In this document: one piece after another, positions 1 to 64,000 of the stretch
Layout: every line of letters starts with the position of its first letter
How positions within the stretch are numbered: the first letter of the stretch is position 1
Source: Acidobacteriaceae bacterium
Lineage (GTDB): Bacteria > Acidobacteriota > Terriglobia > Terriglobales > Acidobacteriaceae
Length of the DNA stretch: 64,000 bases
Direction: 5' to 3'
Assembly: GCA_025462885.1 (NCBI GenBank)
Contig: JAOAPN010000006.1
Location: 124,001-188,000 of the forward strand
The notes under the pieces: model-generated
What the model was told of the DNA's origin: nothing
What the model saw: the letters and a program-made list of their open reading frames with translations, nothing else
Databases searched by the model: none
Made by a program: the position numbers and the translations under genes

Positions 1-1
1 A

Positions 2-454
2 GGATGGGCCGGGATACTGCTTTCCAGCGTCTTCATGCTGACGGCTTCGTGCGTCTTTATCGCGATCCCTGGAACGATCGCCCGGGGATTCACGCCGTCG
101 CCTGTGGTCATTGCGGCGGCTGTTCCATTGATGTTTATCGTGGCGGTCTTCCAGCTCTTCGACGGTCTCCAGGTGACTGCGACCGGAGCCCTGCGCGGTG
201 CGGGCAACACCAGCATCGGACTCTATGTACACTTCTGTGCTTACTGGGTCGTCGGGTTGCCGGTGGGTCTTTACTTCGGCATCCACCATCACCTTGGCGC
301 GGCTGGCCTATGGTCCGGATTGTGCCTCGGATTGATCCTCGCCGGCATCGTGCTTACGACTATCTGGTATCGAACCACGAAGCTACTGCCGACTATCATT
401 GCGGACCACAATGTGCATCCGGCAATGGCGAATCCTGCTCCGATTCCGAACTAG
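2..454 (+). CDS. MATE family efflux transporter, C-terminal part (truncated by window edge)
   Basis: Translation LQVTATGALRGAGNTSIGLYVHFCAYWVVGLPVGLYFG is typical of MATE/NorM C-terminal helices; ORF is open to the left edge. Confidence 0.8.
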   Translation, partial: GWAGILLSSVFMLTASCVFIAIPGTIARGFTPSPVVIAAAVPLMFIVAVFQLFDGLQVTATGALRGAGNTSIGLYVHFCAYWVVGLPVGLYFGIHHHLGAAGLWSGLCLGLILAGIVLTTIWYRTTKLLPTIIADHNVHPAMANPAPIPN

Positions 455-1818
455 TTCTTGCCGAGCCTGTACATCAGCACTGCCATGCGCTTTGCCTGGC
501 GAGGCAACGAATCCAGGAAGACTGTCTCACCCTCGGCATGTGCGCCTTCGCCCATCGCTCCGGTCCCGACGAGTCCCGGCACGTAGGGCGCGACGAAGGC
601 GATATCGCCGGCGCCGCCCAGTATCGGATCCATGATCTCTTCCGCGCCGAGCCCGAGGGTGGCATTGACTTCGTTCAACTGTTTCACCAGCGCACGGCTG
701 CCGTCCGTTTCGGCCATCGCCGGGTAACCTTCCTGGAAGTCGATGGTTGCGCCGGTCTTGGCGAGGTGATCGGCCACGATAGCGCGCATTTTGGCTTCTA
801 CGCGCTCCGTCTGATCATTGCTGAGGGTTCTCAGATCGCCCAGCGCGAGGGCCGTAGGCGGAATCACATTGGTCTTGCCGGTTGCGCCGCCGCCCAGTCC
901 CTTCTCATCGAGCTTTGCGGTGGCTCCGCCGAGCACCAGTCCGACGTTGAAGGTCAACCCGTGCTCGGGCAACTCGCGGCGGAACTGGTCGAGGATACGG
1001 GTCAGTTCATAGATCGCGCCGTAGCCCATGGTGTCGCGGAAGATCTGTGAGGAGTGGCCTGTGCGGCCGCTGGTCTCCAGCCGCCAGCTCAGCGAGCTGC
1101 GCCGGCTGATCCGCACCATGTCCTTGCCTTCGATGCGGGAGCTGTTCTCGAACTCGAACGCCACATCGCTATGTTTCGCCGCGTCAATCATGTCCTTGCG
1201 CGAGATGCTGGATGGCTCGCCGTGCCGCTCCTCGTCGCCGCTCAGGACGATGGTGATCTCAGCCTTGTCGAGTGTGCCCGCTGCCTTCATCGCTTTCAGC
1301 GCGGAGAGCATGACGACCAGCCCGCCCTTCATGTCGTTCACACCCGGGCCCGTCGCAACGTTGCCGTTCGTGCCGGGAACGATGGAGTACTTCTGAAAGC
1401 TGCTGGCAGGCTCGAAGACCGTATCCAGATGGCCGATCAAGAGCAGTCGCTTCCCGCATTTTCCGCTGCCCGCAGGACAGGGATGTTCCGCGACTATGTG
1501 GCCGGCACGCTTGTCGAACGCCTCCATGGGCTCCCAGTGGGTCTTGAAGCCGAGGGCTTCGATCTGCGGCATCACCACATCCTTCACCGCAATGACACCC
1601 GGCAGATTCATCGTGCCGCTGTTGATATTCACGATTTTTTCGAGCAGCGCCACCGCCGCTGGATTCTCTGCATCCACCGCGCGCACCATCGCCATCTCAG
1701 CCGTGTTCGGCTTCGCAGTTTGGGCGAAATCGCTTACGCCTGAGAACACAAACGACACACCAGCCAAAGCCAGCAGGGAAGCTACAGAAATCTTGCTCAT
1801 AATGGCGGAGAATATCAC
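451..1818 (-). CDS. M20/M25/M40 family metallopeptidase (glutamate carboxypeptidase-like), with signal peptide
   Basis: Motifs LLLIGHLDTVFE, GPGVNDMKGGLVVMLSAL, SGDEERHGEPSS; N-terminal hydrophobic leader. Confidence 0.88.
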   Translation of the reverse strand: MIFSAIMSKISVASLLALAGVSFVFSGVSDFAQTAKPNTAEMAMVRAVDAENPAAVALLEKIVNINSGTMNLPGVIAVKDVVMPQIEALGFKTHWEPMEAFDKRAGHIVAEHPCPAGSGKCGKRLLLIGHLDTVFEPASSFQKYSIVPGTNGNVATGPGVNDMKGGLVVMLSALKAMKAAGTLDKAEITIVLSGDEERHGEPSSISRKDMIDAAKHSDVAFEFENSSRIEGKDMVRISRRSSLSWRLETSGRTGHSSQIFRDTMGYGAIYELTRILDQFRRELPEHGLTFNVGLVLGGATAKLDEKGLGGGATGKTNVIPPTALALGDLRTLSNDQTERVEAKMRAIVADHLAKTGATIDFQEGYPAMAETDGSRALVKQLNEVNATLGLGAEEIMDPILGGAGDIAFVAPYVPGLVGTGAMGEGAHAEGETVFLDSLPRQAKRMAVLMYRLGKN

Positions 1819-1863
1819 GCCCCTGCGCAGACAAAAACTCGCGACTACCGACTCCCCAGTGTC

Positions 1864-4050
1864 CTAAGCCGTTTCCTGCAGGATTGCCGTTGCTGCCCGT
1901 TCCATGACGCTTGTCTGTCGCTCCATGCGGCGAACCTGCTGCTCTGTCACACTGCCGATGCTACCTTCCGGCGCTTCATTGTCGATCTGCAGAGGAACGG
2001 TGCCTCCGCCCTGCAGGACTTTGCCCACCGACTCCAGCCGATCTGCTATGGCCTCGACGCGCCGCACCGTCGATGGCTCTGCGACGCCGACTCCCTCCAG
2101 CGTCGTTACGCTGCGCGTCAGCCGCCGAAGGTAGGTCACGAAGGTGAGGGCCGTGGTCTTCACGTCTTTGCCATCCGAGCTTCTGCGCCCGAACGATGGC
2201 TCCAGCATCAGCCGGTCCAGGGCTTCCTCCGCGTCGTTGATTGCGAGTCCGCAGCGTCGCCGCGCGGGAGCCATCAACTCGCGATCCGCCACCGGCCGCT
2301 GCTCCTGCGCGACCGACCAGAAGCGCAGCATCGCGCGCACGTAGGCTGCGTCTGCCGTTGCTCCGCGACCCAGCAGCAGGCCAAGCTGGAAGTGCTCGCG
2401 CTCACGCCACAGCAGGCGCATCGCGGCGAGGGCCACCGCCGCGCCCAGCACCGTCATCCCCATGCGAACGCCGGCGAAGTGCCAGTCCCGCAGGCGCGGC
2501 AGGCCAAGCAGTACAAACGTGGGAGTCAGAAAGAAGCTATACCAGGCGTAGTCCACTGCGTAGGTTGCGAGCGTCAGGGCCGACGTCACCGTGACGACCG
2601 CGATAATGCCAATCTGGCTGTGGATCGACACTGCCAGCAACGCTGCCAGCACACCGCCGGCGATCGTGCCGCCCACGCGTTCGAAGCTCTTGCGCAGTGT
2701 GCCCGATCCATACGGCTGCAGCACGATGATCGACGTCATCGCCAGCCACGAGCCGTGGCTCACGTGCAGCCGCTGCATCAGCAGTACATCCACCGCTCCT
2801 ACGACTGCCACGCGGAGAGCATGGCGCATCATCAGCGACTCGCGCGTCCAGTTGGCTCGCACCGCATCGGTCCATCCGGCACCTGTCTCTGCCGCTGCGC
2901 TGCGCCTTGCCAGACCCTCCCAGCGCTCTGCAGCTCCCCCGGCGCGGATCTCCGCTCCGGTCCACACGGCGCGTACGGACTCGAACGCAATCTCGATATT
3001 CTGCAGGGCGTCCCGCTCTTCCGGGATCAGGTAGCGGAGAACGGAGCCGCTCTGCGTCTCGTGTGCGCGTATCTCCGCCGTCCGCCGCCTTACATGCTCG
3101 AGCGAGTGCGATCCCTCCGGCGCAAAGGAGGCTCCGCCATCCTGGGGACGATGCTCCAGGCCGCGTGCCACGGCGCGTTCAGCGCCACTCATCCACCGGA
3201 AGCCACTCAGCAGCAAGGCTGCATCGACATCTCCGTCAGCCACATCTCCCGTCGCCTCCAGCAACTCCACCCAGCGGATCGTCTCGGAGAAGAGGATGTC
3301 TGCCGTCTCCAGCAGCACGGTCAGGTTGCGAGCCCGCACCGTCCGGGCTGTGGTCCGCGCCGCAGTCGTTTCGAGGGCACCGCGTGCTGCCTCCATCGTG
3401 ATCCGCATGGCTCGCTGGAAGTCGTGGATCCGCAGCCGCTCGGCCTCACGCTCGGAACTATGCGGGGCGGTTCGCGTGGCGCTCGCGGCGAACTCCGCGA
3501 GGACGCCGTAGCACTCGCCCACGGCACGCCGTGCGGGACGAAACGGATCGACCGGCCATAGCCCAAGGCTCAACACCGCCGCCCATGCACCGCCGAGTAC
3601 GAAGGCCAGCGCATTCCAGAGTGCGCCCCGCAGATCGTGCGTCCCGCCCCCGTAGCCTGCAAAGTAAATGACCAGAATGATGACGCTGGTGGAAGCCACC
3701 GGCTGGGCCACCACCCGCGCAAACGTCGTGGCAAAGGAGAACGCTGCCGTCACCCCGCACGCGAGGATCAATCCCAAGGCAACATTCTCAAGCGGAGTCG
3801 AGGCCAGCGCCCCCACTACACAACCCAGGGCTCCGCCTAGCATCAAGGTCGAAATTGTCGTCAGTCGGCTGCGGTAGGGGCCGCCGTTGTCCACCAGGAT
3901 TGCCTCAAACCCACCGAGTGCGGCCCAGCCCATCGGCTTGCCCAGGAGATGACACACGATCATCGCCGCTGCCACCGCGACGCCCGCCCGCAGTCCACGC
4001 GTCCACTGCAGACGTCGCAGCCCGGCCCCCACCTTCACCCAAACTCCCAT
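1864..4050 (-). CDS. FUSC family protein / aromatic acid exporter-like membrane protein
   Basis: Two hydrophobic modules, RAGVAVAAAMIVCHLLGKPMGWAALGGFEAILVDNGG and HVSHGSWLAMTSIIVLQPYGSGTLRKSFERVGGTIAGG (FUSC signature). Confidence 0.85.
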   Translation of the reverse strand: MGVWVKVGAGLRRLQWTRGLRAGVAVAAAMIVCHLLGKPMGWAALGGFEAILVDNGGPYRSRLTTISTLMLGGALGCVVGALASTPLENVALGLILACGVTAAFSFATTFARVVAQPVASTSVIILVIYFAGYGGGTHDLRGALWNALAFVLGGAWAAVLSLGLWPVDPFRPARRAVGECYGVLAEFAASATRTAPHSSEREAERLRIHDFQRAMRITMEAARGALETTAARTTARTVRARNLTVLLETADILFSETIRWVELLEATGDVADGDVDAALLLSGFRWMSGAERAVARGLEHRPQDGGASFAPEGSHSLEHVRRRTAEIRAHETQSGSVLRYLIPEERDALQNIEIAFESVRAVWTGAEIRAGGAAERWEGLARRSAAAETGAGWTDAVRANWTRESLMMRHALRVAVVGAVDVLLMQRLHVSHGSWLAMTSIIVLQPYGSGTLRKSFERVGGTIAGGVLAALLAVSIHSQIGIIAVVTVTSALTLATYAVDYAWYSFFLTPTFVLLGLPRLRDWHFAGVRMGMTVLGAAVALAAMRLLWREREHFQLGLLLGRGATADAAYVRAMLRFWSVAQEQRPVADRELMAPARRRCGLAINDAEEALDRLMLEPSFGRRSSDGKDVKTTALTFVTYLRRLTRSVTTLEGVGVAEPSTVRRVEAIADRLESVGKVLQGGGTVPLQIDNEAPEGSIGSVTEQQVRRMERQTSVMERAATAILQETA

Positions 4051-4112
4051 ATACCAAGTCTATGCGCCAGTCCCAGAAGCACTCACTCACAACTACCAAC
4101 TCACAACTGTTT

Positions 4113-5048
4113 TTAAACCAGCATCTCCGGCACCGCCGCATTCCCTCCGCCGACATGCGTCTTCGAGTGCGTCGTCAAGGTAATCGCCGCCGCCAGGATC
4201 AACCCGCCGCCCGCCCATGCGCTGGGCCCCAGGTGTTCTCCCAGAACCAGCACGCCGAGCAGGCTTCCGATCAGCGGTTCCATGTTCAGCAGGACGCCTG
4301 CCTGCGAGGCTGGAACCTGCGTCATCCCCCAGTTCCACAGCAGTGTCGTCGAGGCAGTACACAGCACCCCGCTGGCCGCCAGCGCTAACCACGCCTTGGT
4401 CGAGATACCGGACACTGGAGGCATTCCATACCGCAACGGTACCCACACGGATAGCATCAACGTGCCGAGCAAAATCCCATAGACGGTCACCACGATGTGA
4501 CTGTGCCGCGCCATCAGCTTCTTGTTCAGCAGGATCCAGAACAGTGCGATTGCCAATGACAGCACCACGAGCAGATCCCCGGCCAGCGAAGCCTCGTTCT
4601 TGCCGGCATGATGCTTGCCGCCCAGCGCAATCAGCGCGGCACCGCAGGTCGAACCGGCCAGCGCGATCCAGCCCACGCCATCCATGCGCTCGTGGGCGAA
4701 GATCGCGGCACCCACTGCCAGGATTACCGGCATCGTTCCGACCATCAAAGCAGCATGGCTGACCGTCGTCAGCGAAAGCCCGTAAAACTGAAGCAGGAAT
4801 TGCAACGGCACTCCGAGAAACGAAGCTACAGTCAGCAAGCCCCACTCCCGCCCGCTCAGGTTGGGCCGATGCGTCACCAACAAGGGCAGCAGCCCCACCA
4901 TGCCAAACAGGAACCGGTACAGCACCATGTGCGCGAAGCTCATCTCTGCCAGCGCGATCTTTCCAAAGAAGAACCCGCAGCCCCACAGCGAACTCGCGAT
5001 TGCACACGCGCCGAATCCAAGCGTCTTATGTCTCTCCAATCCAGCCAT
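4113..5048 (-). CDS. EamA/DMT family transporter
   Basis: Ten-helix DMT-like translation; start placed at MAGLERHKTLGF (5048) because a terminator hairpin (5079-5098) precedes it. Confidence 0.83.
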   Translation of the reverse strand: MAGLERHKTLGFGACAIASSLWGCGFFFGKIALAEMSFAHMVLYRFLFGMVGLLPLLVTHRPNLSGREWGLLTVASFLGVPLQFLLQFYGLSLTTVSHAALMVGTMPVILAVGAAIFAHERMDGVGWIALAGSTCGAALIALGGKHHAGKNEASLAGDLLVVLSLAIALFWILLNKKLMARHSHIVVTVYGILLGTLMLSVWVPLRYGMPPVSGISTKAWLALAASGVLCTASTTLLWNWGMTQVPASQAGVLLNMEPLIGSLLGVLVLGEHLGPSAWAGGGLILAAAITLTTHSKTHVGGGNAAVPEMLV

Positions 5049-5078
5049 CCTTCCACTCTCGCACACCAAAACGCAAAA

Positions 5079-5098
5079 GCGGAGACCGAAGTCTCCGC
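5079..5098 (-). terminator. Rho-independent terminator of the M13 peptidase gene
   Basis: Minus strand GCGGAGAC-TTCG-GTCTCCGC followed by TTTTGCGTTTT. Confidence 0.8.
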
Positions 5099-5141
5099 GA
5101 TAGCTCACAGCTCACAACTACTAACTCACAACTGTACTTAC

Positions 5142-7235
5142 TTACCAGACCCGGCAGCTATCCGCAGGAACCATCGGTGCGCCCTTCTTGCATCCGAAGG
5201 CCGCCGCAAATCCTGGCTGATTCACGATCGCGCCGTTTGCCCGGAAGTGGTCGGGCGAGTGCGGATCGGTCAGCACCTGGTTTCGCACCTGCTCGGGACG
5301 GCTGTTTTCGCACCAATTCTGCGCGTAGCCGATATAGAACCGCTGCGGAGCCGTATAGCCGTCCTGCTTTGTCGTCAGATCGACGTTGTTCGCCTTCGCC
5401 CGGTCGAGGTACGCCATATACGCGAGCAGCAGGCCGCCGTTATCCGCGGTGTTCTCGCCCAGCGTCAGCTTGCCGTTGACCTTCACGTCATCGACCGCGG
5501 TAAAGCCGCCGTACTCCTTCACCAGGCAATCGGTTCGCGACTCGAACTTCTTCGTGTCCTCGGCGGTCCACCAGTCCGACAGGTTACCCTTGGCGTCGAA
5601 CTTCTTGCCCTCATCGTCGAAGCCGTGGGTCAGTTCATGCCCAATCACCGCACCGATATGGCCGTAGTTCACCGCGTCGTCCTGCTTCTTGTCGTAGAAG
5701 GACGGCTGCAGAATTCCGGCAGGGAAGTTGATGTCGTTCATGCTCGGATCGTAGTAGGCGTTCACCGTGGGAGGCGTCATGCCCCACTCGCTGTGGTCCA
5801 CCGGCTGGCCGATCTTGGCCAACTGGCGGTCGTTCTCGAATCCCGTCGCCCGCAGCGAGTTGCCCAGCGCATCGTCCGGCTTCACCTCCAGTTTGGAGTA
5901 GTCGCGCCACTTGTCTGGGTAGCCGATCTTGTTGGCCACGCCGTGCAGTTTTTCCTTGGCCCGTACCTTGGTTGGGGCGGACATCCAGTCCAGTTGGTCG
6001 ATATCGTGGTCCATCGCCGTCTCGATGTCGTGGACCATCTCCAGCATCTTGGCCTTGCTGTCTCCGGCGAAGTACTGCTCGACATAGACCTTGCCCAGCG
6101 CCTCGCCCAGCGCGCCGTTCACGGAGTTCGAGCACCGCTTCCACATCGCGGGCTGCTCCGGTTGTCCGTTCAGCTTGCGCCCGTAGAAGTCGAAGTTTTC
6201 CTGGTCGAACGCCTTCGGCAGCCGCCCCGCCGTAGTCGTCAGCAGGTGGTACTTCATATAAGCCTTCAGAGTGCTGAGGTCGGTCGAGTTTACCGAGGCC
6301 AGCAGGGCAGGGAAGAACTCCGGCGTCTGGTTGTTGAGTTCCGTCACCTTCGGCGATCCGATGCCTTCTTCGAAAGCCGCGAAGTTCACCCCGCGGATGC
6401 TCTTTTCAAAGGTCGCAATCGGCTGCAGGTGATAGATCTTCTCCGGATCGCGCAGATCGACGACTCCCAGCGAGGCCTTTGCCAGTGACGTCTCGAACGC
6501 CAGGATGCCTGTGGCCTCTTTCGACGCCTGTGCGGGTGTCATCCCGGCCAGCGTCAGCATCTTGGTGACGTGTTCGACGTACTGCTTGCGGAGGGCGACA
6601 TCCTTCTCGCCCGTCCGCAGGTAGTAGTCCTTCTCGGGAAGCCCCAGTCCGCCCTGCCCGATGCTTGCAATCTGCTTGCTTGCATCCTTGAAGTCCTGCT
6701 GCTCTCCGTAGCTGAAGAACGCGTCCACTCCGTACTTCTGTAGCCGTCCGATCAGCCCTGCTAGCTGCGTCTTGCTCTTTACCGCGTCGATCTGCTCCAG
6801 CCACGGCTGCAGCGGCGCAAGCCCCTTCTGTTCGATCGCGTCGCGATTCATGCAGGCGGCGAAGTAGTCGCCGATCTTCTGCTCGTCGGCGGAACGTCCC
6901 GCGCCGCCGGTTGAGGCCTTGGCCAGGATTCCGCGCAGGCTCTGGGTATTCACGTTATAGAGGGCGTAAAACTGGTCCACGCCCGTCTGGTCGGCTGGAA
7001 TCGGGTGGTTCGCGGCAAACTTGCCGCACGCGAACTTGTAAAAATCGTTGCAGGGGTCGGTCGCCGCATCGATCGAGCTGGTATCGAAGCCCGGGACGGG
7101 AAGGTACACCTGTTCGGCTGGTTTCGGGGGGGCAACCGCCCCACTCTGCGCCATCCCCTGCGTGGTTCCCGCACTCAGACCCACTGCCGCAGCCGCGACC
7201 GCAGCCATCCATCCCTTACCGAAACTCTTATCCAT
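5142..7235 (-). CDS. M13 family metallopeptidase (neprilysin/PepO-like)
   Basis: VIGHELTHGFDDEG (HExxH) and GENTADNGGL motifs; signal peptide MDKSFGKGWMAAVAAAAVGLSAGTTQGMAQ. Confidence 0.92.
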   Translation of the reverse strand: MDKSFGKGWMAAVAAAAVGLSAGTTQGMAQSGAVAPPKPAEQVYLPVPGFDTSSIDAATDPCNDFYKFACGKFAANHPIPADQTGVDQFYALYNVNTQSLRGILAKASTGGAGRSADEQKIGDYFAACMNRDAIEQKGLAPLQPWLEQIDAVKSKTQLAGLIGRLQKYGVDAFFSYGEQQDFKDASKQIASIGQGGLGLPEKDYYLRTGEKDVALRKQYVEHVTKMLTLAGMTPAQASKEATGILAFETSLAKASLGVVDLRDPEKIYHLQPIATFEKSIRGVNFAAFEEGIGSPKVTELNNQTPEFFPALLASVNSTDLSTLKAYMKYHLLTTTAGRLPKAFDQENFDFYGRKLNGQPEQPAMWKRCSNSVNGALGEALGKVYVEQYFAGDSKAKMLEMVHDIETAMDHDIDQLDWMSAPTKVRAKEKLHGVANKIGYPDKWRDYSKLEVKPDDALGNSLRATGFENDRQLAKIGQPVDHSEWGMTPPTVNAYYDPSMNDINFPAGILQPSFYDKKQDDAVNYGHIGAVIGHELTHGFDDEGKKFDAKGNLSDWWTAEDTKKFESRTDCLVKEYGGFTAVDDVKVNGKLTLGENTADNGGLLLAYMAYLDRAKANNVDLTTKQDGYTAPQRFYIGYAQNWCENSRPEQVRNQVLTDPHSPDHFRANGAIVNQPGFAAAFGCKKGAPMVPADSCRVW

Positions 7236-7474
7236 GTATATCTCCAAAAATAGGGTCTTCCCTATGAGCCTTTGTACCACCGTACCTTGGTGCGGCGCAC
7301 AATGCTTTCATCCCATCCAAATTCACGAAGGGGCCGCTTCCATTGTCGCCTTTTCGCCGTCTGTGAAACAGTAGTGCTACGGGTGCGTCGGAACTCCACA
7401 TGCACAACCGAAGCAGACGCAGCCAGGCCCAGTAATCCCGCACGTTGGACGAAAGATAGTACGCAGCCCAGGCC

Positions 7475-9160
7475 ATGCCGGTTCCCACACCCATCTCCGA
7501 CCCGTTTCATCCTGCCAGACACGGTCGCCCCGCCCTGCGACGTCAGATCATCGCACTCTTTCTTTGCGTAGCCTTTCTATCCCCCACTTTGGCGCGGGCT
7601 GCCCGTCCTCCCCAGCCTGCCACACGCGTTCTGCTCGAGCCCCTGGGTCTGCAACCTATTTCTTCGCGCTACCTCCTCGCCGGCAGCTCGATGCTGACCC
7701 TGCACTACGTCGACGACACTCACCTCCTCGTAACCTTCGCTGCGCGCAGGCTTATTCGCCGCACCCCAAACGACCCGCCCACCGATCAGGACCACAACAT
7801 CGACGCACTTCTGCTCGAGTTGCCCTCCGGCCGTGTCCTGGCTCGCGCTGAGTGGCTCCTCCACGATCACGGCCAATATCTGTGGAACCTCGGCCACGGC
7901 CAGTTCATGATGCGGGTCCGCGATACGTTCACCACCTTCGTGCCGCTGGCGAATCTCAAGCGGGGAGAATCTTTTCTCCAGCGGCCCTTCCTGAACTCCA
8001 ACCGCCCGGTCGTCGCCGTGATTCTCTCCTCCGATACCGGCCTGCTGACCATCGAAACCATCGATCCTCTACCGGAGCCCTCTGACCCGGACAGTATCGC
8101 TCCACCGCCTCCGCCGAGGAGCTCCAGTGTTCAGCTCAATCTTTACCGCGTCGATCCGCCGTCCGATCCTGCGGGCCGCCCGCTGATCCGGGTTGCCGGG
8201 CGAGCCCTCGCACCCCGGCCTGTGGAACTTCCCGTCAGTCCCGCTGGAATGTTGCGTATCCTCGATCAGGGCCGCGGGCGCTGGGCGTTCGACTTCCGCA
8301 CCCATACCGGCAAAACCTCCGAGCTTGCCCTCTTCGACTCGACCTGCCGCCCTCAGCCGATCTTTGTCAGCGCCAGCGAGTTCCTGGCCTTTGGCTGCCG
8401 CGGCGGAGGCATTCGCCAGCAGCTTGGAGCCTTCAATCTCCGCGGCGATGAGATGTGGGAGCAGACGCTGGTGGGTTCGTACATCTCACCCTCTTTCGTC
8501 TATGCTCCGAGCGTAGGCCGCTTCGCCTTTGGCCGCCTGTCCATGAACTCAGCCGCGATTGCGACCGATACGCTGGTTCCGGCCCAACTGAGCGGACAAG
8601 TTGTCGATGTCTACCAGATCGATAGCGGCAAGCTGCTGTTGCACATCGACTGCACTCCCATCGCGCGCTCCGGTCAGAATTTCGCTCTTTCGCCGGACGG
8701 GATGAGCCTCGCCGTCGTTCGCGAGGGAGCGGTGGAGATCTACCGCCTGCCCGAACTGGGTCCCAAGGATAGGGCCGCTGTGCAACTCGCCAAATCCACA
8801 GCACCGCCACCGGTGGACGGTTTGGTGGACCTCTCGCCAGCCTCCGATCCCTCGTCCCGCACGGCGAATGGAACAAAGGGGCAGCCCCAGAACTCCTCTG
8901 CCGAGTCTGTTGCAGCTTCGGACGCTTCCGACGCAGGCGGAGCCGATCCAACGCTCCAACTCTCCGCGCCAGCCCCTGCCGCTTCGACCGCGCCCGCAGA
9001 TAATCCGCAGGCAAAGCCGGCGACTGCCCAAAGTTCTGGCACCCAAAGTTCTGCGACCCAACCCCCGGCCAGCCCGGAGGAGAGTGAGCCAGCAAAGCCG
9101 CGCAAGCCGCCCACCCTCTATAACCCGTCCGCCCCCGATCCCAACCAGCCGCCCCACTAG
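7475..9160 (+). CDS. Hypothetical secreted protein, beta-propeller-like, with low-complexity Pro/Ala/Ser C-terminus
   Basis: Long ORF with N-terminal hydrophobic segment; repeated strand-like motifs (FALSPDGMSLAVVREGAVEIYRLPELG); disordered tail. Confidence 0.7.
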   Translation: MPVPTPISDPFHPARHGRPALRRQIIALFLCVAFLSPTLARAARPPQPATRVLLEPLGLQPISSRYLLAGSSMLTLHYVDDTHLLVTFAARRLIRRTPNDPPTDQDHNIDALLLELPSGRVLARAEWLLHDHGQYLWNLGHGQFMMRVRDTFTTFVPLANLKRGESFLQRPFLNSNRPVVAVILSSDTGLLTIETIDPLPEPSDPDSIAPPPPPRSSSVQLNLYRVDPPSDPAGRPLIRVAGRALAPRPVELPVSPAGMLRILDQGRGRWAFDFRTHTGKTSELALFDSTCRPQPIFVSASEFLAFGCRGGGIRQQLGAFNLRGDEMWEQTLVGSYISPSFVYAPSVGRFAFGRLSMNSAAIATDTLVPAQLSGQVVDVYQIDSGKLLLHIDCTPIARSGQNFALSPDGMSLAVVREGAVEIYRLPELGPKDRAAVQLAKSTAPPPVDGLVDLSPASDPSSRTANGTKGQPQNSSAESVAASDASDAGGADPTLQLSAPAPAASTAPADNPQAKPATAQSSGTQSSATQPPASPEESEPAKPRKPPTLYNPSAPDPNQPPH

Positions 9161-9275
9161 GCAGTATCGACATATGGCGCTTGGAAGGGCGCACCTGAAG
9201 GTGTGCCCTTCCGAATCCTCTGAATTTTCCCAAGTCTCTGACAACGTATCGCTGATATATGTCGATACGCCCTAG
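9157..9275. repeat. MITE-like element, copy 1 (119 bp, about 19-bp imperfect terminal inverted repeats, internal palindrome)
   Basis: CTAGGCAGTATCGACATAT ... ATATGTCGATACGCCCTAG; internal GGAAGGGCGCACCT-GA-AGGTGTGCCCTTCC (9183-9212). Confidence 0.75.
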
Positions 9276-9363
9276 AGCCCACGCGAAGCGTCCAATACCC
9301 CACGAAGTGGCGCCCGCCCGGCGTCAGGGCGCCTTGGCACTTGCCTGTACATCACAAACAAAA

Positions 9364-9394
9364 GGGCTGGCTCCGGTCTCCCGGAAGCCAGCCC
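9364..9394 (-). terminator. Rho-independent terminator of rpsT
   Basis: Minus strand GGGCTGGCTTCCGG-GAGA-CCGGAGCCAGCCC followed by TTTTGTTTG. Confidence 0.78.
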
Positions 9395-9434
9395 CATCTC
9401 TAATGAACCACTCGCCGGACGAGCCGGCAGAAGA

Positions 9435-9713
9435 CTAAGCAGCCTTCTTGGTAACGGCAGCCTTGACGCGTGCATTCAGGCGGCTCTTGTAGCGGCTCGC
9501 GGTGTTCTTGTGCAGGATGCCCTTCTGAACGCTCTTATCGAGGACCGAGACGGTCGAACGGTAGACTTCGCCCAGTGTGGTGGCGTTGCCACCGGCGATC
9601 GCCTCACGCAGGACGCGCAGGGTGCCGCGCAGCTTGCTCTTGTTGGCGCGGTTTACCGCGGTCTTGGTGATGGTCTGACGCGAGCGCTTCAAGGACGAAA
9701 CATGATTTGCCAT
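9435..9713 (-). CDS. rpsT: 30S ribosomal protein S20
   Basis: [33 protein letters not shown]...[21 protein letters not shown]. Confidence 0.95.
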
Positions 9714-10244
9714 AAACTCTCTTCTCTAAACCCTGAACTAATGTCGGGGGAAATTGGGGTAGCAGGCCAGAAAGCTGGTAACGGTCACAGCCTTAGGCTA
9801 CAGAAACAGCCCGCCGCACACCCTGCAATCACTAAGTCTACGGAAGTACCGCTCGAAGGTCAAGAAAATGGCACAGGAATCGGATTCGGGGGCTTTTTGT
9901 GAAGCTGAGGAAAAATCCGAAATCCGAAGAACGATGAGCGCGTGTTCAATGAACTCCCCTGCGGTGGTGTCAGCGCAAGGGAGTTGGAGCGTCTCTTCAT
10001 CCCTTCCTCTTGCCCGATTCGTCTCTGCATGAGTCTTTTTCTCCCGATTTAGACGTAGATCAGGGCGTGTTTCGATGGAGTTCTCTCGACGCCCTCCGAT
10101 CCAAATCTTGTTGAGTCGCGACGTCTTCGACGGATGTCAGGCATTGACACCAACGCGCCTGCGCCCTACCGTGAGAGGCAGGGCGCAGCATCCGCGTCCA
10201 TTCCCCGACAGAAAATCCATCCAGAGAAGACAAGAAGACACCTT

Positions 10245-10775
10245 ATGAAGATCGTCCTCGCACTGACCTTGATCGGTAGCGCCATATGTCCGGCTCTCCA
10301 TGCCCAGGCTCCCGCCAACCCTGTGGTCTCCAGCGCTCGCGAGATCTACGACCGCCAGTCGAAGTTCATCGTTGCCGCCGCCGAGCAGATGCCCTCGGAC
10401 AAGTACACCTACAAGCCCACCCCGGACCAATGGACTTACGCCAAGATCATCGCCCACGTGGCCCAGTCCAATAATGCGGTTTGCGCGATGCTTAGCGACA
10501 CCCCCGCTCCGACGGGCGCCAAAATCAGCGAGACAGATACCAAGGAAGTCCTCGGCACTGCCCTCAAGGCGTCCTTCGACTTCTGCGGAAAAGCGCTCGC
10601 GAACCTTCAGGACGCCAAACTCGGCGATACCATCACCTACTTCCGCAATACCCACCCGCCCCGGGCACGTGCCCTCTTTGAGATCACCGACGATCTCGAA
10701 GATCACTACTCCCAGATGGCCAGCTACCTGCGCCTGAACGGCATGTTGCCGCCCTCCGCCGCACCGAGGAAGTAA
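10245..10775 (+). CDS. DinB family protein with signal peptide
   Basis: MKIVLALTLIGSAICPALHAQ leader; PDQWTYAKIIAHVAQSN, ALFEITDDLEDHYSQMASYLRLNGMLPP. Confidence 0.8.
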   Translation: MKIVLALTLIGSAICPALHAQAPANPVVSSAREIYDRQSKFIVAAAEQMPSDKYTYKPTPDQWTYAKIIAHVAQSNNAVCAMLSDTPAPTGAKISETDTKEVLGTALKASFDFCGKALANLQDAKLGDTITYFRNTHPPRARALFEITDDLEDHYSQMASYLRLNGMLPPSAAPRK

Positions 10776-10778
10776 GAG

Positions 10779-10970
10779 TTAGAGAGCGCACCGCCGCGGC
10801 ATCGGAGTTAATGCCGGCTCGCTTCTGCCAAGGAGCGAGAGCCGCCGGGCGCTCTCCCGTTCGATTAGCGCCTGAAGGGCCACTTGGAGGAGAGTCGATA
10901 TTTCTTTGATCCCGGTAAGCGAAATTGCCTTCGCGATCTGCACTTCGTCCAACACAATGTTCATATACAT
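10779..10970 (-). CDS. VapB-family antitoxin-like protein (no adjacent toxin)
   Basis: MYMNIVLDEVQIAKAISLTGIKEISTLLQVALQALIERESARRLSLLGRSE resembles the VapB family consensus. Confidence 0.65.
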   Translation of the reverse strand: MYMNIVLDEVQIAKAISLTGIKEISTLLQVALQALIERESARRLSLLGRSEPALTPMPRRCAL

Positions 10971-11253
10971 AGAGTTCTCTCGCTCCCTCGGTCCGCAAAA
11001 GTCACTTTTGACTGGGTCAGCGCGCCACCGGAAAGTATCCGATCCGCTGCAACCATCATTTCACTTGACGGCCTCTTCCCTAAGTTCTAATCTGTGCCCA
11101 TCTTCGACATTCGTTTGGCACTACCAGCCAATCCGGTCGCAGTCCAGAAGCGCTACCCACGCGCCGCTACCTCCCGCCCGTCCCTTCTACCCATCCCAGC
11201 GTCCCATATGCAGTCAACCACCCCGCACATCCTGACGGAGGTCAGATCACTCA

Positions 11254-12291
11254 TTGAATAAAAAGGCCATCGAAATCACGCCCGGTATTGAGCCCCTGTA
11301 CGGGACCCGCGACGAAAACCTTCGCCTCATGGAAGATGGCCTTCACGTCAACATCGATCTCCGCTCTGACGCCATCCACGTCACGGGGCCGGACGATGCG
11401 GTGAATCGTGTGGTCGGGATCTTCTCTGACTTCGACTCCCTTCGCAAATCCGGCGTTCACCTGCATAACGGCGAACTCCACGGCATGCTCAAACTCGTCA
11501 TCGCCGACCCTGCTGTCACACTCCGCTCCCTTATGGACGCCGGCAAGCAGCGCTCCGCTGGCGTCAAGCGCATGGTCCAGCCTCGCAGCCCGAACCAGCG
11601 CAAGTATGTTGAATCCATCGAGCAGTCCGATATGACCTTCGGCCTCGGACCCGCCGGTACCGGCAAGACCTACCTCGCTGTCGCCATGGCCGTCTCCGCG
11701 CTGGTCGCGAAGAAAGTCAGCCGCATCATCCTGGTTCGGCCTGCGGTTGAGGCAGGGGAGCGCCTCGGCTTCCTGCCCGGCTCGCTGCAGGAGAAGGTCG
11801 ATCCCTACCTGCGTCCGCTCTACGACGCGCTCTACGACCTGCTCGACCCGATGAAGGTCGACAAGCTGTTGGAGTCCAACGTCATCGAGGTCGCCCCGCT
11901 CGCTTTCATGCGCGGCCGCACCCTGTCCGATGCCTTCATCATTATGGACGAGGCCCAGAACACCACCATCGAGCAGATGAAGATGTTCGTCACCCGCCTC
12001 GGCAATAACTCCAAGGCCGTCATCACCGGCGACCTCACCCAGACCGATCTACCCAACCCGAAGAAGTCCGGCCTGCTCGACGCCCTCAACGTGCTCTCTG
12101 GCGTGGAGGGGATCAAGTTCTGCCACTTCGAGGATGTGGACGTCGTCCGGCACCATCTGGTCCAACGCATCGTCCGCGCCTACGACAGCTACGGCAAGGC
12201 CCAGCAGCAGCTTCCGCTTCCCATCGGCGAGGCTGTCCTGGCTGGTTCACCATTAGCTGCCGAGGCAAAGCACATCCCCAAACCCCAGTAG
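11254..12291 (+). CDS. phoH: PhoH family protein (PhoH-like ATPase)
   Basis: [19 protein letters not shown] Walker [12 protein letters not shown] Walker B; TTG start. Confidence 0.92.
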
Positions 12292-12342
12292 AGCGAACAG
12301 AAGTGACCAGTCCAGCGGCGCGCGTACGAGTATCGTGGTCTT

Positions 12343-13089
12343 ATGCCCATCTCGTACGTGCGTCGACTGACGGGGAGCGAACGAAGTCAGCAATCCAACC
12401 GTCACCTTGCCCTCGTCCTGGCCTTCGTCGCGGGCAGCATCAATGCGGGCGGCTACCTGGCCGTCCGGCAATACACCTCCCACATGTCGGGGATCGTCTC
12501 CTCGATCGCAGATAATCTTGCTTTAGGCGATGTCGGCTTGATGCTTGCCGGAGTTGGCGCTCTGTTGGCGTTTATTGCCGGAGCCGCCTGCACCGCGCTG
12601 CTGGTCAACTGGGGTCGAAGGCGGCATCTCCACAGCGAGTACGCCTTTCCTCTGATGCTGGAGTCTGCGCTGCTCATCTGCTTCGGCCTGATGAGCGGAT
12701 ACCTCGAACATCGCCAATGGCTCTTCTTCTCCTCTGTCACCGTCCTCCTCTGCTTCACCATGGGTCTCCAGAACGCCATTATCACCAAGATCTCCCATGC
12801 CGAGATCCGCACCACCCACGTCACCGGCATTGTGACCGACATCGGCATCGAGTTAGGCAAGCTATTTTATTGGAACCGCTCCCCCGGCCAGCGCGTTACA
12901 GCCGACTGGCAGAAGCTGCGGCTGCTCTCCTCGCTCTTCGGCCTCTTCATCTTCGGAGGGCTGGTCGGAGCCCTCGGCTTCAAACATATTGGTTTTCTGT
13001 CGGCACTTCCTCTGGCTGTCCTGCTCTTCGTCCTGGCAGCAATCCCGATCGTCGATGATCTACGCGCCATCCATGTTTCCGCACATTGA
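12343..13089 (+). CDS. YoaK/DUF1275 family membrane protein
   Basis: AFVAGSINAGGYLAVRQYTSHMSGIVSSIADNLALG and MGLQNAIITKISHAEIRTTHVTGIVTDIGIELGK. Confidence 0.88.
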   Translation: MPISYVRRLTGSERSQQSNRHLALVLAFVAGSINAGGYLAVRQYTSHMSGIVSSIADNLALGDVGLMLAGVGALLAFIAGAACTALLVNWGRRRHLHSEYAFPLMLESALLICFGLMSGYLEHRQWLFFSSVTVLLCFTMGLQNAIITKISHAEIRTTHVTGIVTDIGIELGKLFYWNRSPGQRVTADWQKLRLLSSLFGLFIFGGLVGALGFKHIGFLSALPLAVLLFVLAAIPIVDDLRAIHVSAH

Positions 13090-13191
13090 ACTGCGCCCGG
13101 ACGACCCGATTCCTGCATGAAGTTCGCGCCGATGCGATACCATCGATAGTAGAGACCGGATCCAGCGCAAGCCTCGATCTCTCCGTCGCCG

Positions 13192-13770
13192 ATGATCACC
13201 ATCGAACCCCCCAGTACTATTCCCATTCCCGTGCTGTCGAAGCCCAGCCTGACGCGCTTCCTGAGCCGCGCCCGCGCTGCGGTCGGTCTCGTTGGTCAAG
13301 TCGAAGTCCTGCTTAGCTCCGACGCCGAACTCAAACGCCTGAACCGTGCCTATCGCGGCAAGAACAAGGCTACCGACGTCCTTAGCTTCCCGACTCCTCC
13401 GGAGATCGCCGATCATCATGCCGGCGACCTCGCCATCTCGATCGACACCGCCGCTCGCCAGGCCAGCTCCTTCGGCCATTCCCTCGAAGTCGAGATCAAG
13501 GTTCTGCTGCTCCACGGCCTGCTGCATCTCAGCGGGGAAGACCACGAAGTCGATGACGGCGAGATGGCAGCACTCGAGTCTGAACTCCGTACGAAGCTGA
13601 AGCTACCCGTGAGCCTCATCGACCGTGTCACCAACCCGGTCAAGCCCGTGACGAAGATCAGTGCGAAGCCAAAAACGCCATCAAAGCTGAAGACGTTTGC
13701 GAAGGCGAAGCCTAAAACTCCGGCCAAGCCAAAGCCCAAGGCTAAACTGACGAAGCGAGGTCGCGCATGA
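13192..13770 (+). CDS. ybeY: rRNA maturation RNase YbeY with Lys/Pro/Ala-rich C-terminal extension
   Basis: YRGKNKATDVLSFP and HGLLHLSGEDHE metal-binding motif; tail KPKTPSKLKTFAKAKPKTPAKPKPKAKLTKRGRA. Confidence 0.9.
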   Translation: MITIEPPSTIPIPVLSKPSLTRFLSRARAAVGLVGQVEVLLSSDAELKRLNRAYRGKNKATDVLSFPTPPEIADHHAGDLAISIDTAARQASSFGHSLEVEIKVLLLHGLLHLSGEDHEVDDGEMAALESELRTKLKLPVSLIDRVTNPVKPVTKISAKPKTPSKLKTFAKAKPKTPAKPKPKAKLTKRGRA

Positions 13771-15248
13771 GCTTCCTATATCCCATCGCGCTTACCTTTC
13801 TCCTGGCCGTACTCGCCCTGGTCGCCTACGTCGACAGGATTTACTCCGAGATGGGTAAGTTCCTCGCCCGCGAGTATCAGGACAACATCGACGCCTGGGA
13901 ACAGGTCGTCGAGCCTCGCCTGCATCTCTCCCGCGAGTCGGTCACGCTCTCCGCATCGATCCTGCGCCAGCTTACGGTCGCGACGATTGCGCTGATGTCC
14001 GGTCTGCGTCTCTACACCCACACCACGCTGCTGCCGAAGCTCGTCCAGATCCCCGAGAACTGGGACATCGTCCGCACGGCCTGCGAACTGGTGCTGCTCA
14101 TCCTCATCTTCGACCGGCTGGTCCCGCAGATCCTCTTCACCCGCACCCGCGGTCTTTGGATCGCGCGTATTCGCGTCGTGCTGGAAGTCCTCTTCTACAT
14201 CATCCTTCCGATCACTATGCTGCTGCAGCTACTGCTCTCCATCGCCGCGCTGGCTGAGCCCGAGGACGCCACCGAAGAGGAGCATCCCTCCGAGGCCATG
14301 GACGCGCTGCTCGAAGCAGGCGAAGAGGAAGGCATCCTCGAAGAGTCCGACCGTGAGCTGGTTCGCTCTGTCATCGAGTTCGGGGACAAGGTCGTTCGCG
14401 AGGTGATGACGCCGCGCCCCGAGATCATCGCCGTGTCCGCCTCGCTGACCCTGCAGCAGTTCACCGAGGTGATTCAGCGGACCGCTTTCTCCCGCGTTCC
14501 GGTGTATATCGCCTCGCTCGATCACATCACCGGCATCGCCTTCGCCCACGATCTGCTGCATGTCGCCGATACGGACGCCCGGCACCGCACCGTGGCCCAG
14601 ATCCAGCGTCCCGTCGCCTTCGTTCCCGAGACCAAGAACGTCGCCGAACTTCTCCGCGAGATGCAGCGTGAGAAGCAGCACATGCGCATCGTCATCGACG
14701 AGTATGGCGGCGTCGCCGGCCTCGTTACGATCGAAGATCTCCTCGAAGCCATCGTGGGCAACATCGCCGACGAGCACGATGACACCGAGCCCGACGATAC
14801 CCCCATCCGTGAGGCCAACGGAGCCTATACCGTGTCCGGGTCTTTCGAGCTCTCCCGGCTACGTGACCTCTTCGCCGACCAGTTCGAGCCTGCCCACAAG
14901 CCGCACCTCACCCGGCCGCCCGAAGATCTGGAATCCACCGATCCCGACGACTCCGACGAAGCAACGGACGCGGACGAGCAGGCCCATGCCGAGTCGCAGG
15001 CCGAGGCTCTCCGCAAGCTGGAGGCCCGCGATCAGCGCGACAACCGCGACGATCCCACCGCTCTCCGGCTGCCGGAGCACTATGAATCCACCACCATCGG
15101 CGGCCTCGTCTCCGAGATCGCCGGGCACATCCCTCTACCCGGCGAAGTCGTCGAAGAAGATGGATTGCGCCTGGAAGTCCTGGCCAGCACCGACCGCCGT
15201 GTCGACCGCGTTCGCGTCAGCCTGGCCACGTCACCTGACAGCGAATAG
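13767..15248 (+). CDS. Hemolysin family / CorC-HlyC CBS-domain membrane protein
   Basis: DUF21-like TM region, two CBS domains (MTPRPEIIAVSASLTLQQF, RIVIDEYGGVAGLVTIEDLLEAIVGNIADE), C-terminal transporter-associated domain. Confidence 0.9.
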   Translation: MSFLYPIALTFLLAVLALVAYVDRIYSEMGKFLAREYQDNIDAWEQVVEPRLHLSRESVTLSASILRQLTVATIALMSGLRLYTHTTLLPKLVQIPENWDIVRTACELVLLILIFDRLVPQILFTRTRGLWIARIRVVLEVLFYIILPITMLLQLLLSIAALAEPEDATEEEHPSEAMDALLEAGEEEGILEESDRELVRSVIEFGDKVVREVMTPRPEIIAVSASLTLQQFTEVIQRTAFSRVPVYIASLDHITGIAFAHDLLHVADTDARHRTVAQIQRPVAFVPETKNVAELLREMQREKQHMRIVIDEYGGVAGLVTIEDLLEAIVGNIADEHDDTEPDDTPIREANGAYTVSGSFELSRLRDLFADQFEPAHKPHLTRPPEDLESTDPDDSDEATDADEQAHAESQAEALRKLEARDQRDNRDDPTALRLPEHYESTTIGGLVSEIAGHIPLPGEVVEEDGLRLEVLASTDRRVDRVRVSLATSPDSE

Positions 15249-15255
15249 CGTCTCA

Positions 15256-15462
15256 TTAGGCAGTATCGACATATAGCTTTTGGAAGGGCACACCTTCAGG
15301 TGTGCCAAAGCTATGTTTTTTAATTTGTTTCTTTGCCGGTTCGCCATAGGCGAACCGGCAAAGAAACAAGAGAATAGAGGAAAATACTCTTTCGGCACGG
15401 CTGAAGCCGTGCCCTTCCCAATCCTCAAAATTCAATCAAACCAGAGACAATCTATTGCCTAA
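15256..15462. repeat. MITE-like/REP composite element, copy 2, with a 19-bp perfect hairpin
   Basis: Left end TTAGGCAGTATCGACATAT shared with copy 1; palindromes at 15287-15306, 15327-15367 and 15394-15413; right end TATTGCCTAA. Confidence 0.65.
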
Positions 15463-15471
15463 GCAAAAACT

Positions 15472-15501
15472 GCGCCGCTCCTCATAACAGGGGAGCGGCG
15501 C
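15472..15501 (-). terminator. Rho-independent terminator of mreB
   Basis: Minus strand GCGCCGCTCC ... GGAGCGGCGC followed by GTTTTTG. Confidence 0.75.
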
Positions 15502-15530
15502 TGTCCAGTCCACCAGTCAATCTTTTGCAG

Positions 15531-16595
15531 TTAGTCGATCGAAATCTTACGCAGCAGCTTGAAGTCGGAGAGCATCTTTCCGGTTCCCAGAACCACCGAC
15601 GCCAGCGGATCGTCCGCGATCGAGACCGGCAGGCCCGTCTCCTCGCGAATCCGCTTGTCGAGATTCTTGATCAGCGCACCACCACCCGTCAGCACAATGC
15701 CGCGGTCGGAGATGTCGGCTGAAAGCTCAGGCGGGGTCCGCTCAAGCGCCACGCGGATCGCGTTGATGATGGTGGCGATGCATTCGCTCAGCGCCTCGCG
15801 AATCTCGGAGTCCTCGATGGTGATGGTCTTCGGCACGCCCTCGATGAGGTTGCGGCCCTTGACCTCCATGGTGATCGGCTTGTCCAGCGGGAAGGCCGAA
15901 CCCAGCGTGATCTTGATCATCTCTGCCGTGCGCTCGCCGATCAGCAGGTTGTACTTCCGCTTCAGGTAGGTCATCACGGCTTCGTCCATCTGGTTCCCGG
16001 CCATACGCACCGAGCGCGAGTAGACAATACCCGCCAGCGAGATCACCGCAATGTCCGTCGTACCGCCGCCGATATCGACAACCATGTTGCCGCCCGGCTC
16101 CGTAATCGGGAGTCCGGCACCGATGGCCGCGACCATCGCCTGCTCTACCAGGTGCACTTCGCTGGCCTTGGCCCGGTAGGCCGAGTCCATGACAGCGCGC
16201 TTTTCCACCTGCGTAATCTCGCTCGGCACACCGATCACGATGCGCGGATGCACCATCATCTTGCGGTTGTGCGCCTTGTGGATAAAGTAGTTGAGCATCT
16301 TTTCCGTATGGCGGAAGTCGGCGATAACGCCGTCCTTCATCGGCTTGATGGCCACGATATTGCCGGGCGTGCGGCCCAACATCTCCTTGGCTTCCTTGCC
16401 GACGGCCTCGACCTCGTTCGTCAGCTTATTGACGGCGATGATGGAGGGCTCATTAACGATAATGCCCTTGCCATGCGCGAACACCAGCGTATTCGCTGTG
16501 CCGAGATCGATCGCCAGGTCGCTCGAAAAGAGGCTGAAGAGGGACCGCATGTTGTGTATGCGGGAGTAACGCATCTGAAAGTTGTTCGAAGACAT
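15531..16595 (-). CDS. mreB: Rod shape-determining protein MreB
   Basis: SSDLAIDLGTANTLVFAHGKGIIVNEPSIIAVN; GGNMVVDIGGGTTDIAVISLAGI; GIVLTGGGALIKNLD. Confidence 0.96.
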   Translation of the reverse strand: MSSNNFQMRYSRIHNMRSLFSLFSSDLAIDLGTANTLVFAHGKGIIVNEPSIIAVNKLTNEVEAVGKEAKEMLGRTPGNIVAIKPMKDGVIADFRHTEKMLNYFIHKAHNRKMMVHPRIVIGVPSEITQVEKRAVMDSAYRAKASEVHLVEQAMVAAIGAGLPITEPGGNMVVDIGGGTTDIAVISLAGIVYSRSVRMAGNQMDEAVMTYLKRKYNLLIGERTAEMIKITLGSAFPLDKPITMEVKGRNLIEGVPKTITIEDSEIREALSECIATIINAIRVALERTPPELSADISDRGIVLTGGGALIKNLDKRIREETGLPVSIADDPLASVVLGTGKMLSDFKLLRKISID

Positions 16596-16896
16596 TCTGC
16601 GGGATCATTCCTGAAAGCGGGTCTTAGTCGGTATTGTACGGCTTTGTGTGGCTTACTGTGCCATGCCGCTTCGCGTCGGAGGAAAACTGGTCCTTCAATC
16701 GTAGAAACCGCACCTCGAACTGCCCGCCCTTGCGCATTTCCACCGGTTCCCGATTCGGAACGTCTTCCAAAATCGGGCTGAGATCCCTCCTCTCCATTGC
16801 TGTATGCGACCGGAAATCCCCGGCCGCATCAAACTCGATACAATCGAGTAAACAAATTAACCTCAAAACCTTAGCGGCAAAGCACCGGAGAAGATC

Positions 16897-18009
16897 ATGA
16901 TCGTAGGCGTTCCCAAGGAAGTGAAAGACCACGAGAGCCGCGTAGGCGTCACCCCAGCCGGAGTCAAGGCTCTCGTCGAAGCTGGCCATAAAGTCCTCGT
17001 CGAGCAGGCTGCCGGCGCTCTTTCCGCCATGCCGGATGACGAGTACCAGGCTGCCGGCGCCGAAATCGTCGGCTCGGCCTATGACGTCTGGCGCCTCGCC
17101 GACATGGTCGTCAAGGTCAAGGAGCCCGTCGAGAAGGAGTACAAACACTTCCGCCCCGGCCTGGTCCTTTTCACCTACCTCCACCTTGCCCCGCTCACCG
17201 ATCTCACCAACGCCCTGCTCGACAACAAGGTCACCGGCATCGCCTACGAGACCGTCCGTGACCGCTTCGGCGCGCTCCCCCTCCTGACTCCCATGAGCGA
17301 GGTCGCAGGTCGCATGTCTGTCCAGGTAGGCGCAACCTATCTCGAAAAGGAACACGGCGGCCGCGGTGTCCTGCTCGGCGGGGTCCCCGGCGTCGCTCCC
17401 GGCAACGTCTGCATTATTGGCGGAGGCATCGTCGGCACCAACGCAGCGAAGATCGCTCTCGGCATGGGCGCGAAGGTCACCCTCATCGATCTCAACCTGA
17501 ACCGCCTGCGCGAACTGGACGACATCTTCGGCGGCCGCCTCTACACGGTCGCCTCGAACAGCTACAACATCGAGCGCGCGACTTCCGAGGCTGACCTCGT
17601 CATCGGCGGCGTCCTGATCCCCGGAGCCGCAGCCCCCAAGATCGTCACCAAGGCGATGGTCTCGAAGATGAAGAAGGGCGCAGTAATCGTAGACGTCGCC
17701 ATCGACCAGGGCGGATGCATCGAGACGGCTCGTCCGACCACCCACTCCGACCCGTCATACGAAGTCGACGGCGTCGTCCACTATTGTGTCACCAACATGC
17801 CGGCGGCCGTGCCTAATACTTCGACCCTGGCTCTCACTAACGCCACCTTCCCCTACGTCCTGAAGCTCGCCCGTCTCGGAGCCAAGGCTGCGATCGCGGA
17901 AGACAAGGGCATCGCGGAAGGCGTCAACACCTACGAAGGAACCCTCACCTATGGCGCAGTTGCGGAAGCACAGCAGCGTGAGTGGAAGGCTATCGCCGAA
18001 CTGGTCTAG
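16897..18009 (+). CDS. ald: Alanine dehydrogenase
   Basis: [61 protein letters not shown]. Confidence 0.95.
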
Positions 18010-18086
18010 CTTTTGCGGGGGCTCACTCACGGCCCATGGAATGACATAGCCGCGCCTATAATCGGTTCACGGAGAACGGCGCGGAC

Positions 18087-20711
18087 ATGCCCCAAAACCA
18101 GAACCGGAACGCGAATCGCAGAAAGGGGCTGATCATCGCCCTGGGGGCTCTTTTGCTGCTCCTCTTCTGTACGCTTGCCGCGCTCAACGCCTTCAATATC
18201 AAGTTCCTCAATCCTGCCACTACAGAACAGATCTTCGTCTTCACCGGCCTTTCGATCGTGGCCTTCATCCTGTTCGTTGCGGTTTTGATGATGCTGGTCC
18301 GCAACGTTTTGAAGCTCTATGCCGACCAGCGCAGCCGCGTGATGGGGGCTCGCCTTCGTACCCGCATGTTGTGGGGAGCGGTGCTGGTCAGCCTCATTCC
18401 CATCGTCTTCATGTTTGCCTTCAGCTACGGCCTGATGAACCGCGCCGTCGAGCGCTGGTTCTCTGGCCCAGTCAGCCAGATGCGCGACGACAGCAATAAC
18501 ATGGCGCTCGAGCTCTCCCGCTATACGACCGCGAACGCGCGCGCCGAAGCCGATTCTATTGCAACCACGCTCCCGTCCGAAGCGCAGCCGGTTCCAACAC
18601 CTGCCGCCGCGAAACCTGCCGCGGTTCCCGCGAAGAAGGCGGCCTCGCGCAACTCCCCGCGTACCCCGGCCCATATTTCGAACCGGGCACCGGCGCTGTC
18701 CGCGGCCCGCCGCAACCGCGATGCGATTGAAGCGGTGCTGCGTCAGCACGAGATCACCCTTCAGAACGGCTTCGCCATCGTCTACCGGAACGGTCGTGCG
18801 GTGGCTGCCATGCAGATGCCGCAGCGCGACGGCGCTCCCGTCCAGCTCAAGACGTGGCTCCCTGAGGTCGCTGCCGATGAAGAAGCACCCGCCAGCTCTA
18901 CCCGCGCAATCGTTCCTCGCTCTGAAGTTGAAGCGACCGATACCGCGATCCTCGACGCTGCCCGGCGCAACGATCAGCCCGTTTTTTCTGTGGGGCCGAT
19001 CGACTATGCGCTGGGGGCCTCCTCGCTGAAGCCCGGCATCACGGTCGTGGTTGGACTCCCGATGCCCTTCGGTATGGCCGCCACGATGACCCGGCTCCGC
19101 AGTGCAGCCGAGGCCTACTGGACGGTCTTCCGCAGCCGCAACCAGGTCCGCTACCTGTACACCATCCTGCTGCTGATGATGACCATCCTGGCGTTGTTTG
19201 CCTCCAGTTGGCTGGCCCTGCATCTTTCAAAACAGGTCACCAAGCCGGTTGAAGCGCTGGCCGACGCCATGGAAGCCATCGCCGCCGGCGACTATGCCCA
19301 TCGCGTCAAGGAGAGCGCCACGGAGGAGCTCGGTGAACTCGTCCGCAGCTTCAATCACATGGCCTCGGACCTCGAAAACAGCCGCCGCGCCGTCGAGCAC
19401 TCCACCATCCAGCTCTCTGCCGCCAACACCGCGCTCGAGGCACGACGCGGAGAGCTTGAGACCATGCTGGAGACGATTCCCAACGGCGTCGCCACGCTCG
19501 ACCCAGGCCGCCGCATCATCCTCACCAACCGTGCCCTCTCGGAGATGATGGATCCCGGCGGCCAGCGTCCTTTCCTCGGCATGCCTATCCAGGACGTCTT
19601 CCCGGCCGAGGTCTACGAGGTTCTGGACCGTCTCATCCTGCGCAGCCACCGTATGGGCTCCGCCTCCGCCGAGATCGAACTCACCCATCCCACCAGCGAC
19701 ATGAAAGCGAGCTTTACCGGCACCACCAACCTGCTTGCAACGGTCGCGCTGCTGGAAGTGCCCGGACACGGGCATCAGCGGGAACACCAGGGCTATGTCC
19801 TTGTCCTTGAAAACGCCACCGAACTCCTCCATGCACAGAAGCAGTCCGCCTGGAAAGAAGTCGCGCGCCGCGTCGCGCACGAGATCAAGAATCCCCTCAC
19901 TCCGATCAGTCTCTCCGCCGAACAGATCCGCCGCCACATCGAACGCCTCGCCACGATGCTCAGTGACCACGCTATCGAATCGCCCTCCGTCCCCGTCATC
20001 CGCCGTTGCAGCGAGGTCATCACCTCTTCGGTCGAATCGATGCGTTCGCTGGTGGATCAGTTCGGAGCACTTGCGGAGTTTCCCACCGCCCGACCGCGTC
20101 CGGCCGATCTCAACACCATCGTTGAAAACTCCCTGGCTCTCTTTGCTGGCCGGATGAACAATATCAAGACCGTGTGCAAGCTCGCACCCGATCTGCCGCT
20201 CGTATTGGCCGACCCCGAAGCGCTCAAGCGCGCCCTCGGCAATCTCATCGACAACGCCGCCGAAGCTATGCAGCAGAGCCTCTTTCGCGAGCTGCGCATC
20301 ACTTCGTGCCTGCTCGAAACCGGCATGGTGGAGCTCAGCATCGCCGACACCGGCACCGGTCTGACCGATGCCATGCGCGAACGTCTCTTCCTGCCCTACT
20401 TCTCCACCAAGCAACGGGGCACCGGGCTTGGCCTGGCCATCGCCGCGAAGATCATCCAGGAGCACCAGGGCACCATTCGCGCCGAGAAGAACGAGCCTGC
20501 CGGCGCAAAGTTCATAGTGGAGTTGAAGCCTGCCAACGCCGCCGACAGCGATCCCGAACTGGTGCCAAATGGCTCTGAGATCGCACTCCGCCGCCGAAGC
20601 TCAGACTACGTCGAAGTCGTGGCTGCACTGGAGACAGATGCTTCTCTTGTGACGGAAAATTTTAACGACGACAAACGACCGAAGCCCAACGAACAGCCAG
20701 TAACGGGTTAG
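18087..20711 (+). CDS. NtrY-like sensor histidine kinase (TM, HAMP, PAS, HisKA/HATPase)
   Basis: HAMP KQVTKPVEALADAMEAIAAGDYAHRV; RRVAHEIKNPLTPISLSAEQIRR; GTGLGLAIAAKIIQEHQG. Confidence 0.9.
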   Translation: MPQNQNRNANRRKGLIIALGALLLLLFCTLAALNAFNIKFLNPATTEQIFVFTGLSIVAFILFVAVLMMLVRNVLKLYADQRSRVMGARLRTRMLWGAVLVSLIPIVFMFAFSYGLMNRAVERWFSGPVSQMRDDSNNMALELSRYTTANARAEADSIATTLPSEAQPVPTPAAAKPAAVPAKKAASRNSPRTPAHISNRAPALSAARRNRDAIEAVLRQHEITLQNGFAIVYRNGRAVAAMQMPQRDGAPVQLKTWLPEVAADEEAPASSTRAIVPRSEVEATDTAILDAARRNDQPVFSVGPIDYALGASSLKPGITVVVGLPMPFGMAATMTRLRSAAEAYWTVFRSRNQVRYLYTILLLMMTILALFASSWLALHLSKQVTKPVEALADAMEAIAAGDYAHRVKESATEELGELVRSFNHMASDLENSRRAVEHSTIQLSAANTALEARRGELETMLETIPNGVATLDPGRRIILTNRALSEMMDPGGQRPFLGMPIQDVFPAEVYEVLDRLILRSHRMGSASAEIELTHPTSDMKASFTGTTNLLATVALLEVPGHGHQREHQGYVLVLENATELLHAQKQSAWKEVARRVAHEIKNPLTPISLSAEQIRRHIERLATMLSDHAIESPSVPVIRRCSEVITSSVESMRSLVDQFGALAEFPTARPRPADLNTIVENSLALFAGRMNNIKTVCKLAPDLPLVLADPEALKRALGNLIDNAAEAMQQSLFRELRITSCLLETGMVELSIADTGTGLTDAMRERLFLPYFSTKQRGTGLGLAIAAKIIQEHQGTIRAEKNEPAGAKFIVELKPANAADSDPELVPNGSEIALRRRSSDYVEVVAALETDASLVTENFNDDKRPKPNEQPVTG

Positions 20712-20722
20712 AAAAGAAGCGT

Positions 20723-22141
20723 ATGAATCACGTCCTTATCGTCGACGACGAAGCCGAAATCCGCGAATCGCTGGAGTCCATCCTCATGGAGGAGGGCTAC
20801 ATCGTCACCTCTGCCGCGACCGCTGCCGAGGCCCTTACCCTGCTTCGCGATGCCGCCTACGACGTCGTCCTGCTCGACATCTGGCTGCCCGATCGCGATG
20901 GCCTCGATGCGCTCTCGGAGATCCGCACCCTGGACCGCGCGAATGTTCCCGAGGTGGTTATTATCAGCGGCCACGGCACCATCGAAGCTGCCGTCCGAGC
21001 GACCAAGCTGGGCGCCTACGACTTCCTCGAAAAACCTCTGTCGCTCGATCGCACCCTCATCGTCCTCAAGAACGCGATGCGCGCCCGCCAGATGCGCGAG
21101 GACAACCAGGAGTTCTCCCGGCAACTCGCGGTGCGAGGCACGGTCACCGGCCAGTCCGTCCCGATGAAGGCGCTACGCCAGCAGATCAAGCTGATGGCTC
21201 CCACCAATGGCCGCGTCCTGATCTACGGGGAATCCGGTACCGGCAAAGAGCTCATCGGCCGCGCCATGCACGCCGAGTCTCTCCGCAAGGATCGTGTCTT
21301 CGTTGAGCTCAACTGCGCCGCTATCCCTGAGGACTACATCGAATCAGAACTATTCGGCTACCGCCACGGAGCCGTCCCGGCGGGTCAAACCTCTGCAGGC
21401 TCAAGCTTTCCAACCGAAAAGAAAGGTACCTTCGAGCGCGCCGACGGAGGCACCCTCTTCCTCGATGAGGTCGGCGACATGAGCCTGAAGACGCAAGCCA
21501 AGGTTCTGCGGGCCCTGGACGAGCAGCGTTTCTATCCGGTCGGAGCCTCGCACCCGATCCACGTCGATGTCCGCGTCATCGCGGCCACCAATAAGGACCT
21601 CGAAGAAGAGATCGCTCGCGGCAACTTCCGCGAAGACCTCTTCTACCGCCTGAACGTCATCCCGTTTTTCGTTCCGCCCCTCCGCGAGCGCAAGGAAGAC
21701 ATTCCTCTCCTGGTCAAAGAATTCCTCCACGAGTTCGGCCAGCAGTACGGCCGCCCCCACGTCGAGATGACCGAAGATGCCCTTGCAGCGCTCCGCCAGT
21801 ATCACTGGCCTGGAAACGTCCGTGAGCTGCGCAATCTCGTCGAGCGCGTCCTGATCCTGAATCCCAAGACCCAGCGGCTCGAAAGAAAACATCTCCCGAT
21901 GCTGGTCTTCCGCGATCCAAACCGAGAAGCAAATCGCGGAACCAGCCCCTCCTCCAGATCCGGGCCCGCTGAAGAGTTCACCTCGCTTCTACAGGCTCGC
22001 GAAGCCTATGAACGAGATTACATTCTGAAGAAACTGGATGAGTGCCACGGGAATGTGAGTCGCGCCGCCGAGTCCCTGGGCCTGGAACGCAGCCATCTCT
22101 ATCGCAAGATGAAGGCTCTTGGGGTTAGCGTCAAGGAGTAA
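20723..22141 (+). CDS. NtrX/NtrC-like AAA+ response regulator with Fis-type HTH
   Basis: Receiver (VLLDIWLPDRDGLDAL), AAA+ GESGTGKELIGRAMH, C-terminal GNVSRAAESLGLERSHLYRKMKALGV; L1-loop GAFTGA motif absent. Confidence 0.9.
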   Translation: MNHVLIVDDEAEIRESLESILMEEGYIVTSAATAAEALTLLRDAAYDVVLLDIWLPDRDGLDALSEIRTLDRANVPEVVIISGHGTIEAAVRATKLGAYDFLEKPLSLDRTLIVLKNAMRARQMREDNQEFSRQLAVRGTVTGQSVPMKALRQQIKLMAPTNGRVLIYGESGTGKELIGRAMHAESLRKDRVFVELNCAAIPEDYIESELFGYRHGAVPAGQTSAGSSFPTEKKGTFERADGGTLFLDEVGDMSLKTQAKVLRALDEQRFYPVGASHPIHVDVRVIAATNKDLEEEIARGNFREDLFYRLNVIPFFVPPLRERKEDIPLLVKEFLHEFGQQYGRPHVEMTEDALAALRQYHWPGNVRELRNLVERVLILNPKTQRLERKHLPMLVFRDPNREANRGTSPSSRSGPAEEFTSLLQAREAYERDYILKKLDECHGNVSRAAESLGLERSHLYRKMKALGVSVKE

Positions 22142-22189
22142 GCCTGGGGATGCGGAATCCGCGCAGGGTGGTTGGAACATGCTGCTCGT

Positions 22190-22846
22190 TTAGGTGACGT
22201 CGACATTCTGGAAGCCGAGGCTGTAAAGCAGTGTGGTTACCGTGGCGCGGGCGTTTTTGCGGGCGGCGTCGAGGATGCCGTCTGCCAGCGCGGCCTTCTG
22301 TAGCTGGTCCTGCGCCCGAATGCGAGTCTCCGACTCAAGATTCTGATCCACGGGAACGAGCAGGCCGGTGGAGCGCGCGTAGACCCGGGTGTGCTGGTTA
22401 TCCAGCGTCGTAACAAAGAGTTGCGACGCGGGCAGAGTGACGTGGATGTTCCGGGTCCCGTTGTTTTCGGTGATGCGGACGTCTTCCGGCTTCAACTGGG
22501 CGAGATCGATCCCGGCGATGGACTGACCGTGGACCACAAGCAGAATGCGGTCTCCGGCGAGTAGATCGGGGAGGATGGGGCTGGATTTGCTGCCTTCGAC
22601 TACCGTATCGAGCGAATAAACGACGGTTTCGAGGCGGTTGAGGCGCTGGATCTTCTGGACGACGGCGGGTACCGAAGTGTCGTACGAGGTGGTGCGCCCG
22701 GTCATTACCGAGGCGACACGCGCCAGAATTCCGGAGGTGGCGTGACGGATGAACACGACCATCGCGGCCGCGCCGAGGATCAGGGCCAGAAGAAAGGCGA
22801 GGAAGGTGCTGGAGGGCGCGCGGCCGGAAGAGTACTGGGTGGTCAT
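22190..22846 (-). CDS. DUF4230-like membrane-anchored protein
   Basis: MTTQYSSGRAPSSTFLAFLLALILGAAAMVVF, ITENNGTRNIHVTLPASQLFVTTLDNQHTRVY; start placed at 22846. Confidence 0.72.
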   Translation of the reverse strand: MTTQYSSGRAPSSTFLAFLLALILGAAAMVVFIRHATSGILARVASVMTGRTTSYDTSVPAVVQKIQRLNRLETVVYSLDTVVEGSKSSPILPDLLAGDRILLVVHGQSIAGIDLAQLKPEDVRITENNGTRNIHVTLPASQLFVTTLDNQHTRVYARSTGLLVPVDQNLESETRIRAQDQLQKAALADGILDAARKNARATVTTLLYSLGFQNVDVT

Positions 22847-23006
22847 GCGGTCAAAGTTCCCCTTCGCTGGTAAGCGGGTCTGCTGCCAGTGTATGCCCCG
22901 AAGTGTGTGTGCCTCGAAGTGAGTGCCAGACTGATTAGATGCGGGTTGCGGATGGCATCTAATAGAGATGTAGCAGTTTTTGTTGCATGAGTGAGGGCTA
23001 AGCGGA

Positions 23007-24848
23007 ATGAATTCGATTCGAAAGACGAGTGTGACGGTTGCGGCGGTCGTTCTGGTGTTGTGTGTGGTTGGAAGCTTTATGACCCGGGGCGTCATGGAGC
23101 ATATGCCGTTTCTGCATGGGCAGAAGTCGGGATGGGGTGGGGTTGCGAGCGGTCATGGCATCGTCGATCAACGGCCATGGCAGGCGGCGGAGACGCTGGC
23201 CGCGCTGGCTGTCTCTGCGGAAGAGCGGGAGTTTGCACGCGAGGCTGAGCGGATCGCCGACCATGAGGTGGACCAGGCCTTCGCCCAGTCGCTCCGTCAG
23301 GCCAGCGCGGTGCCGCGCGAGTTGAAGGGTGAAGCTCTCGCGTTGCAACAGCGGATCAGCGATCTGCAGAAGACGGTCAAGGAGGACCAGGCACGCGTGA
23401 CCGCCCTGACTCCAAAGCCGGGTTCGGCCGATGGCGCCATCGTCACCGGGACAGACCCCGGAGACGATCTGGACGTCGCCAAGGCACAGTTGGGCCTGGA
23501 TCAGAACGAGTTATCCGATTCGATGGACGACCTGGCGCGGGAGAGTGGCGACCAGCGCGGCAAGATTCAGGAGGAGTTGACGGCGCGCGAAGCCGGAATG
23601 AAGAAGTACGACGCGCAGATTGCAGCGGGAGACGGTCAGACGGCCGTGGTCTCCGCCGGAAAGTATCAAACTCTTGCCGGACAACTTGGAGCATGGTGGG
23701 CGCAGCGCAGCCGGATGCAGTTGATTGAGGATGCTGCAAAACTGGCGCGGGCGGACGTTGCGGCTTTGACTGAGGATCATGCACGCCTCGAAGCCGAAGC
23801 CAAAGCAGCCGAGACCGACGAGGCGGGAAAAAGGGCGGCAGGAACCTTCGTCTCCAGTGCGAGCCGGGTGAAGCAGTTGCAGCAGATGGCCTCCCAACGG
23901 AACATTCTGAGCATCATCGCCGACCGACTGGGGGCGCAGCAGCAACTGGTCGCGCTCTACGGACGCTGGGGCAACCAGGTCGAGCTGCAGCACAAGATCG
24001 TGATGCACATGATGCTGCAGTCGCTCGCCTGGATCGCGTTGATCGTATTGCTGACCTTACTGGTGGGCTGGGGTTTGCAGGTTGCGTTGGACCGGGTGTC
24101 TCAGGACCGGCGGCAAAGACAGACGCTGCGGACCATTTTGAACCTGGGTACGCAACTGGTCGGGTTGATCCTGGTACTGCTGGTGATCTTCGGCACCCCA
24201 AGCGAGATGCCGACCATCATCGGGCTGGCGACAGCGGGATTGACGGTCGTGTTCCAGGACTTCATCCTGGCGTTCTGCGGCTGGTTTGTGCTCATGGGGC
24301 GGAATGGCATCCGGGTGGGCGACTGGGTGGAGATCAACAGCGTCGGCGGCGAGGTGGTCGAGATCGGAGTCTTCCGGACCTGGCTGCTGGAGACGGGAAA
24401 TTGGACGGCGAACGGGCACCCCACGGGCCGGCGGATCTCGTTCCTGAATGGATTTGCCATTCGCGGGCAGTATTTCAACTTCTCTACTTCCGGGCAATGG
24501 ATGTGGGACGAGATCAAGGTCAGCATCCCTGCGGGAGCTCAGGCGTATCCCCTGATCGAAAAGATCCGGGTCGCCGCAGTGAAGGCGACGGAGCACGACG
24601 CCAAGATGGCCGAGGCGGAGTGGAAGCGGACGAACAAGGACGAAGGTCTCGCTCACTTCAGCGCGACGCCTTCGGTGGATATGCGTCCAGCCGGAGCGGG
24701 CGTGGATATCGTAGTGCGCTACGTGACTCGTGCCGGAGTCAGGCTGGATACGCGGAACAAGTTATTCGGAACAGTAGTGGAGCTGATGCAGGGAGCAAGA
24801 GAAGAGGGAGAGAAGGCGCTTGCTGCCGCGGCGAAGGCGGCTGGCTAA
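23007..24848 (+). CDS. Mechanosensitive ion channel (MscS) family protein with long N-terminal coiled-coil region
   Basis: IGLATAGLTVVFQDFILAFCGWFVLMGRNGIRVGDWVEINSVGGEVVEIGVFRTWLLE. Confidence 0.87.
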   Translation: MNSIRKTSVTVAAVVLVLCVVGSFMTRGVMEHMPFLHGQKSGWGGVASGHGIVDQRPWQAAETLAALAVSAEEREFAREAERIADHEVDQAFAQSLRQASAVPRELKGEALALQQRISDLQKTVKEDQARVTALTPKPGSADGAIVTGTDPGDDLDVAKAQLGLDQNELSDSMDDLARESGDQRGKIQEELTAREAGMKKYDAQIAAGDGQTAVVSAGKYQTLAGQLGAWWAQRSRMQLIEDAAKLARADVAALTEDHARLEAEAKAAETDEAGKRAAGTFVSSASRVKQLQQMASQRNILSIIADRLGAQQQLVALYGRWGNQVELQHKIVMHMMLQSLAWIALIVLLTLLVGWGLQVALDRVSQDRRQRQTLRTILNLGTQLVGLILVLLVIFGTPSEMPTIIGLATAGLTVVFQDFILAFCGWFVLMGRNGIRVGDWVEINSVGGEVVEIGVFRTWLLETGNWTANGHPTGRRISFLNGFAIRGQYFNFSTSGQWMWDEIKVSIPAGAQAYPLIEKIRVAAVKATEHDAKMAEAEWKRTNKDEGLAHFSATPSVDMRPAGAGVDIVVRYVTRAGVRLDTRNKLFGTVVELMQGAREEGEKALAAAAKAAG

Positions 24849-24918
24849 GCCGCGCTTTCCGAATACTCTGTGGGAGCGTGGCTGGGCCGGTCTGCCATAA
24901 ATATGGTACGCTTCGCCT

Positions 24919-25149
24919 ATGCGAACGACGGTGGACATTCCGGATCCCAAATACAGACTGCTTAAGAGCAGGGCTGCAGCGCAGGGAAAGACGGTCAAGG
25001 AACTCGTCATGCGGGGTGTCGACGTTATTTTGGCCGAGGAAACCGCTGCCCCGAGGCGGCGGCCCAGGTTTCCATTGATCCATTCGAAGCAGCCGGGCAA
25101 ACTCAACATCGACAACGAGCGCATCTATGACATCATTGGTTTTCCCTGA
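24919..25149 (+). CDS. Ribbon-helix-helix antitoxin (VapB-like)
   Basis: MRTTVDIPDPKYRLLKSRAAAQGKTVKELVMRGV; overlaps downstream PIN gene by 23 bp. Confidence 0.75.
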   Translation: MRTTVDIPDPKYRLLKSRAAAQGKTVKELVMRGVDVILAEETAAPRRRPRFPLIHSKQPGKLNIDNERIYDIIGFP

Positions 25150-25552
25150 TATCAACGTCTGGCTGGCGCTGAACTTTTCCCATCATATTCATCACGAACG
25201 CTCCAATCTCTGGTTTGAATCCCTCGATCAGAACGCTGAGCTGATTTTCTGCCGATTTACGCAAATGGGTCTTCTGCGACTGCTCACCACCACCGCCGTG
25301 ATGGGAGCGGAAGTGAAGACTCAGAGACAGGCCTGGCGCATGTATGACCTGCTGTTACGAGACGGCGTGCGATTCATGCAGGAGCCGCGAACGCTCGACG
25401 AAAGCTTTCGTTCACTCGCCCGGCTCAATACGGCCTCCCCAAAGGATTGGGCAGACTCGTATTTAGCTGCGTTTGCCGCCGAATCGGGTGCCGGATTGGT
25501 GACGTTCGACAAGGCCCTGGCAAAGCATGCGGAGGGGTCGATTTTGCTTTAG
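25127..25552 (+). CDS. PIN-domain ribonuclease toxin (VapC-like)
   Basis: VFPDINVWLALNFSHHIHH ... WADSYLAAFAAESGAGLVTFDKALAKH; PIN acidic residues. Confidence 0.82.
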   Translation: MTSLVFPDINVWLALNFSHHIHHERSNLWFESLDQNAELIFCRFTQMGLLRLLTTTAVMGAEVKTQRQAWRMYDLLLRDGVRFMQEPRTLDESFRSLARLNTASPKDWADSYLAAFAAESGAGLVTFDKALAKHAEGSILL

Positions 25553-25561
25553 TATCTTCCA

Positions 25562-25689
25562 CTTAGAGCGGTTTTCCTGTTGCCGTGGAGCGGAAGATCT
25601 CAAGCGGTACCGTTTTCATTGGAGGAAACGGTCATGAATGAAATGCCACCGCTGTACACCCACAGAAAAACCGTTCTAGCTGCTCTAAG
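25562..25689. repeat. Imperfect inverted-repeat element (about 128 bp, MITE/REPIN-like)
   Basis: CTTAGAGCGGTTTTCCTGT ... ACAGAAAAACCGTTCTAGCTGCTCTAAG; inner ACCGTTTTC ... GGAAACGGT. Confidence 0.6.
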
Positions 25690-25724
25690 CAGAAGGTCTC
25701 GAAGCAAATAAGATCGCATCCCGT

Positions 25725-27503
<1,779 letters not shown>

Positions 27504-27610
27504 CTAGCGGGTTAAGTCTTGGCAGGTTGGGATTTACAAGATCGGGGTGGAAATCCCATCCCCCGAAAGTAGCAGGGCTCGCCGATTGTAAACCTCGATA
27601 ATCAATCTAT

Positions 27611-29368
27611 GTGTTACGCGTCGGACGTAAGCGATGGGTGTTCGATGTGGTAAGGAGACCTTTGAACTCGAGTCCGGCCACTCCGTTTGAACGAGACGAT
27701 CGCTCCATGGCAGCACTCATCTCGGGCGCCGTCGTGGGATCGCTCCTTCTCCTGCTGACGTATGGAATGATCTTCGTCCATGAACGGCAGGCGACGAAGT
27801 CACGGGAGAGGGTCGACCATACGCGCGAGGTTATCGACGGACTGGACCGAAGCAGCCGGACGCTCGACCAGATGGAAGCGGATCAAAGATTTATACGAGT
27901 CGGCGACAACGGCGAACTGTTTGAGCGGAATCGCCGTCAGGCATTGGCACTGGAAGCAGGAGCGCTGACCCTGCGACGTTTAGTTGCGGATAATCCGGTC
28001 CAAAGCCTAAGGGTCCAGGAGTTTTTGCGATGTACAACCCGGATGCGCGACTCCATAAGTTCTGTGCAGCGATTTCTGGCGGTCGAGCCCGATAGCTTTT
28101 CGGCTTGCCATCAGACGTTGGTGCTGATGCGGGATGACGAGGCAAGTCTCTTGCGAAGCCGAAGAGAACAAGCCCAGAAGAGCAGCGACAGGGCGGTATG
28201 GGAAGGGATCGTTGGAGCCGTGCTGTCTCTGACAGGGACGGTTGGACTGTTCTGGTTTCTGATTCGAAGCGCTATCCAGCGGCGCGGGCTGGCGAAGCAT
28301 CTGGAGAATGCGAACCAGGGCCTTTCGGCGATGGTGCAACAACTCGAGCAGCAGGCAGTCGATCTGCAACTCCTGGCACTGGTGCGAGACGAGCTACAGC
28401 TCTGCGGGACTCTCAAAGAGGTTGAGGCGTCAGCGGCCTTATTCCTGTCGCAACTCATGCCCGAGTCGAGTGGTGCGGTTTGCTTGATCAACGAGTCGCG
28501 GAATCTGGTGGAGCGTGTGGCGACGTGGGGGTCTGACGCCGACGCGGGTGGGATCCCCGAGGTATTCGCGCTGGACCAATGCTGTGCGCTGCGGACGGGA
28601 CGGGCTCGATGGCAGTACGAAGGGCTTTCGGAGGTGCGGTGCGGGCACTATACCGGTATCGCGGCAGCGTACTCTGCCTGCCTTCCACTCTCCGCGCAAG
28701 GTGAAGTTCTGGGGTTCGTGACGATCCGATGCGCGGATCAGGCAGCGCTGCGTGGGCTGGAGACAGGCAGCGCCAGCTTGCAGCAGATCGTGGAACTGAC
28801 AGCGATGACGATTGCGTCGTTGAAGCTGCGGGTGAAGCTGCAGTACCAGTCGATCCGCGATCCGCTGACGGAGTTGTACAACCGCAATTTCATGGAGGTC
28901 GCGTGCGACCGCGAGCTGCGACGCGCACACCGGAAACAGAGCACGCTGGCCGTGTTCATGCTGGATGTCGATCACTTCAAGACCTTCAACGATGGACTGG
29001 GCCATGCGGCAGGGGATATCACCTTGCGAGAGGTGGCGGAGGTCTTCAAGCGCTGCGTCCGGGCGGAGGATATTATCTGCCGCTATGGTGGCGAGGAGTT
29101 TGCGATCATTCTGCCCGAGATCGCGCTGGAGATTGCATTGGAACGTGCGGAGGCGATCCGGCGATCCGTGAGCGAGATGCGTCTATGGATGCACGACGTG
29201 AGGATGCCGGAGATCACGATCTCGATTGGTGTGGCGATGTACCCCGTCGATGGGACCACCATGGAGCAGTTGCTGCGGAGCGCCGATCAGGCTCTCTACC
29301 AGGCGAAGCGCACCGGCCGCAACAAGGTCCTGGTCGCTGCGAATCTCGACACCCCGGCCTTTGCCTAG
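27611..29368 (+). CDS. Diguanylate cyclase: TM/CHASE3-like sensor region, GAF-like domain, GGDEF (start uncertain; 27710 possible)
   Basis: RDPLTELYNRNFMEVACDRELRRAHRKQSTLAVFMLDVDHFKTFND; RYGGEEFAIILPE. Confidence 0.88.
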   Translation: MLRVGRKRWVFDVVRRPLNSSPATPFERDDRSMAALISGAVVGSLLLLLTYGMIFVHERQATKSRERVDHTREVIDGLDRSSRTLDQMEADQRFIRVGDNGELFERNRRQALALEAGALTLRRLVADNPVQSLRVQEFLRCTTRMRDSISSVQRFLAVEPDSFSACHQTLVLMRDDEASLLRSRREQAQKSSDRAVWEGIVGAVLSLTGTVGLFWFLIRSAIQRRGLAKHLENANQGLSAMVQQLEQQAVDLQLLALVRDELQLCGTLKEVEASAALFLSQLMPESSGAVCLINESRNLVERVATWGSDADAGGIPEVFALDQCCALRTGRARWQYEGLSEVRCGHYTGIAAAYSACLPLSAQGEVLGFVTIRCADQAALRGLETGSASLQQIVELTAMTIASLKLRVKLQYQSIRDPLTELYNRNFMEVACDRELRRAHRKQSTLAVFMLDVDHFKTFNDGLGHAAGDITLREVAEVFKRCVRAEDIICRYGGEEFAIILPEIALEIALERAEAIRRSVSEMRLWMHDVRMPEITISIGVAMYPVDGTTMEQLLRSADQALYQAKRTGRNKVLVAANLDTPAFA

Positions 29369-29514
29369 TAATAGCTGTCCCTCGCGGAATGGAGTCGCAG
29401 GGTATCTCCAGAACGAGTTTGACCTTGGGTTAGTCTTTTGAAGGGGGATCCTGCAAGCGCTCCTTCATCCTGAAGAGAGCAGCGTTAGCATGGAGATACG
29501 CCCTGAGGATAGAG

Positions 29515-31392
29515 ATGAAGTCTGGACTGTGGATTGGTGGGATTCTGCTTGTTGCAGGTGCGTGCGTTGCGCAGGCGCAAGTGAGTGTCCTGACGCAGCA
29601 CAACGATAAAGAGCGCACCGGCGCAAATCTGCAGGAGACGGTGCTTACTCCCACTGACGTGAACGCACGGCAGTTCGGAATGCTGTTCAAGCGGGTGGTC
29701 GATGACCAGATCTATGGGCAGCCGTTGTATATTTCATCCGTAAAGATCGGTGGAGGGCTGCACGACGTTGTATATGTGACGACGGTCAACAACAGCGTCT
29801 ACGCCTTCGATGCTAACGATGCGAAGGCTGAGTCTCCGCTGTGGCATGTGAACTTTGGGAAGCCTGCGAATCTGTACGACGCCAAGTTTGGCTGCCTGGA
29901 CATGAACGGCAAGATGGGCATTGTCGGAACCCCCGCGATTGGGCTGGAAGCTGGAGCCGCCGCCCGAGGTGCGTTGTATGTGGTGGCGTTGACGGCGGTC
30001 GGGGACGGGTTCGTCCATCGCCTGCATGCGCTGGACCTCGCTACTGGGGCGGACGTTGCGGCCAGCCCGGTGGAGATTAAAGCGAAGGACTTCGATCCCA
30101 TCTATCAGAACCAGCGTCCGGCACTGCTGCTTGCGAACAACACGGTCTATGTGGGTTTTGCTTCGCACTGCGACAAGGGACCGTATCACGGCTTCCTGAT
30201 GGGATATGACGCGAAGACACTGCGGCAGACGGCCGTCTTCAACACCACGCCGACGGGGACATGGGGCAGCATCTGGCAGTCGGGGCAGGGGCCAGCGGTG
30301 GATGCACTAGGGAACATCTATGTCGTCTCCGGAAATGGCCCACCGCTACCGGCAGAGTCGGCGAAGTCCTGGGATGGCAAGCTCAACTTCACCGAGAGCT
30401 TTCTCAAGCTGGACGCTAAGCTTAAGTTACTGGACTGGTTTACCCCGACGGATCATACGGAGCTGGATAGGAAAGATGCGGATATAAATTCTTCCGGAGC
30501 CACGTTGATTCCTGGGACGTCACTGGTGCTCGGCGGGGGCAAGGCGGGCGTGTTGTATGTGCTGGATGCCAGGCACCTCGGGCATCTGGGGGATGAGCAT
30601 GCAGTGCAGCACTTTCAGGCGACGGCTTCGCATCTGCACAGCCTGGTCTTCTGGAAGAGCGAGGCCAAGGGAGACTTGCTGTACGTCTGGGGCCAGCGGG
30701 ATAAGGCGCGGGTGTATTCCATCCAGAACGGCAAACTGAACGAGACGCCTGTGATGACGCGCTCCGAAGTGAACGAAGGGCATCCGGGCGCGATGCTGTC
30801 GCTTTCAGCGAACGGCAAGCGCGATGGAATTCTGTGGGCCGCGATCCATGCGACAGGGGACTCATGGCACGAGTCGCGTCCCGGCGTGCTGCATGCCTAT
30901 GCCGCCGATGATATCGAGCACGAGCTTTGGAACTCGCTCCAGAGCGGCGCAAGGGATGATTGCGGGGAGTACTCCAAGATGGCTCCGCCGACGATTGCGA
31001 ATGGGAAGGTGTACCTCGCGAGCTTCGGGACGCAGAACATTGGAACCGGACAGATATGCGTGTATGGACTTCTGCCCGGCGCTACGGGCTCTGTGCCATC
31101 GGCTCCAGAGCACGTAACGGCGGTGACTCGCGACGGCCTCGTTACTTTGGAGTGGCAGGCGGTGGGTGGGGCACGGACTTATACGGTTGAACAAGTCCAG
31201 GGCGGAGAGTCTGTCCACACCCTGGCCACTGGCCTTGTCGGAACAACGTTGAGCGGAGTTCCAGCAGAGAAGGGCAGCGTTGCGTTCGTGGTGACTGCGG
31301 TCAACGCGAATGGAGGGGGCGCCCGCTCTGCGCCAGTAACTGCGGTGGCCGAGCATGCAGCAGCGACAGAGAGAGGGCACGTCTGGCACTGA
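29515..31392 (+). CDS. Secreted PQQ-like beta-propeller protein with C-terminal fibronectin type III-like domain
   Basis: Signal peptide MKSGLWIGGILLVAGACVAQAQ; repeated YVTTVNNSVYAFDAND-type blades; GLVTLEWQAVGGARTYTVEQ. Confidence 0.78.
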   Translation: MKSGLWIGGILLVAGACVAQAQVSVLTQHNDKERTGANLQETVLTPTDVNARQFGMLFKRVVDDQIYGQPLYISSVKIGGGLHDVVYVTTVNNSVYAFDANDAKAESPLWHVNFGKPANLYDAKFGCLDMNGKMGIVGTPAIGLEAGAAARGALYVVALTAVGDGFVHRLHALDLATGADVAASPVEIKAKDFDPIYQNQRPALLLANNTVYVGFASHCDKGPYHGFLMGYDAKTLRQTAVFNTTPTGTWGSIWQSGQGPAVDALGNIYVVSGNGPPLPAESAKSWDGKLNFTESFLKLDAKLKLLDWFTPTDHTELDRKDADINSSGATLIPGTSLVLGGGKAGVLYVLDARHLGHLGDEHAVQHFQATASHLHSLVFWKSEAKGDLLYVWGQRDKARVYSIQNGKLNETPVMTRSEVNEGHPGAMLSLSANGKRDGILWAAIHATGDSWHESRPGVLHAYAADDIEHELWNSLQSGARDDCGEYSKMAPPTIANGKVYLASFGTQNIGTGQICVYGLLPGATGSVPSAPEHVTAVTRDGLVTLEWQAVGGARTYTVEQVQGGESVHTLATGLVGTTLSGVPAEKGSVAFVVTAVNANGGGARSAPVTAVAEHAAATERGHVWH

Positions 31393-31547
31393 GTTTCGGC
31401 GGGCAAATCGCTGCTTCCGCTGCGGTCCCTTTACGAATCTTTTATGGAATCGATATGCGGCCTTTATGCCGGTGCTATCGAATCTTTATGGAGTGGATGA
31501 TGAGATGACCTTACGTCCGGCTGAGGCCGGTGTTCGCGTGAGGATTT

Positions 31548-34500
31548 ATGACCATCGTTTCGATTTGTCGTGTTTTGTATGAGGCATTTTACAAACCAGT
31601 TTCGTTCCGCAAGCTTTGCAGCTATGCCGGAGTTTGCGTATTCGCTCTCTTGTTGATTTCGGGAACGGCTTCGGCTCAATCTACCTTTGGAAGTGTGCGC
31701 GGTGTCGCACAGGATGACGCCGGCGGCGTCATGCCGGGCGCCAAAGTGACGCTGCACAACGTTGGAGAGAATACGGACCGTACCGGAGTGACGGACTCGG
31801 ACGGCGGCTTCGTCCTCGAGAACGTAAAGGCGGGACAGTACACGCTGCGCGCCTCGATGCCAGGGTTCGCCGAGACGGTTATGACCGGCGTGAATGTGGC
31901 GGCGCGCCAGGACGTTCGTCTGAGCTTGACCTTGAAGGTCGCTTCGCAGGCCACAACGGTGGAGGTCTCGGCCTCGGCAGATCAGATCAACAGTGAGAAT
32001 GCCGCGATCGGTGACTCGAAGGACAACGCTCAGATTACGCAGTTGCCTTTGAACAATCGGGCGACAACGACGAGTCCTCTTGGAGCGCTTGGACTATCGC
32101 CCAATGTGCAGACAGACAGCTCTGGAAACATTGCGCTGGGCGGAGCCAGTTCGTCGATGGTGAATTTTTCCGTCGATGGAATTTCAACAGCAAATGTCCG
32201 CCAGAACGGTGCGTTGCAGGATGCTTACCCGTCGCAGGAGGGAATCTCAGGCGTAAAGGTGACGGCCTTCAACAATAGTGCGGAGTTTTCGCAGGTTGGC
32301 GATGTGACGTTCACTACCAAAAGTGGCAGCAACGCGATGCATGGCAGCGTGTTTGAATATCTTCAAAACGACGCGTTGGATGCCAGCCCGTATGGATTCA
32401 GTGGCAAGGCTCCGAAGAAGTTCAACACGTTTGGCGGCTCGCTGAGCGGGCCGGTCTCTATTCCGCACATTTATGACGGGCGCAGCAAGACATTCTTCTT
32501 TGTGGACTATGAGGCGAATCGCCGGACGACCGCGGTGGCGCAACAGTTTCTGGTGCCGACGGCAGCGCAGCGAGGCGGCGATCTGAGCGATCTCGGTGGA
32601 GGAACCGTTGCGCCGAACAGCATCAGCCCGACGGCAAAGGCGCTGCTGGGTTACTATCCGTTGCCGAACGTCTTCGGACAGACGAACTATAACTACGAGC
32701 ACTTTGCCTCGACTCCTGCCAGAACGGATGGCGCCGACATTCGCCTGGACCAGACGATCAACTCGAAGCAGTCGATGTATGCGCGTTTCAGCCGCAAGAA
32801 CATCACCTCCAACTTTGCCAATGCGTTTCTGCCGAATGATGTGGACAGCATTCACAATCGCAGCCTGCTGGTCTCGCACACCTATGCGATTACGCCGCGT
32901 CTGCTGAACGAATTTCGCTTCGGGTTCACCAACGTTACGACCGATGTAGGGTTCGCGATCGCGGGTTCGACAGCGTTGCAGCAATTGAATCTGCAGGGTG
33001 TGGACATCAGCCAACACCCGAATGTGCATGCCTTCCCGACGTTCAACTTCAGCGCTGGAACCGGCCTGACGCCCATAGGCCGCGACAAAGCGGGCATCAC
33101 GCAGTCGAAGACGATGCAGTTCAGTGACAACGTCACCTTCACCGTGGGCAAGCATACGTTGAAGGCCGGCCTCGATGTGCGGCGCGTTCGCTACTTCGAC
33201 CTGGAGAGCTTCGCCCCGGCGTTCGCCTCGGATGACTTTGGCAGCTTCATCTTTCAGCCGACCCATACTGATCCGAATGGACAACAGGGTGTCTTCACTG
33301 GCAATGCGTTCGGCGACTTCCTTCAGGGAACTCCGACGACGCTCTCCTTCGCGGTCTCAAGCCCGGACGTAGGCGGTAAGGCGACGCAGTACAGCCTCTT
33401 CCTGCAGGACGAGTACCAGGTAAACAGCCGGTTGACGCTGAGCTATGGGTTGCGCTGGCAGATCCTGCCGGGGTTCAACCTGGATGGCGGAAACATGGCG
33501 AACTTCGACCAGAGAACCGACTCGATCGTTGTGCCAGACAGCCTCGCAGCGTATCTGACGCAGCAGAACATTGGGGCATCGAACCTGGCCTTCCAGCAGT
33601 CGATCAATGCGTGCAACCTGAACTACACCGCGCTGCCTTGTACGAAGTACGTTACGGCAAGTGCAGCGGGACTGCCGCAGAGTCTGCGCAACTCTTACAA
33701 GGGGAACTTTCAGCCGCGCGTCTCGGTGGCCTACCGGCCCTTGAACGATACGAAGACCGTCGTCCGTGCGGGCTTCGGAATCTACACGATGACGAACCTT
33801 GGGCCGCTCTCGTTCAACAACAGCGGTAACCCAACTTCGAACCTTCACACCTACTCGAACGTCAACACTGCGGGTGCGAACACGCCACAGATCGCGTTCC
33901 CCCAGACAGCACCGTCGACGGTAGGCGTGCAGTACGGAGGTGGAAGCCTGGACCAGGGCGTCGATCCGAACTATCGCGATCCGCAGTCGAACCAGTGGAG
34001 CTTCACGGTGGAGCGTCAGGTCAGCAATAGCACTTCGCTGCGGGCAAGCTACGTCGGGATGCACACGTACCGTCTCAGCGTCACTGAGGACCTTAACCAG
34101 ATCCCCGCCAGCGCAACGCCTTACAACACGGGCTCAACGGCAGGAGTTTACGTCGATGCGCGTGCACCGTACCAGAATTGGTTTTCCCTCCTGAGCACGT
34201 TCAACGCGGGCAAGGCGAACTACCGCGCCTTTGAACTGGAGGCAACGCGGAAGATGGGGCATGGCCTGTACTTCGACGTGAACTATACGTTTGCCAACAA
34301 CCAGGCGGACAACCAGGGCGACGCTCCGGGATCGTTCGCGGGTGAGGTGAACTATGGTCTACCCGTGGCAGACCGCTTCAACGTGGTTCGGAACTATGGC
34401 AACGTCTCCGGCACGCGTCACCATCGCATGTTGCTCTCTGGCGTGTATCAGCTTCCCTTCGGCAAGGGACGTCAGTTCCTGACAAGTGGTTGGGCGAACC

Positions 34501-34985
34501 AGATTCTCGGTGGATGGGATCTGACCAATGTCACGATGCTCGAGACAGGACCGTGGCTGACACCGAGCATCAGCGGTGCGAACGACGCATCCAATACGAA
34601 CGTGGCGAACCGCAGCGCGGTGCTCCGGCCGGATGTGGTCTCCAATAACTTCTACGCCGGCCAGTCCAGGTCGCAGTTCTTCAACCTCGCGGCGTTCTCG
34701 GCTACTCCTGCAGGTGCAGGACGGTTTGGCAACGCGGGCGTCGGAATCCTGCAGGGCCCCGGTACGGCCGCCGTCAGCATGGGTGTTGCGAAGTCCTTCA
34801 GCGTCACCGAGCGGGTGCATGTGCGGTTCGAGTCTACGTTTACGAACGTGCTGAACCATACGAACTTTGCTCCTCCGGCGACGGTGGTCGATAGCCCCTC
34901 GACGTTCGGGGTTCTGAGCGCTCCGCAGACGGCTGAGAATGCAGGCAATCGCACCGGGCAGGCTGCTCTGCGAGTCAGCTTCTAA
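31548..34985 (+). CDS. TonB-dependent receptor with N-terminal carboxypeptidase-regulatory-like domain (Oar-like)
   Basis: GSVRGVAQDDAGGVMPGAKVTLHNVGENTDRTGVTDSDGGFVLENVKAGQYTL plus plug and barrel-like sequence. Confidence 0.88.
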   Translation: MTIVSICRVLYEAFYKPVSFRKLCSYAGVCVFALLLISGTASAQSTFGSVRGVAQDDAGGVMPGAKVTLHNVGENTDRTGVTDSDGGFVLENVKAGQYTLRASMPGFAETVMTGVNVAARQDVRLSLTLKVASQATTVEVSASADQINSENAAIGDSKDNAQITQLPLNNRATTTSPLGALGLSPNVQTDSSGNIALGGASSSMVNFSVDGISTANVRQNGALQDAYPSQEGISGVKVTAFNNSAEFSQVGDVTFTTKSGSNAMHGSVFEYLQNDALDASPYGFSGKAPKKFNTFGGSLSGPVSIPHIYDGRSKTFFFVDYEANRRTTAVAQQFLVPTAAQRGGDLSDLGGGTVAPNSISPTAKALLGYYPLPNVFGQTNYNYEHFASTPARTDGADIRLDQTINSKQSMYARFSRKNITSNFANAFLPNDVDSIHNRSLLVSHTYAITPRLLNEFRFGFTNVTTDVGFAIAGSTALQQLNLQGVDISQHPNVHAFPTFNFSAGTGLTPIGRDKAGITQSKTMQFSDNVTFTVGKHTLKAGLDVRRVRYFDLESFAPAFASDDFGSFIFQPTHTDPNGQQGVFTGNAFGDFLQGTPTTLSFAVSSPDVGGKATQYSLFLQDEYQVNSRLTLSYGLRWQILPGFNLDGGNMANFDQRTDSIVVPDSLAAYLTQQNIGASNLAFQQSINACNLNYTALPCTKYVTASAAGLPQSLRNSYKGNFQPRVSVAYRPLNDTKTVVRAGFGIYTMTNLGPLSFNNSGNPTSNLHTYSNVNTAGANTPQIAFPQTAPSTVGVQYGGGSLDQGVDPNYRDPQSNQWSFTVERQVSNSTSLRASYVGMHTYRLSVTEDLNQIPASATPYNTGSTAGVYVDARAPYQNWFSLLSTFNAGKANYRAFELEATRKMGHGLYFDVNYTFANNQADNQGDAPGSFAGEVNYGLPVADRFNVVRNYGNVSGTRHHRMLLSGVYQLPFGKGRQFLTSGWANQILGGWDLTNVTMLETGPWLTPSISGANDASNTNVANRSAVLRPDVVSNNFYAGQSRSQFFNLAAFSATPAGAGRFGNAGVGILQGPGTAAVSMGVAKSFSVTERVHVRFESTFTNVLNHTNFAPPATVVDSPSTFGVLSAPQTAENAGNRTGQAALRVSF

Positions 34986-35020
34986 TCTCGCAGCGATAGT
35001 CCGACGGAAGGATGGGAATA

Positions 35021-35056
35021 GCGCACGGCAACTTCGATTGCCGTGCGCTTTTCTTT
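35021..35056 (+). terminator. Rho-independent terminator of TonB-dependent receptor gene
   Basis: GCGCACGGCAA-CTTCGA-TTGCCGTGCGC followed by TTTTCTTTT. Confidence 0.85.
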
Positions 35057-35093
35057 TCAGGAGAAGGCGCTGACACGGTAAGCTGGCGAAACG

Positions 35094-35561
35094 ATGCGAG
35101 TTGCAGCGAGTTCGGCGTGGTTGGGAGTACAGCGGTGGGGTCTCGGGCGGCTGGACCGGCTGGCTTCGGGTAGGGGCAGGATTGCGCCCCATCTGGCGAC
35201 CGGCCTCACCGGCGAGCGTGAAGCCCTGTTTCACCTTCGGGCCGCTGGATATGTGGTGGTGGCACGCCGCTGGAAGAGCGTGCGGCTGCGGGGAGATGTC
35301 GATCTGATCGCGTGGGATGGGGAGTGGCTGTGTTTTATAGAAGTGAAGACGCGTTCGGGAAGAGATCCGATGGAACCGGCGGAGGCGGCCGTAGACTCCG
35401 GCAAGCAGGAGATGCTGCGGAAGATGGCGCGCGCCTACCTGAAAGGCTTCCCGCGGGAGTTGCGGGACGGGGTGCCGGTGCGGTTTGATGTGGTGTCGGT
35501 GTATCTCGTAGAGGGTAAGGTGGAGGTTGAGGTTCGGAAGGGAGCGTTTGCATGGGAATGA
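35094..35561 (+). CDS. YraN family protein (UPF0102, endonuclease-like)
   Basis: LTGEREALFHLRAAGYVVVARRWKSVRLRGDVDLIAWDGEWLCFIEVKTRSGRD. Confidence 0.88.
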   Translation: MRVAASSAWLGVQRWGLGRLDRLASGRGRIAPHLATGLTGEREALFHLRAAGYVVVARRWKSVRLRGDVDLIAWDGEWLCFIEVKTRSGRDPMEPAEAAVDSGKQEMLRKMARAYLKGFPRELRDGVPVRFDVVSVYLVEGKVEVEVRKGAFAWE

Positions 35562-36055
35562 CGTATACGCAGGGAACGGATGTGTCGGCGCTGGAACCGG
35601 CGGAGTTAGCTGCGCGACTGGAAGATGTCGTCATGGCTGGGATGCGGTGGCTGGGAAAGCTTTCGGAAGAGGCAGCGGCGCGGCCGGAGCGTGAGGGCAA
35701 GTGGAGTGGCAAGCAGGTGATCGGGCATCTGACGGACTCTGCCGTGAATAACCTGGGCCGGATTGTGCGGATGCAGATCGCGCCGGGCCAGACGATGCAA
35801 GGATATGAGCAGGAGGAATGGGTCATTCTCCAGCATTATGCGGAGCGGGACTGGAGCCAGGTGCTCGCGGCGTGGGCGATCCTGAACGCCCAGATTGCCT
35901 GGGTGGTTGCGCATGTGGAAAAAAGCAAGTTAGGGCACACAGGCATCGTGGAGGGTGACGAGCTTACGCTGGGATTTTTGATTGAAGACTACGTCGCGCA
36001 CATGGAACACCATCTGCGTCTGTTGCGCGCCTGGACGATGGTTGAGGCCGGCTGA
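35552..36055 (+). CDS. DinB family protein
   Basis: REGKWSGKQVIGHLTDSAVNNLGRIVRMQ ... EDYVAHMEHHLRLL. Confidence 0.82.
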   Translation: MGMTYTQGTDVSALEPAELAARLEDVVMAGMRWLGKLSEEAAARPEREGKWSGKQVIGHLTDSAVNNLGRIVRMQIAPGQTMQGYEQEEWVILQHYAERDWSQVLAAWAILNAQIAWVVAHVEKSKLGHTGIVEGDELTLGFLIEDYVAHMEHHLRLLRAWTMVEAG

Positions 36056-36135
36056 CCGAATCTGTGTTGCCGGTGTCTAATAGGGTGGAAGCGGTAGGGT
36101 GGAAGCTGGATGCGATTCCTGACGAGGTTTGAGAG

Positions 36136-36624
36136 ATGACACTGCTGAATGCACCGGAGTACGACGGGCGCAAAGAGAATCTGAAACGGAACGTGCTGAT
36201 CGGCGCAGGCGCGGTCGTGGCCCTGATCGTGGTGCTTTTTTTCGGAGGCTACCTGCTGGGACATGGATGGTTCTTCTCCAACCTGCCGGCCGAGCATCGC
36301 GTCAATAATTTCTTCAAGGCCCTGGAAGCGAAGGACTATCCCAAGGCGTATGGGCTGTGGTTCAACGACGCCGATTGGCAACAGCATCAGCAGAAGTACG
36401 ACTACACGCTGAAACGTTTCACCGAGGACTGGACGACCGAAAGCCCGGTCAGCGCTCCGATCGTCTCGCACACGGTCGATATCTCGAAGACGGATGGCTC
36501 GGGTGCCTTCGGGACCGGCATCATCGTCGCGGTTCGGGTCAATGGCGACCACAAGGTCTTCATGTACTACATCCGCAAGGATGGAACGCTGGTCTGGCCC
36601 GCTCCGCACGAACTGGGGTATTGA
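36136..36624 (+). CDS. Hypothetical membrane-anchored protein
   Basis: Single N-terminal TM (VLIGAGAVVALIVVLFFGGYLLGHGWFF) and soluble domain. Confidence 0.7.
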   Translation: MTLLNAPEYDGRKENLKRNVLIGAGAVVALIVVLFFGGYLLGHGWFFSNLPAEHRVNNFFKALEAKDYPKAYGLWFNDADWQQHQQKYDYTLKRFTEDWTTESPVSAPIVSHTVDISKTDGSGAFGTGIIVAVRVNGDHKVFMYYIRKDGTLVWPAPHELGY

Positions 36625-36630
36625 GGTAGT

Positions 36631-37917
36631 TCAGGTTCGCTGAGGATTGAGGCGCCGCGCACCCCAGAACAAGAGCAGCGCGATGAAGAGATAGACTCCG
36701 GCGGTGGCGGAGATGCAGGCGCTCATACCGTAGCGTTGGGCGGCTACGGCGATGACGATTGGAGCGAAGCCTCCGCCCAGCCAGCCGAGGGAATTCAGCA
36801 CTCCGGCGGCTGCTCCGCGACGGGAGACGGGGACGACATCGTAGAGGCTGGCGAAGATGTTCGCGTCATACAACCCCTTGAAATAGCCGAACCCGATCAT
36901 GGCAAGGATCAGCCAGGAGACGGACGTCGTCCAGCCGGTGAGGAACAGGAAAGGCACCCCGCAGAGAAATCCCAGGGACTGGGTGAGGAGGCGGCCTCCG
37001 TAGATCTTTCTGGCAAGGGTGTCGGCCAGCAGTCCTCCCGAGATGACCCCTAAAACGGATGCAATCTGGAGATAGGCAGTGCCGTTGAGGCCCGCCATCG
37101 AGAGGCTCATGTGGAACTTCTGGAAGAGGAAGGTGGGCATCCATGTGAGGAAGACAACTGCTACGAAGTTGGCTCCGATGAAGACAGTCGCCAGGAGCAA
37201 CACCATGGGGTTGCGGAGGACTTCGCGAAGTCCCAGCAGAATGTTTCCGTCGGTGTGGACTGTCGTTTTGTCCGCATGATCCGGGTAGGGCTTGCTGTTG
37301 GAGGAGGCTGGCTCCGACATGCCGCGCGTGGGCTCTTTGAGCAGGATCCACAGGATGAGGCCGAGGAAGATTCCCGCTCCGCCGAAGAGAGTAAAACTCG
37401 ACCGCCAACCGTAAAATTGGCCGACGTAGCCGGAGACAGCACCTCCGGCAATGCTTCCAGCGTAGACCGCGGACTGATGCAGCGACATTGCGCGGGAGCG
37501 GGTCGCCGAAGCGTGATAATCGCCGATGAGCGACATCGCAGCAGGGAAGTAGAACGCCTCGCCGAGACCGCCGAGGGCGCGGCAGAGAACGAGTTGGGCA
37601 TAGGTATGGGTCAGTGCGGTGGCGGCCGTAACGATCGACCAGAACAGCAGCGCGCTCAGCACGACCGTCTTGCGCGAGAGGCGGTCGCACAGCCATCCGG
37701 CGAATGGACCGAAGAGGGCGTACATCCACATGAAGGAGGCACCCACAATTCCGAGCTGAACGTCGGAAAGATGGAGTTGCTGCCGGATCAGCGGGAAGAC
37801 CGAGAAGACGGCCTGGCGGTCAGCGTAATTGAAGAAGCAGACGAGCCAGAGCATCCCCACGACGAGCCATTTGTAGTTGGAACTGGGTTGCGCGGACGTC
37901 GTAGCAGCGAGGGTCAT
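36631..37917 (-). CDS. MFS transporter, ACS (sugar-acid/anion:cation symporter)-like
   Basis: YADRQAVFSVFPLIRQQLHLSDVQLGIVGASFMWMYALFGPFAGWLCDRLSRK; 12-TM-like ORF. Confidence 0.87.
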   Translation of the reverse strand: MTLAATTSAQPSSNYKWLVVGMLWLVCFFNYADRQAVFSVFPLIRQQLHLSDVQLGIVGASFMWMYALFGPFAGWLCDRLSRKTVVLSALLFWSIVTAATALTHTYAQLVLCRALGGLGEAFYFPAAMSLIGDYHASATRSRAMSLHQSAVYAGSIAGGAVSGYVGQFYGWRSSFTLFGGAGIFLGLILWILLKEPTRGMSEPASSNSKPYPDHADKTTVHTDGNILLGLREVLRNPMVLLLATVFIGANFVAVVFLTWMPTFLFQKFHMSLSMAGLNGTAYLQIASVLGVISGGLLADTLARKIYGGRLLTQSLGFLCGVPFLFLTGWTTSVSWLILAMIGFGYFKGLYDANIFASLYDVVPVSRRGAAAGVLNSLGWLGGGFAPIVIAVAAQRYGMSACISATAGVYLFIALLLFWGARRLNPQRT

Positions 37918-37947
37918 AGCTTCATCGGGTGGTCTCGTTGAGTGGCG

Positions 37948-38730
37948 CTAAAGCTGCGGAGCCATCTTGTGAATATCGAAGAAGATGGCTCCGCTCTGGC
38001 GAAGTGAGGTCTCACGTTTCCAATGGTCATAGGCGTTCAGACGTTCGCGTTGGCTGGTCTGAATGTGTTCGACGATGGCCTCCATGGCAGCATTACTGTC
38101 CTGCTGGGCGACACCATCCAGAATGCGCTGGTGATACGCGTGGATGCTTGCCAGTGCGGCGCGATCGTGGCCGCCGCGGTGCATGGCGAAGATGCTGATC
38201 AGGAGCCGCGTGTCGTTGATGATCTTCTGCAGTCGCGAGTTATCGGCCATACTCATCAGCAGAGCGTGGAAGCTGAGATCGCAATGAATGAAACGCTCCA
38301 TTTGTTTGGCATCGAGGTGGGTCTTCTTCAATTTCTCGAGTTCTTTTTCGAGGACGCGAATTTCATCCACCAGGTGTTGCAGGCGGTCCTGGTCGGCAGG
38401 GCGCAGCCCGATCCGTGCGATTTTGCCGACGGCGTGGACCTCCAGGGCTTCGCGCAGTTCGTAAAGCTCGATGATGTCTTCGCGGCTCAGTTGCGCGACA
38501 ACCATGCCTCCTCCGGGACTTTGACGTAGAAGTCCCTCGGCGGCCAGCTGGTTCATGGCTTCGCGGATCGGAGTGCGGCTGCTGCCCAGTTCCTTCGCCA
38601 GAAGAAGCTCGGAGATGCCACTGCCCGCAGGCAGGGTGCCCTGCGCGATGAGTTGCTGGATGTGGAGATACGCCTTTTCGCGGATGGAAAGGTCGCGGAC
38701 GCCATGGTGCGCTTTCGGTTTGCGGCTCAT
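37948..38730 (-). CDS. GntR family transcriptional regulator (FCD-domain type)
   Basis: wHTH SRTPIREAMNQLAAEGLLRQSPGGGMVVAQLSREDIIELYELREALEVHAV; ORF may extend to 38775. Confidence 0.85.
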   Translation of the reverse strand: MSRKPKAHHGVRDLSIREKAYLHIQQLIAQGTLPAGSGISELLLAKELGSSRTPIREAMNQLAAEGLLRQSPGGGMVVAQLSREDIIELYELREALEVHAVGKIARIGLRPADQDRLQHLVDEIRVLEKELEKLKKTHLDAKQMERFIHCDLSFHALLMSMADNSRLQKIINDTRLLISIFAMHRGGHDRAALASIHAYHQRILDGVAQQDSNAAMEAIVEHIQTSQRERLNAYDHWKRETSLRQSGAIFFDIHKMAPQL

Positions 38731-38766
38731 CCGCACAGCATATAACGGCGTCTTCTTCTGAGTGGC

Positions 38767-38774
38767 TGTCGACA
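38767..38774. promoter_or_regulatory. TGTCGACA palindrome 1, candidate operator
   Basis: Perfect 8-bp palindrome between divergent GntR and sialidase-like genes. Confidence 0.4.
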
Positions 38775-38854
38775 TGGATTTTGATGGATACTGGTGTGGC
38801 GAATCCGCCCTACGTTTCGCTCGGATGTATCTTTATATCGCGTCGGGCATAGAT

Positions 38855-38864
38855 ATGTCGACAT
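38855..38864. promoter_or_regulatory. ATGTCGACAT palindrome 2, candidate operator
   Basis: Perfect 10-bp palindrome 89 bp from the first copy. Confidence 0.4.
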
Positions 38865-38923
38865 CAAGACGACATTGCGATATATTTCGCTCATCAGCTT
38901 CGGAAACATTCCAGGAGAAGTGT

Positions 38924-40219
38924 ATGCAGCGGTCACAAGTTTTATGTGGGATGGTGTTGATACTCGCCGTCAGTTCGCTGCCGGTGGTGGCGCAGACGAA
39001 AGTCGTAAAGGAAGCGATCTTCGCGCCGGGCTCGGTCTCATTTCCCGCGAGTCACGCATCCACTGTGGTGGAGCTGAAAGGTGGAGAGTTGCTTTCAGCC
39101 TGGTTCGGGGGAACGGCGGAGGGTAAGCCCGACGTCGCGATCTGGGGTGCGCACAAGTCTACTGTCGGGTGGTCGGTGCCTGTCGAACTGGCGCGCGAGC
39201 CCGACGTCCCTTGCTGGAATCCCGTGCTCTTCCACACCCGGGATGGGATGCTCTGGCTGTACTACAAGTTCGGGCCCAGCCCCGGGACCTGGACCGCGGC
39301 GCGAAAATTCAGTACGGACGAGGGCCTGACCTGGAGCGTTCCAGACTACATCCCTGCGGGACTGGTGGGTCCGGTGCGGGCCAAGCCGCTGGTGCTCGAA
39401 GATGGCACGATCCTGAGCGGAAGTTCGGTCGAGTCGTATCGCTCCTGGGCAGTGTGGATCGAGCGGAGTACAGACGGTGGCAAGACCTGGACGAAGACCG
39501 GGCCGATTGTTCCCCCGATAGAGAGTGCCAAGGCTGAGTTGAGTCGCGGGCCGGCGCCAGTCCTTCCGGGGAGCACGAAGCCGAAGGATTCGGCAGTGAC
39601 CCGGGGGATCATTCAGCCCTCAGTGGTTTCGCTGGGCGGGAAGCATCTTCGGCTGTATGCACGGTCGACTCCGCTGACCCAGCGGGTTGTGGTGTCGGAC
39701 TCTTTCGATGCCGGTGTGACGTGGACGCAGGGGCGGGCGCTGGATGTTCCGAACCCCAACTCCGGGCTGGACGCAGTGGCGCTCCGGGACGGACGGGTAG
39801 TGATGATCTACAACAATACCTCGACTGGACGAAGCCCTCTGAATCTCGCCGTGTCGACCGACGGAGAGCACTTCCGCATGTTTTACACGCTGGAGGAGGC
39901 CGAGGGTGAGTTTTCCTATCCGGCGATCATCCAGGCAGCAAATGGAGATCTTGAGATGACCTATACCTGGCAGCGGAAGACTATCGAGCACGTTCATTTC
40001 CCGCTGGCCGAGGTTCCGAAGTATGGGTTTTCGGCCGCCGGATTTCATAAGGAAAAGGATGATTTCGATGCAAAACAAGCTGATTTACGGAGTGTATGCA
40101 GCGGTGCTTACGCCGCGGCATGGGGACGACGAAGTGGACGTCGAATCGCTCGCTGGGTTGATTCGGTTTTTGTTGTCGAAGGGTATTTCGAAGTTTGCGA
40201 TGAACGGCGCGACCGGTGA
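38924..40219 (+). CDS. BNR-repeat / exo-alpha-sialidase-like secreted protein
   Basis: Three Asp-box-like motifs (STDEGLTW, STDGGKTW, SFDAGVTW); signal peptide MQRSQVLCGMVLILAVSSLPVVAQT; C-terminal limit uncertain (overlaps next gene). Confidence 0.78.
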   Translation: MQRSQVLCGMVLILAVSSLPVVAQTKVVKEAIFAPGSVSFPASHASTVVELKGGELLSAWFGGTAEGKPDVAIWGAHKSTVGWSVPVELAREPDVPCWNPVLFHTRDGMLWLYYKFGPSPGTWTAARKFSTDEGLTWSVPDYIPAGLVGPVRAKPLVLEDGTILSGSSVESYRSWAVWIERSTDGGKTWTKTGPIVPPIESAKAELSRGPAPVLPGSTKPKDSAVTRGIIQPSVVSLGGKHLRLYARSTPLTQRVVVSDSFDAGVTWTQGRALDVPNPNSGLDAVALRDGRVVMIYNNTSTGRSPLNLAVSTDGEHFRMFYTLEEAEGEFSYPAIIQAANGDLEMTYTWQRKTIEHVHFPLAEVPKYGFSAAGFHKEKDDFDAKQADLRSVCSGAYAAAWGRRSGRRIARWVDSVFVVEGYFEVCDERRDR

Positions 40220-40985
40220 GTTCTGCCTGACGACACCCGAACAGCTGAGGACGATTCTTGCGACGGTGCAACAGGCGAGCGCCGGGAAGGCGGAGATTCT
40301 CTGCGGGGTGGGAGCTGCAGGAGTCGTACAAGCTAGGGAACTGGCGTCGATTGCGGAACATGCCGGAGTGAAGGGCCTGCTGCTGCCGATGCCTTACTTC
40401 TTTCCGTATCAGCAGGAGGACCTGGAGTTGTTCTGCCGCGAGGTGGCGACGAGCACGCAACTTCCGATTCTGCTTTACAACCTGCCTCAGTTCACCTCCG
40501 GTCTTGAGAAGGAGACGGTCCGGAGGCTGATCGTCGAGGTGCCTAACATTATAGGGATCAAGGATTCGAGCGGATCGCTGGAGATTCTGCGCGACCTCAC
40601 CCAGCACGGAGTGGATGCCTGCCGGATTGTCGGGAACGACAGTGCGCTGGCTCCGGCACTGTGCGAGGCCGTCTGCGACGGGGTGGTGTCGGGCGTAGCG
40701 TGTGCTCTGCCGGAGGTGATTCTGGAGATCTACCAGTCGGAGCCGGAATCTGCGGATTTTGTGCGGGTTGACGCACTGCTGCGGGAGTTTATTGCGCAAC
40801 TGGATCCGTTCCCGACTCCGTGGGGCCTTAAGTGGGCTGCGGAGGCACGGGGAATCTTGCGAGCTACATTCTCGCAACCTATTACGGAGCATCGTACCGA
40901 GCAGCACATGGCGCTCAATGCGTGGCTGGCGGAGTGGCTCCCCGCGGCGCTTGTGCATCAGAGTGTGCAGAAGGTCTCTCGATAG
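40068..40985 (+). CDS. Dihydrodipicolinate synthase / N-acetylneuraminate lyase superfamily aldolase
   Basis: GATGEFCLT, LLYNLPQFT, NIIGIKDSSGS Schiff-base lysine motif. Confidence 0.87.
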   Translation: MQNKLIYGVYAAVLTPRHGDDEVDVESLAGLIRFLLSKGISKFAMNGATGEFCLTTPEQLRTILATVQQASAGKAEILCGVGAAGVVQARELASIAEHAGVKGLLLPMPYFFPYQQEDLELFCREVATSTQLPILLYNLPQFTSGLEKETVRRLIVEVPNIIGIKDSSGSLEILRDLTQHGVDACRIVGNDSALAPALCEAVCDGVVSGVACALPEVILEIYQSEPESADFVRVDALLREFIAQLDPFPTPWGLKWAAEARGILRATFSQPITEHRTEQHMALNAWLAEWLPAALVHQSVQKVSR

Positions 40986-41039
40986 GGACCGATGCAGGCT
41001 AGAGCATGCGGATTAGAGCAGTAGAACGGAGAGATCGTT

Positions 41040-42680
41040 ATGCCTGACGGAAGAGAGACGCTGCATAGCTCACCGAACGATGTGTTTCTGGTCACAAGCG
41101 GCGATCTGCGGCTCGGCGCAAACCAGGCTTGCTGGCCCGCGCAGAAGGATCTGGAAGAGCGTTTGACGGCGGCGTTCGCGGACCAGGGGTACAACCTGGT
41201 GCGGGCGCACGCATACAACGCGACGGAGAAGCATGGGTTCATCTCGTCGCAGCGCATGGGGATGGATATCTTCATGCGAATTCCGAAGGACGCTGCCCTG
41301 GTGTTCGCGACGGCGGCGTGGCAGTACAGCCACCACGTTCTGCCGGGACTGCGCAGCCATACAGGGCCGATCCTGACGGTGGCGAACTGGTCGGGGCAGT
41401 GGCCGGGGCTGGTTGGCCTGCTGAATTTGAACGGCTCCCTGACCAAGGCGGGCGTGACCTTTTCTTCGCTCTGGAGCAAAGATTTTACGGACGAATTTTT
41501 CCTCGGCGGTCTGGCCGAGTGGTTGAAGGATGGCACGATCACGCACGATCTGACGCACGTCCATACGCTGGATGCGGCCAGGATTCCGCCAGAGGCTGAG
41601 GCGATGGGCGCTTCGCTGGCGGTCGCGCTGAAACATCGCAAGGCGATCCTCGGCGTCTTCGACGAGGGATGCATGGGAATGTACAACGCCATCATCGACG
41701 ATGAGCTTCTGAATCCGGCCGGTATCTATAAAGAGCGATTGAGCCAGTCGGCGTTAGTGGCAAAGATGCGGACCGTTCGGCAGGGGGACGCGGAGGATAT
41801 ATACCGCTGGCTGCAGACCTGGGGAGTGAAGTTTGTCTTCGGAAGCGAACCAAAGACGGAGTTGGTGCTGGCGCAGGTCCTGGAGCAGTGCAAGATGTAC
41901 ATCGCCGCAGTTCGGATCGCGAAGGAGTTTGGCTGCGATGCGATTGGGATCCAGTATCAGCAGGGTTTGAAGGATATGGTTGCGGCTTCCGACCTCGTAG
42001 AAGGGCTGCTGAATAACGCCGTCCGTCCGCCCGTGTATGCGGAGACGGGAGGCGAGGAGTTGTATGCTGGTGGCCCGCTGGTTCATTTCAACGAGGTGGA
42101 CGAGTGCGCGGGAGTGGATGGACTGGTCACGAATCTTTGCTGGACAGCGCTGGGGATCGACCCTTCGACGACCCTGCACGATGTGCGTTGGGGCGAGCAC
42201 TACACGGGCGAGGGACTGGACGAGTTCATCTGGCTGCTGCAAATCTCGGGAGCAGCACCGGCGAACCACTTCATCGGCGGGTATGGTGGTGCCAGCAGTG
42301 AGCGGCAGCCGGCGATGTACTTCCCGCTCGGCGGCGGGTCTTTTAAGGGAATTAGCCGTCCGGGGGAGATCGTCTGGAGCCGGGTGTTTGTGGAAGGCGG
42401 GCGACTTCATGCCGACATCGGACGCGGAACTGCGGTCGCATTGCCAGCGCGGGAGACGGAGCGCAGGTGGCGCGAGACGACCTACCAATGGCCCATCATG
42501 CACGCCGTATTTCACGGGGTCACCCAAAACCAGTTCATGGCCCGGCACCGGGCGAACCACGTGAATGTGGCGTACGCCCCGACAGCCGAACTGGCGGATA
42601 CTGCGCTGGCGACCAAGGCGGCGATGCTGTATGCGCTGGGTCTGGAAGTGCATGTCTGCGGCGATACCAGGATCAGCTAG
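41040..42680 (+). CDS. L-fucose/L-arabinose isomerase family protein
   Basis: Whole-length similarity to fucose isomerase-like proteins by inspection: GILGVFDEGCMGMYNAIIDDELLNPAGIYKERLSQSAL-type region, VNIAYAPT-like C-terminus. Confidence 0.75.
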   Translation: MPDGRETLHSSPNDVFLVTSGDLRLGANQACWPAQKDLEERLTAAFADQGYNLVRAHAYNATEKHGFISSQRMGMDIFMRIPKDAALVFATAAWQYSHHVLPGLRSHTGPILTVANWSGQWPGLVGLLNLNGSLTKAGVTFSSLWSKDFTDEFFLGGLAEWLKDGTITHDLTHVHTLDAARIPPEAEAMGASLAVALKHRKAILGVFDEGCMGMYNAIIDDELLNPAGIYKERLSQSALVAKMRTVRQGDAEDIYRWLQTWGVKFVFGSEPKTELVLAQVLEQCKMYIAAVRIAKEFGCDAIGIQYQQGLKDMVAASDLVEGLLNNAVRPPVYAETGGEELYAGGPLVHFNEVDECAGVDGLVTNLCWTALGIDPSTTLHDVRWGEHYTGEGLDEFIWLLQISGAAPANHFIGGYGGASSERQPAMYFPLGGGSFKGISRPGEIVWSRVFVEGGRLHADIGRGTAVALPARETERRWRETTYQWPIMHAVFHGVTQNQFMARHRANHVNVAYAPTAELADTALATKAAMLYALGLEVHVCGDTRIS

Positions 42681-42778
42681 TAACGCACTGGCTCAGTGAG
42701 CAGCCGCTTAAGAAAACGTTATATTGAAGAGTGCCGAAACGGCGCTGACGCGGCGACGCGCCGGCATGGGAGATCACT

Positions 42779-44371
42779 GTGAGCGTAGTTGCGGGAGTTG
42801 ACTTCGGGACGCTGAGCGTTCGTATCTCTATTTTCGACAAAGAAAAGGGCAAGCTGGGATCGGCGACCGCAGAGTACCCGCTGCACCGTTCGCAGGCAGA
42901 TCCCAACTTCGCGACCCAGAGTCACGACGACCAGATGACGGCGCTAACCCGTGCGATGCACGAGGCGGTGCGGGTGAGCGGGATCGCCGGCGATTCGATC
43001 GAGGCGATTGCACTGGATACGACCGGCTCAAGCGTCATTCCGGTGGGCGAAGGCATTGTTCCGCTGGGGGAGTATTACCTGTGGTGCGATCACCGAGCGG
43101 CGGGTGAGGCAGCGGAGATCACACAGGCGGCAAAAGAGTATCGCGGCGGCGCAGGTTTTGAAGGCATCGAGTGGTGCGGCGGAGTGTACTCGTCGGAGTG
43201 GGGCTGGTCAAAGCTGCTGCACTGGCTGCGGCACAATCCGGCGCTTCGCTCGAAGTTCGTGACGGCGCTGGAGCATTGCGACATGGTGGCCGCCACCCTG
43301 TGCGGGATTGCGGACCCTAAAGAACTCCCGCGCAGCATCTGCGCCATGGGGCATAAGTGGATGTGGAATGATCGCTGGGGCGGTCTGCCACCGGAAGACT
43401 TCCTGGTTGGAATCGATCCCCTGCTGGCTGGAATCCGCGAGAAGATTACCGGGCACTATCAAACCTCGGACAAACTGGCGGGCCATCTGAGTCCAGCATG
43501 GGCAGCAAAGCTGGGTCTGAAGGCGGGGATTCCGATTCCTACCGGGGCATTCGATGCCCACTGGGATGCGGTCGGGGCGAACATCCGCCTCGGCGACGTC
43601 GTGAACGTGATTGGAACGTCGACCTGCATCATCGGATTGAGCGCCGAGCAGAGCCTAGTGCCGGGAGTCTGCGGCGTAGTCCCGGGATCGGTCTATCCGG
43701 ATAAAGTGGGCATCGAAGCCGGACTTTCAGCAGTGGGAGATATCTTCGGAGCGATCGCCGCACGCGCGGGAACAACCGTGCAGGCGCTCTCAGCCGAGAC
43801 CGAAGGATTCAAGGCCGGGCAAACGGGCCTGCTGCGCCTGACCTGGGACAATGGCGACCGCACGGTGCTGGTGAACTCGGAGCTTGGGGGTATGACGCTG
43901 GGTTGGAACCTGATGCATACGGCAGCCGACGAACTCTTCGCGGCGGTAGAAGGAACGGCTTTCCATACGCGAATCATTCTGGAACGGATGCAGGAGCACG
44001 GGACCATCATCCACCGCGTCATCAACGGCGGCGGAATCCCGAAGCGGAATGCGGCCCTCAACCAGATCTACGCGAATGTGATGAACAAGCCGGTCCTGGT
44101 GCCGGACGGGGACGTCACCAGCCTGGGGTCTGTCATCTTCGCTTTCCTGGCAGCAGGGGACTTCGCGACGGTGGAGCAGGCACAGGATGCACTCTGCCCG
44201 GCATATCGCGTCTTCGAGCCACAACCTGAAGCGGTGGCTCGCTATGACCGCCTCTACAGCCTGTACCGCGATGTTTATTTCGGACTCGGAAGCCGCGATG
44301 CCGCACCCGTTGCCCTGGGCAGGGTGCTGCCGGAGCTACGCGCGATCCAGCGGGAGTGCTTCAAGGACTGA
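42779..44371 (+). CDS. FGGY carbohydrate kinase, ribulokinase-like
   Basis: GVDFGTLSVRISIFDKEKGKLGSATAEYPLHR; IGTSTCIIGLS; VINGGGIPKRNAALNQIYANVMNKPV; GTG start. Confidence 0.87.
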   Translation: MSVVAGVDFGTLSVRISIFDKEKGKLGSATAEYPLHRSQADPNFATQSHDDQMTALTRAMHEAVRVSGIAGDSIEAIALDTTGSSVIPVGEGIVPLGEYYLWCDHRAAGEAAEITQAAKEYRGGAGFEGIEWCGGVYSSEWGWSKLLHWLRHNPALRSKFVTALEHCDMVAATLCGIADPKELPRSICAMGHKWMWNDRWGGLPPEDFLVGIDPLLAGIREKITGHYQTSDKLAGHLSPAWAAKLGLKAGIPIPTGAFDAHWDAVGANIRLGDVVNVIGTSTCIIGLSAEQSLVPGVCGVVPGSVYPDKVGIEAGLSAVGDIFGAIAARAGTTVQALSAETEGFKAGQTGLLRLTWDNGDRTVLVNSELGGMTLGWNLMHTAADELFAAVEGTAFHTRIILERMQEHGTIIHRVINGGGIPKRNAALNQIYANVMNKPVLVPDGDVTSLGSVIFAFLAAGDFATVEQAQDALCPAYRVFEPQPEAVARYDRLYSLYRDVYFGLGSRDAAPVALGRVLPELRAIQRECFKD

Positions 44372-44487
44372 TCGAGAGAGGTCCATGTCTATGGCCTCGG
44401 TCGCTGAGCCGGATGGAAGAGCGGTTTGGTTCGTCCGCCCGCTCTTCTGTATTCGGCTCGATTCCACCTCGACATTTCACTTGGATC

Positions 44488-44563
44488 TGGTGGGCCCACC
44501 AGGATTTGAACCTGGAACCAAAGCGTTATGAGCACTCTGCTCTAACCGTTGAGCTATGGGCCC
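44488..44563 (-). tRNA. tRNA with CAU anticodon (elongator Met or Ile2)
   Basis: GGGCCCATAGCTCAACGGTTAGAGCAGAGTGCTCATAACGCTTTGGTTCCAGGTTCAAATCCTGGTGGGCCCACCA folds as a cloverleaf with encoded CCA. Confidence 0.93.
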
Positions 44564-44678
44564 TTTTGAAGTGGAGACCGTCCTGTTGAATCGGACGGAC
44601 GTATCGTAGTCTACCGTAAATGGAGAAAGCTGGAGGTAAGGTTTTGCCTCTCGAACTCCGGATCCTGCTGCAAACACG

Positions 44679-44933
44679 CTATTTGGTGGTGGTAGAGCCA
44701 GGGGTGGTATTCGAGTCCTCGGGAGCGGACGGGTTCAGATGACCCTTGGCGTTTTCCGGGGTTGGGGACTTGACCCCGGTATGGCCGGGGCCGGCGGTTG
44801 CAGGGTTATCTCCTCCTGGTCCAGATGGCTCGACGGCCGGGGACTTCGAGGTCTGCTGGGCTGATTTCCCGGTTGGAGCTAGGATGCCGGTGTCTGAAAT
44901 GGGCTTGAATAAATCGGGCATGGATGGGGACAT
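44679..44933 (-). CDS. Possible small Pro/Ser/Thr/Gly-rich hypothetical protein
   Basis: 84-aa ORF only; low-complexity composition; no recognised domain. Confidence 0.25.
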   Translation of the reverse strand: MSPSMPDLFKPISDTGILAPTGKSAQQTSKSPAVEPSGPGGDNPATAGPGHTGVKSPTPENAKGHLNPSAPEDSNTTPGSTTTK

Positions 44934-45136
44934 GGGAATTCACCTGAAGAGCTTTGTTCTAAATGGGATCCGTCGCGTGTTTCTGTTCTTGAGACTGGGT
45001 TAAGGCGTGTCTGGTTGTCTACTTACGCAAGGCAGACAAAGTTCGGTAAGCTGTAGCTGCAAACAGCCACACATCACGACCCTGGCCATTGGATGGTTTT
45101 AATCTGCACTTTGCAAAGAGACAGGACAAAATCAGA

Positions 45137-47600
45137 GTGAAAGCAGCGCGGACAACCACATTTTAGGGCAGAACAGGCCGCCGGGCTGCAGTACCGGCAC
45201 TCGTTCTGGCTTTGATGGCTTTCACTCTCCCGTCGACCCTGCGAGCGCAGATGGATGCGGCCGCCAGCATCTTTGGTGGACAGCCTGCGCAAGACGGGAC
45301 AGACGGGCCCCGACTCTACTTCTAGGGTGCCGCAGAGCAACGTAGTCACAACGACTACGACGCGGAGAGGCATCGGCTCCCAGCCCAGCGCTGCTGGTGC
45401 GGCTACTGCGGCGGAACGCCAAGTGACCCGCCCTGCCATCGCACCCACACCCGATACCGAATTTCAAAGGATGGTGTCGGCGACGACGGGAAGGCAGCTT
45501 CCGATCTTCGGGGCGTCGCTCTTTGCAGGAGACGTTCCTTCGACCTTCGCCCCCGTGGACGATATCCCTGTCGCTCCCGACTATGTAATCGGTCCCGGAG
45601 ACGAGCTCCGCCTCCAGGTCTGGGGCCAGGTGAACCAGGAAGGTTCCTTCGTAGTGGACCGGACCGGGGCAATCTCAGTGCCCCAGATGGGGACCGTCCA
45701 CGTGTCGGGACAGCGCTACGACCAATTGAGCGATTTCCTGAAGGCCCAGTTCGGACGCGTCTACCGGAACTTCAACCTGAATGTGAACATGGGCCAGTTG
45801 CGCTCCATCCAGGTCTTCATTGTCGGACAGGCCCGCCGTCCCGGAAGCTATACCATCAGTTCGCTCAGCACGCTGCTGAACGCCCTGTTTGCCTCCGGCG
45901 GTCCCATGCCACAGGGGAGCGTGCGGGATATCCAGGTAAAGCGCGGAGCGGAGACCATCGTCCACTTCGATCTCTACGATCTGCTGCTGCACGGGGATAA
46001 GAGCAAAGATATCGTCCTGTCGCCCGGGGACGTGATCTTCAGCCCTGCTGTCGGTCCGCAGGTGGCCTTACTGGGCAGCGTGAATAATGCTGCCATCTAT
46101 GAATTAAAGAAAGACCCGGCCAGTGCGACCACTGTCTCGGATCTGTTGGAATTGGCGGGTGGCCGCACCAGCAGCGCAGCCGGAACTCAGGTCCGTCTCG
46201 AACGCATCGTGAACCACCAGGTGCTCAGCATCCTCGATGTCGACCTTGGCAGCACGGCAGGAGCTGTCTTACAGGGTGGAGATATGGTCTCGGTGACCTC
46301 CATTGTCGATCACTTTAAAGATGCCGTGACCTTGCGAGGAAACGTTGCGAATCCTGGTCGGTATGTCTGGCACACGGGGATGCGGGTTAGCGATCTGATT
46401 CCGAATAAAGACTCGCTCGTAACCCGCAACTACTGGCAGAAGCGCAACGAACTCGGCCAGCTACCTCGGGAGTATCAACCGCAGGTAGACAGCGGCGCTG
46501 CAGGGTCGCTCCAGGTCCGAGGCACAACCGATCTCGCCGCGACGGATCGCGTGACCGAAGGCGGTGCAGCCCGTGCGAGTGAAGGGGGCAATGCCCTGGG
46601 CGCGGCCCTCGCTGGCGGCAGTGGAATCTTTCACGGCATTACCGATGTCGTCTTGAGTGCGCCGGATATCAACTGGAGCTACACCGTCATCGAGCGGCAG
46701 AGAGCATCGGACCTGACCACGACGCTGATCTCCTTCAACCTGGGAAAGGTCGTCCTCGACGGAGATCAGTCGCAGAACATGGAGCTTCTGCCCGGGGATA
46801 TTGTAACGATCTTCTCGACAGCGGATTTGCGCGTTCCAACAACACAGCAGACGCGCTTCGTGAGACTCGAAGGGGAGTTCATTGCGGCAGGCGTCTACAG
46901 CGTGCAGCCCGGAGAGACGCTGCGGCAGTTGCTGAAGCGATCGGGCGGACTCACCCCTGAGGCGTATCTCTATGCGTCGGAGTTTACGCGGCAGTCTACC
47001 AAGCGGGTCGAGCAGCAACGATTGAATGAGTATGCGGACCAGCTCGAAGCCCAGGTCTCGGCGGAGACAAGCGGCATGATCGCGAAGTCCGTAACCGATC
47101 GGGATGCCTCGGCCGCCACTGCTTCTGCGACCGGCGCCTAGGCGGCGATCGCCCGTCTCCGTAGAATTCAGCCGGTGGGCCGCATCGTGTTGCCTCTGAA
47201 GCCGGACACTCGGAGCATCGACGATATTCCCGACTTGGCCCTTGAGGACGGCGATCGCTTCGTGGTGCCGCAGGTGCCGTCGAACGTCAATGTCGCCGGC
47301 CAGGTCTACAGCGCAAACGCGTTCGTGTTCGAGCGAGGGCATCGCGTGAAGGACTACCTGAAGGTCGCCGGCGGACCCAGCCGGCTGGCCAACACAAATC
47401 GTACCTTCGTGCTGCGGGCGGATGGCTCGGTCTTCAGCCATCAGTATGGCAATCTTGAGAAAGCAGTAATGTTCCCAGGCGATACCCTCATCGTACCGAT
47501 GAAGATCGACAAACGAGCTGTGCTTCGCACCCTGGTCGACGTTGCAACAGTCGTTGGGCAATTTGGGATCGGCGTCGCAGCGATCAATGTCTTGAAATGA
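45137..47600 (+). pseudogene. SLBB-domain polysaccharide export protein, disrupted (TAG 45164, frameshift about 45300-45320, TAG 47139)
   Basis: Main ORF 45255-47141: YVIGPGDELRLQVWGQVNQEGSFVVDRTGAISVPQMGTVHVSG; signal peptide lies in another frame; C-terminal segment continues in the same frame after the TAG. Confidence 0.8.
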
Positions 47601-47631
47601 AGCAAAGTGACCTGTGGAGGCTAGACCAGGG

Positions 47632-48780
47632 ATGAAGCAGGGACGCGGGCACCAACTGGATGAAGTCGAGTGGGATGTTGGGAACATCGTGCGCCGGTTG
47701 GTGGCAAAGCGGTCGACTCTACTAATATTTCTCCTTGCAGGGGCGATCGTTGGAATGGGAATTGCGCTGCTCCTGTCCCCGTGGTTCAAGGCCGAGGTGG
47801 TGTTCCTGCCGCCAAAGAATGCGGATCTGCCTGCCAGCCTCTCGGGCTCCTCACTCCTACGCAGCGAAGACACCAGCGATACCTATCTCGGTATGCTCAT
47901 GAGTCGCACGGTTGCAGAGGACGTCGTGGATCATGCCGGCCTGATGAAGGAATACAAGGCGATAACGCGCACCCAGGCAAAGAATGTTCTCTCGGCCAAC
48001 TCCAATTTCCTGGTCAACAAGAACTCGCTCATCGTGGTGGATGTGAAAGCAAAGACACCGCAGTTGGCGGCGAAGATTGCTGACGCGTATCTCGATGCAC
48101 TCTATCGCTTGAATGGTGAGATGGTCGCATCCGCGTCGTTCCATAGGCGGGAGTTTTTTGAGCAGCAACTGGACCAGCAGAAGAACGCATTGGCGCAAGC
48201 TGAGTTGGATATGAAAAAGACTTAGGAGGAGACGGGGCTTGTACTTCCCGCGGGCGAAGCGCAAGCCGGTTTGATGGCGACAGCGCAACTGCAAAGCGCC
48301 ATCGGAACAGCGGAGACGAGGCTAGCTGGCTTGTTGATGGGCGAGACGGAACAAAACCCGCAGGTGACGCAGGCGCGGGCTGAACTTGCAGCGTTGCGCG
48401 CTCAACTCCTCCGGCAGCAGGCCAATACAAAGACGCAAGCTCCTGGAGGCGGCTTGGCGTCGACGGCAAAATTGCCGGCGCTTACGCTGGAGTACATGCG
48501 AAAGGCGCGAGAACTTAAACTGAGGGAGTCGATCTACGATAGTCTCACCCAACAGTATGAAAAAGCGCGTATCGGTTCAATCGATCCTGGTCCGCAGTTG
48601 CAGGTGGTGGATCGAGCGATGATTCCCGAACAAAAGGCCGGACCGCCGCGAAGACTTTGGATGGTTGGAGGCGCTTTTGCCGGGTTGATTCTGGGATTGA
48701 TTCATGTTCTTGTGTGGACAAAATTCCAGAGGACCCTACGGGAGTTACTGTCACCTCCCACTGCCGAAGTCGAAGGGTAG
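47632..48780 (+). pseudogene. Wzz/chain-length determinant family protein split by in-frame TAG (48223-48225)
   Basis: N-terminal EVEWDVGNIVRRLVAKRSTLLIFLLAG ... ELDMKKT* then EETGLVLPAGEAQAGL ... C-terminal TM KFQRTLRELL in the same frame. Confidence 0.82.
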
Positions 48781-48783
48781 AGC

Positions 48784-50114
48784 GTGCAGGATACGAACGC
48801 TTCCATTCAAGCCCCCGAGGCTACCAATCTTTGGTGGGATAAGACTTTCCTGGTACTGGTGGCGACGCTGTCCTCCACCATCGTGCTCAAGGTCGCTCAG
48901 ATCCAATACTGGAGTGGATCTATTTCGTTCAAATCGGCGTCCTGCTGATTGCGTTTCACAGGAACCACTACAGAATCCGCCTGTTTCGGTCCCTGGCAAA
49001 ACTGGGTATTGCCTATACCTTGTTTTGCATCGTTGCCCTGATTCTGTCGCTTGCGGCGTTACGATTCGACTTTTTCTTGCCGGATATGCTGTCCGCAATG
49101 AAATATCCGGTCGTCATTACGGTGTCGCGTGTCGTAGAGCTGGTAGCTTCCGTGGTTATCATGTTTTACCTTGTGAGCGAGTTTGGCCATGACGTAATGA
49201 AGGTTCGGTTCACGATGCGCCTTTACTTCTGGGTGGGTTTCGCGAGCGCCGTCTACTCGATCGTCTGCTATCCACTGGACATCCTTGGGATTGCGAGCCT
49301 CGGAACATATTCCGATCTGCACCGCATGAGAGGGTTCATGAATGAGGGCGGTCCATATGGGTTATATATCCTCAGCGTCCTCCTGGTTGGAGTAGCTCTT
49401 TACCGCCAAGGCTGGGAGCCGACCCGGCGATTGGGTCTGTCGATGGCGGTGATCGGAATAGCATTCCTGAAGAGCGAATCGAAAGCTGCGTTAGCGGTGG
49501 CGCTTTTTTTGTTTCTTCTTAACGGTTTGATGGCTCGCAGCACAGGCAGGCGTGGCATAGTCATCGGAGCCACGATCTTGTTCCTGGCAATTTCCAGCCA
49601 GTTTGTGGACCTGGCAAGAGGGATTCGTATCTACCGGGAGGCGGGTGCGACGTATGAACGAGTTTCGCATCTGCACAAGCAGGATACGAGCTTCGTCGCA
49701 GGGTGGGTAGCAGGTGCGTTCCTTGTTCCCAGGATGATTGCTGCTCATCCCTGGAGCGGAATAGGCTGGGGGAACTATGCGACCATTAGGAATGCCCCGG
49801 AGTATCGCGGCGCTGCGGCATGGGCGAATCTCGCGGACGATCCCGGACTTGGCATCCTCGGTACAGTTGCGGAATTGGGAATCCTATTGGGTGCGTACCT
49901 GATGGTGTGTCTCATCTTTCCTTATTTGTACTTGCGGCGATTGGGAATGCCGCTCTATGTGACAAACCTGGCTTTGCTTCAACCTGTCGTTCACATTTTC
50001 GGAGCGCAGCTCAACATGACCTATCCTTGGATCGTTACCGCATTTGCCTTGGGTCTTGCCTGCGTCTTAGCAAAAAAAATAAGGCGAGATGAATTGTCGA
50101 AGGTCGCAGGCTGA
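48784..50114 (+). pseudogene. O-antigen ligase/polymerase-like membrane protein, frameshifted near 48900-48915
   Basis: Frame 1 MQDTNASIQAPEATNLWWDKTFLVLVATLSSTIVLKVAQIQ then frame 0 LEWIYFVQIGVLLIAFHRNHYRIRL. Confidence 0.72.
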
Positions 50115-50196
50115 AGAAGTGATGGAAGCGGCTGAGTTATATAAGTGGGAAACTTTAAAAAAATAGTCGTCCGTATTCAGGTGCTGGGCGCGAAGG

Positions 50197-51156
50197 ATGA
50201 ACGAGAACAACATGGTTTCAAATGAGAGATATTCGGCACCAGGGGATCGAATCCTGTTGACAGGAGCATCCGGTCAGTTGGGCGGAGAATTGGTAGCCGC
50301 GCTGGCGCCGCTCGGTGAGGTGATCGCACCCGTAAGGGCGCAGATGGACCTCTCGGATGCGGCGGGCGATTTTCGTTTGCTCCGAGAGACGATTCGCGCG
50401 ATGCAACCGCGTTGGATCGTCAATCCTGCTGCGTACACGGCGGTAGACAGAGCCGAGAGTGAGCCGGAACTTGCCTATGCGGTAAACCGGGATGCGGTGC
50501 GGGCCATCGGTGAGGAGGCGCAAAGGATCGGCGCGGTCGTCCTCCATTTCTCTACCGACTATGTGTTCGACGGGCAAGGAACCACGGCCTATGCGGAGAC
50601 GGAGGCGACTGGGCCGGTGAGTGTGTACGGTGCAAGCAAGCTCGCGGGCGAGACGGCTCTGGCAAACACTGGAGCGGGACACATGATCTTTCGCACCAGT
50701 TGGGTCTATGGAAGCCGCGGGAAGAACTTTCTGCTGACGATTCTGAAGCTGGCTCGGGAAAAAGAGGTGCTGCGCATCGTAGGGGACCAGCACGGCGCTC
50801 CAACCTGGAGCAGGGATCTGGCAGGAATGACTGCGGCGGTGATGGCGCGCTGCGAGGTCGAGGCTGTCGATAGCTCGCTGGCCGACGTGATCGAGCGCGT
50901 GGGAGGGGTGTATCACGCGTCCGGAGGCGGCGAGACCACGTGGTTTGGATTTGCGGCGGAGGCGGTGCGCTTGATGAAGCTGGTCCAGCCGGAAGTGAAC
51001 TGGGCTAACATCGAGTCGATTGCAACATCAGAGTATCCGACGCCGGCGAAGCGTCCCGGAAACTCGCGACTGAACTGCGAAAAACTGAAGGAACAGTTTG
51101 GATGGTCGATGATGGATTGGCACGAGTCGCTACGTAAGGTGCTGTCGGAGTTGTGA
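50197..51156 (+). CDS. rfbD: dTDP-4-dehydrorhamnose reductase
   Basis: ILLTGASGQLGGELVAAL; FSTDYVFDGQG; YGASKLAGE. Confidence 0.9.
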   Translation: MNENNMVSNERYSAPGDRILLTGASGQLGGELVAALAPLGEVIAPVRAQMDLSDAAGDFRLLRETIRAMQPRWIVNPAAYTAVDRAESEPELAYAVNRDAVRAIGEEAQRIGAVVLHFSTDYVFDGQGTTAYAETEATGPVSVYGASKLAGETALANTGAGHMIFRTSWVYGSRGKNFLLTILKLAREKEVLRIVGDQHGAPTWSRDLAGMTAAVMARCEVEAVDSSLADVIERVGGVYHASGGGETTWFGFAAEAVRLMKLVQPEVNWANIESIATSEYPTPAKRPGNSRLNCEKLKEQFGWSMMDWHESLRKVLSEL

Positions 51157-51210
51157 TGATTTCATTCAATTGCATCGGAACGACGAATCGAGTCGACGGA
51201 TAAGGAACGG

Positions 51211-52119
51211 ATGCAGGAAGGAACGCGAGTCTGCGCGATTGTCGTGACCTGGCAACCTGGGCAGGAGGTTGCCGGCGAACTTGCGAGACTTCTTTCCCAG
51301 GTCGATGGGATGGTGGTTGTCGATAACGGATCGCGAGTCGAATTGCTGCAAGGAGTCCGCGAAACGAGTCGCGCGTCCGGCTTCAACTTAATCGAGTTGA
51401 AAGAGAACCTCGGTATTGCAGCGGCACAAAATATGGCAATCGCATGGGCAGAGGCGCAAGGTTTCGAGCTTGCCATCTTTTTTGACCAGGACAGTGCGGT
51501 CCCCAATAATTTTGTAAAGACAATGGTTATGTTTTATGACGAAGATTCCAGTAAGAGTACGCTTGCCATCGTAGCGCCACGGTATCGCGACAGCAGACTT
51601 GGAACGGATCTCGCGGCAGCACGAGTTGCGGACGGCGGACTTGCCCTTGCGATGTGCTCTGGAAGTCTGATTCCCTTGACGGTATTGCGTCGTATCGGAG
51701 GGTTTCAAGAGGATCTGTTTATCGACTACGTCGACTATGATTTTTCCCTCCGCGCGCGCGCCGCTGGATATATTCTGAAGGAGTGCAGCGCGGCTGTTCT
51801 ATTGCATGCGCCGGCAGACCCGCAACGTCGGATGCTCTTTTCGCTACTGCCTGTTACGACCGCGAATTACAGCGCGTCTCGACGGTATTATCTCGCCCGA
51901 AACCTGATCTGGATGGTGCGTCACTATAGCTTTCGTTTTCCCGCGATCTGTCTTTGGTTTGGACTCAATTTTTTGAAAGATAGTATCAAGATCGTGCTGG
52001 TCGAAGACAGCGCCCTAGAGAAGTCGCTCGCCTCGATGCGAGGGGTTGCGGACGGACTGCGAGGGAAGATGGGGCGGGCTTCCGGAGACGTCCGGGCAGC
52101 TCGCGGGAGGGCCTTTTGA
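51211..52119 (+). CDS. Glycosyltransferase family 2 (rhamnosyltransferase-like)
   Basis: VDNGSRVELLQ, ENLGIAAAQNMAIAWAEAQGFELAIFFDQDSAVP, LFIDYVDYDFSLRARAAGY. Confidence 0.85.
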   Translation: MQEGTRVCAIVVTWQPGQEVAGELARLLSQVDGMVVVDNGSRVELLQGVRETSRASGFNLIELKENLGIAAAQNMAIAWAEAQGFELAIFFDQDSAVPNNFVKTMVMFYDEDSSKSTLAIVAPRYRDSRLGTDLAAARVADGGLALAMCSGSLIPLTVLRRIGGFQEDLFIDYVDYDFSLRARAAGYILKECSAAVLLHAPADPQRRMLFSLLPVTTANYSASRRYYLARNLIWMVRHYSFRFPAICLWFGLNFLKDSIKIVLVEDSALEKSLASMRGVADGLRGKMGRASGDVRAARGRAF

Positions 52120-53318
52120 AGATAATGCTCCTGTCGTCACTCTACCCGCCGCTCGGACGAGGCGGTGCAGAGAAGGCCGCGTCCCTGCTGGCCGAGGCGC
52201 TCGTGAAGGCCGGCCATGAGGTCAGCGTCATATCGTTTCAGTCTGGAAAAGACGCATCGGTAGAGCACCGGAACGGAGTCCGCGTTCATCGCATCCCGAT
52301 GGACAGTATGTACTGGCCCTTCGGGTGCGTTGAAAAAGAGCATCCCCTCATGCGGCTCCTGTGGCACGCGATCGATATCTGGAATTGGCGCAGCGCACGA
52401 CGGGTCGGCCGCATCCTCGATCTCGAAAAGCCTGACGTAGTGCACTCACACGTGATCGCAGGCTTCTCGGTCGCGGCATGGCGCGAGGTGCGAAAAAGAA
52501 AGATCCGGCTCGTCCACACGCTGCATGACTACTACATGCTTTGCGTGAGGTCGTCGCTCTTTCGGGATGGGCGCATCTGCGAGAGACGCTGTGGCACATG
52601 CACGGTGATGACGCAGGCTCGCAAGATGGCTTCGCAGAAGGTCGACCCGGTCGTCTCCGTGAGCCAATTTGTTCTGAAGCAGCATCAAGGATTCGGGTAC
52701 TTCAAGCAGGTACCGAGCTCAGTGGTATTCAACGTCATGGATGACTCTGGCGCTATGCTGTCTGAGCGCACGCGAACAGCGGAGGATGCGTTGATCTTTG
52801 GGTATATCGGCAAGATCGAGGAGCCTAAGGGGATCGAAGTTGTGCTCACGGCGACGCGGAGTTTGCCAGGGAACGATTGACGGCTGAGGATAGCCGGGGT
52901 TGGACTTCGGGACTACGTGGAACAGTTGAAAGCGCGATTTCCGGACCCAAGGATCGATTGGCTCGGTCTCACGGAATCAAGGGACTTTTATCAATCGATC
53001 GATGTGTCGATCGTGCCGTCCCTCTGGTTCGACCCGCTTCCGTATGTCACGATCGAGAGCCTTTTTGCTGGGAAGAGTCTTATCTGCGCTCGCTCGGGCG
53101 GGATCCCGGAGATAGCAGCACTGGGGAAGGTTGTCGAAGTATTTCCGGCCGGGGATACAACAGCGCTGGCGGCAATCATGGGGCGAGCTATAGAAGAGAA
53201 GACGAGGTGGCGACAGGGGGGATTTCTCAATCCGCAGAGTGCGCTTCTTTTTGCTGACTCGACGGTAGCGGCTTCGTATGAGACGAGCTATTGCTGCGGA
53301 CCGAATGGCGCTGCGTGA
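52116..53318 (+). pseudogene. Glycosyltransferase family 4, split by in-frame TGA (52878-52880)
   Basis: N-terminal LSSLYPPLGRGGAEKAASLLAEAL ... LPGND*; same frame resumes RLRIAGVGLRDYVEQLKARFPDPRIDWLGL ... VPSLWFDPLPYVTIESLFAGKSLICARSGGIPEI. Confidence 0.83.
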
Positions 53319-53463
53319 CATTGCATCCCCATCTGGATTTGACTATCGTGAAGAGCGTGACAGGTGGAACAATCAAGGTCCTTGCAATATGTCCCTCTTT
53401 CTCTGAGCCCGAACTGCGCTCTCGACAGATGCACAGTGCGTCGAGTAGAGGGTGGTTTGCTGC

Positions 53464-54557
53464 ATGAAGACCTTCACCGCAGATCTGCGGATGTATCGGC
53501 ATTCGGGTATCGGACGTTACCTGCGGAACATCTTCCCCTTGCTGCTGCCGCAGCTTCAGGCGGACCGGGTGCGTGTCCTGGGCGAGCGGCCCTCTTCCAG
53601 AATGCTGGATGGCTCGGCGATCCGAGGGTTGAGGTCGTGCACAGTGAGGCGGCCGTTTACAGCATCGGGGAACAGACGCTGGGTCTTCGGGAAGCTTTTA
53701 GCGGAAGTGACCTGCTGTGGATCCCTCACTTCAACGCGCCCTTCCTTTATCCAGGACGGATACTGCTGACGATCCACGACATCGCTCCCCTCGCCATGCC
53801 GGAAATATTGGGCAATACGGTCAAGCGGCGCTACGCCAAGGTTCTGATTGAACGTGCCGTGCAGCGGGCGGTGGCGATCCTTGCAGACTCCGAGTTCACC
53901 GCGTCCGAGTTGCAAGATCGTCTGCATGTGAAAGCGGAAAAGATTACGGTCTCTTATCCCGGAATCGAAGCCTCATGGCCAGAGGCCGGGACCGCCCACG
54001 TTGAGGAGGACGGCAAGCCCTATCTTCTATATGTAGGCAACGTGAAGCCGAACAAGAATCTCAGTCTTCTCTTGCGGGCGTTTGCCCGTGCCGCGAAGGA
54101 TATTCCGTACCGGCTCCTTCTGGTGGGACGCCTCAAAGGTCTTGGCACCGGAGACGAGGGAGTGGTTCGGATGGCCGAGGCAATGGGAGACCGGGTTCGG
54201 TTTGCCGGGGCGGTCTCGGATGCGCAGTTGATCTCCATGTATGCGGGAGCCAGCGCATTTGTGCTCCCATCCCTCTATGAAGGGTTTGGTCTGCCCGTCC
54301 TGGAGGCGATGCGACTGGGGTGTCCCGTACTGTGTTCGACTGCGGCTTCGTTGCCGGAAGTGGCCGGAGATGCTGCAATGTACTTCGACCCCCACTCGGA
54401 GGAGCAGCTCGCCGAGTGCCTGGTCAGAATCCAGAACACTGGGATAGCGGAAGACCTCCGCCGAACTGGTCGGGACCAGGCGCGCAGGTTTAGCTTCGAG
54501 AGGTGCGCGGAACAGTCGGCGGCGCTGATGAATCGATGGATGGAGAACGGGAAATGA
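53464..54557 (+). pseudogene. Glycosyltransferase family 1/4 (group 1), frameshifted near 53575-53600
   Basis: MKTFTADLRMYRHSGIGRYLRNIFPLLLPQLQADRVRVLGE (frame 1) then LFQNAGWLGDPRVEVVHSEAAVYSIGEQ ... LPSLYEGFGLPVLEAMRLGCPV (frame 0). Confidence 0.8.
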
Positions 54558-55105
54558 AGCAACGGGCATTGTTTCTGGATCGTGACGGAGTCGTCAACGA
54601 AGAGGTCGGATACCTCCATCGCACAGAGGATGTGCGATTTGTCGACGGAGTTTTCTCCCTGTGCAGGACTGCGGCGGGGCTTGGCTACCGGTTGGTCATC
54701 GTGACCAATCAGGCCGGAATCGCGCGCGGTTATTACACCGAGGAGGCGTTCCAGGAACTGATGGCCTGGATGCGCGAGCAAGCCAGAAAGCACGGAGTGG
54801 AGTGGGATGCGATCTATCACTGTCCGTACCATCCAGAGCACGGTATCGGACACTACAAACAGGAGCACGAAGATCGAAAACCTGGTATTGGGATGCTGCT
54901 GCGTGGCCAGAAGGCGTTTGGCCTGGACCTGACGCAGTGCGTGATGGTTGGCGATCGATGTACAGATATAGTGGCCGCGAATGCGGCAGGCCTGCGGCAG
55001 GCCTTTCTCGTTGATGGCACGGAGGATAGTGCTGCTTGCGCTGGTTCCTTTATTCCCGTTTCGGGACTGCGCGACGTTGAGTCCTGGTTGGTAGAGAAGG
55101 GATAA
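54554..55105 (+). CDS. HAD family phosphatase, GmhB-like (heptose-1,7-bisphosphate 7-phosphatase)
   Basis: MKQRALFLDRDGVVNEEVGYLHRTEDVRFVDGV; VTNQAGIARGYYTEEAF; VGDRCTDI. Confidence 0.85.
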   Translation: MKQRALFLDRDGVVNEEVGYLHRTEDVRFVDGVFSLCRTAAGLGYRLVIVTNQAGIARGYYTEEAFQELMAWMREQARKHGVEWDAIYHCPYHPEHGIGHYKQEHEDRKPGIGMLLRGQKAFGLDLTQCVMVGDRCTDIVAANAAGLRQAFLVDGTEDSAACAGSFIPVSGLRDVESWLVEKG

Positions 55106-55627
55106 GCATCCGAATAAGCACTGGGCCAGGGCCTTAGCGCAGGATAAATTCTGCTCATGGCCTTCTTTTGCACGACTGTGTACGACATTTCGGGTTTTTG
55201 GCAATATCGCTTGTCAAACGCCACGTTTTTGGCTACTGTGAGCACACTTGCTTTACTTGAAGTTCTTCAATTGCAATAAGATGTACCCACTTGGTATAGT
55301 GAGTCTAAAGTTTAGGACTTTGCTAGATCCGGGGTGCCCGTTAGTAAACTGAATTGACTGAGCCATTGGCATTGCTCCTTCCGCCTTATGAATGCACTGA
55401 CGGTTCGATGACTGCTTTTCTCTACTCCCCTGCTAATAGATGATGAAGCGTAAGGTGGATAAGCAAGATTCGAGTAACGGCCCTTCAGAAGTTGTGGCCG
55501 TTTCGTGACGATGCGGGGCTGCGAGGCGGAGTGATACTAATAACTGCGAGACCATTCAAGCAAGATAACCGGCATGGCATACACGGAACGTTGCCTCTCA
55601 GGGGCTGCGCCATGCAAAGACAGGACT

Positions 55628-56371
55628 ATGATCTTGGCTGAATATCAATCTCCTGAGTCGCAGATAGCGACCGCTGAGGGCTCATTCCCCTACACAGGAA
55701 CGACCCGCCAGTCTTATTCCAGATCCTACCGTTCCAATCGCATCCCGGCGAAGCTCATTCGGTATCGCATCGTAAAGCGATGTCTGGATATATCCCTGGT
55801 GGTGGCGATGACGCCGGTCTTATTTCCCCTCCTGATCGTTATTGCAGCGATTGTAAAGTTCAATTCCCCTGGACCGGTCTTCTACTCGCATCGGCGAATT
55901 CGCCGCAACGGCGAGTTCTTCTCGATGTGGAAGTTCCGCACCATGTGTCAAAACTCGGCAGAAGTACTGGATCAACATCTGTCCAGGCATCCCGAGGCAC
56001 GGGCGGAGTGGAATAAGTCTCACAAGCTCAAGAAGGATCCCAGGGTTACTCCGATGGGGTCGTTTCTGCGTCGGTACAGTCTCGACGAGTTGCCGCAGAT
56101 GTGGAATGTGTTATCCGGACAGATGAGCCTGGTAGGGCCTCGTCCCATCGTGGCGGCAGAAGTGGAAAAGTATGGCGATTGCTTCGGATGCTATTGCCGC
56201 GTGAAACCGGGTCTTACGGGGCTGTGGCAGGTCTCGGGCAGGAGCACCTTGAGCTACGACGAGCGCGTTGCATTGGACTGCGAGTATGTAGAGCGCTGGT
56301 CGTTGAGCAGGGATTTCGTGATCCTACTTAAGACTTTTATGTCGGTCGTCAACCCGGAAGGCGCCTTCTAG
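55628..56371 (+). CDS. Sugar transferase (undecaprenyl-phosphate phosphoglycosyltransferase, WcaJ/WbaP C-terminal type)
   Basis: [82 protein letters not shown]. Confidence 0.9.
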
Positions 56372-56417
56372 CCCATGCCTCAGTCGTATATTCGACATAT
56401 CTGGTTAGAATAACTGC

Positions 56418-57546
56418 ATGCAACGAGGCAGCCTAGCGAACAGGCAGATGGATTTCAGGCTTGGAATTCCATTGCTGAACACTTTGGCGACGTTCCGGCG
56501 GAGACGTGCGTGGCCCACTGCCATTCGCCGGGTGGGCGTAATGTGTTCTCCGGCTTTGGGAGACACCCTTCTCTTTTCGGGTGCGCTGCAGGACGTCCGC
56601 CGTCACTTTCCGGAAGCTGAGATCGTTCATTTCTGCATGAGCCAGAACCTTGCCGCCGCCGAGTTGATTCCCGGGGCTGACCGGCGCGTCGTGATCGTGT
56701 TGACCAAGCTGGGCGCGACGATTCGCCAGTTGCGAGCCGAGCGGCTGGATGTCCTGCTGGACTTCACCTCGTGGCAGCGTCTGACAGCGTTTTACAGCAT
56801 GATGGCGGGAGCTCAATTTTGTGCGGGCTTCAAGACCCCGGGACAGTACCGGTCGCGCGGATATGACCTCGCAATTCAGCATCGAGACGATCGGCACGAG
56901 GTGGAGAACTTTCGAGAGCTGCTACGAGGGTTGGGGATCGAAGTTGGATCCACGCCGCAGGCAGTCGTCCCGGACGGAGCCAGGCCGCTGGCGCACGAGC
57001 GGGATGTGGTGGTACTTCACCTTTGGCTTCCGGTGTTCGGAGCTGGCTGCGCGAGTGGCCGGAGGAGCGCTGGATCGCGTTGGCACATCGCATCGGCCGG
57101 GAGGAGACGCTGTTCGCCATCACAGCTCATCCGAGGATATGTGGAGAGCTCAGCCGTTCGTTCGCAGGATGGAGGAGGCTGGACTCAGGGCCGAAACATT
57201 CGCGGGTACTGACGGCTTTGTGAGTCTCGCACGCATGCTGGCGGGAGCTCGGGTGCTGGTGAGCGTCAATACGGGCATTATGCATTTGGGAGCGATCCTT
57301 GGAACTCCGACCGTTTCGATCAATGGACCGAATCGGAATGGACGCTGGGGACCCGTCGGGCCGCTGGCTGTGGGAGTGGAAGCGCCGGGAGAAGGGTGTG
57401 GATATTTGCACCTGGGATTCAACTTCGATGGGCAGGCGACAGACTGTATGAACCGGATTACGGTGGAGATGGTAGAAGCGGCGGCGGCGCAGGTGTCGAC
57501 TGTACCGCAGGTGACGGTGGTGGATGCTGACCTCCAGATAAATTGA
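56418..57546 (+). pseudogene. Glycosyltransferase family 9 (heptosyltransferase-like), two frameshifts
   Basis: Frame 0 SPALGDTLLFSGALQDVRRHFPEAEIVHF; frame 2 ASGVRSWLREWPEERWIALAHRIGREETLFAITAHP; frame 1 SEDMWRAQPFVRRMEEAGLRAETFAG...VNTGIMHLGAILGTPTVSINGP. Confidence 0.82.
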
Positions 57547-57577
57547 GCCATAAAGCCATACGTAGTTCGGAGGTCTG

Positions 57578-57910
57578 ATGGAAGGAATGCGTGGCATGTT
57601 GCGCGGAGTGCTGGGGCGAAGCCTGCGGGCGATGCCCGAGGAGGACCGCCTGGCTGCGGCGTGGCCGGTAGCGTGTGGGTCGGCGATGGCGGGCCATGGA
57701 GAGGTCAGTGGGTATGACGGTGGGTTGGTCCGGATCGTCGTAACCGATAAAGCGTGGCTGCAGCAGATGCAGTCGATGAGCGGCGTGCTGCAGCGGGAGT
57801 TGGGCAAGATCGCGAGCGTGGCGGTGACCGGGATACACTTTGAGGTGAAGGGTACGCGTCGGGAGGATCCAATGCCCCGGCGGTCCGACGCCCCCACGAT
57901 TCGACGGTAA
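57578..57910 (+). CDS. DUF721/DciA-like protein
   Basis: LRAMPEEDRLAAAWPVACGSAMAGHGEV...LVRIVVTDKAWLQQMQSMSGVLQREL. Confidence 0.75.
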   Translation: MEGMRGMLRGVLGRSLRAMPEEDRLAAAWPVACGSAMAGHGEVSGYDGGLVRIVVTDKAWLQQMQSMSGVLQRELGKIASVAVTGIHFEVKGTRREDPMPRRSDAPTIRR

Positions 57911-57924
57911 AGAGGTAGAGGCTG

Positions 57925-58251
57925 ATGAGTTCGAGTGCAGGTGTATCACTGGACGATGTGAAGCGGGTTGCGGAGTTGGCGAACCTGGAGTTGACCGCTG
58001 AAGAAGAGCCACGGATGCAGCGGGATCTGAACGCCATCCTGGGGCATATCGCCGAGTTGAATGAGCTGGATACGACTGGCGTTCCGGCGATGGCGCAGGT
58101 CGGCGAGATCCTGGGGCTGCTGACGCAGGAGAACGGCGAAGCTCTGCGCGTCGATGCGATTCGGCCTTCGGTGGATCGCATGGCGGTGATGGCTTCGGCC
58201 CCGGAGACGGATGGCCGCTTCTTCAAGGTTCCCAAGGTGATTGAGCGTTAA
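57925..58251 (+). CDS. gatC: Asp-tRNA(Asn)/Glu-tRNA(Gln) amidotransferase subunit GatC
   Basis: LDDVKRVAELANLELTAEEEPRMQRDLNAILGHIAELNELDTTGV. Confidence 0.93.
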   Translation: MSSSAGVSLDDVKRVAELANLELTAEEEPRMQRDLNAILGHIAELNELDTTGVPAMAQVGEILGLLTQENGEALRVDAIRPSVDRMAVMASAPETDGRFFKVPKVIER

Positions 58252-58275
58252 GAACAGTTGGTAGTTATGAGTTGA

Positions 58276-59772
58276 TTGTTGGTAGCGAATGGTTGGGTTA
58301 GGAGATTTGGTTTGGAATTGTTGACGATTGATTCGGTTCGGACGGCGGTTACGGGTGGCACGAAGACGGCGGTTGCGTTTGCGGAGGAGCACTTTGCGCG
58401 GATCGTGGCAGAGGACGGCCCGGCGGGTCCGGACAGTCCAGATGCCAAGGGCATCAATAGCTATCTGACGTTGAGCCGCGAGCGGGCGCTGGCGCAGGCG
58501 GCGAAGGTCGATGCTGCGGTCGCGGCGGGCGAGACGCTTGGGCCGCTGGCCGGGGTTCCGATCGGGATCAAGGACGTGCTGACGATGGTCGGCTCGGCAG
58601 CAACGGCCGGATCGCGGATTCTCGAGGGCTATCGTCCTCCGTACGATGCGACGGCGGTGGCCAAGCTGGAGGCTGCCGGCGCGGTGCTGCTTGGCAAGCT
58701 GAACTGCGACGAGTTTGCGATGGGCAGCTCGAACGAGAACTCGGCCTACGGGCTGGTGCGGAATCCCCGGGCGCTGGATCGCGTTCCGGGCGGATCGAGC
58801 GGTGGCTCGGCGGCGGCGGTTGCGGCAGACTTCGCGGTCGCGACGCTGGGTACGGATACGGGCGGATCGATTCGTCAGCCGGCGGCGTTCTGCGGTGTGG
58901 TCGGTGTGCTGCCGACGTACGGCCGCGTGAGCCGCTATGGGCTGATTGCGTTTGCGTCCTCGCTCGACCGAGTTGGGCCGTTTACACGAACGGTGAAGGA
59001 TGCGGCGACCATGCTGGAGGTTCTCGCCGGCAAGGATGAGCGCGATGCGACCTCGTCCGACAAGGCCGTCGGAAGCTACGTCAGCGACCTGGAGAAGCCG
59101 GTTGCGGGACTACGGGTAGGAGTTCCGGCGGAGTACTTCGGCGAAGGGCTGGACTCGGAGATCCGGGCGGCGATCGAGCGGGTTCTGGATGGGCTGCGTG
59201 CTTTGGGATGCGTGGTGCAGCCGGTGAGTCTGCCGCACACCAAATACGCGGTTCCGACGTATTACGTGATCGCGACGGCAGAGGCTTCTTCGAACCTTTC
59301 GCGGTTCGACGGCGTCCGTTTCGGGCTGCGTGCCGAGGAGGCGAATACGCTTTCGGCGATGTATCGCAGGACGCGCGATGCGGGTTTTGGCCCGGAGGTA
59401 AAGCGGCGCATCCTGCTGGGAACGTATGCGCTTTCTGCCGGGTACTATGACGCGTATTACAAGAAGGCACAGCAAGTTCGTACGCTGCTGACGCGGGACT
59501 TCCTGACGGCGTTCGAGCAGGTGGATGTGATCGTCTCACCAGTCACGCCGACGCCGGCGTTCAAGCTGGGCGAGAAGACCGACGATCCGGTGAAGATGTA
59601 CCTCGAAGACATCTACTCGGTCGCGGCCAGCCTGGCGGGGATCTGCGGCGTAAGCGTGCCGTGCGGGAATACCAAGGATGGCCTGCCGATCGGAGTGCAG
59701 ATTATGGGCAAGCACTTCGACGAGGGCACCATGCTGCGGGTCGCGGCTGTGGTGGAGGATCTGGAGTTCTAG
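58276..59772 (+). CDS. gatA: Asp-tRNA(Asn)/Glu-tRNA(Gln) amidotransferase subunit GatA
   Basis: [53 protein letters not shown]. Confidence 0.95.
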
Positions 59773-59817
59773 GCCGCTCCCCCTGTTTTACGCAGGAATA
59801 CTGCTCTAAGCTCTCTC

Positions 59818-60711
59818 TTACTTCGGCATCGGAATCGACACTGCCTTGCCGGCGCCGCGTTCGGCGATCCAGATCGTGTCGCCCGCCGGCTCCACTGCGG
59901 TTGGGGTCTTGAGTCCCTCCTTGAGTACCGTAACGCTAGCCTTATCGCCAGTGACGGTAAGAATGGTGATCTTGCCGCTGCCATTTTCAGCAACGAGTAG
60001 CTTGCCATTGACTGCGCGCATACCATCCGGCCCCTTGACCGGCTGATCCATCCAGATATCGACAGGCTGCCCCGGCTTTCCGGCGGCGTCCACCGGGATG
60101 CGGTAGAGCTTGTTGAAGATCACGTTGTTCACATAGAGTGTGCCATCCAGAAAAGTGATGCCATCGACGCCCATCAGCGTCCGGTGCTCCAGGTAAAGTT
60201 CCGCTGTCGAGGCACCAGCCGGCAGCTTGAAGATCTTGCCGTTGGCGGTATCAGTTATATAGAGCGCCTTATCCGGTCCGACCGAAAAGTCGTTGCAGGT
60301 ACTGTTTTCATCGGGCAGGCTCCAACGAAGCTTCTGGGCACCCGTGGAGAGATCAAAGCCCCTGAGCGCGGTGTGACGCTTCGCAGGCGTCGTGCCTGGC
60401 ACCGGGGTTAGCTGACACGCCCACAACATGTTGGCAGCAGCATCGGCAAGCATTCCGAAGAAGAAGGTCCCAGCACCTTCAGCGCTGGCATCAACGAACT
60501 TCTCGGGAGTGGTCGAGCCCGGACGCACCTTGTAGATGAACGGAGTGCTCGCGCTCCCGACGAACAGTACCCCGCCCGGTGCGACAGTCAAACTCTCTGG
60601 CTGGGATTTCGCATCAACGATAAGAATTTCGGTGGCGGAGGCAGCCTGTGCGACACCCGCCAATAATGCGATGCAGACGGTAAGCCGTCGTGCAGTTGAA
60701 CTTGGCATCAT
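59818..60711 (-). CDS. SMP-30/gluconolactonase-like secreted beta-propeller protein
   Basis: Signal peptide; MGVDGITFLDGTLYVNNVIFNKLYRIPVDAAGKPGQPVDIWMDQPVKGPDGMRAVNGKLLVAENGSGKI. Confidence 0.8.
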   Translation of the reverse strand: MMPSSTARRLTVCIALLAGVAQAASATEILIVDAKSQPESLTVAPGGVLFVGSASTPFIYKVRPGSTTPEKFVDASAEGAGTFFFGMLADAAANMLWACQLTPVPGTTPAKRHTALRGFDLSTGAQKLRWSLPDENSTCNDFSVGPDKALYITDTANGKIFKLPAGASTAELYLEHRTLMGVDGITFLDGTLYVNNVIFNKLYRIPVDAAGKPGQPVDIWMDQPVKGPDGMRAVNGKLLVAENGSGKITILTVTGDKASVTVLKEGLKTPTAVEPAGDTIWIAERGAGKAVSIPMPK

Positions 60712-60902
60712 CTCGTCACTCCTGGGTATAGTGCTTCATCGCTTGGACTTACCGATGGGGTAGTGCTTTGCACGATACCATAACCGATCAACGCAAGGCT
60801 GCAAAAGAGTAGGCATCCATTCCTGCCCACGCAGTCTTGTGGTTGGCTGTCGATATCGTGGACAGGTATCGAAGTGGTAGGATTTCTGGCATTGGAGGTG
60901 CT

Positions 60903-61784
60903 ATGGCTTTCTACTCCAGACGTAATTTTTTGAAGACGGGGCTGGCTGCGGGTGCGCTGGCAGGTTCCGGGACTCTTCCCCTTCTTGCGCAACGTCAGAC
61001 TGCTACCGATCTTGTTCCACTGGGTAAGAGTGGTGTGCGGGTGACTCGTCTGGCCTTTGGGACGGGGAGCTTTAGCGGGCAGGTGCAACGGCAGGTCGGG
61101 CAGGAGGGCTTCACCAAGCTGGTGCGTCATGCCTACGACCGGGGGATTCGTTTCTTTGAGACTGCGGAGACCTATGGTGAGATGCACAAGATGCTTGGGA
61201 TTGCGCTGCAGGGGATTCCGCGGGAGAGTTACCAGTTGATGTCGAAGGTGACGACGCGGCCGGGGGTGGATCCGCGGACGAAGTTCGATGAGCTGCGCAG
61301 GCTGGCGAAGACGGAGTACTTCGACATTATGCTGATGCACTGGCAGCACACGTCGTCGTGGCCGACGGATACGCATCGGTGGCAGGATGGGATTCTTGAG
61401 GCGGAGTCGAAGAAGGTGGTGATCGGGCGGGGGGCTTCGGTGCATGGGCTTCCGGCGCTGCGGCAGGTCCCGAGCAATCCTTGGCTGCAGGTGGCGATGA
61501 TTCGGGTGAATCATAGGGGCACACGGATGGATGCGGAAGACTACGACACGGACGGGTTGGGCAATGTCAGCGAGGTGGTGTCGCATGTCCACGCCGCCCG
61601 GAAGACGGGGATGGGTGTGATCAGCATGAAACTGGTTGGCGAAGGGACATTCAACCGGGAAGACCGGCAGAAGGCGATGCGGTTTGCGTTCAGAAATGCC
61701 GGGGTGGATTGCGTGACGGTGGGGTATAAGAACACCGGCGAGATCGATGAAGCAATTTCTAATTTGAATCTGGCGCTGGCGTAG
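60903..61784 (+). CDS. Aldo/keto reductase with putative Tat signal
   Basis: SRRNFLKTGLAAGALAGSG; VPLGKSGVRVTRLAFGTG; FFETAETYGEMHKMLGIAL. Confidence 0.85.
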   Translation: MAFYSRRNFLKTGLAAGALAGSGTLPLLAQRQTATDLVPLGKSGVRVTRLAFGTGSFSGQVQRQVGQEGFTKLVRHAYDRGIRFFETAETYGEMHKMLGIALQGIPRESYQLMSKVTTRPGVDPRTKFDELRRLAKTEYFDIMLMHWQHTSSWPTDTHRWQDGILEAESKKVVIGRGASVHGLPALRQVPSNPWLQVAMIRVNHRGTRMDAEDYDTDGLGNVSEVVSHVHAARKTGMGVISMKLVGEGTFNREDRQKAMRFAFRNAGVDCVTVGYKNTGEIDEAISNLNLALA

Positions 61785-61827
61785 TTGTCAGCCGTCAGTT
61801 CTCAGTTATCGAGCTCCAATTTTCTTG

Positions 61828-63858
61828 TTAGCGCGAGAAGCCTACCGCTCGGGCTAGTTTTTTTGTGTCGTAGAGGCGGCCGTTAGTGACTACGCTTGTC
61901 ACTTTGCGAAGATCGCTGATATTGGCGAGGGGGTTTCCGTCGATCAGCATGAGGTCGGCGCGTTTGCCGGGTTCGATGGAGCCGGAGTCCTTTTCGAGGT
62001 GCATGGCGCGGGCGGCGTTGAGAGTGGCGGTCTGGATGGCGGCCATCGGGGGAATGCCGGCCTGGACGTACAGCTCGAGTTCGCGGTCGAGGCCGTAGCC
62101 GGGGAGGTTGGTGTCGCTGCCTGCGACAATGGGGATGCCTGCTTCGTAGAGGGCGCGGACGACCTTGCCATTGGTGTCCATGCGCTCGCGAAACTTGGTA
62201 CCGTCCGCGGCGGGAACTCCGAGGGCACGGTACTTGGTGACGAGGGTGAAGGGGGCTGATTTAAGGCCGGGTTCGAAGGTATCGGGGTCGATGTCTTTGG
62301 AGTGGCCGGCCATCTCGCCCCAGGCGTTGGTGGGGTCGATGACGATGTTGTGCTGTTTGAGGAGGGTGATGAGTTTTTTGGAGCGGTCGGATTGGAGATC
62401 GACCGGGCCTACGCCGCCGTCGGGATTCATGGCTCGGATGACGAACTGAAGATGGTTAATCTGGTCCATGATGTTTTGATCTGGGCCGTCGGGGATGGCG
62501 TCGAAGGCGTTGAGGGCGGCGGGGACGTGGCCGGTGACGGTCATGCCGCGTTTGTGGGCTTCGTCGGCGATGACTTTGACGATGTCCGGCTTGATCTGGG
62601 TGTAGACCTTGATTTGCTCGAAGTGGGCGCTGGCGTAGAGATCGACGGCTTGGATCGCCTCAGCGGGGGTTTCGACGTCGACGCCGCCAAAGGCGAGGGG
62701 GCCGCCGCTGTCGATAAGGCCGGCGAGGAGGAGGCGGGGGCCGAGGGCGTGTTGCTGGTCGATGCGGTCGCGGATGGTGGTGAGGAAGCCGAACTCGCCT
62801 CCACAGTCGCGGGCAGTAGTGATGCCGGCGCTCAGGAGGGCGGGGCCGAACTCGATGCCGGAGTAGTGGAGATGCATCTCCCAGAGGCCGGGGAGGAGCG
62901 ATTTGCCCTGAGCATGGATGATTCGGGTTCCGGTGGGGATGGGGGTGGAGGCTGCGGGTCCGGCGCTGACGATGCGGCCATCGCGAATCAGGACAGCGGA
63001 GTTCTCAATGGCGGGGACGCCGGTGCCGTCGATGAGGCGTGCGCCAACGATCGCGAAGGATCCGGTGGCGAGGGGCGGGACCTGGCGGTCGAGGTCGGCG
63101 AGATCGAGGACCTGCTGGCGGACTCCGCTGCGGAGAAGCTCGCTGGCGGCGGAGTCGTACTCGTCGAGGATCTCTTCCTGGGGGAGTCCTCCGGCAAAAG
63201 TCATGACGGCGGCGAGGCGGCCGTGGTCGTTCATCCAGAGGATCTCGCGGCCCCAGATCAGGTTCTGGACGGTGTAGCGAGTGAGGCGGACAGTGTGGCC
63301 GTCGATGCTAAAGGCTTCGTGGCCGACGAGGCGAATCTCCAGCGGCAGGGCCTGGCTGCTGACGCGGAGGATGGGCAGCCGCGCGGGCGAGTGGTGCAGC
63401 TTCCAGTAGCGCATCATCAACATCTGGGTAGGCGCGGGCATGGAGGCAAAGCCGACGAACGCGACGGTCGGCTTGGGGATAGTGCGTTCCGCGGCGGCTT
63501 CTTTAATGGTCGCGGTGCGGCCGTGGATGGTGGTGGATTGGGTCTCCGATGAGGCAGGAGCTCCGCTGTGCTGTTCCAGGGATATGGGTTCGAGCTGCGA
63601 GCCGAAGGTGAGGGTAGAGGTGCTGGTGCGCCTCATACCGCGGTCCGAGGTGGTGGAGATCGCAGTGAGGATGCGCTGGACGCGCTGCTCTTTTGGAGAG
63701 CCGGGGGTGGCTTCGGTGATCGAGTAGTCCTCGGTGCCGATGGTGTGGAGCAGGAGATGAATCTTGTAGGTACCGTGTTCGAGGACGCGCGGAGTGGGCT
63801 GGGCTGGCGCGATTTTGGGTAAGACAGACAGCAGGCAAAGCAGTGCGAATTTGCGCAT
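61828..63858 (-). CDS. Secreted amidohydrolase family protein
   Basis: ALLPGLWEMHLHYSG-like metal motif (LLPGLWEMHLHYSGIEFGPALLSAGITTARDCGG); VAGSDTNLPGYG; GSIEPGKRADLMLIDGNPL. Confidence 0.9.
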   Translation of the reverse strand: MRKFALLCLLSVLPKIAPAQPTPRVLEHGTYKIHLLLHTIGTEDYSITEATPGSPKEQRVQRILTAISTTSDRGMRRTSTSTLTFGSQLEPISLEQHSGAPASSETQSTTIHGRTATIKEAAAERTIPKPTVAFVGFASMPAPTQMLMMRYWKLHHSPARLPILRVSSQALPLEIRLVGHEAFSIDGHTVRLTRYTVQNLIWGREILWMNDHGRLAAVMTFAGGLPQEEILDEYDSAASELLRSGVRQQVLDLADLDRQVPPLATGSFAIVGARLIDGTGVPAIENSAVLIRDGRIVSAGPAASTPIPTGTRIIHAQGKSLLPGLWEMHLHYSGIEFGPALLSAGITTARDCGGEFGFLTTIRDRIDQQHALGPRLLLAGLIDSGGPLAFGGVDVETPAEAIQAVDLYASAHFEQIKVYTQIKPDIVKVIADEAHKRGMTVTGHVPAALNAFDAIPDGPDQNIMDQINHLQFVIRAMNPDGGVGPVDLQSDRSKKLITLLKQHNIVIDPTNAWGEMAGHSKDIDPDTFEPGLKSAPFTLVTKYRALGVPAADGTKFRERMDTNGKVVRALYEAGIPIVAGSDTNLPGYGLDRELELYVQAGIPPMAAIQTATLNAARAMHLEKDSGSIEPGKRADLMLIDGNPLANISDLRKVTSVVTNGRLYDTKKLARAVGFSR

Positions 63859-63941
63859 GAGTTGGAGGCCTTTAGGCGTTCTCTTTGATCGTAATGGAGA
63901 GAGTGCCTAAAGGCCGGCTGCGGGGCTGCATCTTAGAATTC

Positions 63942-64000
63942 TTAACGGCTTAGGCGGAGGGCCAGTTGAAGCACCCGTGGGTCGGTGGTGGTGCTGGTGA
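63942..64000 (-). CDS. C-terminal fragment of a gene running off the window (possibly an outer-membrane receptor)
   Basis: Open frame ...TSTTTDPRVLQLALRLSR* on minus strand; terminal motif only. Confidence 0.35.
   Translation of the reverse strand, partial: TSTTTDPRVLQLALRLSR

Follow-up and report, generated by a model that had tools for sequence, protein, structure and literature searches.

Here we describe an exopolysaccharide (EPS) or capsule-like locus of the Wzx/Wzy type that, judged from its DNA, very probably became non-functional in this strain in the recent past and is now decaying as a block, at a place where much of the genus keeps it. The window, the whole stretch of 64,000 nucleotides that was analysed (G000:C8:124001-188000), belongs to a 319-kb contig of a 5.26-Mb genome assembled in 16 contigs and 99.5% complete. 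Within it, ten polysaccharide genes lie on the forward strand between a tRNA-Met on one side and, on the other, a dciA-like gene, gatC and gatA (57578..59772, also forward), a conserved and intact flank recognised by Pfam and synteny. Frameshift-aware protein-to-DNA alignment against intact homologues, combined with the Pfam domains found on the halves of a gene, places nine lesions, four in-frame stops and five frame changes, in six of the ten genes between 45.1 and 57.5 kb. Decoded in the normal way, this DNA would give no whole exporter, co-polymerase or polymerase/ligase-like protein, nor any of three transferases.

The first gene encodes a polysaccharide export protein with Poly_export and SLBB domains (45116..47600; PF02563, PF10531 and PF22461) and aligns over its whole length, at 74%, with an intact 845-aa homologue in G007. 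It carries a TAG at 45164, a frame change near 45317 and a second TAG at 47139; confidence in the two N-terminal lesions is lower than in the remaining seven, because the signal-peptide region is poorly conserved. The Wzz/GNVR chain-length determinant (47614..48780; 53% to a 407-aa protein of L041) is cut by a TAG at 48223, with the Wzz and GNVR domains on its two halves (PF02706 over its cut-off, PF13807 just below), and the O-antigen polymerase/ligase-like gene (48784..50114; 56% to a 442-aa protein of L041, with intact homologues in G022, G063 and G006) changes frame near 48911; its segment 48909-50111 has no Pfam or NCBIfam match. Further along, the GT4 glycosyltransferase (52116..53318) has Glyco_transf_4 before an in-frame TGA at 52878 and Glyco_trans_1_4 carrying on after it in the same frame; the stop falls inside this second domain, and the breakage is read from the Pfam halves rather than from a homologue alignment. 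A second GT4/GT1-type glycosyltransferase (GT1; 53464..54557; Pfam, and 59% to L161) changes frame near 53585, and the GT9 heptosyltransferase-like gene (56418..57546; 70% to a 380-aa protein of L043) does so near 57028 and 57135, the same two places being found against the L043 and the L078 homologue.

Three genes align without a lesion: rfbD/rmlD, for dTDP-4-dehydrorhamnose reductase (50197..51156; TIGR01214, 305 bits), the gmhB-like heptose-bisphosphate phosphatase of the HAD-IIIA type (54554..55105; TIGR00213 over its cut-off, TIGR01656), and the polyprenyl-phosphate sugar-1-phosphate transferase (Bac_transf; 55574..56371; PF02397, 210 bits). The rhamnosyltransferase-like GT2 glycosyltransferase (51211..52119) is a single open frame with its Pfam domain (PF00535; TIGR01556 below cut-off). 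This division into six broken and four open genes is the one that the original prediction had drawn from the letters and open reading frames. Between gmhB and the sugar transferase, about 470 bp (55106-55573) hold no clear forward ORF; the matching gap in several relatives has an opposite-strand ORF with a match to an rfbC-like protein, and here the stretch may be either a remnant or a promoter region.

With Wzx/Wzy-dependent EPS and capsule loci the block shares a Poly_export/SLBB exporter, a Wzz/GNVR co-polymerase (both present here as pseudogenes), a candidate Wzy/ligase-like gene, glycosyltransferases, the initiating polyprenyl-phosphate sugar transferase and a rhamnose gene. It differs from them in its six broken genes, in the absence of rfbB-rfbA from their usual slot, and in that no tyrosine kinase was found in the block and no Wzx flippase match among its genes with Pfam. 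The locus fits the Wzy type at most in part, or its flippase was encoded elsewhere. For rfbD, the closest named relatives found belong to Edaphobacter (Acidobacteriota); work on Edaphobacter paludis (PMC11354219) reports exopolysaccharide-like material and capsules, and the EPS of Granulicella includes rhamnose (PMC5259719).

Loci of the same genus, in G063, G006, G022, G072 and G005, hold the same families in largely the same order and are unbroken where examined, whereas the host locus is broken; in these relatives rfbB-rfbA usually adjoin rfbD, and the glycosyltransferase content differs from that of the host. The order that recurs is SLBB-Wzz-ligase-rfbB-rfbA-rfbD-(GTs)-gmhB-Bac_transf-GT9-dciA-gatC-gatA, an ancestral layout assembled from parts, as every element occurs together in no single examined stretch. 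Alignment and a genus search both found intact homologues in relatives of copies broken here, and the Wzy/ligase-like protein shares 56% identity with its positional counterpart in G022. No relative closer than G007, at 74% DNA identity, was found. Across the genus, the full-length SLBB homologues among the matches listed are open and only the host copy has the internal stop; the short ORFs are therefore not natural gene boundaries, and homologues sharing the same boundaries, which had been named as the finding that would overturn the proposed decay, did not appear. In a further genome of the genus (G015:C50:56492-57766), a remote homologue of the ligase (36%) shows one internal TAG, which could reflect an independent loss or an alignment running past the gene end.

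The excess of lesions in this locus goes beyond chance. Outside the block, about 0.7 Mb of this genome (about 0.73 Mb of stretches) served as the background, and no convincing lesion was found in its 62 homology-covered genes. By homology, six of ten genes are broken inside against none of about 60 outside (Fisher p = 1.6e-6), a contrast somewhat overstated by the bias of the outside control genes towards conserved ones. An earlier version of this background was confounded by antisense ORFs, and the stricter version is the one used; six flagged outside genes were discarded, as their stops preceded what appears to be the true start or their frames lay on the antisense strand. An ab initio frame model, run at looser settings after an initial one proved too strict, counts 6 events in 12.6 kb inside and 49 in 721 kb outside (0.48 against 0.068 per kb; Poisson p = 2.6e-4), with false positives at operon overlaps included in both counts. 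Homology is preferred to the frame model because the looser settings yield many such false positives at overlapping operon genes. The neighbours had been held intact save for one doubtful case; their intactness stands, now with about 60 outside genes that have no convincing lesion, and the doubtful case stays doubtful. It is a sialidase-like ORF (38762-40219) that continues beyond the C-terminus expected for it and, near 40,070, into the start of a dapA-like gene (40023-40985); the strict frame model flags 40076 as well, and a stop loss or a frame change is possible.

The decay of the locus is best supported as recent, since missense change is not accelerated and the four stops imply only about 1.3% neutral substitution. 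Lineage-specific changes number 33 in the host and 29 in the nearest relative for SLBB (p = 0.70), and 21 and 23 for rfbD; at 140 invariant SLBB sites the host has 2 changes, against 0-8 among intact homologues, so that relaxed-selection tests on missense in SLBB, in rfbD and at invariant sites showed no acceleration. Random point changes would create stops in the frames of the block in 3.6-4.1% of cases, and four stops would thus correspond to about 100 neutral substitutions in 7.9 kb, or roughly 1.3% of sites, a rough estimate from four events. From that much neutral change about 15 excess missense changes would be expected in SLBB and 4 were observed; lesions may be slightly over-represented relative to the missense excess. 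Recent, locus-specific decay, as the original prediction had it, is thus upheld by lesions confined to the block, unaccelerated missense change and open SLBB homologues in the genus.

Several other explanations have to be weighed against this one. An assembly or consensus error limited to the block could have made the stops and frame changes, and the common direction of four of the five frame changes, as aligned to homologues, speaks for it; the original prediction had kept such a fault as a live alternative. We now consider it quite unlikely, because the block is embedded in a 319-kb contig of a nearly complete assembly without Ns, nonsense codons are mixed with frame changes, no base run longer than 4 occurs within 15 bases of any frame change, and errors this dense should hit invariant residues, of which the host SLBB protein has changed no more than intact homologues do. 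The position of the frame changes outside homopolymers and simple repeats makes both sequencing slippage and slippage-type ON/OFF switching unlikely. Phase variation is frequent in EPS and capsule loci, and reversible switching of the locus had been suggested, but nine lesions over six genes, four of them nonsense, together with a lack of simple-sequence repeats where the lesions lie and of strong inverted repeats flanking the block, lead us to set that suggestion aside as extremely improbable. We give virtually no credence to the idea that the short ORFs work as naturally split genes with boundaries of their own: several pieces are indeed long and open, but homologues across the genus are unsplit, and in GT4 the stop falls within the second domain.

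The remaining alternative concerns why the locus was lost. The polymer may have been selected against, for example for escape from phages or predators, with loss of function favoured over neutral change. The number of lesions slightly, and marginally, exceeds that predicted by the missense excess, and PMC5464674 argues that the loss of the polysaccharide PGA by Salmonella is adaptive. The loss of the pgaABCD exopolysaccharide operon is likewise a lineage-specific loss of a polysaccharide locus that relatives keep; there, however, the operon has disappeared and its loss was shown to bring an advantage, whereas in our host the decay is under way and known from sequence. Within one lineage, selection can have favoured no lesion but the first, and the rest fit neutral decay; we judge adaptive loss unlikely. 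A literature search on the pseudogenisation of EPS clusters under relaxed selection returned no match.

Under the favoured reading, recent loss of function followed by decay of the whole block, the polymer would have been abolished by one lesion, which probably struck a gene dedicated to its assembly, and the remaining lesions would then have built up neutrally under relaxed selection; we infer that this polymer is no longer produced. The rest of the genome bears on which genes stayed open. The rfbD in the block is the sole RmlD above the family cut-off in the genome, and rfbC-rfbB-rfbA lie together without an rfbD on contig C10 (L184, G000:C10:790000-809900, at 12867-15485), so that the dTDP-rhamnose pathway is divided between two contigs. 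The gmhB-like phosphatase is the single match to its HAD family (TIGR01656), and hldE and hldD are intact on C15 next to a heptosyltransferase-like GT9. Of the kinds broken in the block, SLBB has intact paralogues on C15 (adjoined by a flippase and a Wzy) and C16, and GT9 has three other, intact copies, on C2, C7 and C15; the sugar transferase has two further copies. Sole copies of rfbD and gmhB beside intact paralogues of the broken kinds fit the loss of a dedicated polymer with its shared sugar supply kept. Near the polysaccharide locus on C15, at least four B12-binding radical-SAM proteins (L187, G000:C15:94901-114800, at 2666-11760) possibly form a further biosynthetic cluster.

Both rfbD and gmhB are probably still under selection, as the genome's only copies that supply other glycans with dTDP-rhamnose and ADP-heptose, and the open GT2 and sugar transferase are perhaps used elsewhere or have simply not been hit so far. 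Selection may explain the retention, as a hypothesis only, because rfbD and gmhB would both escape by chance with p = 0.29, and the four open genes together with p = 0.054, so that the lesion counts are compatible with chance. The stronger form of the idea, that selection works on each gene separately and keeps rfbD and gmhB, as genes the cell cannot do without, like islands in a dying operon on whose residual transcription both pathways now rely, seems to us evenly poised.

The event is ordinary gene loss, of a known kind, caught in progress. It offers a snapshot of the early death of an operon, with enough lesions to give confidence and so short a time elapsed that the proteins have not otherwise changed. 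The distinction between dedicated and shared sugar genes leads to the prediction that rfbD and gmhB would persist and the others be lost. Automatic annotation would return fragmentary EPS proteins for this block, and the strain could be mistaken for a producer of the polymer.
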